Positions 1 through 35,184 of a stretch of 35,184 bases of DNA are shown piece after piece. Origin of the DNA: a virus. A model generated the notes under the pieces. It ran no database searches. It worked only from the letters and a program-made list of their open reading frames with translations, and was not told the DNA's origin. The DNA lies in IMG/VR virus record IMGVR_UViG_3300046011_012344, positions 1 through 35,184 of that record. The stretch is one strand, 5' to 3'. Every line of letters starts with the position of its first letter. The stretch's first letter is position 1. The translations under genes were made by a program, and so were the position numbers.

Positions 1-1
1 G

Positions 2-703
2 AGTTCAGAACACTTACATATTCTTATCAGCGCTCTAGAAACTTACTCCCGTCTTCAGTCCGGACAAGTCAGTATGGCTATGGACACGGTTTATGCTGAT
101 AGAAATCTTAGTTGGGATGAAAGAAATCACATAGAAGGAACTGTTAGGTATATGGCTTTTCCTGCTAACCCTAGAAGAGAATATGATGGTCGTGGTGGAT
201 TCTATGATCAATATAATAATGAGTATGATGAAAAAGGTAATATCGTAGAGGAAAGCGAAGAATGGAATAATAAAAAAAATAGACCACATTTAGATCATGC
301 CAATTCGTCTTTTGGAGTTGGTTGTCCCGAAATGAAAGGCGGAACAGTTGCATGGGAAATTAAAAAAGCTATTGAAGAATATCTTCACTATCAACGAAAT
401 AATGGCTATAGAGACACGGGTGTAGACGGGGATGGAGTTCTTAATATTTCTGGAATTCCTAACGCGAAAATAATTGACACTGAAACAAAAGAGTATTGGG
501 AGCCAGTCAAAAGATTTCCTATTCCGCCCAAATATCAAACCAAAATTGCAGATTTAATACAAAGCAATAAGTTTAGTAATGTCTGGACTTTAATAGATAA
601 GGCTTTTAAAAATAAAAAGCTTCCCGCTGGCAAATGCATGAGAGTTGAGGAAAAAGATTCCTTATATTGTGTTGTTGTAGAAAAACCCTATAAATTAAAA
701 TGA
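2..703 (+). CDS. Conserved phage hypothetical protein, 5' end cut by window edge
   Basis: The reading frame is open to the window edge: no in-frame stop precedes the first ATG at 74, and the upstream codons read as ordinary protein (ALETYSRLQSGQ, a run I associate with phage hypothetical proteins). The real start therefore probably lies outside the window, and the 209 residues from position 74 are a C-terminal part. The visible part is charged and soluble, rich in Asn, Lys, Glu and Tyr, with no signal peptide, membrane segment or catalytic motif I recognise. The stop codon overlaps the next start (ATGA at 700), so it is probably translationally coupled to the phosphatase-like gene downstream. 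Function unknown. Confidence 0.7.
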   Translation, partial: SSEHLHILISALETYSRLQSGQVSMAMDTVYADRNLSWDERNHIEGTVRYMAFPANPRREYDGRGGFYDQYNNEYDEKGNIVEESEEWNNKKNRPHLDHANSSFGVGCPEMKGGTVAWEIKKAIEEYLHYQRNNGYRDTGVDGDGVLNISGIPNAKIIDTETKEYWEPVKRFPIPPKYQTKIADLIQSNKFSNVWTLIDKAFKNKKLPAGKCMRVEEKDSLYCVVVEKPYKLK

Positions 704-1257
704 TTAATAAAATCAAAATAACAAACCTAGCCGACGCCGAAAGTTATAGCTTTAATAAAAATAATAAAGACTATAATATATGGGTATCAACTGTTGGTCA
801 GGAAGACAGAAAACAAATAAATAGAATGAGAAAAAACTTTCAGGAAAAGAATGTTAAGTTTTTTCACCAGTTTTTTGCCGATTGGTCAGACGAAGACGGA
901 GCAGAGTGGGGGCACTTAATTCAGGACGCGCCACAGTCTCAACATATTCAAAATATTATTTCATTTTTAAAACCATTTACCGAGGACGACAAGCCGCATA
1001 ATCTTGGAATAAATTGTTTTGCTGGCATCTCTAGATCTACCGCAATTGGAATTACTGCTCTAGTCATGGCTAATAGAACTATAGAAGAGGCTCTTACAGA
1101 AATCTTAAAAGCAAGAATAGAAGCCTGGCCTAATCTCAGAATATTAAAATTTGCATCCGAAATTTTAAATATTGATATTCATACCCATGTTAAAAAATGG
1201 AAAGATCAGTTTTTTCATTCGGAAGAAATCTTCATTCCACCAGATAGACAGCAATGA
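700..1257 (+). CDS. Protein-tyrosine/dual-specificity phosphatase-like protein
   Basis: The 185-aa protein carries the Cys-x5-Arg phosphatase signature as NCFAGISRS, with C106 as candidate nucleophile and R112 as phosphate-binding Arg, followed by Ser. The helix after the loop (TAIGITALVMAN, then EEALTEILKAR) has the shape expected of a dual-specificity phosphatase fold. The usual His before the Cys is Asn here. An Asp-rich stretch near residues 61-66 (DWSDED) could supply the general acid. By family knowledge such proteins remove phosphate from phosphotyrosine or other phosphomonoesters; the substrate cannot be told. It overlaps both neighbours by ATGA junctions (700 and 1254), so it sits inside a tightly coupled operon. 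Fold assignment fairly sure, activity unproven. Confidence 0.72.
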   Translation: MINKIKITNLADAESYSFNKNNKDYNIWVSTVGQEDRKQINRMRKNFQEKNVKFFHQFFADWSDEDGAEWGHLIQDAPQSQHIQNIISFLKPFTEDDKPHNLGINCFAGISRSTAIGITALVMANRTIEEALTEILKARIEAWPNLRILKFASEILNIDIHTHVKKWKDQFFHSEEIFIPPDRQQ

Positions 1258-1541
1258 GTAATATTATAGAAGAAATAACAAATCTAACAGACGAATGGTA
1301 TCATTTAATTGGAAAAGATCACCATAAAGATCGTGACTGCCATTGGCACATTGAAACCAAGTGGAGCTACGGTTTTCCGCCTAAATATTTAGTTTGCCAT
1401 TATGGGTATATAATTGACACTATTGAAGAAGAATGCGACTCATACGATTTAGCGTTAGCTAAATTAAAAGAGGTCTTGACAAAAGAGGTAAAAGAGTATA
1501 AGATTTACCAATCACAAAATGAAGAAGAATCTGGATGGTGA
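1254..1541 (+). CDS. Small conserved phage hypothetical protein
   Basis: The 95-aa acidic soluble protein starts at an ATGA overlap with the phosphatase-like gene. The middle (HWHIETKWSYG, then YLVCHYGYI) looks like a short beta-hairpin segment, and the C-terminus is helical and rich in Lys and Glu. No catalytic motif, signal peptide or membrane segment is visible. Its last 23 bases overlap the following phosphoesterase gene. Function unknown; operon position suggests co-expression with the two phosphatase-type enzymes on either side. Confidence 0.65.
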   Translation: MSNIIEEITNLTDEWYHLIGKDHHKDRDCHWHIETKWSYGFPPKYLVCHYGYIIDTIEEECDSYDLALAKLKEVLTKEVKEYKIYQSQNEEESGW

Positions 1542-2217
1542 CAAACAAATATTATTTTTAGGTGATATCCACGGAAATTGGAATGAATTGCTTTTTAAAA
1601 TACAACTAAAAAAAATTTCAAATGCCAACATTATTTCAGTCGGAGATTTAGGTGTTGGGTTTAACCCAAGTCGAGACATGGTAACTTATGGGTTACTTGA
1701 TAAAGAATTTAAACAGAATAATATTAATTTTTATGCTATTAGAGGAAATCATGATGACCCTTCGGCTTTCAAAGGAAATGATAGAATATGTTTAGATAAT
1801 TTTGAGTTAGTCGAAGATTACTCTGTTTTTGAACATAATTCTAAACTTATTCAATTGATTGGTGGCGCAGTATCTATCGATAGAACTGGTAGAACTGTTG
1901 GAGTTTCGTATTGGGAAAAGGAGGGGGTTGTTTTTAATAGAGATGCCTGTCAAAAAGTTGATATTCTAGTGACCCATACGGCTCCATCACATTGCTTCCC
2001 TCAACAATTTAATGAATTGGTATATGGATGGGCAAGGGAAGACGCGTATTTACTAGAAGATTTAACCGATGAACGAGCGGTAATGGATGAAATCTTTAAA
2101 CTATGTAGTCCCAGCTTGCACCTTTATGGACACTTTCATTCAAATTGGTCGGAAAGGGTTAATGGATGCGTATCAAGACTTTTAAATATCGACGAGCTTT
2201 GGGAATATACCCAGTAA
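1519..2217 (+). CDS. Calcineurin-like metallophosphoesterase
   Basis: All five metallophosphoesterase blocks are present in order in 232 aa: GDIHGN (D16, H18), GDLG (D43), GNHDD (N77, H78), THTAPSH (H153) and GHFHS (H205, H207). These residues bind the two-metal centre in the calcineurin-like superfamily, so an active enzyme is likely. The substrate could be a phosphoprotein, a diadenosine tetraphosphate-like nucleotide or a nucleic-acid end; sequence alone does not decide. It lies directly before an RNA ligase gene, and a 2',3'-phosphate or end-healing role would fit that partner, but this is inference. The ATG at 1519 is 23 bp inside the previous gene and has no Shine-Dalgarno sequence, as elsewhere in the window. 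Confidence 0.88.
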   Translation: MKKNLDGDKQILFLGDIHGNWNELLFKIQLKKISNANIISVGDLGVGFNPSRDMVTYGLLDKEFKQNNINFYAIRGNHDDPSAFKGNDRICLDNFELVEDYSVFEHNSKLIQLIGGAVSIDRTGRTVGVSYWEKEGVVFNRDACQKVDILVTHTAPSHCFPQQFNELVYGWAREDAYLLEDLTDERAVMDEIFKLCSPSLHLYGHFHSNWSERVNGCVSRLLNIDELWEYTQ

Positions 2218-2232
2218 ATTTTATTTCTATTG

Positions 2233-3309
2233 ATGAGGCTAAATTTTCCATTAGAAGAATCTTTTAACATTGCTGCTAGCAAATTTTGCGGCTTGGATTG
2301 TTATTTGATAACGCCACAGATCGACGCAAAATGGAATAAAAATAATTTATTCTACCGTTCTCTAGTTACAGATAAAAATGGAAAGGTCTTATCTTCTGGT
2401 TTTCCTAAATTTTTTAATCACGGAGAAAAAGCAGAATGCTATCCAGATCCTACCAACTTCAATGACTGGAAGTGTGAAGACAAAATAGACGGCTCTCTTT
2501 TAATTGCGGATCATGTTAATGATCAATTTTCTATGCGAACGAGAGGAACCGTATCTTATCTCGCTCAACCAAACGCAGGAGACTTCGAGCTGCTTCCTAA
2601 GAAATACCCAAAAGTACTAGAGTTTTTAAAAGAAAACCAGCATCTGAGCTTATTATTTGAAATTATTACCCCAAACAATGTAATAGTTGTAAGACCTCCA
2701 GAGATAGATTTCTTCTTTTTAGGCGCAATTAATAAAAATGGAATGTGCGTGGTTTCTTCTTCTGATCTGACTAATATTTGGAGAAAAGTCGGCCCAATAC
2801 CAATGCCTCGGTCTTATAATTTTTTAGACACTAAAAATCTTTCTAAAATAGCGGAAAATATAAAATCCTGGAAAGGCAAAGAGGGCATCGTTATATCTTA
2901 CAATAATGGACAAAATAGGATCAAATTAAAATCAGACTGGTACTTATTTTGCCACAGAGTCAAGTCGCAATTGAACTCACAAAACAATTTAATTGAATAC
3001 TATGTTGATTCTGAAATGCCTCAGTTCGAAGATTTCTATAAAAAAATAGAAACAGAATTTGATTTTGAAATAGCCCTTCAATTAAAAAAAGAGATAGAAA
3101 AAATTTGCAATTCTGGTGAAAATGCAAGAAAATACATAGACAATATTCTTGAGATGGTTCACGACATTAGAAAGGTCGAGTCAAGAAAAGAACAAGCCAA
3201 AATGATAAAAAGTCACTATAATGAAAATTCTGCGTACGCGTTTTCAATACTCGATAATAAGCCTATATCTAAAACTCAATGGACTAAATTAATAAGTAAT
3301 TTCTTATGA
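2233..3309 (+). CDS. RNA ligase, T4 Rnl1-like
   Basis: The 358-aa protein has the covalent nucleotidyltransferase motifs in order: motif I KIDGS near residue 84, the lysine that would take AMP; an upstream FPKFFN segment typical of T4 RNA ligase 1 relatives; motif IIIa/III LLFEIITP; motif IV EGIVI; and motif V IKLKSDWY. Length is close to T4 Rnl1 (374 aa). Such enzymes seal 5'-phosphate to 3'-OH RNA ends; in T4 this repairs host tRNA cut by anticodon nucleases. The window also encodes tRNAs, so a tRNA-repair role is plausible but not shown. I chose ATG 2233 over the TTG one codon upstream. The stop overlaps the next start (ATGA at 3306). Confidence 0.87.
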   Translation: MRLNFPLEESFNIAASKFCGLDCYLITPQIDAKWNKNNLFYRSLVTDKNGKVLSSGFPKFFNHGEKAECYPDPTNFNDWKCEDKIDGSLLIADHVNDQFSMRTRGTVSYLAQPNAGDFELLPKKYPKVLEFLKENQHLSLLFEIITPNNVIVVRPPEIDFFFLGAINKNGMCVVSSSDLTNIWRKVGPIPMPRSYNFLDTKNLSKIAENIKSWKGKEGIVISYNNGQNRIKLKSDWYLFCHRVKSQLNSQNNLIEYYVDSEMPQFEDFYKKIETEFDFEIALQLKKEIEKICNSGENARKYIDNILEMVHDIRKVESRKEQAKMIKSHYNENSAYAFSILDNKPISKTQWTKLISNFL

Positions 3310-3650
3310 AAAAAATAATTAAGCCGGCAGAAAGAGAAGAAGCTGTTTATTATTCTGACTTTTCTGGAAAGAACTTAGGAAAGTATGCGGCTCCTGTAGA
3401 ATTAAAAATTTCCTGTGGATATGAATCTAAATATGACGGAACAGATATAGCTCTACACTTAGACGACAAAGACCTAGAAAAAATCATAAATTTTCTTAAA
3501 GAGAATATTTCTAATGATTTCAAGAAAGAAATTTCAAAAAAAATTAATAAATACGACAACGATTACGAAGACTCTATGCAAATGAGGGATTGGGGGGTAT
3601 GCGATTATATATTAAATAACTTATGTTTCTTTAGAAGCTTATTCTACTAA
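3306..3650 (+). CDS. Hypothetical protein coupled to RNA ligase
   Basis: A 114-aa protein that starts inside the stop codon of the RNA ligase gene (ATGA). The N-terminal half looks beta-rich (APVELKISCGY, TDIALHLDDKD), followed by a charged helix rich in Lys and Asn and a short C-terminus ending in aromatic residues. No known motif is visible. The overlap suggests coupled translation with the ligase, but nothing shows a functional link. Function unknown. Confidence 0.62.
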   Translation: MKKIIKPAEREEAVYYSDFSGKNLGKYAAPVELKISCGYESKYDGTDIALHLDDKDLEKIINFLKENISNDFKKEISKKINKYDNDYEDSMQMRDWGVCDYILNNLCFFRSLFY

Positions 3651-3669
3651 TCATCGAAAATTAATAAAA

Positions 3670-3882
3670 ATGAAAGCAAAAGATTTAATTGCAGAATTAC
3701 AAAAGCTAGATCCTGAAACGCTTGTTCTTGTAGACGGTTACGAAGGCGGCTATACAACCCCTTCTGCGACAGATCAAATTGAAGTATGCGGTCCATTCGA
3801 CCGAGCATGGTATTATGGAGAATACGACGATTGCGAAGGCGGAGAGCCAGTAAAAACAAAGGCTTTTTTAATGCGTAGGTAA
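3670..3882 (+). CDS. Small conserved phage protein
   Basis: This 70-aa protein follows a pattern widespread in phages and proteobacteria: an N-terminal helix (KAKDLIAELQKLDPE) followed by a strand with a VDGYEGGY motif. I recognise the pattern from memory but know of no assigned function. It is acidic in the middle, with many Tyr and Gly. There is no Shine-Dalgarno sequence, only an A-rich stretch upstream. The next gene begins two bases after its stop, so the two are probably co-transcribed. Confidence 0.68.
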   Translation: MKAKDLIAELQKLDPETLVLVDGYEGGYTTPSATDQIEVCGPFDRAWYYGEYDDCEGGEPVKTKAFLMRR

Positions 3883-3884
3883 AA

Positions 3885-4166
3885 ATGTATTTCAATTTCA
3901 CAATCTATAATTTTTTTATAAGATCAAACTTCTGGTACAAACTCAGCTGTTTTCACAAACAACTTTCCAAAAATAAAAATCTGGAAGTAGAAACTTTTTT
4001 TTCAAGTAATAGCTTGTTTTCTATTGAATTTGATTGTAAGCTTACCGGAAGAGATCATGCCGGAATTAGATTCAAAATGAGTATTTTTGGGCTAGAAGCC
4101 GAAATAAATATTTATGATTGTAGGCATTGGGATTATAAAAAAAATAAGTGGAAAGAAAACGATTGA
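3885..4166 (+). CDS. Small conserved phage hypothetical protein
   Basis: A 93-aa protein whose C-terminal half (GRDHAGIRF, then INIYDCRHWDYKKNKW) matches a pattern I associate with small phage proteins of unknown role. It reads as a compact beta-structured domain with a conserved-looking Asp-His/Arg-His-Trp set. The N-terminus is aromatic and slightly hydrophobic (FNFTIYNFFIRSNFW) but charged residues argue against a true membrane segment. Its end overlaps the putative -35 box of the promoter serving the next gene. Confidence 0.62.
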   Translation: MYFNFTIYNFFIRSNFWYKLSCFHKQLSKNKNLEVETFFSSNSLFSIEFDCKLTGRDHAGIRFKMSIFGLEAEINIYDCRHWDYKKNKWKEND

Positions 4167-4190
4167 CTTTTCAATAAAAAAAATACATAT
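4163..4190 (+). promoter_or_regulatory. Putative leaderless sigma70-type promoter
   Basis: TTGACT at 4163-4168 is followed 16 bp later by ACATAT at 4185-4190, and the ATG of the next gene begins only 8 bp after that. Transcription would start at or just before the ATG. The -10 match is weaker than in the other copies. A short imperfect palindrome (ATCT, AAAA, AGAT) spans the region up to the start codon. Confidence 0.4.
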
Positions 4191-4198
4191 CTAAAAAG

Positions 4199-4690
4199 AT
4201 GACAAGAGAACTTGAAGCCAAGCTTGTAGAAAAATATCCTAAAATACTAGTAAATATACACGGCGATCCAAAGCGTACATGCATGGCATTTGGTCTTGAA
4301 TGTGGAGATGGATGGCATGATTTATTGGACGATTGTATGAATAAATTGCAATATATTTGCAATATATGCTCTTCTGACGGCAGAGAGGTTCAAGTTGTCG
4401 CCGATCAAATCAAAGAAAAATTCGGAACGCTTCGCTTTTATGTAAGCGCATATGGAGCAAATGAGATCGAAAATGATATTATAGACGACATTATTTCAGA
4501 AGCGGAGAGAAAATCTTCACATACTTGCGAAGTCACTGGAGATCGTGGAGAGCCTTGCAAAAGAGGCGGTTGGTATAGAACGCTATGTTATGAACAAGCC
4601 AGGAAAGATGGCTATTCCGCTTGCGATGAAAACACAGAAAAATACTGGAAAGAAAAAGACGAAAAAGAAGCAGTTAAAACTGCCCCTTGA
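4199..4690 (+). CDS. Conserved phage hypothetical protein, Cys-containing
   Basis: This 163-aa protein has a central segment (QIKEKFGTLRFYVS) and a Cys-rich C-terminal segment (HTCEVTG, GEPCKRGGWYRTLCYE) that I recognise as a conserved phage hypothetical pattern. Paired Cys residues near 47-57 (YICNIC) and again near 120-145 could bind zinc, but no standard finger is obvious. The last third is strongly charged. It has its own promoter-like sequence upstream, with the ATG at the predicted transcription start. The coding end overlaps the start region of the next small gene in another frame. Confidence 0.68.
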   Translation: MTRELEAKLVEKYPKILVNIHGDPKRTCMAFGLECGDGWHDLLDDCMNKLQYICNICSSDGREVQVVADQIKEKFGTLRFYVSAYGANEIENDIIDDIISEAERKSSHTCEVTGDRGEPCKRGGWYRTLCYEQARKDGYSACDENTEKYWKEKDEKEAVKTAP

Positions 4691-4820
4691 GCAATTAGAA
4701 GATTACGCTTTTTACGAAAGCGGCTTATCAGCAGACGGATGTCTGAACAAACTAGATGATTACGCCTTAAAAGCCATAGCTAAATATGGAAGAATCCTCC
4801 TGGAAGGCAAAGATAATTAA
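4626..4820 (+). CDS. Small conserved phage hypothetical protein, start uncertain
   Basis: The reliable part is the C-terminal 45 residues (LEQLEDYAFYESGLSADGC, then LDDYALKAIAKYGRILLEG), a pattern I recognise from short phage proteins. The frame is open further upstream, with in-frame ATGs at 4590, 4608 and 4626. None has a ribosome-binding site, and the upstream part only mirrors the preceding gene in another frame. I took 4626, which leaves a Lys-rich N-terminus. Overlap with the preceding gene is 65 bp. Function unknown. Confidence 0.55.
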   Translation: MKTQKNTGKKKTKKKQLKLPLEQLEDYAFYESGLSADGCLNKLDDYALKAIAKYGRILLEGKDN

Positions 4821-4965
4821 ATTATATTATTTTCTCATAAATTATGATAATAAATTAATATTATTTTTAATTTTATTTGCTCTTTTTACTACTCTCTACA
4901 AGTTGTGCGAAAAAGCTTCTTTAATTAAAACAGAATTTAAAAATTATATAGAAAATAAAAAATGA
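4786..4965 (+). CDS. Small single-pass membrane protein (59 aa)
   Basis: An ATG at 4786 opens a 59-codon frame that ends in a TGA overlapping the next start (ATGA at 4962). The product starts MEESSWKAKIIKLYYFLIN, followed by a hydrophobic helix (LILFLILFALFTTLY) and a charged tail. It overlaps the previous gene by 35 bp. Without this gene the interval 4821-4961 would be the largest gap in an otherwise gap-free run. The ATGA junction and the transmembrane pattern make it credible. It is directly followed by a second small membrane protein, so the two may act as a pair, for instance in lysis or membrane modification; that is inference. Confidence 0.55.
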   Translation: MEESSWKAKIIKLYYFLINYDNKLILFLILFALFTTLYKLCEKASLIKTEFKNYIENKK

Positions 4966-5180
4966 CTAATTCAGAAAATACAGATAAAACAATTATGCTT
5001 GGGTTTATTGCGGTTCTTATTGTGCTTTTTACTTCGATGACGCTCAGTGAATATTTATCTTACTTATCCGTCAAGGCTGAATTTAGCTTAATCGAATTAG
5101 CTATTACGAAAGATTTGTCCGCTGAACAGATTCAAGGACTCTTAAATTCAAAAAATCAAAATATACAATATGTCAAATAA
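4962..5180 (+). CDS. Small single-pass membrane protein
   Basis: A 72-aa protein with one clear transmembrane helix near residues 11-30 (IMLGFIAVLIVLFTSMTL) and a soluble C-terminal part that looks helical (LSAEQIQGLLNS). The short polar N-terminus has little charge, so topology is unclear. It overlaps the previous 59-aa membrane protein by four bases and the following gene by eleven, so all are probably translated together. Small spanin-, holin- or inhibitor-like phage proteins have this shape, but no diagnostic motif is present. Confidence 0.65.
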   Translation: MTNSENTDKTIMLGFIAVLIVLFTSMTLSEYLSYLSVKAEFSLIELAITKDLSAEQIQGLLNSKNQNIQYVK

Positions 5181-5592
5181 ACCGCATCCAGAAGACGAAA
5201 TCTACAAAGTAAAAACCTTTATAAATGAACTTCAAAAAGTTCAAGAAGAGTATTTTACAAAACTTGTTGAAAACCTGAATTTATCCAAAGAAGGCGAGGA
5301 TTGGCTATTTGACTATATTCATAATTCTGACAAAAACGAATTTGACGATTTTCAGCATTATTTAAATGATTTTAATAAAAAATACGAAGATATGATAAAA
5401 AAAGACGAAATGTATATTGACACAGCAGAAACCTTTTTATCAACTGATTTTGGAGAATTTAGCCCAATGCTTCATATGAGTTCTTACGAGCCCGATTTAG
5501 AAACAGCTTTTCCAAGTCCGTATAACGAAAACGAACCATTTTCGCTGGGGCTAGAAGACTTAAAAGCAAACAATGAAAAAAATGCCGAATAG
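5170..5592 (+). CDS. Hypothetical acidic protein
   Basis: A 140-aa acidic protein, mostly helical in its first 100 residues with alternating Lys/Glu and hydrophobic positions that could form a short coiled coil (KVQEEYFTKLVENLNL, HYLNDFNKKYEDMIK). The C-terminus is extended and Pro/Glu-rich. No domain recognised. It overlaps both neighbours (11 and 20 bp), which indicates operon membership only. Confidence 0.62.
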   Translation: MSNKPHPEDEIYKVKTFINELQKVQEEYFTKLVENLNLSKEGEDWLFDYIHNSDKNEFDDFQHYLNDFNKKYEDMIKKDEMYIDTAETFLSTDFGEFSPMLHMSSYEPDLETAFPSPYNENEPFSLGLEDLKANNEKNAE

Positions 5593-5941
5593 AACAATTA
5601 AATTCAGATTTTGGAATCCTCCAGGAAAAGCATTCGTTGAAAAATATAAATATAGCGGCGCCGTTGATGAATTGTTCAATAAAGACGACATGCTTATTCC
5701 TTCTCAATTTACAGGATTACAAGATATAAACAATGCAGATGTTTATGAAAATGATATTATAGCCGTCCCAGCCAAACCAACCCCGATAATGACACAAAAA
5801 AAATACAAGATTGTTTTTAAGTATGGATCTTTTGCGGCTGAGCTTTTAGATCAATGTAGCACATTAAATTTTATTTTCATGCACCAGCTAGGAGAATTCG
5901 AGATTTTGGGAAACTCTTTTGAAAATCCAGAACTATTATAA
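5573..5941 (+). CDS. YopX-like phage protein
   Basis: The 122-aa sequence follows the YopX family layout: an opening strand TIKFRFWN, a central stretch with SQFTGLQDINNADVYENDII (in the family, 'tGl.D.ng..iyegDiv'), a strand with KIVFKYGSFAA, and the C-terminal signature EFEILGNSFENPELL. YopX proteins are small and widespread in phages and prophages; their role is unknown. The start could be the ATG at 5573 or the one at 5582 (MPNRTIKF); both lie within the end of the previous gene. I kept 5573. The next gene begins three bases after the stop. Confidence 0.8.
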   Translation: MKKMPNRTIKFRFWNPPGKAFVEKYKYSGAVDELFNKDDMLIPSQFTGLQDINNADVYENDIIAVPAKPTPIMTQKKYKIVFKYGSFAAELLDQCSTLNFIFMHQLGEFEILGNSFENPELL

Positions 5942-5943
5942 AT

Positions 5944-6483
5944 ATGTTTATTTTAAAAAAAATAATTAAAAAACTTGAGTCTTTTTATAGAGTAACTTCT
6001 TACAGGTTTGATATGTTTTATTTTGAAAACGTAAAACCGATATTTTGCCCACAGCACTCAAGAATAAGAAAAGCAATTCCGAGAACTTGGTCAGATATTG
6101 TAAGCCTCATAGTTAATGTGAATTTCGAATTTATTAAATCTTTTTACGAAGACGAGTATAAAGGCGGAATAGTGGACTGGGAGGCGACAAAAGACCATAA
6201 AGAGTTTGCTAAATGGTTAGAGTCAGCTTATAAATATATTACAATAAAAAGACCGGCTCTTGAAAAACAACTCGACAAAGCTTATCCGCCAGCAAGAAAT
6301 TTTAGGGAAGCTTTTGCGGAAATAACGCTTGAAAACGGCGAAAAAACCTATAGACTGATTGATGACGGAATACCCTACAAGGTCAAATATAAAGAGGTTA
6401 TTCGACTAGAAAAGCTTATACAAAAAAAAGACACTTTGATCTTGACAGAGTTAGTAAAAAGAAGAGATTACTTCTGGACATAA
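5944..6483 (+). CDS. Conserved phage hypothetical protein
   Basis: A 179-aa soluble protein with a distinctive middle (RKAIPRTWSDIVSLIVNVNF, then IVDWEATKDHKEFAKWLES) of a type I associate with conserved phage hypothetical proteins. It is rich in aromatic and basic residues and mainly helical. There is no signal peptide or catalytic motif I can name. It sits between the YopX-like gene and another conserved phage hypothetical, with almost no spacing. Function unknown. Confidence 0.63.
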   Translation: MFILKKIIKKLESFYRVTSYRFDMFYFENVKPIFCPQHSRIRKAIPRTWSDIVSLIVNVNFEFIKSFYEDEYKGGIVDWEATKDHKEFAKWLESAYKYITIKRPALEKQLDKAYPPARNFREAFAEITLENGEKTYRLIDDGIPYKVKYKEVIRLEKLIQKKDTLILTELVKRRDYFWT

Positions 6484-6487
6484 AAAT

Positions 6488-7093
6488 ATGGGAATGTTTG
6501 ATTACATAAAATGCGAAGCGAAACTTCCGCTAAACGAGGAACTCAACAATCTACCCATTAATTGGGAAGAGGTTTCTTTTCAGACTAAGGATCTAGAAAA
6601 TTGTTTACTTGATTATACCATTTCCAAAAGTGGAAAACTAATTGAGAACATTAAGAAGTACGAACATGTATATTTTTCAAAAGAAGAAATCAAGGAGAAA
6701 AAACTAAAGCCCTGGGATTTTGTAAAAGAATCGAAACTTATTAGCGATACATCTGAGACTATTAATTTTCATGGAAAAATAACCTTTGGAGAGATATTGG
6801 ATTTTTCGGAAGACGAGGATATTTGGGTAGATTTTGAGGCGTATTTTATTTATGGAAAACTTGACAGAATCGATCTTTTAAAAGTCGAAAAATATAAATC
6901 CAGAAAAAAAACACAGAAAAACTTCTTCGAAAAGATCAAAGAAGAGGAAAAAACCTTAACCCATAAGATTAAAAAAATGGTAAGAAAACTTGGCTGGAAC
7001 CAAGTATGGAAAAGCATTTCTTGTGCTTTTTATAAAATTTCCGGTTTTTTTTCTCATCTCGCTTCCTATATCAATAGATATTTGATTTTTTGA
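6488..7093 (+). CDS. Conserved phage protein of the MGMFDYIKC type
   Basis: The N-terminus MGMFDYIKCEAKLPL and the following FQTKDLENCLLDYTISKSG match a widespread phage protein family of unknown role. In relatives the first part forms a small beta-rich domain with conserved Cys residues. Here the protein runs to 201 aa. The last ~60 residues add a very basic stretch and an amphipathic or weakly hydrophobic end (WKSISCAFYKISGFFSHLA), which could associate with membrane. The next gene has its own promoter-like sequence just beyond the stop, so this may be the last gene of the upstream operon. Confidence 0.7.
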   Translation: MGMFDYIKCEAKLPLNEELNNLPINWEEVSFQTKDLENCLLDYTISKSGKLIENIKKYEHVYFSKEEIKEKKLKPWDFVKESKLISDTSETINFHGKITFGEILDFSEDEDIWVDFEAYFIYGKLDRIDLLKVEKYKSRKKTQKNFFEKIKEEEKTLTHKIKKMVRKLGWNQVWKSISCAFYKISGFFSHLASYINRYLIF

Positions 7094-7094
7094 T

Positions 7095-7122
7095 TTGACA
7101 CGCTTTTAAAAAAGATTAAAAT
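7095..7122 (+). promoter_or_regulatory. Leaderless sigma70-type promoter
   Basis: TTGACA at 7095-7100 and TAAAAT at 7117-7122 are separated by 16 bp, a near-consensus sigma70 promoter. The ATG of the Cys-repeat membrane protein begins 8 bp beyond the -10 box, so the mRNA should start within a base or two of the start codon and have no leader. Confidence 0.65.
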
Positions 7123-7130
7123 AAACTCAA

Positions 7131-7388
7131 ATGAAAACCAAAAACACAAACCAACAAGTAAAAAATACAGAAAACAACAAAAACAATAACTGCGCAGCAA
7201 ACTGCGCAGCAAACTGCGCAGCAAACTGCAAGCGAGCGATACCGTTTTACATCACAATGGTATCAATCACTACTATTTTTGCGCTCTTGCTTATTTTCGT
7301 TCTAGAAAAAAACGAAACGCTAAAATGCGTAAAAAACGGGCTCGTTCAAAAAGTTGACAACGGAAAAGTTGTTTGGACAAAACCTTGA
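7131..7388 (+). CDS. Membrane protein with repeated Asn-Cys-Ala-Ala segment
   Basis: The 85-aa protein has three parts: a polar N-terminus rich in Asn and Lys, a tandem NCAA repeat (three full copies plus NC, Cys at residues 21, 25, 29 and 33), and one transmembrane helix near residues 37-59 (AIPFYITMVSITTIFALLL). A short C-terminal domain contains one more Cys. The Lys-Arg pair just before the helix predicts the N-terminus, and so the Cys ladder, in the cytoplasm. Four Cys spaced by four would line one face of a helix and could bind metal or form disulfides. It has its own leaderless promoter. The stop overlaps a TTG start of the next frame. No family recognised. Confidence 0.6.
   Translation: MKTKNTNQQVKNTENNKNNNCAANCAANCAANCKRAIPFYITMVSITTIFALLLIFVLEKNETLKCVKNGLVQKVDNGKVVWTKP
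7188..7229 (+). repeat. 12-bp in-frame tandem repeat
   Basis: The unit AACTGCGCAGCA occurs three times in a row (7188-7199, 7200-7211, 7212-7223), then AACTGC. The copies are identical at the DNA level and GC-richer than the surroundings. They encode NCAA repeats, which suggests recent slippage expansion inside the coding sequence. Confidence 0.9.
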
Positions 7389-7567
7389 ATAAAAAAACAA
7401 AAAATCCAAGAGGGAGCTTCAAGCCTCCAAAGGAAATCGTAGATGCTGTAAAACTCATTGAGAACTGGGTTAGACAACAAACCGATAGAGACGACTGGGC
7501 GATAGGCGAAATAGCCTGTCGCAAAGGCTTTGAAAGATTATTAAAAGATATAAAAAATGTCCGATAA
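7385..7567 (+). CDS. Small hypothetical protein, probable TTG start
   Basis: A 60-aa frame with no ATG; the best start is TTG at 7385, which overlaps the previous stop as TTGA, mirroring the ATGA junctions elsewhere (TTG at 7373 is an alternative). The product has a basic Pro/Gly-rich start (NPRGSFKPPKEI) and a helical remainder (IVDAVKLIENWVRQQ, then GFERLLKDIKNV). The following short gene starts 11 bp before its end. No family recognised. The coupled layout supports it, but non-ATG initiation lowers confidence. Confidence 0.5.
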   Translation: MNKKTKNPRGSFKPPKEIVDAVKLIENWVRQQTDRDDWAIGEIACRKGFERLLKDIKNVR

Positions 7568-7700
7568 AAAAGAATCAATCTTTACTTCCAAAAGTGAAGC
7601 CGGTAAAGGTGATAAGCCTAGAAATATCAGTAGACAATATTGGGATAATTATGACCAAATAGATTGGAAGAAAAAGAAAAAAGATGTGGAAACAAATAAA
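7557..7700 (+). CDS. Short conserved phage protein with GKGDKPR motif (47 aa)
   Basis: An ATG at 7557 opens a 47-residue frame: MSDKKESIFTSKSEAGKGDKP, then RNISRQYWDNYDQIDWKKK. The combination GKGDKPR ... Y..NYD.I.W.K matches a very short phage protein type that I recall from many genomes, usually about 40-60 aa and ending in Lys residues. It overlaps the previous gene by 11 bp and the next micro-ORF by 16 bp. It is highly charged and soluble. Role unknown. Confidence 0.6.
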
Positions 7701-7753
7701 AAGTAAAAAAGACTGGCTGATAATAGCGCTATTTGTTTTTATTTATTTTTTAA
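7685..7753 (+). CDS. Possible membrane micropeptide (22 aa)
   Basis: An ATG at 7685, inside the end of the preceding short gene, encodes a basic start (MWKQIKSKKDW) followed by a hydrophobic run (LIIALFVLFIFF) and a stop at 7751-7753. The positive start and hydrophobic tail are what a tiny membrane peptide would look like. In such AT-rich DNA, T-rich codons produce hydrophobic frames by chance, so this is tentative. Confidence 0.3.
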
Positions 7754-7785
7754 TTGGATTTTTATTTCTATAGGTGTAAAATATA

Positions 7786-7801
7786 TTTGACTTCTAGTGC
7801 C
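7786..7801. repeat. 16-bp inverted repeat, left copy (flanks hsp20)
   Basis: TTTGACTTCTAGTGCC here is the exact reverse complement of 8365-8380. The copy contains the TTGACT -35 box of the hsp20 promoter. Just inside it lies a small palindrome, CCCT-AAA-AGGG. Confidence 0.9.
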
Positions 7802-7815
7802 CTAAAAGGGATTAG
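7787..7815 (+). promoter_or_regulatory. Putative hsp20 promoter
   Basis: TTGACT at 7787-7792 with a weak -10 (GATTAG or ATTAGA) 17-18 bp downstream. Unlike the leaderless promoters in this window, about 40 bp separate it from the ATG, and that leader holds a strong ribosome-binding site. Confidence 0.45.
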
Positions 7816-7841
7816 AAAAACAAAAAATAACTCGCTTAAAA

Positions 7842-7856
7842 AAAGGAGAATATAAT
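7842..7856 (+). promoter_or_regulatory. Strong Shine-Dalgarno sequence for hsp20
   Basis: AAAAGGAG lies about 8-9 bases before the hsp20 ATG at 7857. It is the only clear Shine-Dalgarno sequence I found before a gene in the window, so this gene may be expressed at a high level or may have come from another source. Confidence 0.6.
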
Positions 7857-8327
7857 ATGACAACAACATTAGTACCTGGACATTATTCGTCCACAGAGAG
7901 GGTTCTTAGCCGATTGCCCGATCTGTTTAATGATAATTGGCTAACAAATGCAATCGATAGTTGGGATAAAGCTTTGGATGTTCCAAATGCCGTTTATCCA
8001 TACAATATCAGACTTGTTAAAAACGACAAAGGAGAAGAAAAGCAATACGAAATCGAGGTTGCTTTGGCTGGAGTCGGTAAAAACAATATTGATATTAAGG
8101 TAAAAGACTCGCTTCTCAATATAGAGATCAAGCATGTCGAATCCGACAATGAAGAGAACTCTTACTTGAGAAAAGGAATCAGCAAGAGAAAGGGAAAGCT
8201 TTCCTTTTCGCTTGGTGAAAAAGTGCAAAAAAAGAAAATCTCATCATCTTATATCGATGGATTATTGAAGGTAGTTGTGCCGCTGGCTCAACCAGAAACC
8301 CTCGACATCGACGTTAAGGTAACGTGA
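7857..8327 (+). CDS. hsp20: Small heat-shock protein Hsp20 (alpha-crystallin family)
   Basis: The 156-aa protein has a variable N-terminus with the usual phage Hsp20 look (LSRLPDLFNDNW) and an alpha-crystallin domain from about residue 45 (YNIRLVKN, YEIEVALAGVGKNNIDIKV). The diagnostic end DGLLKVVVPL corresponds to the family's A-x-x-x-n-G-v-L motif. A C-terminal LDIDVKV resembles the I-x-I anchor used in oligomer assembly. Small heat-shock proteins hold unfolding proteins in solution without ATP; in cyanophages and other large phages such genes are common and are thought to help virion assembly or protect host protein. It has its own promoter, a strong Shine-Dalgarno site and flanking inverted repeats, so it looks like a self-contained cassette. 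Confidence 0.92.
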   Translation: MTTTLVPGHYSSTERVLSRLPDLFNDNWLTNAIDSWDKALDVPNAVYPYNIRLVKNDKGEEKQYEIEVALAGVGKNNIDIKVKDSLLNIEIKHVESDNEENSYLRKGISKRKGKLSFSLGEKVQKKKISSSYIDGLLKVVVPLAQPETLDIDVKVT

Positions 8328-8364
8328 TTAAAAAATTAAATTAAATTAAATTAATCTGCTAAAA

Positions 8365-8380
8365 GGCACTAGAAGTCAAA
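8365..8380. repeat. 16-bp inverted repeat, right copy
   Basis: GGCACTAGAAGTCAAA is the exact reverse complement of 7786-7801. Here it lies between hsp20 and the next gene, 10 bp before the ATG at 8391. Around it, AAAAGG (8361-8366) and CCTTTT (8381-8386) could pair, giving a hairpin that might end transcription or bind a regulator. Confidence 0.9.
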
Positions 8381-8390
8381 CCTTTTTAAA

Positions 8391-8669
8391 ATGAAAAAAA
8401 TTATTGAACCAACTGGCGACGTATGTATTAAATTCACAGAAGAAGAGTTATCAAAACTCGGTCTAAAGCAAGGTGATAAGCTCTCTTGGGAAGAGACAAG
8501 GGACGGATTTATTCTTAAAAAATACGAAAAAATAGACGTTGATATTAGCGAATGGAGTAGGGAAGTTCTCGAAATGTTGATTGCGGAGTCGGTAGAGCAA
8601 GACGTTTCCGTGAACGATGTAATTTGCAAAATCCTTGAGGAACAATTTGCCAAAGAAGACAATGAATAA
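8391..8669 (+). CDS. AbrB-like / ribbon-type small DNA-binding protein candidate
   Basis: The 92-aa protein begins with a pattern like a SpoVT/AbrB swapped hairpin: GDVCIKFTEEELSKLGLKQG, then DKLSWEE and DGFILKK. This resembles 'g.i.IP.ell..Lgi..Gd.v.v....dg.i.i'. A C-terminal helical part (SREVLEMLIAESVEQDVSV) could help dimerise. Such proteins are usually transcription factors or antitoxins; no toxin partner is seen next to it. The 16-bp inverted repeat just upstream would be an obvious place for autoregulation, but that is inference. The next gene starts inside its end (8 bp overlap). Confidence 0.55.
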   Translation: MKKIIEPTGDVCIKFTEEELSKLGLKQGDKLSWEETRDGFILKKYEKIDVDISEWSREVLEMLIAESVEQDVSVNDVICKILEEQFAKEDNE

Positions 8670-8922
8670 AACTTCTTTTTTGCCAATTTTCGAAGTTGGT
8701 CTTGCTAATGAAGACATGCCGGCTTGCAGACAAGTTCATACGGCTCAAATAGATCCGGCTATATTGGCGGGAATGTGTATTTCAATTCTTGATTCTGTCA
8801 TTTCGAAGCTTCCAGATGAAAGTCAGATAAACTTTGAAGAAGAAACTGCAAAACTTTTTAATTATATGCTCGACGCAAGACATGGTTATGTTTCCACCAT
8901 AAAGCTTAAGCCGGATGAATAG
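8662..8922 (+). CDS. Hypothetical protein
   Basis: An 86-aa protein. I chose ATG 8662, which overlaps the end of the AbrB-like gene, rather than a TTG at 8635. A central hydrophobic helix (PAILAGMCISILDSVISKL) is more likely a buried amphipathic helix than a membrane segment. The rest is acidic. No family recognised. A GTGTAT promoter-like motif follows the stop. Confidence 0.58.
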   Translation: MNKTSFLPIFEVGLANEDMPACRQVHTAQIDPAILAGMCISILDSVISKLPDESQINFEEETAKLFNYMLDARHGYVSTIKLKPDE

Positions 8923-8934
8923 GCTCAAAAAAAA

Positions 8935-8943
8935 GTGTATTAA
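8935..8943 (+). promoter_or_regulatory. Putative late promoter motif GTGTATTAA
   Basis: GTGTAT at 8935-8940 lies 9 bp before the ATG at 8950. The same hexamer precedes other putative structural genes at 14430 and 14862 with a gap of 8 bp. A phage-specific late sigma-like factor could read it; no experimental support. Confidence 0.35.
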
Positions 8944-8949
8944 TCTGAT

Positions 8950-9564
8950 ATGATATCTTTTAATACAAATGTTAGAATAGAACCCAGCGCAAGATCTTTT
9001 TTAGCTGGCAGTTGTCATACTGTTACTGTAAATGGGACATATTGGAGCGATCCGCCCACTTATTCGATTGGCTCAGCTATTACTCCATATTCAATGAATG
9101 ACTATACGCTAGACGCGGCAACGGTACAACAACTGGTTCCAAGTTGGGCTTATGGTGGCGCATATATAAAAAGAATATATAGCGAAGTATCACCAAAGAA
9201 TACTTCTACAGCAGATAATAAATGTCTTATTCTTTATGTGTCTAATGTTGAAGATAACGCTCAATGGGTATTTTCAATCCTCAAAAGAGGAAGCGCCGCA
9301 ACTTCCGTTGAAGGTCAAGGAATATACGAAGCAAGTACCTGGTCTTATTTGGATTTGTTTTTAACGCCAACACATTACACCAATCCTATTTCTAGAGATT
9401 TGACCGGTTACACAAATCCACCAGAAACTTGGCAATCTGGCGGCGACGTGCTTACCAAACAGGAATACGATATGTATTTAAATGGGTGTGTTAAAGATCT
9501 TAATAACACGCGGCTAGCGCTAGCTCCAGGAGACGGAGTTTATAGCTCCCTATCAATTACTTAA
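8950..9564 (+). CDS. Hypothetical protein, possible virion component
   Basis: A 204-aa protein rich in Thr, Ser, Tyr and Gly with few charges, the composition common in extracellular or virion beta-structured proteins. Segments such as CHTVTVNGTYWS and KCLILYVSN read as beta strands. No signal peptide, so if it reaches the outside it probably does so as part of the virion. It is preceded by the GTGTAT motif shared with other structural-type genes and is coupled to the next gene by a TAATG overlap. No domain recognised. Confidence 0.62.
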   Translation: MISFNTNVRIEPSARSFLAGSCHTVTVNGTYWSDPPTYSIGSAITPYSMNDYTLDAATVQQLVPSWAYGGAYIKRIYSEVSPKNTSTADNKCLILYVSNVEDNAQWVFSILKRGSAATSVEGQGIYEASTWSYLDLFLTPTHYTNPISRDLTGYTNPPETWQSGGDVLTKQEYDMYLNGCVKDLNNTRLALAPGDGVYSSLSIT

Positions 9565-10112
9565 TGAGTAATTGCTTCATTGGCTCTATTCCAAAACATC
9601 AATATGTATGGGTGGATAGTCAATTTACTCATAAGAATCCCACGGGATTTGTTCGTGCCGTTTGGTTTGGCTTAACTAGTTTTCCTGGAAGAGCTTGGGG
9701 TTTTAATGTAATGTTTGAAAATGGGGCAGTTTATAGGAATATACCACCTCACGCTATTGCTTTTTCTGAAAATCCTGAAAAAAATTGGAAAATAAATCAG
9801 GCTCAATTATGGGATTGCTATGGATATAATTGGTCAACCCTAGAGTATACATATTTAAGAGGTTTAAAATGCTTATGTCGAATTAATGACATCCATCTAT
9901 ACGGTCAGTATCTTTTTACCGTAGCTCCAATAGAAGACGGTTTTTCAAATGAACCAAGTCAATCTAAAGAATTTAAATTTATAAAATTAGATAACGGAAG
10001 AATAACTATTCAACCTACGAATAAAGTTTTATTTATAGACAAAAGTTTTACAGAAGAAGAAGTTTTTCAGGAATTAAAGCTGCAAACCGAAATTTACTCT
10101 TGCGAATCATAA
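9564..10112 (+). CDS. Conserved large-phage hypothetical protein
   Basis: The 182-aa protein contains a run typical of a conserved phage hypothetical: AVWFGLTSFPGRAWGFNVMF, then ENGAVYRNIPPHAIAF and AQLWDCYGYNWSTLEY. In relatives known to me this describes a small beta-rich protein of unknown role in large phages, including cyanophages. Aromatic content is high. It begins at a TAATG overlap with the preceding gene and is followed by an 84-bp gap with promoter-like AT-rich sequence. Confidence 0.68.
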   Translation: MSNCFIGSIPKHQYVWVDSQFTHKNPTGFVRAVWFGLTSFPGRAWGFNVMFENGAVYRNIPPHAIAFSENPEKNWKINQAQLWDCYGYNWSTLEYTYLRGLKCLCRINDIHLYGQYLFTVAPIEDGFSNEPSQSKEFKFIKLDNGRITIQPTNKVLFIDKSFTEEEVFQELKLQTEIYSCES

Positions 10113-10196
10113 TTTGAAATAAAAACTCACGCCATTATAAAATTTAGTGTAAATTGCTGTATATTATAGTATATATAGCGCTCAAAATCTAAAATT
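10113..10196 (+). promoter_or_regulatory. Intergenic region with TATA-rich promoter-like tracts
   Basis: These 84 bp hold GTGTAAATTG near 10147 and then two TATA-rich tracts ending in TATATATAG about 20 bp before the next ATG. They resemble the GTGTATATATA motif seen at other structural genes but match it imperfectly. Probably a promoter region for the 10197 operon. Confidence 0.35.
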
Positions 10197-10850
10197 ATGG
10201 AAGTTTTTATTAAGGCATCAAATATTAGTCCAAAGCTTGGAGAGAATTTTTCTCTTCATGGGAGTCTAACTCCGAACCAAAAAACCAACCTTACAAAGCT
10301 AGACTTAATAGGTGGTTATAAATTGACCGTACAACAAGGAGAGACTAAAGTCGTAATTACTCCAATTGACGCCAAGGTTACGCCTAAAGAATTAAATATA
10401 AATAATCAAAACCAACTAGTCTTTTCAGCAAAAAATTTTTCTAACATAGATTATAGACCAATAAGCGAGGAAACTTCTGAAATATTAGAATTTAGAAGAG
10501 GGATTTTTCCTTCTTACAAAATAGAAGAAATAGAAGAATCAATAATAGGAGATAGGTTACTTCTTAATTTCTTAGATCAGTCCATAGCTTTTACTATTAT
10601 TGCCTCCAAAGTAAGTCAGGAAGAAGAGGCAAACATAAAATACGGTTCTTGGGACCTGCCAAATCAAGATAATATTACCAGAGGGCCATCTTTCGTTTTC
10701 AAAAAATACAACGATACCTCTATGCCTCCCGTATTAGAAATACATAATCCATTTGCAAATTCTTTTTATAAAATAAATAAAATTGAAGGACTTGAAAATT
10801 TCGAAGTCCGAGAGTTCTCTGACACAGATGAGTTATTTTTTGCATACTAA
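10197..10850 (+). CDS. Putative virion protein
   Basis: A 217-aa soluble protein, beta-rich in appearance. Its start, MEVFIKASNISPKLGENFSL, resembles the beginnings of two genes further on (MQVFLRAPSLGNDIGQSFEL at 14862 and MQIFLKSPLFEADENILLKI at 16743), so it may share their small N-terminal domain. Beyond that the similarity fades. It is followed after five bases by the large 701-aa gene, so the two are probably co-transcribed. No catalytic motif recognised. Confidence 0.6.
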   Translation: MEVFIKASNISPKLGENFSLHGSLTPNQKTNLTKLDLIGGYKLTVQQGETKVVITPIDAKVTPKELNINNQNQLVFSAKNFSNIDYRPISEETSEILEFRRGIFPSYKIEEIEESIIGDRLLLNFLDQSIAFTIIASKVSQEEEANIKYGSWDLPNQDNITRGPSFVFKKYNDTSMPPVLEIHNPFANSFYKINKIEGLENFEVREFSDTDELFFAY

Positions 10851-10855
10851 AGCTT

Positions 10856-12961
10856 ATGAGTACGACGAATAGCCCTAAAACAATATTTCTTCAATTTTCT
10901 GGTAATTACAACGAAAGCAGATTGGAAACATGGGGAATGCCATTTCCCTATGGTTTAAATTTTTCGGAGTTGAGTTCAAGCTCTGCCCAATGGACTGCTC
11001 AAAGACTTAAAATCATCAATTTTTTAAAAGCCAAGCTTGAAATATTCAATATTAATATCAGCATAGCCGGACAAAACAACCCGCTGACCCCAAACGTTTT
11101 AGCAAAAATTATTTTTTTGCCAGTAAAAAGCAACTCAGGAGACACCTCTGTTTTAAATTTTTACACAAGATTAAAGCAAAAATTAAATATTACTTCGGGT
11201 TTCTACGCGCCTTTGAACGCAATCGCTTTTCCAACAATAAGAACTGGTTTTGTTTTTCTTGTAGACAAAGATCCTTTCGACTCTTCTCATTCTTTATATA
11301 TTTCAGACAGCCATCATCACGCAGCCGCATTAATTTCTAAAATTTTAGGAATAAAAAGTTTAGATTTTGGTTATAAAAATGGAGCGCCATCAAAAAGAGC
11401 GGGATGGACAGCAATACAAAGAAAAAACATATCAAGTTATACAGAAGCTTTTTACAATCAATGGTACGTTGGGGAACAGAATCCAATAAAGCTAATTTCG
11501 TCTAAAGCTGGATATATAAAAGCGCCTACCATAGGAAGCTTAGCTAACCAAGCCCCTAATTCTGGAGGTACTATCGTTTTAACAAAGCAAAGGCTAATAA
11601 CCAGATTTAAGTCAGATATTTTTTCTACACTTAATCAAGACACAGAGGATCAGTATATAAACCCAGGATATTCTTCTTCAAGAGACTATGTAATAAAGGG
11701 AATGATAGGCTTTCCAGGCGATGAAGATTACCTGAAAATACTTTTAGATGCAGGCACGTACAGATTGCAGCAAATTCACTTGCCTCATTCAATGTTAGAC
11801 GTGAAAATACAATTACTAGATCCAAGAATTGAAGTACCAAAAAATAAAAACGGATTAAATACTTCTTCCATAAAGTCAGAATGTGCTAAAATTTCTGAGT
11901 ATCCAAAATCAATTTACGGAAGTCATGAATGTTTTGGCTTGGACAAAACTGCTGCTGAAACATATGGAAGTAGCGGTATACTAATAGATTCAAATCCAAA
12001 TGAGAAATCGGCGGCTATCGAATTTCAAATTAAAAAAAGAACCTTTATTTATTTGAAAGTTTGCTCAAGATTAGGCTCATCAGGGTCAACAAATGATTAC
12101 GCAGCTGATGTTGGAAAATATGCCATAGCTCTAATTGGCGCAGACAAAAAGAAGGTATCTAACGATTTAACATACCCCTCTTGCTATATTAACTGGTCCT
12201 TAAATCCAGATCCAATAGCTGTTCCGCAGAGAAAGCTTAGCAGAATAAAAATTTCACAAAACGGAGCAGTTAAAGATGTTGCTTTTTATCTTCAGGAAAT
12301 AGAAGATGTCACAAAGGGCGCTTTAATTACTCCTAGAAAATTTAATACAGTAGTAAATGGAAAACTAATAGACTCTACAAGTTCCATAGGTATAAAATAT
12401 ATAGTCGATCATTATGAGTATAGCTTGTTCGGCTATCCAAGAGATAGCGGTGAGCGATTTAGATTATTCGCGCCAAGCTCAAAAAATGCTGGAAAATTTG
12501 CTCAGGTTGAATTTATTGCCGGTGGAGTTTATAACCCATCTGAGAGCGAAGCTTTTAGCGGATGGAGCGATAGCGGAGGTTTTATAACCAATTGGTCAGA
12601 TGTTTCCGTTGGGGCGAACTATACACAACCACCATCGACAAGTCAAGAAATCCCCATTTCCGCGCCAACTCCCACCCCCACTCCTGTATGCAGAGTAAGA
12701 GAATGCACCGGAGATCAAAACGATGCTCCAGCCAATTGCGGCTATGAAACCGATGGAAATGGATACGCCAAAGACCTTTCATTTAATTGCCCAACCTGTA
12801 AGTGTACTTGCAAATACAGAGAATGTACAGGCAATTCAAGCGATCCATCAATGGAATGTTGGAGATACGGATTCCCAGGGGATTATGAGGCAAGCTGTTC
12901 AGACCCGGACAAACCTATCGGTCAGCAGGGTTTTTGCGGGTGCAAAAAAGTAAGCTCTTGA
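10856..12961 (+). CDS. Inactive metalloprotease-like protein with PPC domain and Cys-rich tail
   Basis: The 701-aa protein follows the layout of bacterial secreted metalloproteases with a PPC domain. It opens with TIFLQFSGNY and FNINISI (in the family 'vvyLDFdG' and 'FNVNVT'), later GFVFLVDKDP and LYISDSHHH. After that come GWTAIQ and QWYVGEQ, matching 'GWaPIMG' and 'QWSkGEY'. Where the family has HExxHxxG, residues 153-166 read HHHAAALISKILGI, so the catalytic Glu and second His are missing. A PPC-like domain covers about 290-430 (GDEDYLKILLDAGTYRL, VGKYAIALIG). Near 602-612 is a Pro/Thr linker, then two Cys-rich repeats, each with a C-x-x-R-E-C-T-G core, reaching the C-terminus. No signal peptide. 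I infer a binding or structural appendage protein, not an enzyme. Confidence 0.62.
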   Translation: MSTTNSPKTIFLQFSGNYNESRLETWGMPFPYGLNFSELSSSSAQWTAQRLKIINFLKAKLEIFNINISIAGQNNPLTPNVLAKIIFLPVKSNSGDTSVLNFYTRLKQKLNITSGFYAPLNAIAFPTIRTGFVFLVDKDPFDSSHSLYISDSHHHAAALISKILGIKSLDFGYKNGAPSKRAGWTAIQRKNISSYTEAFYNQWYVGEQNPIKLISSKAGYIKAPTIGSLANQAPNSGGTIVLTKQRLITRFKSDIFSTLNQDTEDQYINPGYSSSRDYVIKGMIGFPGDEDYLKILLDAGTYRLQQIHLPHSMLDVKIQLLDPRIEVPKNKNGLNTSSIKSECAKISEYPKSIYGSHECFGLDKTAAETYGSSGILIDSNPNEKSAAIEFQIKKRTFIYLKVCSRLGSSGSTNDYAADVGKYAIALIGADKKKVSNDLTYPSCYINWSLNPDPIAVPQRKLSRIKISQNGAVKDVAFYLQEIEDVTKGALITPRKFNTVVNGKLIDSTSSIGIKYIVDHYEYSLFGYPRDSGERFRLFAPSSKNAGKFAQVEFIAGGVYNPSESEAFSGWSDSGGFITNWSDVSVGANYTQPPSTSQEIPISAPTPTPTPVCRVRECTGDQNDAPANCGYETDGNGYAKDLSFNCPTCKCTCKYRECTGNSSDPSMECWRYGFPGDYEASCSDPDKPIGQQGFCGCKKVSS

Positions 12962-12986
12962 CTTTTTTTTAAAAAAAATCCATATT
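12958..12986 (+). promoter_or_regulatory. Leaderless promoter for VWA transcription unit
   Basis: TTGACT at 12958-12963, 17 bp spacer, CATATT at 12981-12986, then seven bases to an ATG at 12994. The -35 overlaps the end of the 701-aa gene. The -10 box forms the left arm of the inverted repeat described at 12979. Confidence 0.5.
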
Positions 12987-12998
12987 GAAAAATATGGA
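12979..12998. repeat. 8-bp inverted repeat over -10 box and start codon
   Basis: TCCATATT (12979-12986) and AATATGGA (12991-12998) are perfect inverted arms around GAAA. The left arm is the putative -10 box; the right arm contains the ATG at 12994. As DNA it could be a dimeric operator; as RNA from an upstream transcript it would form a GAAA-capped hairpin hiding the start codon. Confidence 0.7.
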
Positions 12999-13053
12999 AC
13001 CCTACCATTTCTATATCGGCTTAGCCGTCTGGCTTCTTTTTCAACTTTTATGA
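12994..13053 (+). CDS. Possible 19-aa hydrophobic leader peptide upstream of VWA gene
   Basis: The ATG at 12994 opens a 19-codon frame, MEPYHFYIGLAVWLLFQLL, whose TGA overlaps the start of the VWA gene (ATGA at 13050). The product is a short, highly hydrophobic peptide. Its start lies at the predicted transcription start of a TTGACT promoter. It may be a translated membrane micropeptide, or a leader whose translation controls the VWA gene by coupling. The exact ATGA junction is the best support. Confidence 0.45.
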   Translation: MEPYHFYIGLAVWLLFQLL

Positions 13054-14402
13054 GCAAAAAAGAAGAATTTGAACAATTGTCTTACGAAGAGTCTAGGCAA
13101 ATAGCTATTGATATAATTAAATATCACGGCATTTTTTATAAATTTTGGGATTTAGTTCGCCCTTCTTATACAAATTCAAAAAAATATCCTACAGCTTGCG
13201 TAGCATTCAACAGAGACAATGACTGTGTTGATTTTATTATAAATAAAAAGTTTTGGAGCAAGCTCTCCCAGGAGCAAAAAAACTTCATAATTTGCCATGA
13301 ATGCCTTCACGTAATTCTTGAACACGGCAAAAGAGCATCATCTTCTACTGCAAAGCTTAATCCAGAAATGGTCAATGCTTGCCTAGATATTCCGATAAAC
13401 GAAATGCTGATCAAGTTTTTTGATTTTAATAGGAAGCAAATCGATCCAAAGAATAAATACTGCTGGGCGAATACCGTTTTTCCTAAACAAAAACTTCCAG
13501 ATGACCAAAGTTACGAATTTTATTTTAATAAATTTAAAGAAGGCGCGGACGTTTCTCAGATTTCCATATCAGGAATGGGCAGCGGCGAAGGTAAAGATGG
13601 ACAGCTTGAAACAAATAATCACGACAATTTAAATTCATTTAATGATCAAAACGCCGAAGCAAAAATAGAAGAACTTGTTAATTCTCTTTCAGATGAAGAA
13701 AAGGAAAGTTTAAAAGACATTGCCGAGAGAATGCAAAAAAGCTCTCAAAAAAACGACGATAAGAATCAGTCTAAAATTGCCGGAAACATGTCTGGCTCTT
13801 TGATTAAAGTAATTGGAAAAATTAAACCAAAAAAGAAAAAAAAATGGGAGACTGTAATCAAAAAATGGAGTCAGAAATTTTCTAGAGCAGAAAAAGAAGA
13901 CTTGCATTGGCTTGTGAAAGCTCGACGCCATTCATTAATCGATACAAATTTCTTTATAGCCTCTGATATAGAGCAAGAAATTAAAAAAAACAATAATGAA
14001 AAAATAGACGTCTGGATGTTTTTAGATACTTCTGGAAGTTGCGAAGGACTTGCTCCTAGATTCTGGAAAGCCGCAAGGTCTTTACCCCAAGATAAATTTA
14101 ATGTATTTTATCATTGTTTTGATACTCAAGTTTTTAAACTTAATCAAAAAGATGTAGAAACTGGCAAGCTCTACGGATTCGGCGGCACTTCCTTCATTGC
14201 TTTAGAAAACTTTATTCAAAAAACAATTAAAAAAGAAGGAAAGAAATATTCAAATATTGGAGCAGTATTTGTTATTACTGATGGGGCTGGAGATTATATC
14301 AAGCCAGAAAACCCTAAAAAATGGTATTGGTTTTTATCTGAGAACTATATTCACTGCATTCCTAAAAGCTCGCATGTCTTTTTATTAAAAGATTTCGAAT
14401 AA
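13050..14402 (+). CDS. DUF2201-type putative metallopeptidase with VWA domain
   Basis: The 450-aa protein has two domains. The N-terminal one carries HECLH at residues 83-87 (FIICHECLHVILEHG) and a downstream ACLDIPINEML with D113, matching the zinc site of the DUF2201 N-terminal metallopeptidase-like domain. A charged, low-complexity linker (about 175-285) follows. The C-terminal domain is a VWA fold: MFLDTSGS with MIDAS residues D326, S328 and S330, T380 in GFGGTS, and D411 in VITDGAG. In bacteria this family is encoded with a MoxR AAA+ ATPase, and the pair is thought to remodel or insert metal into target proteins. The matching ATPase gene is at 17061, separated by three structural-type genes. 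Its start overlaps the stop of a 19-aa ORF. Confidence 0.86.
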   Translation: MSKKEEFEQLSYEESRQIAIDIIKYHGIFYKFWDLVRPSYTNSKKYPTACVAFNRDNDCVDFIINKKFWSKLSQEQKNFIICHECLHVILEHGKRASSSTAKLNPEMVNACLDIPINEMLIKFFDFNRKQIDPKNKYCWANTVFPKQKLPDDQSYEFYFNKFKEGADVSQISISGMGSGEGKDGQLETNNHDNLNSFNDQNAEAKIEELVNSLSDEEKESLKDIAERMQKSSQKNDDKNQSKIAGNMSGSLIKVIGKIKPKKKKKWETVIKKWSQKFSRAEKEDLHWLVKARRHSLIDTNFFIASDIEQEIKKNNNEKIDVWMFLDTSGSCEGLAPRFWKAARSLPQDKFNVFYHCFDTQVFKLNQKDVETGKLYGFGGTSFIALENFIQKTIKKEGKKYSNIGAVFVITDGAGDYIKPENPKKWYWFLSENYIHCIPKSSHVFLLKDFE

Positions 14403-14415
14403 AAAAACTATATTT

Positions 14416-14424
14416 GTGTATTTA
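14416..14424 (+). promoter_or_regulatory. Putative late promoter motif GTGTATTTA
   Basis: GTGTAT at 14416-14421 is 8 bp before the ATG at 14430, the same spacing as before 14862. This would again give a leaderless or nearly leaderless mRNA. Confidence 0.38.
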
Positions 14425-14429
14425 TATAC

Positions 14430-14789
14430 ATGGCAAATATAGATTTAAATTTTCAAAAAGTTACTATCGCTGGATCTGCCGAAGAAAAAAAAAGCCTAGG
14501 CATTTCAAACCATAGAGGAAGTAAAAAATTAATCGTAGTAACTGACATTATACAGAAAGATTCTAGTATAATTACTTCTTCCATTTTTTTGCGTAAAAAT
14601 GGTATTGATTTAGTAGTCAGGGGCTTGAACAAGCCACCCATTACTGTAGACGAATCTATTATTTTTCCAGGAACTATGATTTCCAAACCTGGAGAATCCA
14701 TCTTTCTGGAAGAAGGCGACGAATTATTTGCTACAGTTGGAAAAGATGGAAGTACGGAATTTAAAATAAAATATTTTATTTTTTCCTAA
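14430..14789 (+). CDS. Small putative virion protein
   Basis: A 119-aa protein, predicted as beta-structure throughout (KKLIVVTDIIQ, SSIITSSIFLRKNG, GESIFLEEGDELFATVG). The last part resembles the end of jelly-roll or cupin-like small structural proteins in which an extended sheet closes the domain, but no family match is claimed. It has no signal peptide and no Cys. It lies between the VWA gene and the cupredoxin/metalloprotease gene with its own GTGTAT motif, so it probably belongs to the late structural set. Confidence 0.6.
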   Translation: MANIDLNFQKVTIAGSAEEKKSLGISNHRGSKKLIVVTDIIQKDSSIITSSIFLRKNGIDLVVRGLNKPPITVDESIIFPGTMISKPGESIFLEEGDELFATVGKDGSTEFKIKYFIFS

Positions 14790-14800
14790 TTAAAACAAAC

Positions 14801-14824
14801 TAAAAGCACGCTGATAAGCTTTTA
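14801..14824 (+). terminator. Possible weak hairpin terminator
   Basis: TAAAAGC (14801-14807) and GCTTTTA (14818-14824) are inverted arms around 10 bases. They follow the stop at 14789 and precede a promoter-like motif at 14848. The T-run is short, so termination is only possible. Confidence 0.3.
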
Positions 14825-14847
14825 AAGGCTTTTAAATTTACTAGCTA

Positions 14848-14858
14848 GTGTATATATA
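14848..14858 (+). promoter_or_regulatory. Putative late promoter motif GTGTATATATA
   Basis: GTGTAT at 14848-14853 continues as ATATA and lies 8 bp before the ATG at 14862. This is the longest version of the motif; identical or near-identical sequences occur at 24434 and 28158. A perfect palindrome CTAGCTAG directly precedes it. Confidence 0.42.
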
Positions 14859-14861
14859 GCT

Positions 14862-16733
14862 ATGCAAGTTTTTTTACGTGCCCCCTCATTAGGTAATGAT
14901 ATTGGTCAAAGCTTCGAATTAAGTTCGGATTCAGGCTCAGTAAATCCTTCTATTATTAGTAGAGAAGAGTTAAATAATGGCGTAACTATAAACTTATCTA
15001 GTCAAAGCAGGATTATTACAATAAAATCAAACGGAGTAATAAAAAAAATAACTCAAGTTTCAATTAAAAGCAGCTGCTCTGATTTTATCTTTCCAGAGCT
15101 TACGCCTTTTACAAATACTCAGACGCCAACTGTAACGCCGACGAATACGCCTACGCCAGCCACACCGACTCCAACGCCGACGAATACGGCTACGCCAGCC
15201 ACACCGACTCCAACGCCGACGAATACGCCTACGCCAGCCACACCGACTCCAACGCCGACGAATACGGCTACGCCAGCCACACCGACTCCAACGCCGACGA
15301 ATACGGCTACGCCAGCCACACCGACTCCAACGCCGACGAATACGGCTACGCCAGCCACGCCGACGAATACGCCAACTCCAACGCCCGCTTTAGTAAATCA
15401 AAACTTTAATCCTAATTATATAATAAAAGTCACCTCAGCCGGAACATCAAATTATATTATCAACGGAACTGATAAAAACGGAATTATCTCAAATGTAAGC
15501 AATAGCTCTCTAAACTTTTATTCTGGCTCAAGAGTCAGATTCGAAATAAATGCGCCTGGTCACAATTTTTATATCAAAACTATAAATACTACCGGAACAA
15601 TCAACCAAGCTACTGGTGTCGTCAACAATGGAACCGACAACGGAACAATAGACTGGACTATTCCATCTATTTCCACGAATACAACTTTTTATTACAGCTG
15701 TCAGTTCCATACTTCAATGAGTGGTGAAATTTCAGCAAATACACTAACAGCAGTTGACAATACTAGACCTTTATTTAATTCTTCTTCATTTTCAAGTTAT
15801 CCAGTTGTATTGCCGCAAGGCGTTTCTAGAAATCAAGTCGAGATACCAGAGCCTTATTTGACCTATTTAAATCAAGCAATAGAAAGATGGTCTAGATTTA
15901 TTAAATTCAATCCTGCTGTCTATGATTCAATAAAGACGACTAATGCTAATTTTAACGGAATAAGCTTAGATCAAACTTGTGAGGGCGTGGGAAATCCTCA
16001 AAACGGATTCTATTTATATAATGATCCTTCTAGCAATGGCATTGCTTCTTGCGGCGTTTATTCTGCATACAACCTTGGTAGCCTCTCAGATATTCAATAC
16101 AATACAGAAACAATTTATTTTGATATTAATGACGCATTTAGGAATGTTTTTACTGACGAAGAATGGGTAGATGTTTTAACCCATGAAATGGGTCATGGAT
16201 TAGGAATCGGACAGCTTTGGACTTCATATATCAATAACGTAGATTGGGACGGCGACAACGTAGCTGATCCAGGAGCTGTTCCTCCTACTAATAGCTTTTT
16301 AAACGGAACTTATTATACCAATTGCAGAAATGGATATAGAAAACTAATAAATAATGGAACTAGCTATAATCAGATTCCATTAGAAGATACCGGAGGTCCC
16401 GGAACAAAAGATGCACATTTCGAAAATAATTACAGATCTTCTAGTTATTCTGGAGGGGCAGGGTTAACTTATCCGGGTCTCGAAAACGAGCTAATGCTTG
16501 GCGTTATAGTGCCAGGAGGCACCATGAGAATATCGTCCGTTACCATAGGCGCTCTTTTAGATTTTGGATACCAAGAAGTGAATCCAGGAAATAACGAGGG
16601 ACATGTTCATTTAAACAACGGAACGTCCGCATTATCTATTAAGGCTTCTGAAAGAATATTACCTAAAGCTAGATTTTACAATTGTTGCGATACGTCACAG
16701 AAGCCTATAATTAGGGGAACAATAAATATATAA
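14862..16733 (+). CDS. Multidomain protein: small N-terminal domain, Pro/Thr repeats, cupredoxin, leishmanolysin-like protease
   Basis: The 623-aa protein has four parts. Residues 1-75 match the whole of the 75-aa protein at 16743. Residues 85-176 are a TPTNTPTPATPTP repeat linker. Residues 180-292 look like a cupredoxin: APGHNF (H234) and YYSCQFHTSMSG (C280, H283, M286) supply the four usual type-1 copper ligands. Residues 310-580 are a leishmanolysin-like (M8) metalloprotease: HEMGHGLGIG with H441, E442 and H445, third ligand probably H519 in DAHFENNY, M545 in NELMLG as Met-turn, and a closing SVTIGALLDFGYQEV. The zinc site is intact, so activity is likely. No signal peptide is present; I infer a virion fibre or appendage enzyme that cuts surface protein during attachment. 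Promoter motif GTGTATATATA lies upstream. Confidence 0.8.
   Translation: MQVFLRAPSLGNDIGQSFELSSDSGSVNPSIISREELNNGVTINLSSQSRIITIKSNGVIKKITQVSIKSSCSDFIFPELTPFTNTQTPTVTPTNTPTPATPTPTPTNTATPATPTPTPTNTPTPATPTPTPTNTATPATPTPTPTNTATPATPTPTPTNTATPATPTNTPTPTPALVNQNFNPNYIIKVTSAGTSNYIINGTDKNGIISNVSNSSLNFYSGSRVRFEINAPGHNFYIKTINTTGTINQATGVVNNGTDNGTIDWTIPSISTNTTFYYSCQFHTSMSGEISANTLTAVDNTRPLFNSSSFSSYPVVLPQGVSRNQVEIPEPYLTYLNQAIERWSRFIKFNPAVYDSIKTTNANFNGISLDQTCEGVGNPQNGFYLYNDPSSNGIASCGVYSAYNLGSLSDIQYNTETIYFDINDAFRNVFTDEEWVDVLTHEMGHGLGIGQLWTSYINNVDWDGDNVADPGAVPPTNSFLNGTYYTNCRNGYRKLINNGTSYNQIPLEDTGGPGTKDAHFENNYRSSSYSGGAGLTYPGLENELMLGVIVPGGTMRISSVTIGALLDFGYQEVNPGNNEGHVHLNNGTSALSIKASERILPKARFYNCCDTSQKPIIRGTINI
15135..15358 (+). 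repeat. 39-bp in-frame tandem repeat encoding a Pro/Thr linker
   Basis: Units of 39 bp (13 codons, TPTNT(P/A)TPATPTP) begin at 15135, 15174, 15213, 15252 and 15291, and a shorter sixth at 15330. Copies are almost identical; they differ mainly at one codon (CCT or GCT). The repeat is clearly GC-richer than its surroundings and uses ACG and GCC codons. It separates the N-terminal domain from the cupredoxin domain. Confidence 0.95.
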
Positions 16734-16742
16734 ACCAATACA

Positions 16743-16970
16743 ATGCAAATTTTTTTAAAGTCTCCTTTATTTGAAGCAGATGAGAATATTTTGTTAAAAA
16801 TCTCCACCGAAACAGGGGAAGCATCTCCGTCAATAATCGAAAAACAAGATTTAATATCTGGTATATACATTACTATTCCAGACGACTCAATCTATGTAAG
16901 AATTACTTCAAATGGGACAATTAAAAAATCCGTAGTAGTCAAGGTTCCAGACGATTGTCTTGATGTATAA
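16743..16970 (+). CDS. Stand-alone paralogue of the N-terminal domain of the 14862 protein
   Basis: The 75-aa protein aligns over its whole length with residues 1-75 of the upstream 623-aa protein. Both share the frame M-Q-(V/I)-F-L-(R/K), 'P-S-I-I' after an acidic stretch, a 'G-x-x-I-x-(I/L)' strand, 'I-(K/T)-S-N-G-(V/T)-I-K-K', and a Cys near the end. It is predicted as an all-beta domain. One copy fused to an adhesin-like protease and one free copy suggest duplication; the free form could be a partner, a plug or a cap for the same site. It starts ten bases after the upstream stop, so both are probably on one transcript. Confidence 0.7.
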   Translation: MQIFLKSPLFEADENILLKISTETGEASPSIIEKQDLISGIYITIPDDSIYVRITSNGTIKKSVVVKVPDDCLDV

Positions 16971-17024
16971 AAACCTCGGATTAGCGCCGAATATTGCCCG
17001 ACTTTGTAGGTAGATTATTTTTCA

Positions 17025-17053
17025 TTGACAATAAAACAAAATATAGGTATCTT
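17025..17053 (+). promoter_or_regulatory. Leaderless promoter for MoxR-type ATPase
   Basis: TTGACA at 17025-17030, exactly 17 bp spacer, TATCTT at 17048-17053, and the ATG at 17061 after seven more bases. The position explains why the TTG in the -35 box, which is in frame with the gene, should not be taken as the start codon. Confidence 0.6.
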
Positions 17054-17062
17054 CACCTATAT
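17041..17062. repeat. 8-bp inverted repeat over -10 box and start codon
   Basis: ATATAGGT (17041-17048) and ACCTATAT (17055-17062) are perfect inverted arms around ATCTTC. The repeat covers the -10 box and reaches into the ATG at 17061, the same layout as at 12979-12998 before the partner VWA unit, though the arm sequences differ. A candidate operator for a dimeric repressor. Confidence 0.7.
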
Positions 17063-18125
17063 GTCAAAACAAACTTTCGACTACCAAAAGTTAAAATCTA
17101 AATTAAAATTCTACCTCAAGATAAACCAAAACGTTCTATTAGAGGGCAGAGCTGGAACGGGGAAAACTACAATAATTTCCGAAGTCTTCAATGAAGAATT
17201 CGGAGAAGGAAACTGGCTTTATCTTTCTGGATCTACACTTGATCCATTTGTGGATTTTGTTGGCGTTCCAAAAGAATCTTCCGATAAAGATGGAAATGCC
17301 TATCTTGACTTTGTGCTTCCGAAGCATTTTGTCCTTAAAAAAATAAAAGCAATTTTTATTGACGAGTATAATCGCGCACACAAAAAAGTACGCAACGGAT
17401 GTATGGAACTTATTCAGTTTAAAAGTATTAACGGTAAAAAGTTCCCAAACTTGAAAGCCGTTTGGGTTGGAATCAATCCTTTTACAGACGATGAACTTGA
17501 TCAATCTTATGATGTAGAACAACTGGATCCTGCGCAAATTGACAGGTTTCAAATTCAAATCAAGCTACCCTATCAAGCCAATCAGCAATATTTTGTTGAT
17601 AAGTTCGGTACAGATATTTCAAGAGCGGCTATTGAATGGTGGGACAATCTTCCAAAGCAAATTCAACTCCAGGTTTCTCCAAGGAGGCTCGATTACGCGC
17701 TTGAAATACATAAAGCGGGCGGTGACTTATTTGACGTTTTGCCGCTTGAGTCGAATCCTTCAAAATTAATTACTTCTATTACTATTGGCAATATAGAAGA
17801 TAAGCTTGCAGAAGTTTTCGCCAAAAACGACTACAAAGGAGCAAAAGATTTACTAAATGCTGAAAATTCCTATCAAAGCGCAATCCCTTTTTTTACAAAA
17901 AATAAAGATTATCGCAAGTTTTTTCTGCCGATGCTTAGTCAGGAAAGAATCATTTCCCTTTTCTTTAAAAACCAAGACGTCCAACAATTTGTTATCAAAA
18001 ACCCACTCTACTTTAAAGAGGCTTTGGTTGAAATTAAAGACGCTGACTCTTGCGATAACTACACAAAATCCTATATTATCAAATCATTAAAAAATATAGA
18101 AAATCTAGAATTGACAAATAATTAA
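17061..18125 (+). CDS. MoxR/CobS-type AAA+ ATPase
   Basis: The 354-aa protein has the AAA+ core motifs: Walker A EGRAGTGKTT with K35, Walker B AIFIDEYNRAH with D101 and E102, a sensor-1 segment AVWVGINPF, and QIDRFQIQIKL supplying a candidate arginine finger as in MoxR ('LLDRF'). Such ATPases work with a VWA protein, here probably the DUF2201-type protein at 13050. CobS-like genes of this type occur in T4-like cyanophages. I chose ATG 17061 because the in-frame TTG at 17025 belongs to the -35 box and residues before the ATG do not look like the family. A free-standing regulatory unit with its own promoter and palindrome is indicated. Confidence 0.85.
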   Translation: MSKQTFDYQKLKSKLKFYLKINQNVLLEGRAGTGKTTIISEVFNEEFGEGNWLYLSGSTLDPFVDFVGVPKESSDKDGNAYLDFVLPKHFVLKKIKAIFIDEYNRAHKKVRNGCMELIQFKSINGKKFPNLKAVWVGINPFTDDELDQSYDVEQLDPAQIDRFQIQIKLPYQANQQYFVDKFGTDISRAAIEWWDNLPKQIQLQVSPRRLDYALEIHKAGGDLFDVLPLESNPSKLITSITIGNIEDKLAEVFAKNDYKGAKDLLNAENSYQSAIPFFTKNKDYRKFFLPMLSQERIISLFFKNQDVQQFVIKNPLYFKEALVEIKDADSCDNYTKSYIIKSLKNIENLELTNN

Positions 18126-18139
18126 ATATTCGTTATTTT
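18111..18139 (+). promoter_or_regulatory. Putative sigma70-type promoter
   Basis: TTGACA at 18111-18116 and TATTTT at 18134-18139 with a 17-bp spacer. The next ATG is 15 bp downstream, allowing a leader of only about eight bases. The -35 box lies in the last codons of the MoxR-type gene. Confidence 0.5.
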
Positions 18140-18154
18140 TTATTTGCAGATTTA

Positions 18155-18352
18155 ATGACAAAAAAAGAAAAAATTCTTATCGGTCTCTTGCAAGAAGCAA
18201 GCGAGCAAATGAAGTCAAAGGATCATAAAGATCTAATTAAATTCATACATACAATAAACCCTGACTTTGAATCAATGTCCCCCTTCTCATGGTCGGAACA
18301 TTATGGAGGAAAAAGAACCAAGAATAAAATAAAGAGTCTTTACAACAAATAA
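18155..18352 (+). CDS. Small hypothetical protein
   Basis: A 65-aa basic protein: a helical N-terminus (KEKILIGLLQEASEQMKSK), a middle with DLIKFIHTINPDF, and a Gly/Lys-rich end (HYGGKRTKNKIKSLYNK). No motif recognised. It has a promoter-like sequence directly upstream and is two bases from the next gene, so it is probably the first gene of the phosphoesterase operon. Confidence 0.58.
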   Translation: MTKKEKILIGLLQEASEQMKSKDHKDLIKFIHTINPDFESMSPFSWSEHYGGKRTKNKIKSLYNK

Positions 18353-18354
18353 AC

Positions 18355-19440
18355 ATGGCAACAACAACAAAAAAAACAAACAAAGTAGCGGCAAAAAAAC
18401 CAAACTGCATTGCCTCAGAAATCAGTGAGGATGGATCAATTTCTCTTCCTTGCTCTGGCAAGAGTCTAGAGCAAACATTGAAATCCTGTGGCGTAGATGA
18501 GTCAAAGTGGCTTGTTGACCATTATACTATTGAAGAGAATACTAGAGGTTATAATTTTAAAGTTTATCTTAAAAAGAAAGAATACCTCGGTCAGTCGCTC
18601 GTAGAGTTGAAAAAGGAGCTTGCAGAATACTGCAGCGGGAAAAATTATCCTGTTGTAAAGCATAAACCAAAACAATCCGGAATGCTTTTAGAATTTGCCC
18701 CATTTGATTTGCATTGGGGCAAGCTTGCGTGGGCAGAAGAAACAGGTCAAGACTACGACATGAAAGAAGCCATGTTTGCCTTAAACAAATCTATTGATTA
18801 TACTTTACGGACAGCTTCAAAATTCGACATTGCTAAAATTGTATTCCCATTTGGTAACGATTTTTTTCAAATCGACAATGAGCAAAATACTACCACTGCC
18901 GGAACTAGGCAGGACACAGACTCAAGATTCAAAAAAATTCTAAGAGAAGGGAGAAAGCTTATTATCAATACTATTGATAAACTCAGGAGTATTGCTCCCG
19001 TTGATGTTGTTATTGTAAGTGGAAACCATGGAGGACTTTCCGAGTTTATGCTGGGAGACTTACTTGAGGTTAAATATGAAAATGATAAATTTGTCAACGT
19101 AGATAATTCTCCTACACCTAGAAAATATTATACTTTTGGAAAAAATCTTATTGGTTATACGCATGGAGATCAAGAAAAAGTAATTGATCTTGTTGGTATT
19201 ATGGCTACTGAAAAACCTAAAGAATGGGGAGATTCAGTTCATCGAACTTGGCATCTTGGACACCTCCACATGATGCAAGCTAGGGAGCTTCAAGGCGTCA
19301 AGGTTGAATGGCTTCCATCTCTAAGCGCAAGCGATGCTTGGCATAACAAGCGTGGCTATGTAAATAATACTAGAGGAGTTGTTTCTTCTATCTTTGATAA
19401 GGACATGGGGCTCGTTAACAGGATTTATTTTAATCTTTAA
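18355..19440 (+). CDS. Phage-type metallophosphoesterase
   Basis: The 361-aa protein matches a phage/prophage phosphoesterase family. The N-terminal ~90 residues form a helical domain of the type seen in relatives (LEQTLKSCGVDESKWLVDHY). The catalytic part has FAPFDLHWGKLAW, GND followed by TAGTRQDTDSRFKK, VVIVSGNHGG, GYTHGD and WHLGHLHMMQ, ending with the characteristic LSASDAWHNKRGYV. The usual GNHD motif reads GNHG here; the metal-binding Asn and catalytic His remain. Function in phages is unknown, possibly nucleic-acid or nucleotide cleavage. The stop overlaps the next start (TAATG). Confidence 0.8.
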   Translation: MATTTKKTNKVAAKKPNCIASEISEDGSISLPCSGKSLEQTLKSCGVDESKWLVDHYTIEENTRGYNFKVYLKKKEYLGQSLVELKKELAEYCSGKNYPVVKHKPKQSGMLLEFAPFDLHWGKLAWAEETGQDYDMKEAMFALNKSIDYTLRTASKFDIAKIVFPFGNDFFQIDNEQNTTTAGTRQDTDSRFKKILREGRKLIINTIDKLRSIAPVDVVIVSGNHGGLSEFMLGDLLEVKYENDKFVNVDNSPTPRKYYTFGKNLIGYTHGDQEKVIDLVGIMATEKPKEWGDSVHRTWHLGHLHMMQARELQGVKVEWLPSLSASDAWHNKRGYVNNTRGVVSSIFDKDMGLVNRIYFNL

Positions 19441-19865
19441 TGGAATCAATGACTTGGGAGGAGTATGCTCTAGCTTTAGCTAGAGTAGCTTCTTTAAAAT
19501 CAAAAGATCCCTATATCAAGGTTGGATGCTGTTTACTAAGACACGATAATACAATTGCTTCATTAGGGTATAATGGTTTTCCTTCTGGAGTAGAAGAAGA
19601 CTGGTCGAATAGAGACGAGAGAAGGAAGTATGTAAATCATGCAGAGGCAAACGCTTTAAGGTTTGTTAAACCTGGAGAATGTTATCTTGCTGCCGTAACT
19701 TTGCTCCCATGCAATGACTGCTTGAAAGCTTTAGCGTCTTATGGAATAAAAAAAATAATTTACTCTCAAGTATATGACAAAGACTCCTCCTCCCTAAATC
19801 TTTCTTCAAAATTTAACATAGAAATAAAACAAATAGAAAATATTAAATTTACTAACATCTTCTAA
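19440..19865 (+). CDS. Deoxycytidylate (dCMP) deaminase-like enzyme
   Basis: The 141-aa protein has the zinc deaminase signature: HAEAN with H67 and E69, and PCNDC with C91 and C94. The start (WEEYALALARVASLKSKDP) and the SLGYNGFPSG segment are typical of dCMP deaminases. The family converts dCMP to dUMP, feeding dTTP synthesis, which would suit an AT-rich phage. Length is at the short end of the family (about 150-190 aa), and the C-terminal part is degenerate after the PCxxC helix. The ATG at 19440 overlaps the previous stop; ATG 19449 is an alternative. Confidence 0.8.
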   Translation: MESMTWEEYALALARVASLKSKDPYIKVGCCLLRHDNTIASLGYNGFPSGVEEDWSNRDERRKYVNHAEANALRFVKPGECYLAAVTLLPCNDCLKALASYGIKKIIYSQVYDKDSSSLNLSSKFNIEIKQIENIKFTNIF

Positions 19866-19886
19866 AAGTATTGCATATAATAGAGG

Positions 19887-21269
19887 ATGCTAAGAGGTTT
19901 GATATTCATGAATCCGCTGGTTATAGACAAAATCAGCAAAAAGTTTTATTACTACAAGGATAGCGGCTTTTTGTATACAAAACAATTACTAAAAAGCTTT
20001 CCAAAAGATTATAGATTTACCTGGGTAGTTCCAGATCAGGTTTTTAAAAAAAATGAACAAGATTGGTTTTTAGATGCTCATCCGAATATTGATTTCATTT
20101 ACTATCCCTATCCTACTAGCATTCACAGAAATAGATACGATTTCTACGGCAGATCTATTTTGGATGCTCTATCTTACAGCACTGATATTGACTTTATCAT
20201 TAACAATCAGCCCGAAGTGGCTGGATCGTTAAGAACCCTATTCGATACAGCAAAAAGAGAAAGACCAATTATATTTAATTTTTTTCACTGGATAGATTGT
20301 GCAGAATCTAGAGTCTTTGGAGAAGACCTTGGTGGGTATTTTTATAGAGAAGTAGAGGGCTTTATTGATGCAGATTATTCATGTTTTCATAATAACTACG
20401 CTTTTTCTTTATTTAAAAATGAATTTAAAAGCAGATTTGGAGTAAGTGGCTCAGACATATCTGAAATAGTAGACGAAAAAGTTTTGCATTTTAGACCAGC
20501 GGCTACGCTTTTTGGTAAAGAAGAAATAGATCTTTCTAAATTTGCTGATAAAAAAATTATTCTTTTTAATCATAGGCTAAATCAAACAACACAATGGAAA
20601 GAAGTAGTAAAGATTCTAAATGAAGTTTACAAAGATAGGCAGGATTTTGTTCTATGGATCACTGACGCTGCTAATAAGGAAAGCTCAAGACTTGTAAAAG
20701 AATATCCATTTGTTCATATAGAGCAGTTGGAGTATAAAAATTATGGGTTTCTAATAGAAAAAAGCCATTTCTCTATATGTAACCATAAAGGATATTCTAC
20801 TTGGAACATGGCGGCTTTGGACTCTATTTATAATGGTAGCTTTACTCTAATTCCAAAAAGAGAAGTATATCTTGACATGTTTGGAAAATACGAAGAGTCA
20901 GAATCGTTCTTTCACCAAGATTATAAAGAATTAAAATCAAAAATTATTGAATTACTTGATAAAAACAAAATTCAAACCGATAAAATTGTAAACTCAGAAA
21001 AATTAAAAGAGCTATTTACTCCCAATGATTCAATATTTGACGCAAAGCTCAAAGAAATAATAAAATCTAGAATACCTAAAAATCTAGCTAAATACGATAA
21101 AGTTGTCGATTTAATTAAAAGTTCTGGTAAAATTAGTAAAAAAGACTTAATAAATTCACTATGGAGTTTTCACTGCAATAGCAATTTCCAAAAAATGAGA
21201 TGGAAATTACTATTTGAAGACAAAATAAAAGACGAGACATTTAATAAAGAAACAATATACAATGCCTAG
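19887..21269 (+). CDS. GT-B fold glycosyltransferase-like protein
   Basis: The 460-aa protein starts with a typical first strand (GLIFMNPLVIDK) followed by YYYKDSGFLYTKQLLKSFP. A second Rossmann half begins near residue 225 with IILFNHRLNQTTQW, then DFVLWITD, and ends in a donor-site-like NHKGYSTWNMAALDSIYNG, which occupies the place of the E-x7-E region. The C-terminal ~60 residues look like a small helical or winged-helix add-on. It probably transfers a sugar to a glycan; substrate unknown. TATAAT lies just upstream at 19876-19881. An inner ATG at 19908 with AGAGG ten bases before it is an alternative start, but would remove half of the first strand. Confidence 0.65.
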   Translation: MLRGLIFMNPLVIDKISKKFYYYKDSGFLYTKQLLKSFPKDYRFTWVVPDQVFKKNEQDWFLDAHPNIDFIYYPYPTSIHRNRYDFYGRSILDALSYSTDIDFIINNQPEVAGSLRTLFDTAKRERPIIFNFFHWIDCAESRVFGEDLGGYFYREVEGFIDADYSCFHNNYAFSLFKNEFKSRFGVSGSDISEIVDEKVLHFRPAATLFGKEEIDLSKFADKKIILFNHRLNQTTQWKEVVKILNEVYKDRQDFVLWITDAANKESSRLVKEYPFVHIEQLEYKNYGFLIEKSHFSICNHKGYSTWNMAALDSIYNGSFTLIPKREVYLDMFGKYEESESFFHQDYKELKSKIIELLDKNKIQTDKIVNSEKLKELFTPNDSIFDAKLKEIIKSRIPKNLAKYDKVVDLIKSSGKISKKDLINSLWSFHCNSNFQKMRWKLLFEDKIKDETFNKETIYNA

Positions 21270-21918
21270 ACCTAAGAAGGAGACAAAAAAGATCGAAAAA
21301 AATGATTTCGACTTATCAAAGTTCGACGCCACGTTAAACTTCGCATATTGTCCCTCGGAAGCTTTGACATTAACGCCTGAATTAAAGCACTCAACGGAAG
21401 AATTTAAAGAGCTATCAAAAGATCTTGACGCAAGATGTACCAAATATCTTGCTGCGGCAATGAAATATTTCTATGTTTGCTACTGTATTAAAATAGAAAA
21501 TTTCAACAATGAGGAAAACCATTATTTGTATTTTCAATTGTTTTCTCAGGTAGGCGATCAACAAAGTGCGGCATTGCCGATCTACGGATTTTATTCATAT
21601 GAGTCTATTCTTTCTATTATTAAAGATATAGATTCTATGTTTTTAGGAGAAAATTATAACAAGCAAGTATTCGATACCTTTCAAAATGAGCTTTACGGGA
21701 CTGCCGATCAAATAATTAAACTAATGCAAGATTGGACAAGTTTGAAGCTATTAAGTTTTAACGACATGTATTTTAAAAATCAATCTGCCGTCGAGAGCTT
21801 ATCCTATTTGATAAAATATGGAAAAAAAATTTTAAATAAAACTTCAGATAAAAAAATAATAAAGAAAAAAACAACCTTAAAGAAAAAACTTAAAACAAAA
21901 TTAGAACCCAAAAAATGA
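21262..21918 (+). CDS. Hypothetical protein with basic C-terminus
   Basis: A 218-aa protein. The first 20 residues are highly basic (PRPKKETKKIEKND); a middle helical domain contains AAAMKYFYVCYCIKIE and YLYFQLFSQVGDQQSAALP; and the last 25 residues are almost entirely Lys, Thr and Leu (KKKTTLKKKLKTKLEPKK). Basic tails of this kind may bind nucleic acid. No known domain. It overlaps the glycosyltransferase gene by eight bases and the next gene by four (ATGA). Confidence 0.6.
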   Translation: MPRPKKETKKIEKNDFDLSKFDATLNFAYCPSEALTLTPELKHSTEEFKELSKDLDARCTKYLAAAMKYFYVCYCIKIENFNNEENHYLYFQLFSQVGDQQSAALPIYGFYSYESILSIIKDIDSMFLGENYNKQVFDTFQNELYGTADQIIKLMQDWTSLKLLSFNDMYFKNQSAVESLSYLIKYGKKILNKTSDKKIIKKKTTLKKKLKTKLEPKK

Positions 21919-22169
21919 ATAATAATTATGATTTTGAGCCCCTTGTTGAAGTTTTAAAATTTTCAGAAGTAAAAAAAGGAGACGTACTACTTCTCCGTTG
22001 CGAAGCCGGCAAAGAAAATGAAGAAATACTAAAAATGCACTCCGCGCTAAAATCTTTAATTTTGGAAAAAGATCTTAGAATACTCGCGGTAAATCCAAAT
22101 CAAAACATGGATAGTATTTTTATGAGTATAAAAGCAGCTAAAAATTTCAAAGAAGATTCAATGGAATAA
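21915..22169 (+). CDS. Small hypothetical protein
   Basis: An 84-aa protein with alternating strands and helices (KKGDVLLLRCEAG, HSALKSLILEKDLRILAVNP), compatible with a small alpha/beta fold. It is translationally coupled to the preceding gene through an ATGA overlap. No known family or motif. Confidence 0.58.
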   Translation: MNNNYDFEPLVEVLKFSEVKKGDVLLLRCEAGKENEEILKMHSALKSLILEKDLRILAVNPNQNMDSIFMSIKAAKNFKEDSME

Positions 22170-22195
22170 CAAAAATTAACTTTATTAATAAACGT

Positions 22196-22927
22196 ATGTC
22201 ACAATGTCCCTTTTCAAATATAAAAAAACACTCAGAAGAGACGAGAGAAACAATTCAAAAAGATATAGAATTATATCTCATGCAACCATTTGATAAAAAT
22301 TTTTTACCCAAAAAGCCAGATACATATAAAGGCTGGTGGGAGGAGGATTCAAAAACTACCAATCATGCAAAATTTTGCTTGCCACTTCTAATGGCAAATG
22401 GATTAGGTCATGACATTTTATCTCCAGCAACTTTTGAAGTCTCATGGAGCGGAAACAATAAAGAAGATGCCAGAATTAATATTTTAGAACATTCAAGCCA
22501 CTCAATCGTAGATAATCATTCGGCTGGCGGAGCTTTTACTGTTCAAGCGAATTTTATTCCTAAAACCGAAAAGGGATGTTTCACTTTTATAAAAGGAATA
22601 CCTAACGTTAGAAGATCTTTTTCTGTCATGGAGGGATTAATTGAAACATGGTGGAATCCTGCGCATTTTGGTATAGTTTGTTTATGTAATTACCCTGGGA
22701 GCTTTATAGTTAAAAAAGGGGAACCCATTGCTCGAATGCTGTTTATTAGTGATGAGTATATAAAAACAAATTTGATTATAAAAGACAACGATATGGAAAT
22801 ACCGTTCAGACAAGACTTTTTAGAGAAAAGAGCAAACCAGAATGGGCATGTATTAGATTACTTTAAAGGGAAGTATCCAAATGGAGAAAAAACAGAATAT
22901 CATATTAAACCTTCAGACTTGAAATAA
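22196..22927 (+). CDS. DUF6065-like protein
   Basis: The 243-aa protein has a pattern I recognise, from memory, as DUF6065: FCLPLLMANGLGHDILSPAT, then FEVSWSG, a Ser/His segment SSHSIVDNHSAGGAF, IKGIPNVRRSF, VMEGLIETWW and FIVKKGEPIARMLFIS. In relatives these correspond to 'LPLliAn..GW.il.P', 'G.pN', 'pLeG.vETdW' and 'kGePi'. The function of the family is unknown; it occurs in bacteria and phages and often near secondary-metabolite or glycan genes. Here it lies between glycosyltransferase genes, but a role in that pathway is only inferred. Confidence 0.62.
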   Translation: MSQCPFSNIKKHSEETRETIQKDIELYLMQPFDKNFLPKKPDTYKGWWEEDSKTTNHAKFCLPLLMANGLGHDILSPATFEVSWSGNNKEDARINILEHSSHSIVDNHSAGGAFTVQANFIPKTEKGCFTFIKGIPNVRRSFSVMEGLIETWWNPAHFGIVCLCNYPGSFIVKKGEPIARMLFISDEYIKTNLIIKDNDMEIPFRQDFLEKRANQNGHVLDYFKGKYPNGEKTEYHIKPSDLK

Positions 22928-22930
22928 AAA

Positions 22931-23011
22931 ATGGAAATAGAAAACATTAAAGATCTAGTTGATGAACAGATATATATGGAAACAAATTTGAAGATCATCA
23001 AAAACATCTGA
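22931..23011 (+). CDS. Short ORF with possible -1 frameshift extension
   Basis: The ATG at 22931 opens a 26-codon frame ending at 23009-23011. At 22984-22990 lies AAATTTG, in the correct phase for X-XXY-YYZ slippage. A -1 shift there extends the product through EDHQKHLKCPYAKNT to a stop at 23035-23037. The extension looks more protein-like (His/Cys-rich) than the 0-frame tail. Alternatives: a true one-base deletion (pseudogene), an assembly error, or a chance ORF. It starts three bases after the DUF6065-like gene. Confidence 0.35.
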   Translation: MEIENIKDLVDEQIYMETNLKIIKNI

Positions 23012-23020
23012 AATGCCCAT

Positions 23021-23332
23021 ATGCTAAAAATACTTGAAAACATAAATGAATCTATTCCTGAAAATATTAAAATTGATCTAGGAAGAAGAGTGGCTACTTA
23101 CCCAACTAGCTTCATACAGTTCTCAAATAACCTTAAGCAGATAGTTTACAATAATAGCGAAATAAAAAAAAATCTATTTAAAAATAATGAAGATGCATTA
23201 TATTTCTCTGGAGATATTTTAGCTAAAACGTTTTACAATTTTTGGATAAAGGGTGGAGATTTAGAGCATCATTTTATTAATAGCGCAAAAGAGACGAGTT
23301 ATTACGCCGGATTTGAATGTCTTTGGAGCTAA
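23021..23332 (+). CDS. Hypothetical protein
   Basis: A 103-aa, mostly helical soluble protein (NINESIPENIKIDLGRR, NNLKQIVYNNSEIKKNLF) with an aromatic C-terminus (ETSYYAGFECLWS). No motif recognised. It converges with the glycosyltransferase on the other strand, their ends overlapping by four bases, so it is the last gene of the rightward operon that starts near 18.1 kb. Confidence 0.55.
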   Translation: MLKILENINESIPENIKIDLGRRVATYPTSFIQFSNNLKQIVYNNSEIKKNLFKNNEDALYFSGDILAKTFYNFWIKGGDLEHHFINSAKETSYYAGFECLWS

Positions 23333-24378
23333 AGTAATCTTTTCACCCATTTTTGATAATTAAATTTTTCCCACAACTCGGATTGTAAATCTTTTAATAA
23401 ATTTGTATGATCATCTCTAGAAAACTGATCCAGTAAATAAGATAATTGAACCATATTGTCACCAATAGTCTCTTCATCTTTTCCTTTGACTATTAGTTCT
23501 TGAGGATATAAGAATTCTCTTGGATATAACTCCCTATAAGAACAAAGTTCTCCGTCCGGAGCAAATGGTATAGCCCCATTCATTATTCCCTCTATCATAG
23601 AGTTTCCCCAGGTTTCATGTTGTGAGGTACTAAAAACAACTTTTGCGCTTCTTAATTCTTCCAAATATCTATCTCTTTTTTTTCCGTTGTCTCTTATAAT
23701 TTTACGAAAAATAGCTTCATGCTCTTTCATTTCTTTTGAATACGCGGCAGATAAAGCTTCTGGCGCGCAAACTGAAATTTTTCTTTTTACAAAATCCTGT
23801 AGCTTGAATAAAACCCAAGGATTCTTCTGCTTCTGCAATCTATGATTCCACAAGATATTTCTGTCTTTTTTTTGAATATTAAAATTAGGCTTTATAAAAA
23901 TAGGAATACCAACTATCTCTATTTTTTTTGCGTATAAACTTGGGATTTGGAGAGATAAGAAGTCGCCGAATGCCTTGCTACCAACGAAAACCTTGTCCGT
24001 CTCTGCAAGTCCCTGAGCTTCAATCTGCTGAATATCTGAAAGAGAGTCTTTGGAGAACATATTATTACCAGGCTCACCATCAAAAAACCTACTGCCACGC
24101 ATAAAACCATAAATATTAAAAACATTTCTTAATTCCTTTCTTCTATTATAGAATATATAATCATTTAAATTAACAAAAAACAAAGTTCTTCCTTTGTATT
24201 TGGAAGTATTATCCAATAATAAATCTAAATACTGATCCCTTAATTGTCCAGCTTTCGAATAATTCCCATATCCCAAATCTTTCCCAATGTACTCAAAACC
24301 TTCGGAGCCCTTTAAAAACTCGCTCATTTCGCGCGCCCAATTTAACCTGTAAAAATGAGGAATAAGTATATAATCCAT
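23329..24378 (-). CDS. GT-B glycosyltransferase (GT1/GT4-like)
   Basis: The 349-aa protein has a first strand MDYILIPHFYRLNW and, in the second half, NILWNHRLQKQKNPW (about 174-188). The donor-site motif follows as ETWGNSMIEGIMNGAIPFAP, with E255 and E263 forming the E-x7-E signature of retaining GT-B enzymes. It should transfer a sugar from a nucleotide donor, but donor and acceptor are unknown. I chose the ATG at 24378 over a TTG 33 bases upstream, because it places the first strand at the N-terminus. It is divergent from the gene at 24486; the shared 107-bp region carries promoter-like tracts for both directions. Confidence 0.78.
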   Translation of the reverse strand: MDYILIPHFYRLNWAREMSEFLKGSEGFEYIGKDLGYGNYSKAGQLRDQYLDLLLDNTSKYKGRTLFFVNLNDYIFYNRRKELRNVFNIYGFMRGSRFFDGEPGNNMFSKDSLSDIQQIEAQGLAETDKVFVGSKAFGDFLSLQIPSLYAKKIEIVGIPIFIKPNFNIQKKDRNILWNHRLQKQKNPWVLFKLQDFVKRKISVCAPEALSAAYSKEMKEHEAIFRKIIRDNGKKRDRYLEELRSAKVVFSTSQHETWGNSMIEGIMNGAIPFAPDGELCSYRELYPREFLYPQELIVKGKDEETIGDNMVQLSYLLDQFSRDDHTNLLKDLQSELWEKFNYQKWVKRLL

Positions 24379-24485
24379 GTTAATTTTTTTATTATATATA
24401 AAATAACTCAAATGTACATTTTTTTAATATAAAGTGTATATATTGGTATAATTGTTTAAAAACAACATTAAAAAGAAATAATATT
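24379..24485. promoter_or_regulatory. Divergent intergenic region with GTGTATATATT motif
   Basis: On the + strand GTGTATATATT starts at 24434, followed at 24447 by TATAAT; the + gene begins 46 bp after the hexamer. The - strand has a TATATATAAT tract shortly before the glycosyltransferase start. Probably promoters in both directions. Confidence 0.4.
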
Positions 24486-25838
24486 ATGGGAGAAAGAGTC
24501 TGGTTCGCTACAAGTAATTGGAAAGATAAACCCAATAAGCCGTCTTGTTATACGCAGGCTGAATGGGATGCTAGAAATTCTAGTAAATTTAATGGAGCAC
24601 CATTTGCTGGAAATTTCGCGTTTGATCCTACTAAAACAACAGTGAAAGGGCTTAGTCAAGCAGACTTTGATGCTTATAAAAATGCCGTTCAGGCAATAAG
24701 CCAGCCAGGCTGTCCATTTATTGGCTCACAATTAATGATAGCACAACAAAATCTTCCAAAACTAAAAGAAACAGACATACCAGTAACGTGTCAAGACGCC
24801 GAAATGAAAGTTTGGGACGGATCTACCTACTATGACAGATCAGGAGCAATCAAAACTTTTACATGGACTACGTGTAATAGTGGTAAATCGCGCAGCATGA
24901 CGATTGGAGTAGAAGATTTTAAAGCGCCAAGCGCAAGCACAAAAGCCTATATTCCTGTTTGCGGACCTGGGACACATATCAAAGAGATTACCAAAGACGA
25001 ATTAATGAAAATCGTTTGGCGAGTCGCAGAGTTTGATCTAGATGCTTCTGGATTTTCTGCAAAAGTTGATAAGGAATGGAGTATGAATCTATCTTCTTCC
25101 AATCCCTATAACAACTGCGACACTCAGTATTGGGCAAAAAGTAGTTGCACAGTTACAACTAGTAATAAAAACCTTGATCCTTCAAGTAGCAGCTTAGGCA
25201 AAGAGTCGGATATTGTTAAGTCAAAATGGGCTGCTTGTCCCGAAAGAGGATACACTGGAAAAGATTCAATGTCAGTGAGTAGCGTTGGTACTATATATAC
25301 AGATGGACCTTATGGAACGGGAAATGGAAACGTGACGGTTTCAGCTTCTCTTCCTTCTACGGCTTACAAATGTGGAAACATCGCTATGGTAGGCTCCGGA
25401 GAGGTAAAAATATCAATTAAACCATTTGCTGATAGACAACAGTATATTTATTTTGTACCTGATTCAGCTAGCGGGGTAGAAAAAATTTATTTTGACCCAA
25501 CTGGGTTATTTAATTTTTCAATAGTCTGTAATGGAGCAAATTATTATTTAGACCCAACTAACCAATCAGCACGATTTACCCTTACTCTTAACCTTCTAGG
25601 AAAAAATTATACCCTTAAAGTTTCAGGACCCCCAAATGGATCAAGTCAGATACCATTGACATTGGGAGCGGGAGGTGGTGGATGGGGTTTTGGTAATCAA
25701 TTTGGAACTCAAGCAATAGCTTTCACAAGCGGAACCGTTACAATATCTCCTAAAAAATATTATCCATACGCTAACTCTAAAGGTGAAGCTGTCTACGATG
25801 AAGATACTGGAGCCCAGCTCAAAGACCCGCTTAGCTAA
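24486..25838 (+). CDS. Putative virion/appendage protein
   Basis: A 450-aa protein rich in Ser, Thr, Gly, Asn and Tyr with scattered Cys, the composition of a beta-rich extracellular or virion protein. The N-terminal 100 residues are more charged and helical (LSQADFDAYKNAVQAI). Later parts have repeated strand-like runs (GNGNVTVSASLPSTAYKCG, FTLTLNLLGKNYTLKVSG) and a Gly-rich loop (LGAGGGGWGFGNQFG) near the end. No signal peptide or catalytic motif found. Its upstream motif GTGTATATATT groups it with the structural genes at 8.9-16.9 kb. It lies inside the glycan island and could be an acceptor of glycosylation; that is inference. Confidence 0.6.
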   Translation: MGERVWFATSNWKDKPNKPSCYTQAEWDARNSSKFNGAPFAGNFAFDPTKTTVKGLSQADFDAYKNAVQAISQPGCPFIGSQLMIAQQNLPKLKETDIPVTCQDAEMKVWDGSTYYDRSGAIKTFTWTTCNSGKSRSMTIGVEDFKAPSASTKAYIPVCGPGTHIKEITKDELMKIVWRVAEFDLDASGFSAKVDKEWSMNLSSSNPYNNCDTQYWAKSSCTVTTSNKNLDPSSSSLGKESDIVKSKWAACPERGYTGKDSMSVSSVGTIYTDGPYGTGNGNVTVSASLPSTAYKCGNIAMVGSGEVKISIKPFADRQQYIYFVPDSASGVEKIYFDPTGLFNFSIVCNGANYYLDPTNQSARFTLTLNLLGKNYTLKVSGPPNGSSQIPLTLGAGGGGWGFGNQFGTQAIAFTSGTVTISPKKYYPYANSKGEAVYDEDTGAQLKDPLS

Positions 25839-25893
25839 CAAGATTTATATAAATAATTTATTTTTTCTTTTATTAGTTTATAATATATAAACT

Positions 25894-26376
25894 ATGAAAG
25901 TTTATAAATTCAATTCTAGAAAAAAAATAAAATTATCTTTCCTTGCTGAACTCGGAATGGAAATGTTCGATGGAGAACTTTTTTTCAACAAAAAAGTAGA
26001 AGACATCCCTCCTACAGTAGTGGAGCTAGAGGGTTTAACTCTTCTAAAAACTATCGATTTTGAGTCAAGAAAGTTAGTTTTAGCAGATTTCCTTGAGACG
26101 GTTTATCCGTTAGTTTTATGGTCGGGAGAAGAATATGAAAGTAATTCTTGCTCTCCTAAAGTTAAAATAGAAGAAAGAATAACTGATTTGATAAATCATC
26201 CCACTAATGACTATGTATCTGAATTATTCAGCATTGTACCTAGTGATAAACTAAAATTAACAGAAGAAGAATATGCTTATATCCAAAAGGAGTACGATTT
26301 TGAGTTTCCATTACTTCCAGAGTCTCTTATTATTAGACCAAAAAGACCGACTCTTCCGCCGATGACAACCGCTTAA
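25894..26376 (+). CDS. Hypothetical protein following the appendage gene
   Basis: A 160-aa acidic protein. Its first part (KVYKFNSRKKIKLSFLAELG) resembles a small beta domain, the middle is helical, and the C-terminus is Pro/Arg-rich (RPKRPTLPPMTTA). No motif known. A TATA-rich tract (TATAATATATAAACT) ends at the ATG, and a TATAAATA lies about 40 bp upstream, so it may have its own late promoter. It converges with the sulfotransferase on the - strand. Confidence 0.55.
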   Translation: MKVYKFNSRKKIKLSFLAELGMEMFDGELFFNKKVEDIPPTVVELEGLTLLKTIDFESRKLVLADFLETVYPLVLWSGEEYESNSCSPKVKIEERITDLINHPTNDYVSELFSIVPSDKLKLTEEEYAYIQKEYDFEFPLLPESLIIRPKRPTLPPMTTA

Positions 26377-26390
26377 CCTATCCATTAAAA

Positions 26391-27323
26391 TTATAGGATG
26401 AAATCAAAAAGTTTATACTCGTATAACGTCTTTTCAGTTAATTTGCTAACGTAAAGTTTTTTAATACTTTCTGTTAATTTACCTTCCTCATAAGACCAAT
26501 AATTTTTATTATTTGAATTATAATTAGTTAGCATGTCTTTAAGTTTTTTTGGTACCTCTCTTAGAAAAGAGAATCCGTAATTTTTAAACGCTAAGTCTAT
26601 CATTTTATCTATTTCTTCAATGCGAAATAGTAAGAAGTTTTTTCTACTGATTAAAGATGCAACTTCAGAAAAATTTTTTTCTAAAAAGACATCTTCTTCT
26701 TCATTTAAAGAACAAAGCTGTCTTGCGATCCAATTATTGGGCGCTTCGTCAATAATAAACTCTTCAAATGTAGAAGAGCTGTACATTCCATGCGTAGGCT
26801 CATGCTTTGAGTTTTCACTTCTTAAGTAAAAAAATAAAGATTTAAGTCTTTCTACCGGGTCCCTAAGCGGAAAGTAAAATTTAAGAATATTTTCATTATT
26901 TGAGCAAACAATGTTTTCAAATATTTCATATTTTAAATACTTTAATCCTCTCGGTTGCGCTATCGCTGAAAAGATATCAATATCACTAATTATATTTTTA
27001 ATTTTTTTATCTGACAAATCTATATAATATACGTATTCATCCAATTCTATTAAATTATATTTTTCTGAAAGGTTTAGGATTTTATCAGTAGAAAAAATTG
27101 TAAAAACAGTTTTCTCGTCCTCTTGAATATTTATCTCTCTTACTGGAAACTTTTTTCCATGACGATAAATAAATCTAAAATCGTCGCTATTAGAAAAATT
27201 TAAAGAATCTAAGTCACATATTCTATTAAGAAAAAATCTTGCGGCAGCTCTAATTGAATTATAAATATATGTACCGCCACTTTTTGGTATATGAATAAAT
27301 ACTGGGATATTTTTAGCTATCAT
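26391..27323 (-). CDS. Sulfotransferase-like protein (family 2 type)
   Basis: The 310-aa protein has the 5'-phosphosulfate-binding loop at its N-terminus (FIHIPKSGGTYI, residues 9-20) and a 3'-phosphate-binding segment FPLRDPVERLKSLFFYL starting at 151 (R154, R159). These are the two PAPS-binding elements of carbohydrate sulfotransferases. Between them is a longer insertion (about 35-140) than in compact family members. It would transfer sulfate from PAPS to a sugar hydroxyl. No signal anchor is present, so it acts in the cytoplasm. The GT-A-like gene at 27343-28110 lies upstream on the same strand, 19 bp away. Confidence 0.75.
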   Translation of the reverse strand: MIAKNIPVFIHIPKSGGTYIYNSIRAAARFFLNRICDLDSLNFSNSDDFRFIYRHGKKFPVREINIQEDEKTVFTIFSTDKILNLSEKYNLIELDEYVYYIDLSDKKIKNIISDIDIFSAIAQPRGLKYLKYEIFENIVCSNNENILKFYFPLRDPVERLKSLFFYLRSENSKHEPTHGMYSSSTFEEFIIDEAPNNWIARQLCSLNEEEDVFLEKNFSEVASLISRKNFLLFRIEEIDKMIDLAFKNYGFSFLREVPKKLKDMLTNYNSNNKNYWSYEEGKLTESIKKLYVSKLTEKTLYEYKLFDFIL

Positions 27324-27342
27324 TAGTACCCTAATAAATATA

Positions 27343-28110
27343 TTAAATGAATTTTAATAAATCATAGTTATTTATTATTATATCTGCTAAAGAGCCATCC
27401 TTGCATCCGTGAACAACTAATGTTTTATTTATTTCTATTTCTTTTTTTTCTATGTCTTTTTGTCTTCCTATATCAAAAGGAATATGTCTTTTTTCAAAAG
27501 AAAAAAGCCTACCATTATCAAGTTTATAATTTTGCGTTTGAAAATAATTTAGCATTTTATCAGAGTCAAATGCTTGGTATTTTATTATTTCAGCGCTGCA
27601 AATAATATCAAAAGCCAACTCGCTATTGTGAATCCATTTCCAGTTATTTGTATAATCACTTATATTAGGCGGATATACTGCGCAGCCCGATAAATGAAAA
27701 GGGTATTCGTAGCTTGCCTCAGATACGCATCCAAAAAACGGCTTACCGTAATAATTGTAATCACTCTCCATTTCATCTAGCCAATTATCTTTAACTGGAG
27801 TTACATCTGACTCCATCCAGTACCAAGGGATTTTATTATTTATTTTTTTTAAAAATTTAATTGTTTCTCTCCAATAAGCATTAGGACCATGAGGCCAGCC
27901 AGTTTTAACATTTTCGTCAACAATACAGTCTTGGGCCGCTTTAAAAAGAAAGTAAATTTTTTCTTTTACTGAGTTTGCCAATTCCTGATCTCTACTTTTA
28001 TATACAAACAGTACTTCGTGGTTAAAATATGGTCCAAAAAAGTTTAATATATTACAAAATTTATCAGATATAGTTTTATCTGATTCTGAAATAGGTATAA
28101 CTACAAGCAT
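27343..28110 (-). CDS. GT-A-like glycosyltransferase candidate
   Basis: The 255-aa protein starts with a classic first strand, MLVVIPISESD, then has HEVLFVYKSRDQEL. A WPHGPNAYWRETIKFL stretch is followed by PWYWMESDVTPVKDNWLDEM, where ESD at 100-102 stands in place of a DxD metal/nucleotide motif. GKPFFGCV and HLSGCAVYP complete the active-site half, and HGCKDGSLAD lies near the end. This is a GT-A pattern that I associate with phage and bacterial glycosyltransferases. I chose the ATG at 28110 over a TTG at 28134, because the longer version would put eight residues before the strand. Confidence 0.65.
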   Translation of the reverse strand: MLVVIPISESDKTISDKFCNILNFFGPYFNHEVLFVYKSRDQELANSVKEKIYFLFKAAQDCIVDENVKTGWPHGPNAYWRETIKFLKKINNKIPWYWMESDVTPVKDNWLDEMESDYNYYGKPFFGCVSEASYEYPFHLSGCAVYPPNISDYTNNWKWIHNSELAFDIICSAEIIKYQAFDSDKMLNYFQTQNYKLDNGRLFSFEKRHIPFDIGRQKDIEKKEIEINKTLVVHGCKDGSLADIIINNYDLLKFI

Positions 28111-28157
28111 AAATATACTATATTCAGAAAACAATATTTTTATATTTTTTTAAAAAA

Positions 28158-28168
28158 GTGTATATATT
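28158..28168 (+). promoter_or_regulatory. Putative late promoter motif GTGTATATATT
   Basis: GTGTAT at 28158-28163, continuing ATATT, lies 16 bp before the ATG at 28180. It is identical over 11 bases to the motif at 24434. Confidence 0.42.
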
Positions 28169-28179
28169 AGAATCAATAT

Positions 28180-28689
28180 ATGAAAAAGCTAAATATTATA
28201 ACCGGAACTGCGGTATCTTATGGATTACAGCAAAATATGGAAGCCCTAAATTTATTATTTATGGCAATGACAGATAATGGATTGCTTTTCAAAAGCAGGA
28301 ACTTTGGCGAGTCCTTATTAGAATCAAGGAAAGAAATAGATCAATTCGGCTTAACAGAAGAAGTAATATATAACAATTATGAAAATTATGTGTTTCCTAT
28401 TAGAAGCGCTCATATTTTAAAAAATCTCAAAATAGAAAATATTTCTTATAAAGTCATTAATATAAAAAATTTAAGCCCTACTCTTCTCGCAAAAGAAAAT
28501 CCACATTTATCAGAATCCGGGAAAATAGCGCAAAAAATAAGTCTAGAACTTGCAGAAAAATCAAATAATTTCCTAGAAAACGAATACTCCGAAGCTTTAT
28601 CAAATACCTCAACTTTTGAAGTGTTAAATGTATCAGTTGATGATTTAAATAATAAGCTTTCTGAGATAATTTATTTTTTTAAGAACTAA
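28180..28689 (+). CDS. Hypothetical protein within the glycan island
   Basis: A 169-aa soluble protein. It starts with a strand (KLNIITGTAV) and continues mostly helical (GLQQNMEALNLLFMAMTDNG, ESLLESRKEIDQFGLTEEV). It is surrounded by - strand glycan genes and has its own GTGTATATATT motif, so its expression is probably late. No catalytic motif or family recognised. Confidence 0.55.
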   Translation: MKKLNIITGTAVSYGLQQNMEALNLLFMAMTDNGLLFKSRNFGESLLESRKEIDQFGLTEEVIYNNYENYVFPIRSAHILKNLKIENISYKVINIKNLSPTLLAKENPHLSESGKIAQKISLELAEKSNNFLENEYSEALSNTSTFEVLNVSVDDLNNKLSEIIYFFKN

Positions 28690-28699
28690 AGACTCTTTA

Positions 28700-29323
28700 C
28701 TAAAAAGAATATTTAAAAAAATCTATATCTTTAGAATAGATATTCGATATAATCTTTTTACTGTTTAGACTATAATAGGTTTTATAGTCAGAGATTCGAC
28801 CAATGGTTTGGTTTTTTTTTGGTATACAGTCAAGATTAATCTGAGGAGCTTTCAAAATTTCCAAACATTTCAAAAAATCATTTTGATAATTTTCATGTCT
28901 TATTATAAAGTCTATTTCCAGGCTTTCTGTTTCTCCAAACATGTAGTAAGAAAAATCTCTACAGAATATTTTTATTTCAAACTTATCAATATATTCAATA
29001 AATTCATTAAATCCTAGACTTAAAACAGCATTTTGGATTTGATTTTTAGGCTTATTATTTTTTTCTGCCAATAAAGCCTTTTGTTTTAAGTGAAAGTACC
29101 AGGAAACCATTCTATCCCATGGGTTCCTTATAATTGAAATTTTTATAAAATCATTAGGATTATTACTTGTTTTTTTAATTGCTTTTACATGATCTATTAA
29201 ACTTGCATGTTTGTATAAAAAAGCGTGTTCGCCATGGTTTTCAAAACCCAAAAAATGCTCAAAACTTGTCCCGCCGCATTTTGGAGGATGGGTGAATATT
29301 ATTTTACGAGTAAGACAGAACAT
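28700..29323 (-). CDS. Sulfotransferase-like protein
   Basis: The 207-aa protein has the PAPS loop FTHPPKCGGTSFE (PPKCGGTS at 13-20) and the 3'-phosphate site ISIIRNPWDRMVSWYFHL (IRNPWDR at 65-71). A later block DFIIRHENYQNDF and a C-terminal RISDYKTYY are shared with the + strand gene at 30172, so the two are paralogues. This is the compact bacterial sulfotransferase type that sulfates sugars. It starts 25 bases inside the end of the WcbI-like gene, so the two are translationally linked. Confidence 0.82.
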   Translation of the reverse strand: MFCLTRKIIFTHPPKCGGTSFEHFLGFENHGEHAFLYKHASLIDHVKAIKKTSNNPNDFIKISIIRNPWDRMVSWYFHLKQKALLAEKNNKPKNQIQNAVLSLGFNEFIEYIDKFEIKIFCRDFSYYMFGETESLEIDFIIRHENYQNDFLKCLEILKAPQINLDCIPKKNQTIGRISDYKTYYSLNSKKIISNIYSKDIDFFKYSF

Positions 29324-30096
29324 TCTGATAAATTTACCTTCGGTAAATATTTTCTAAAAAATAAAACGGTTTTTTCGTCGAAAAAAGAATAACGGGTAGG
29401 ATAAGTTATATTTTTTAATTTTAAATTATCTAATTTTTCTTCTAAATGTACGAATAAATTTTTTATAAGTTCAAAAAAATAATCCCCCGACGGATGGTTC
29501 CATTGCGCAAACAAAAGTTTTTCTTTCCATTTTTCCTCTATAAATTTATTCATATCAATATTATTCTTATAAATTTCAAAATTAAATTTATTTCTATTCG
29601 TATTTTCTTTCATACAGCGCTCAAAAACGCTATTTATTATTGTCCAAACCTCTTCTTTATTTTTTTTATCCAAAAGGTTAAAAACTTGCTCTTGGGATAA
29701 ATGATCTAAATCAGATATAGTCTTACTGTACTCGCCAATAGACCTATCGCATATAGGATAAGCTAAAAATCTAGGATTGGGCAGGCGGATAGATATTTTT
29801 TTTAAAAAATAATTAGTATATAAATATTCTGACTTTAATTCGTCTATCGACGAAGTTACATCCTGAAATAAGAAAATATCAGCCTCTTCTGCTTTTTTTA
29901 AAATTTGCTTGTAGAAATATTTCTGCCTTGGTATATTGTCTCTATGTTGTACGCAAAACGCTTTAGAGCTATAAAAGTAATTAATTCCGCAGTCTTTTGA
30001 GTCTATTACGTCGAATTTTTCAGAATAGTTTTCGTGCAGCCATTTACCAATTACGCTCAAATGACAATTTCCATAAAGTAAAATTTTTTTTTTCAT
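29299..30096 (-). CDS. WcbI-like polysaccharide biosynthesis protein
   Basis: The 265-aa protein begins LLYGNCHLSVIGKWL (the WcbI hallmark is 'yGNCq...l...l'). It continues with IFLFQDVTSSI, a LPNPRFLAYPICDRS segment matching 'fPn..f.gy.P', and NHPSGDYFFELIKNLF with N200-H201-P202. WcbI-family proteins act in capsule formation, probably as acetyl- or acyltransferases, and are often encoded next to sulfotransferases. The protein is soluble, without a signal peptide. It overlaps the sulfotransferase by 25 bases and is divergent from the sulfotransferase at 30172. Confidence 0.72.
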   Translation of the reverse strand: MKKKILLYGNCHLSVIGKWLHENYSEKFDVIDSKDCGINYFYSSKAFCVQHRDNIPRQKYFYKQILKKAEEADIFLFQDVTSSIDELKSEYLYTNYFLKKISIRLPNPRFLAYPICDRSIGEYSKTISDLDHLSQEQVFNLLDKKNKEEVWTIINSVFERCMKENTNRNKFNFEIYKNNIDMNKFIEEKWKEKLLFAQWNHPSGDYFFELIKNLFVHLEEKLDNLKLKNITYPTRYSFFDEKTVLFFRKYLPKVNLSECSVLLVK

Positions 30097-30171
30097 TTTA
30101 TCTTAATAAGTCAAATGATCTAGTTTTTATTATATATAGTTAGTAAAAAATATATAATCTAATAGATAAAA

Positions 30172-30702
30172 ATGGTTATAGAAAATTTAGTTTTTATTCA
30201 CCCCCCAAGATGCGGAGGCACATCAATAGAAAAATCATTTGGCTGGCAAAACGAATCGGAAAAACACCTTAGAGCTTCTTCTATAAAAAAAAACATAGGA
30301 GAAAAGCAGTGGAATAAATCATTCAAGTTTGCGGTAATTAGAAATCCGTTTGATAGAGTTATTTCTATGTTCCATGCGCGCTGTTATAGAAAATTTAGAA
30401 AAGGTATAGAATTTGAGACTTTAGAACAGTTCTTGTCTTTTATTCCTCGCATTCCAACAGAAGAAGGTATACAATGTAGCGACTTTATAAATGAGGATAT
30501 AGATTTTATAATAAGACATGAAAGCAGAAACAGCGACCTAGAAAAACTTGATGAGGAATTTGGTATAAAAATAGATAAAAACATAAATATAAGACAAACT
30601 AATCGCCATAAGGACTATAGAATTTATCACAATAAAAATACCATCGAATTGGTAAAACTGAAATTTAAAGATGACATTGAAAAATTTGAATATGAATATT
30701 AA
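30172..30702 (+). CDS. Sulfotransferase-like protein
   Basis: The 176-aa protein has FIHPPRCGGTSIE (PPRCGGTS at 11-18) and FAVIRNPFDRVISMFHAR (IRNPFDR at 56-62), the two PAPS-binding elements. It also has DFIIRHESRNSD and HKDYRIYHNKNTIELV, which match the paralogue on the - strand at 28700. It is about 30 residues shorter than that copy. Residues 63-110 are more basic (ARCYRKFRKG), which may shape acceptor choice. The next gene starts right after the stop. The 75-bp gap upstream is shared with the divergent WcbI-like gene and has TATA-rich tracts. Confidence 0.82.
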   Translation: MVIENLVFIHPPRCGGTSIEKSFGWQNESEKHLRASSIKKNIGEKQWNKSFKFAVIRNPFDRVISMFHARCYRKFRKGIEFETLEQFLSFIPRIPTEEGIQCSDFINEDIDFIIRHESRNSDLEKLDEEFGIKIDKNINIRQTNRHKDYRIYHNKNTIELVKLKFKDDIEKFEYEY

Positions 30703-31404
30703 ATGAAAATATATACTTTTTATGAAAAAGTTTTCGATAAACAGGATGGGCTTATAGATCTATGGAAAAAAAACTGGAGAAGAAAAGGGTTTGATCCTAT
30801 TGTATTATCAATAAAAGACTCTGAAAAGTCCTCGCTTTTTGAAGAATTTTCTAAAAAAATAAATTTAATACATAGATATATTGTAGGCGAAAATATATCA
30901 AGATACGGATTGGCTTGTTATTATAGATGGATCGCCTATTCCCTTCAAGACAATGAAGAAGCATTTTTAGTTTCAGATTACGACATAATAAACATAAATT
31001 TCAAGATAGAAGACTGCGAATATAAATATGGAAAAATATCTTTTTTAAACAGATTTTGCCCATGTTTAGCTTTAGGAAAATCAAATGATTATAAAACTTT
31101 TGTTGAAGATATTCTTTCTATTTCTGAAAAACACTTATTGGAATTAAAAAAAAATTTTAATTCTTCAAAATTTATACAATATCATGATCAGGAATTTCTA
31201 TCTTTAAATAGCCATAGATTGAATTATAATTTTCATGATCCGCAGAAAATTGTTAGATTATATAGATGTAACGAAGAAATTAAAAACCAGAAAGTTTTAC
31301 ATTTTTCTCATACTTCTATTTATGAATTTAAAAAAATATTTCAAAAATACGCCCAAGATGATGAAGAGGAACTTAGGATCAAATTAATTAAATCTATTAT
31401 ATAA
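30703..31404 (+). CDS. GT-A-like glycosyltransferase candidate
   Basis: The 233-aa protein opens with KIYTFYEKVFDKQDGLIDLW and has a FLVSDYDIININF segment (residues 88-100). Its SDYD corresponds to a D-x-D-like metal/nucleotide-sugar motif at the end of the fourth strand in GT-A enzymes. YYRWIAYSL shortly before it is also typical of this group. C-terminally, VLHFSHTSIYEF would close the active site with a His. Donor unknown. It starts directly after the sulfotransferase stop, so the two are co-translated and may act on the same glycan. Confidence 0.6.
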   Translation: MKIYTFYEKVFDKQDGLIDLWKKNWRRKGFDPIVLSIKDSEKSSLFEEFSKKINLIHRYIVGENISRYGLACYYRWIAYSLQDNEEAFLVSDYDIININFKIEDCEYKYGKISFLNRFCPCLALGKSNDYKTFVEDILSISEKHLLELKKNFNSSKFIQYHDQEFLSLNSHRLNYNFHDPQKIVRLYRCNEEIKNQKVLHFSHTSIYEFKKIFQKYAQDDEEELRIKLIKSII

Positions 31405-31409
31405 ATATA

Positions 31410-31916
31410 ATGAAAATAGCATTAGTATCAGGCTCGCCAAGATCAGGCACGTCAGCCATGATGAGGTTGCTCGGAGAATCTGGCGTACCGTTGTTCTTTT
31501 TAGAAGAAAGCCGTCCAAGAGACGAAAACAATCCGCTAGGATATTTCGAAAATCCACTAGCCAGACAAACTATCTACATATCGCAAAACACAGATGAGTA
31601 TATAAATGCGATTCAAGGTAAGCTTTCTAAGCTTGCGATGTCTAAGTATATTATTAATCTTCCTACTGAGCACACCTACTATATTATATGGATGGAGCGC
31701 GACCCAATGGAGAGCGCCATATCTTTGTCAAAATTAAAAGAAAATCCATTCAGTATAGATAAAACGGCTTATTTAATAAATCAAGACAGAAATATGGCAT
31801 TATTGTATATGAATATGAATAAGAATAACTTTAATATTCTAAAAGTACCTATGAAAAATCTTAGTGATTATATTTCTATTGCAAAAAAACATATTTCTCC
31901 GGCTATTGAATTTTAA
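31410..31916 (+). CDS. Sulfotransferase-fold protein, divergent
   Basis: The 168-aa protein has a P-loop-like PAPS site VSGSPRSGTSAMMRLL (PRSGTS at 10-15), then DENNPLGYFENP, a segment frequent in bacterial sulfotransferase-family proteins. The 3'-phosphate site WMERDPMESAISLSKL (ERDPMES at 96-102) has the usual Arg before Asp-Pro. It differs from the HPPxCGGTS type of the paralogues and is a separate subfamily. It could be a sulfotransferase or a nucleotide-binding relative. Its ATG follows TATAAATATA at 31400, and it lies five bases after the GT-A gene. Confidence 0.68.
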   Translation: MKIALVSGSPRSGTSAMMRLLGESGVPLFFLEESRPRDENNPLGYFENPLARQTIYISQNTDEYINAIQGKLSKLAMSKYIINLPTEHTYYIIWMERDPMESAISLSKLKENPFSIDKTAYLINQDRNMALLYMNMNKNNFNILKVPMKNLSDYISIAKKHISPAIEF

Positions 31917-31927
31917 ATAAAAAAAAC

Positions 31928-31956
31928 TTGACTCAAAAATCAAGAAGTACTATATT
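31928..31956 (+). promoter_or_regulatory. Leaderless sigma70-type promoter
   Basis: TTGACT at 31928-31933, exactly 17 bp, TATATT at 31951-31956, then six bases to the ATG at 31963. This is the best match to the repeated architecture and probably starts the transcript that continues into the tRNA genes. Confidence 0.65.
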
Positions 31957-31962
31957 CAAATC

Positions 31963-32202
31963 ATGTCAACCAAATACCAACTTAAAAAACTCAACAACCA
32001 AACTCTGGACAAGCTACAAGAAAAAGCCAAGCGGCGCTCTAGTCTTAAGCCTATCAAAAGCTGGAAGCTTACTTGTATCGAAAAAGTCCCAGCCGCGATT
32101 GGTCGCTCTATCTCTATTGAAGCCCGCGACTATATTCAAGCTCTGGAACACGCTCTTTATGTAGCAGGATTTTCCCTTGAAAAAGAATTAAAAAAGGCAT
32201 AA
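31963..32202 (+). CDS. Small basic hypothetical protein upstream of tRNA cluster
   Basis: A 79-aa protein with a basic N-terminal half (KYQLKKLNNQTLDKLQEKAK, then RRSSLKPIKSWK) and a helical C-terminal half (SIEARDYIQALEHALYVAG). Its basic character could mean nucleic-acid binding. A competing frame at 31928-32164 lacks a comparable start site and would place its start codon in the -35 box. The leaderless promoter fits this ATG. The tRNA-Arg gene begins 11 bp after its stop, so mRNA and tRNAs may be on one transcript. Function unknown. Confidence 0.6.
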   Translation: MSTKYQLKKLNNQTLDKLQEKAKRRSSLKPIKSWKLTCIEKVPAAIGRSISIEARDYIQALEHALYVAGFSLEKELKKA

Positions 32203-32213
32203 TTTAAAATTAT

Positions 32214-32290
32214 GCGCTCTTAGCTCATCTGGATAGAGCAACAGCCTTCTAAGCTGTGGGTAGCTGGTTCGAGTCCAGCAGAGCGCGCCA
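32214..32290 (+). tRNA. tRNA-Arg (TCT)
   Basis: The acceptor arms GCGCTCT and AGAGCGC pair fully, with G discriminator and encoded CCA. The anticodon loop CTTCTAA on an ACAGC/GCTGT stem gives TCT, reading AGA, a frequent Arg codon in this AT-rich sequence. The T arm GCTGG-TTCGAGT-CCAGC is normal. Confidence 0.93.
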
Positions 32291-32313
32291 AAACTTTAAT
32301 AAATGAAAAAAAT

Positions 32314-32399
32314 GACGATATGGTGTAATGGCAGCCACAAGGGTCTTAAAAACCCTTGCCTTAACGGGCGTGAGGGTTCGAGTCCCTCTATCGTCACCA
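32314..32399 (+). tRNA. tRNA-Leu (TAA)
   Basis: The acceptor GACGATA pairs with TATCGTC, discriminator A, encoded CCA. The anticodon loop CTTAAAA between AGGGT and ACCCT gives TAA, reading UUA. A long variable arm, as expected for Leu, lies before the T arm GAGGG-TTCGAGT-CCCTC. Confidence 0.92.
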
Positions 32400-32405
32400 A
32401 TTTTA

Positions 32406-32499
32406 GCAAGGTTCGTATAACTGGAAGTACCGACGAGCTTATACCTCGTGTGTCCTAGATGTGGACCGAGCGCAGGTTCGATTCCTGCACCTTGCACCA
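32406..32499 (+). tRNA. Class-II-shaped tRNA with anticodon TAT
   Basis: The acceptor GCAAGGT/ACCTTGC, discriminator A, encoded CCA, D arm with GG, and T arm GCAGG-TTCGATT-CCTGC are all intact. The anticodon stem ACGAG/CTCGT encloses CTTATAC, so the anticodon is TAT (reads AUA, Ile). Unusually, about 22 nt separate anticodon and T arms and contain a GTCC/GGAC stem, a long variable arm normally found only in Leu, Ser, Sec and bacterial Tyr tRNAs. Identity is therefore uncertain: an Ile tRNA with an atypical arm, or another class-II tRNA with a changed anticodon. Confidence 0.8.
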
Positions 32500-32506
32500 A
32501 TTTAAA

Positions 32507-32580
32507 TGCGCTTAAAGCTCAATGGTCGAGCGGCCTGCTCATAACGGGAAGGAAGTAGGTTCGATTCCTACTAGGCGCAA
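32507..32580 (+). tRNA. tRNA with CAT anticodon (Met, or Ile2)
   Basis: The acceptor TGCGCTT pairs with AGGCGCA (one G-U pair), discriminator A. The anticodon loop CTCATAA gives CAT. The D stem GCTC/GAGC and the T arm GTAGG-TTCGATT-CCTAC are intact. The outer anticodon-stem pair is G-A. Unlike the other three, no CCA is encoded. The sequence could be an elongator Met tRNA or an Ile2 tRNA needing lysidine. Confidence 0.85.
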
Positions 32581-32604
32581 ATTTTCCAATTGCTTAAAGA
32601 TGGA

Positions 32605-33597
32605 TTATGATGTTCCGCATGACAATTTAACCATTACTTGTTTGATGGTCATCCACATATCTAAATATTTATAAGTAGCTAGTCTCCCCAAGAACAATAC
32701 ATTTTTTTCAGAGTCGGCGAGTTTTTTGTATTTTCCGTAAGTTCCAACTCCGTCGCCAAAAGTAATCGGATAAAAAGGAATGTCCCCATGCTCATAAGCT
32801 TTTGGATACTCTCTGGTAATAATAGTCACGCCTTTATGGTCAGGAGTAAAGTAACTATGATCATATTTTCTTGTATAGTCATTATACTTTGTATTATCAT
32901 TAATAACAAAGGTTTCTTGCTTTTTACTGGTGACAGTATGATTGAAGGTTAAAGACCTGTATGGAAGCTGCCCATATTTATTCCCATAATACTCATCTAT
33001 TTTGCCAGTATAAATAGTCAAATCAGCTTTATGTTTTCTCCATTCTGATTGCTCAACGCCAAGGTTGACCTTTATTCCATCAAGCATATTGTTCATCATA
33101 TAGGTGTATCCATACTTAGGAATGCATTGATACTTCTGTCCCTCAAACCAAGTTGGATCTTCGCAGTCTTTAGCTTTTGGTATTCTTCCAGTAATTGCGG
33201 AGGAAATTTTCTCAAATGGAACCCCCCATTGCTTTTCCGAGTAGTCTTTAAATAAAAATTCCACAATTTCTTTTTCATTTAATTCTCTGCCTATTTGCTG
33301 AATAGTTTTTTTACTATAGGGCAATGATATTTTTCCAAGATAAGTATTACCAACAGGTCTAAGTAGAAAAGGGGTCCATTCAGTATATCTGCTCAAAAAA
33401 GAGAAAACTTCTTCATCATCTGTATGAAATATGTGAGGTCCGTAATTATGCAATAAAACCCCATTTGTGCTACTATCATAACAATTGCCGCCAATATGAG
33501 GTCTGGATTCAAAAATCTCCACATCATGCCCAGCATTCTTAGCTATTATTGCCGCTGTTATTCCAGAAAGTCCGCATCCTATGATTTTTACTTTCAT
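32605..33597 (-). CDS. glf: UDP-galactopyranose mutase
   Basis: The 330-aa protein starts with a flavin-binding Rossmann motif (GCGLSG at 7-12, with E30 ending the second strand) and has the mutase signatures IGGNCYD, GPHIFHTD (53-60), YSEKQWG, YQCIPKYGYT and FLGRLATYKYLDM. This flavoenzyme interconverts UDP-galactopyranose and UDP-galactofuranose, supplying Galf for surface glycans. It is somewhat shorter than the E. coli protein (367 aa), mainly at the C-terminus. It lies 12 bases downstream of a GT-A glycosyltransferase on the same strand, a likely user of the Galf donor. Both are in the cytoplasm. Identification is safe. Confidence 0.93.
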   Translation of the reverse strand: MKVKIIGCGLSGITAAIIAKNAGHDVEIFESRPHIGGNCYDSSTNGVLLHNYGPHIFHTDDEEVFSFLSRYTEWTPFLLRPVGNTYLGKISLPYSKKTIQQIGRELNEKEIVEFLFKDYSEKQWGVPFEKISSAITGRIPKAKDCEDPTWFEGQKYQCIPKYGYTYMMNNMLDGIKVNLGVEQSEWRKHKADLTIYTGKIDEYYGNKYGQLPYRSLTFNHTVTSKKQETFVINDNTKYNDYTRKYDHSYFTPDHKGVTIITREYPKAYEHGDIPFYPITFGDGVGTYGKYKKLADSEKNVLFLGRLATYKYLDMWMTIKQVMVKLSCGTS

Positions 33598-33609
33598 TTC
33601 TTTTAATTT

Positions 33610-34452
33610 TTATCTTTTTCGTTCCGCTATCATCCGGTATTCTTCAAGCACGTTAGAATTATCCATGTAATCCCTCTGAGTCCAAAAAGCAAAATGACAA
33701 CATAGCACCTGACCATATATGGCATTTATTAAGTTTTTCTGCATAGGCCAATGTATAGTCAAGAATTGTTCCTCGCATCCGATTGAGTCCCAACCTCCTG
33801 GAACTTCTACCTTTGCCATATGTTTGCCAAGCCATGAAGTACAGTTAATAGAGAATCTCTCGTTATGAATCAAGACCCATTTATTAAATTTGTAATCATC
33901 CAATGAACTAAGGTGAAATTTTTCTAGAAAATTCCTGTGTTTTAATTCTGCGAAACGAGGCGCTGGTGAATCAGGAAGTATCGAATGCCCATGACCAATA
34001 GAACAATGCGAACTGTAATCAACTACTCCATTATTAAAATCTAGTGCACCAATTTTTTGGTGAATATGATCGCAATTTGCGTTATTGATAATATTTGGAA
34101 AAATTAAAAAGTATTCTGGATTTTCTAATCTGAATTTGGAAAGTTTCTTGATGAAGTCATCCTCCATCCACACAATATCATCATCAAATCTTATGTATAA
34201 AGTTTCGGAATCTCTTGCATGTTTAAAAAATGAAGAAATTGACTGACATCCGCCGAACTCCACGCCTAGATCAATAGTTCTAATCCACGAGTTTTCCCTT
34301 TCTAGTTTTTTACAATATTCTATATCTGGCTCATGTAATGTATTAACCCATAGAGTCCATTGGTCAAAGTCCGCTTTTTGAGATTTCAAATGTAAAAACA
34401 ATACTTCTAAATATCTTTGTCTTCCTGCGGGCGTTACTATTTCTATTTTCAT
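33610..34452 (-). CDS. GT-A glycosyltransferase
   Basis: The 280-aa protein has a short first strand (KIEIVTPAGRQRYLEVLFLH) and the DxD-type motif YIRFDDDIVWMEDDF (FDDDI at 89-93), which binds metal and nucleotide sugar in GT-A enzymes. WDSIGCEEQFLTIHWP in the last third probably holds the catalytic base region, and the C-terminus is polar. The next gene encodes UDP-galactopyranose mutase, so a galactofuranosyl donor is plausible; that is inference. On its strand, GTGTATATTATTA lies 17 bp before the start codon, similar to the putative late motif. Confidence 0.75.
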   Translation of the reverse strand: MKIEIVTPAGRQRYLEVLFLHLKSQKADFDQWTLWVNTLHEPDIEYCKKLERENSWIRTIDLGVEFGGCQSISSFFKHARDSETLYIRFDDDIVWMEDDFIKKLSKFRLENPEYFLIFPNIINNANCDHIHQKIGALDFNNGVVDYSSHCSIGHGHSILPDSPAPRFAELKHRNFLEKFHLSSLDDYKFNKWVLIHNERFSINCTSWLGKHMAKVEVPGGWDSIGCEEQFLTIHWPMQKNLINAIYGQVLCCHFAFWTQRDYMDNSNVLEEYRMIAERKR

Positions 34453-34469
34453 TATTTAATTATAATAAT

Positions 34470-34475
34470 ATACAC
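34470..34475 (-). promoter_or_regulatory. GTGTAT motif on the minus strand
   Basis: ATACAC on the + strand is GTGTAT on the - strand, 17 bp upstream of the glycosyltransferase start at 34452, and continues ATTATTA. It resembles the motifs before 28180 and 24486. Confidence 0.33.
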
Positions 34476-34547
34476 CAAATGCAAAAAATAAGAAGCATTA
34501 GTTATAATGGTTTATAATCTGTTGAAAAAATACAACCATGCAGTCTC

Positions 34548-34742
34548 TCAATCTCGTATGCTTCCCTCGGACATATTGAATAACCTAGGATAGTGACAAT
34601 ATTTAGATAAAACTCTTTTGCATTTTTGAGTATATTTTTTTTGAAACAATGAATTGCGCGCCGGGCAGTTTTCATACATTGCTACATATAAATCTATTAA
34701 TTGCAATATGCAGATTAAAGACTTTCTATATATATAAATCAT
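34548..34742 (-). CDS. Possible small Cys-containing protein
   Basis: A 64-aa frame with an ATG at 34742: hydrophobic start (YIYRKSLICILQLIDLYVA), then a basic Cys-containing part (ENCPARNSLFQKKYTQKCKR, SKYCHYPRLFNMSEG). A shorter form would start at ATG 34679. The second part looks protein-like, which argues against pure chance, but there is no coupling to a neighbour and no known family. It may be a gene remnant. Confidence 0.32.
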   Translation of the reverse strand: MIYIYRKSLICILQLIDLYVAMYENCPARNSLFQKKYTQKCKRVLSKYCHYPRLFNMSEGSIRD

Positions 34743-35184
34743 TTTATTTGTATAAATAATAAAAAATCCAGCGCGGCTTGAAGTTTTTTAAAAATTTTTT
34801 ACTCTAGAACCCGCTTCTTCAACGTCCCCCAACAGCCTCTTCAACTACCACATTTTAACCCTATATTCCAATGATCTTTTGAATAGATAAAATATACCCC
34901 TGTACGTAGGGGAAATTACAAAAAATGAATAGATAAAACAAGAGAAGAAAAGGTATACTAAATAAGAGTAAAACTATATAAGGAATAAAGGATAAACAAT
35001 AAGAGAATATATAAGAGAATGAATGTATTTGTTTGGATATTAAAAATTGATTAATAATATTTCGATTTATATAATTTTAAAATAAAGTCAAGCAAAAATA
35101 ATTTTATACAAAATAAATATTTCATTATACTAGGGCTTTTTCTTATTTACCTACTATGAAAATTGCTTTATAGTGCTAAAGTGG
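34743..35184. other. Non-coding purine-rich region with direct repeats and a hairpin
   Basis: No convincing gene is present in these 442 bases. The left part has TTGAAG and CTTCAA arms and a C-rich stretch near 34810-34850. A 13-bp direct repeat, TGAATAGATAAAA, occurs at 34880-34892 and 34926-34938. Between them lies CCCCTG-TACG-TAGGGG at 34897-34912. From about 34920 to 35030 the + strand is very purine-rich (AAGAGAAG-type runs). It could be a regulatory or replication-related region, or the leader of a gene beyond the window. Confidence 0.5.
34880..34938. repeat. 13-bp direct repeats flanking a UACG-loop hairpin
   Basis: TGAATAGATAAAA at 34880-34892 and 34926-34938 is identical. The hairpin CCCCTG (34897-34902), TACG loop, TAGGGG (34907-34912) lies between them. 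An RNA from the + strand would carry a UNCG-type tetraloop, closed by a G-U pair. The core AATAGATAAAA also occurs just before the sulfotransferase start at 30172. Confidence 0.7.

Follow-up and report, generated by a model that had tools for sequence, protein, structure and literature searches.

A sulfotransferase and glycosyltransferase island in a phage genome and its recurring gene module

Many environmental phages encode sulfotransferases, which raises the question of why phages should carry sulfate-adding enzymes. Such genes have been reported as auxiliary metabolic genes in relatives of an OM43 phage (PMC10580990) and in glacier-ice viruses (PMC8290583), and also in Stenotrophomonas phage DLP6, and a 2023 paper describes their function in phages as remaining unclear (PMC10580990). 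The question is addressed here for IMGVR_UViG_3300046011_012344, a viral record whose positions 1 to 35,184 (35,184 nucleotides, called the window below) were analysed. An earlier note, made from the sequence alone, had described a sulfation and glycosylation island in this phage. That description is borne out by the enzyme families and by two computed folds, and the genes it named are all intact open reading frames, correctly placed.

The island and its phage backbone

A DNA comparison with the related genome G001 shows matching backbone on the left (23036-24374, 78%) and on the right (34723-35157, 73%). Since G001 keeps the backbone at both flanks without the island genes, the island is real phage DNA. 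The sulfotransferase cluster (26391-31916) is the AT-richest stretch, with 28.0% GC compared to 34.1% for bases 1-24411. The left neighbour of the island (23329..24411, minus strand) belongs to the conserved backbone, with homologues at the same place in G001 (81% identical) and G003 (55%). It had been called a GT-B enzyme, and is here kept as GT-B-like on a Pfam match that lies below threshold (PF00534, E 0.018). The region missing from G001 begins with an orphan protein of 450 amino acids (24486..25838, plus strand), which matches neither Pfam nor PHROG, has no homologue in G001-G003 and is possibly a virion protein. Two further plus-strand genes, encoding an orphan protein of 160 amino acids (25894..26376) and a protein of 169 amino acids between two minus-strand blocks (28180..28689), have no Pfam match. 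Relative to G001, the right edge of the sulfotransferase block is a small conserved backbone gene (31963..32202, plus strand), the homologue of which is 55% identical and adjoins the 23329 homologue there. It is followed by a hotspot with four tRNA genes found by ARAGORN (Arg, Leu, Ile, Met; 32214..32580, plus strand), and G003 has three of these four isotypes at the same place.

Shine-Dalgarno-like sites are almost lacking in the window (2/42), as they would be for a host among the Bacteroidota or Cyanobacteria. Promoter patterns of the Bacteroidota type, however, show no enrichment there (none found, 1.7 expected). The assignment to such hosts was therefore dropped, and no host is claimed.

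The enzymes encoded by the island

Two of the four sulfotransferase-like genes described earlier are confirmed by Pfam, the third by its fold, while the fourth is assigned on motifs. The products of 28700 (stB; 28700..29323, minus strand) and 30172 (30172..30702, plus strand) both exceed the curated cut-off of 22 bits for Sulfotransfer_2 (PF03567), with 50.6 bits (E 3.7e-13) and 32.3 bits (E 1.4e-7), respectively. They also match PHROG 3347, 'Galactose-3-O-sulfotransferase' (3.5e-13 and 2.5e-16), and have matching motifs for the 5'-phosphosulfate loop and the 3'-phosphate Arg...Ser site. They had been taken for close paralogues, but are only 31% identical and stand apart in a tree, where 28700 groups with a protein of locus L020 (support 95) and 30172, of another stB-type subfamily, is found elsewhere; the tree is a quick one with long branches. 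A duplication of 28700 into 30172 is rejected on identity and tree placement.

The stA protein (26391..27323, minus strand) has no Pfam match, and only three of the 23 members of its family match PF03567 at E <= 0.01. Its AlphaFold model (pLDDT 82, pTM 0.83) finds a heparan-sulfate 2-O-sulfotransferase as the first fold match (Z 12.4, rmsd 3.9, 231 residues aligned). The top rows of the fold search are glycosaminoglycan sulfotransferases, with Z from 12.4 to 8, and the closest folds all act on polysaccharide. The predicted fold matches heparan sulfate 2-O-sulfotransferase (4ndz, 3f5f) in a span over residues 1-310, but the protein is from a bacterial virus, is only 14% identical and has its own conserved SxHE..H segment. 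In the alignment of the 23 sequences the HIxK..G.Y and R...S motifs are invariant, as are the PAPS-site residues K14, R154 and S162. The st3 product (31410..31916, plus strand) is probably a small sulfotransferase. It scores 21.3 bits with Sulfotransfer_3 (PF13469; cut-off 27), has both PAPS-site motifs conserved (SGSPRSGTS and ERDPMESAIS), and is 38-41% identical to its homologue in locus L121.

The minus-strand gene 19 bases upstream of stA, gtA1 (27343..28134), encodes a protein with a predicted GT-A glycosyltransferase fold (pLDDT 76, pTM 0.80). The list from its fold search is filled by GT-A proteins (Z 12.6 to 10.6, with alignments of about 200-230 residues), and E108-x-D110, a metal-binding motif of the DxD type, is invariant in eight sequences. 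Two other proteins had likewise been called GT-A-like, and both are probable GT-A glycosyltransferases, judged from motifs or a weak PHROG match. These are gtA2 (30703..31404, plus strand), where D92-Y-D94 is invariant in 11 aligned sequences, and 33610 (33610..34452, minus strand), which carries an FDDD motif and matches the glycosyltransferases of PHROG 4447 with E 0.0011.

The gene at 29299..30096 (minus strand), which overlaps stB by 25 bases, encodes the WcbI-like protein named earlier, a putative CoA-dependent acyltransferase. The protein matches PF18588 across most of the family model (E 8.5e-7), although barely above the cut-off (29.3 versus 29.2 bits); a stretch of G004 reaches 39.5 bits. 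Its family shares an N-terminal YGNCH/YGSCQ motif and an NHP segment with WcbI of Burkholderia pseudomallei (4bqn, 4bqo), and the family profile matches structure 4bqn weakly (E 0.011). The B. pseudomallei protein, which is encoded in a capsule locus, was found to bind CoA but was not demonstrated to act as an acetyltransferase (PMC4104973). The mutase gene named in the earlier note (32605..33597, minus strand) contains a clear GLF domain (PF03275, E 1.2e-50, 172.5 bits) and an FAD-binding Rossmann domain (NAD_binding_8, 65.4 bits). It falls below the NCBIfam equivalog cut-off for UDP-galactopyranose mutase (TIGR00031, 252.6 versus 303.75 bits), and a mutase-like function, supplying UDP-galactofuranose, is likely. 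Homologues that are 66-67% identical are found at another genome position in G001 and G002. Among loci selected for sulfotransferases 15 of 80 have such a mutase nearby, compared to none of 79 selected for gtA1. On reading through the open reading frames of the window, no capsule-type gene for export or polymerisation (Wzx/Wzy or an ABC transporter) was recognised.

A phmmer search of 26391, 28700 and 29299 against solved structures gave nothing beyond matches of the kind that arise by chance (to spectrin SH3, farnesyl pyrophosphate synthase and a superantigen-like protein), and single-protein scans of viral sequences with 28700 and 29299 found nothing, these families being reached only through alignments.

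A module found in other viruses

Five of the genes, gtA1, stA, stB, gtA2 and wcbI, form a recurring module. A viral contig of 217 kb (L029) has all five in co-linear arrangement, among tail-fibre-like genes, and partial sets are found in about a dozen further viral loci. Wherever gtA1 and stA adjoin, stA lies directly downstream (24 cases, duplicates counted; none upstream), as it does in the window. In L019 and L039 gtA1 and gtA2 form one protein, and in L138 gtA2 is joined to stA (E 5e-73 and 3e-58), fusions which suggest a functional linkage. An hhalign comparison of A4 with A5 recovers the fused gtA2 half only, and has no bearing on homology between gtA1 and gtA2. The piecemeal growth proposed from the strand switches is consequently not the sole explanation, as the five genes keep a fixed order elsewhere, although the module varies in genome position and the window's copy is split over both strands.

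The gtA1 family counts 170 viral relatives. No member occurs in 50,697 GenBank phages, and the single one from 84,980 prokaryote genomes is on a phage-like contig. Both families tested in bacterial genomes, gtA1 and stA, hardly occur there. Most gtA1 loci are without a recognised sulfotransferase, which is present in 12 of 80. Nor is the density of sulfotransferase genes unusual for a phage, as had been thought: as many as ten Sulfotransfer_2 stretches occur on environmental viral contigs, with five to ten in each of the dense records (e.g., nine in 52 kb in G036), and G020 has six within 4.3 kb. The uncultured huge phages LR756500.1 and LR756508.1, the latter with about five sulfotransferase-like genes in 12 kb, resemble the window in having Sulfotransfer_2 clusters with sugar-modifying genes, but have no gtA1, stA or wcbI module in the stretches examined, and identity to 28700 is about 30%. 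The phages of PHROG 3347, OM43, glacier ice and DLP6 likewise encode sulfotransferase-family proteins. As those reports present them, the genes stand by themselves, whereas here several sulfotransferases, two glycosyltransferases and WcbI recur as a module, with fusion of glycosyltransferase and sulfotransferase.

Tail or fibre proteins are often encoded in the neighbourhood of gtA1. As tail families are likewise frequent at a distance of five or more genes in the same loci, this virion context is regional and not specific to the module, and no claim is made for tail genes as neighbours particular to gtA1. Tracts rich in Thr, Ser and Pro, possible glycan acceptors, are not clearly commoner at sulfotransferase loci (7/122) than at others (2/66), and the mucin-like Thr/Pro tract of 14862 is therefore unsupported as a general acceptor.

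As the earlier note observed, the island depends on PAPS with no synthesis gene visible in the window. A phage contig with the gtA1 family (G050) encodes CysD and a bifunctional CysN/C, that is, complete PAPS synthesis, between baseplate-like and tail-fibre genes; it has no Sulfotransfer_2 or Sulfotransfer_3 match. In LR756500.1 an APS kinase gene lies about 21 kb from the sulfotransferase gene. Phages from freshwater also have PAPS-metabolism genes, cysC and cysH, those with cysC having larger genomes, and these were ascribed to assimilatory sulfate reduction (PMC10914622). The phages described here suggest glycan sulfation as another use.

What the island may make

A sulfated-glycan chemistry is well supported. 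The region is best explained, with a probability of about 0.5, as a mobile cassette by which the phage makes a glycan that contains galactofuranose, carries sulfate and perhaps acyl groups, and most likely decorates virion appendages; a common glycan for all the enzymes, its place on the virion and its benefit are all inferred. The GT-A enzymes 27343 and 30703, and perhaps also 33610 and the backbone GT-B 23329, would build a short sugar chain, with galactofuranose probably provided through the mutase. Sulfate would then be added at different sites on the chain by three or four carbohydrate sulfotransferases that depend on PAPS (26391, 28700, 30172 and probably 31410), and acylation may be the task of the WcbI-like protein. 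In this phage PAPS and nucleotide sugars would come from the host. On tail fibres or adhesins, the most likely site, the product might alter host recognition, charge or resistance to surface defences. More tentatively, gtA1-stA-stB-gtA2-WcbI may be a dedicated virus-restricted system that places a glycosaminoglycan-like sulfated glycan on tail fibres, with its own PAPS in some phages.

The earlier note had left a virion glycan and the host surface side by side, and the latter is kept as the main rival. During infection the island could remodel the host's own glycans (capsule, lipopolysaccharide or S-layer), for instance to block superinfection or to release progeny from receptors. Surface polysaccharides typically involve UDP-Galf and acylation, and conservation of the backbone GT-B genes in the phage group does not depend on the module. 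In bacteria the substrates of WcbI and sulfotransferases are polysaccharides of the cell surface, WcbI being from a capsule locus (PMC4104973). The recurrence of the module amid tail-fibre-like genes speaks against host remodelling, and so does the near absence of gtA1 and stA from bacteria. Seroconversion genes, unlike these, usually have close relatives in hosts. Remodelling of the host is thus possible, but is considered less probable than a glycan on the virion.

It is improbable that the sulfotransferase fold is kept for a non-glycan substrate, such as a small molecule or peptide tyrosine, or that activity is lost. The shortness of 31410 and the great diversity of PF03567-family members in phages would fit such a loss or change, but the PAPS-site residues are conserved throughout the stA homologues, a sulfotransferase is fused to a glycosyltransferase, and polysaccharide is the substrate of the nearest folds. 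Still more improbable is a role for the glycosyltransferases and sulfotransferases in modifying phage DNA bases, a kind of modification said to be reported (PMC10829341). The dCMP deaminase-like and DUF6065/dUTPase-like proteins nearby (19440, 22196) speak for it, but the fold of 26391 is nearest to glycosaminoglycan sulfotransferases, WcbI and the mutase indicate polysaccharide, and no base hydroxymethylase or hypermodification-pathway kinase was recognised among the open reading frames of the window. A chimera with a bacterial capsule locus, which the earlier note had held up against its own reading and which the low GC of the cluster might suggest, is very improbable given the phage backbone on either side, module relatives in many independent viral contigs and the virus-restricted gtA1.

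Dedicated tail-fibre sulfation, if true, would to our knowledge give phage sulfotransferases their first defined function. Two virus-restricted families without a Pfam entry gain a likely fold and role from the models, and the module makes the question of why phages carry sulfate-adding enzymes testable. Its fixed partners, the fusions of glycosyltransferase and sulfotransferase and the PAPS synthesis in phages lead to a proposal that can be tested, namely that sulfated glycans are made on virions or host surfaces. If this is so, phages would share a surface chemistry best known from animal glycosaminoglycans, which would bear on receptor binding, phage stability and the use of sulfur by phages.

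Sulfotransferase and sugar-related genes

The open reading frames that an earlier note had pointed out from the sequence were confirmed at the places where it had put them. The proteins encoded at 28700 and 30172 both score above the Pfam cut-off for Sulfotransfer_2 and match PHROG 3347, so that phage sulfotransferases are a family already catalogued. The protein encoded at 26391 (stA) has no match in Pfam, and an alignment of 23 family members displays retained K14, R154 and S162. Its predicted model (pLDDT 82) best matches heparan-sulfate 2-O-sulfotransferase (Z 12.4, rmsd 3.9, 231 residues), followed by 6-O-, N- and 3-O-sulfotransferases, with the cytosolic SULTs ranking lower. The candidate at 31410 (st3) is identified by a sub-threshold match and conserved motifs only; a relative (L121:835-1635) carries an additional zinc-ribbon-like segment at the C-terminus. 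This segment, C..C...GxCxxCGC..AK...CP.G.W, also precedes gtA1 in a fusion protein (L019:6016-7995). Four proteins encoded directly upstream of gtA1, including L127:6735-7217, match PHROG 13558, which is possibly the same segment.

When it comes to the glycosyltransferases, gtA1 (27343) has no match in Pfam, but its model adopts a fold of the GT-A type, with matches reaching Z 12.6 (only one of five models confident, some parts with pLDDT <50). The invariant DYD motif of gtA2 (30703) makes it a probable GT-A enzyme. The protein at 29299 is narrowly above the WcbI cut-off. Pfam identifies the 32605 product as a UDP-galactopyranose mutase, which scores under the NCBIfam equivalog cut-off.

The density of sulfotransferases, thought by the earlier note to be unusual for a phage, is not so; dense clusters are found in other viral records and in the uncultured huge phage LR756508.1, which encodes three consecutive proteins of the 28700 type (stB) and two more with P-loop motifs, next to GDP-sugar genes. 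At least four Sulfotransfer_2 stretches, some sharing a frame, are found in 14 of 44 viral records (maximum ten); these records were picked for holding a sulfotransferase or related gene, and the count therefore proves the existence of dense clusters, not their frequency.

A recurring module in an insertion-prone region

The window, a linear viral record of 35,184 bases in IMG/VR, shares a backbone with three other contigs of that database, G001 (L007/L008), G002 (L011) and G003 (L009/L010), the best-conserved backbone proteins being 65-97% identical. A T4-type RNA ligase is encoded at 2230. No close relatives were found among GenBank phages for the window proteins tried; LR756511.1, a 595-kb uncultured phage, is the closest GenBank relative of one backbone gene (44%). 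Only two of 42 window genes (1-34452) have a Shine-Dalgarno-like site, and their upstream regions are rich in A and poor in G. A fibre-like protein (14862-16733) contains a 39-base tandem repeat (15134-15364) encoding TPTPTNTATPA; similar Thr/Pro tracts occur in L011 and L019, in the latter immediately upstream of the module.

The island belongs to a phage, in which it forms a region prone to insertions. G001 is without the entire block 24486-31916, and its homologues of the flanking genes 23329 and 31963 are only 83 bases apart; at the nucleotide level, G001 matches the window on either side of the island, at 23036-24374 (78%) and 34723-35157 (73%). The GC content is 28.0% in 26391-31916 vs 34.1% in bases 1-24411. 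In G003 a tRNA array immediately follows the glycosyltransferase gene. G001 encodes a TilS-like (tRNA-Ile lysidine synthetase) PP-loop protein adjoining the tRNA hotspot (L007:8334-8993; PF01171, E 2.4e-32). Related genes occupy other positions in relatives: G001 and L028 have an stA gene between homologues of 1519 and 2230, G001 and G002 carry the mutase between homologues of 3670 and 3885, and G003 has a separate cluster of two Sulfotransfer_3-type proteins and glycosyltransferase-like genes. The cassette is thus mobile within this phage group.

Profile searches of open reading frames from about 200 loci revealed a recurring module, found in G011 (217 kb; L029) in the order gtA1, stA, stB, gtA2, wcbI, all on one strand. 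Subsets are found in L016, L017, L018, L019, L020, L035, L037, L043, L045, L050, L060, L124, L125 and others. In all 24 cases of adjacent gtA1 and stA (duplicates included), stA is the downstream gene. The window keeps this order with a 19-base gap, wcbI and stB overlap, and the remaining module genes are on the opposite strand. Fusions of gtA1 with gtA2 (L019, L039) and of gtA2 with stA (L138) link the steps to one another.

Relatives of gtA1 were confirmed 170 times in viral contigs, and in one of 84,980 prokaryote genomes, a contrast that is approximate because the two scans used different peptide patterns. None was found in 50,697 GenBank phages (two queries). The sole prokaryote match comes from a Bacteroidetes bin, where it sits on a short contig; the remaining genes of this contig match phage tail and virion families, and 394 further genomes of that phylum gave none. 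In the 395 genomes stA has a strong match only in the same contig, and three marginal ones; none was found in the GenBank phages searched.

The sulfate donor

G001 and G003 yielded no APS kinase, and none was recognised on inspection of the window ORFs. LR756500.1, an uncultured huge phage, encodes a full-length one (180 residues; L204:6795-7337) some 21 kb away from its sulfotransferase, and this pair of genes also occurs in IMG/VR contig G027. In the gtA1-containing phage contig G050, genes for CysD and for a bifunctional CysN/C fusion of 629 residues (L205:4901-7731; record 8901-11731) lie between baseplate-like and tail-fibre genes, by sequence a complete PAPS synthesis; searches of this contig found neither Sulfotransfer_2 nor Sulfotransfer_3 proteins. 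Weaker matches in six other records (about 90 of 152 positions) may be other kinases. Phage cysC is already known (PMC10914622).

Proposed function and novelty

The most economical reading of the named families and folds is synthesis of a sulfated glycan. A mutase is found near sulfotransferases in 15 of 80 loci selected for sulfotransferases, five of 25 selected for stA and none of 79 selected for gtA1, an association that hints at galactofuranose in the glycan. In L055, L063, L069, L071, L092, L097 and L106, sulfotransferase genes are again followed by a mutase about 60% identical to that of the window. Tail- and fibre-family neighbours favour attachment to the virion, but a control found the whole region around gtA1 to be rich in tail families. 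Remodelling of the host surface is a serious rival. Phage sulfotransferases and phage glycosylation islands are already known kinds. No description of the module, its fusions or the two virus-restricted families was found in the open-access literature searched.
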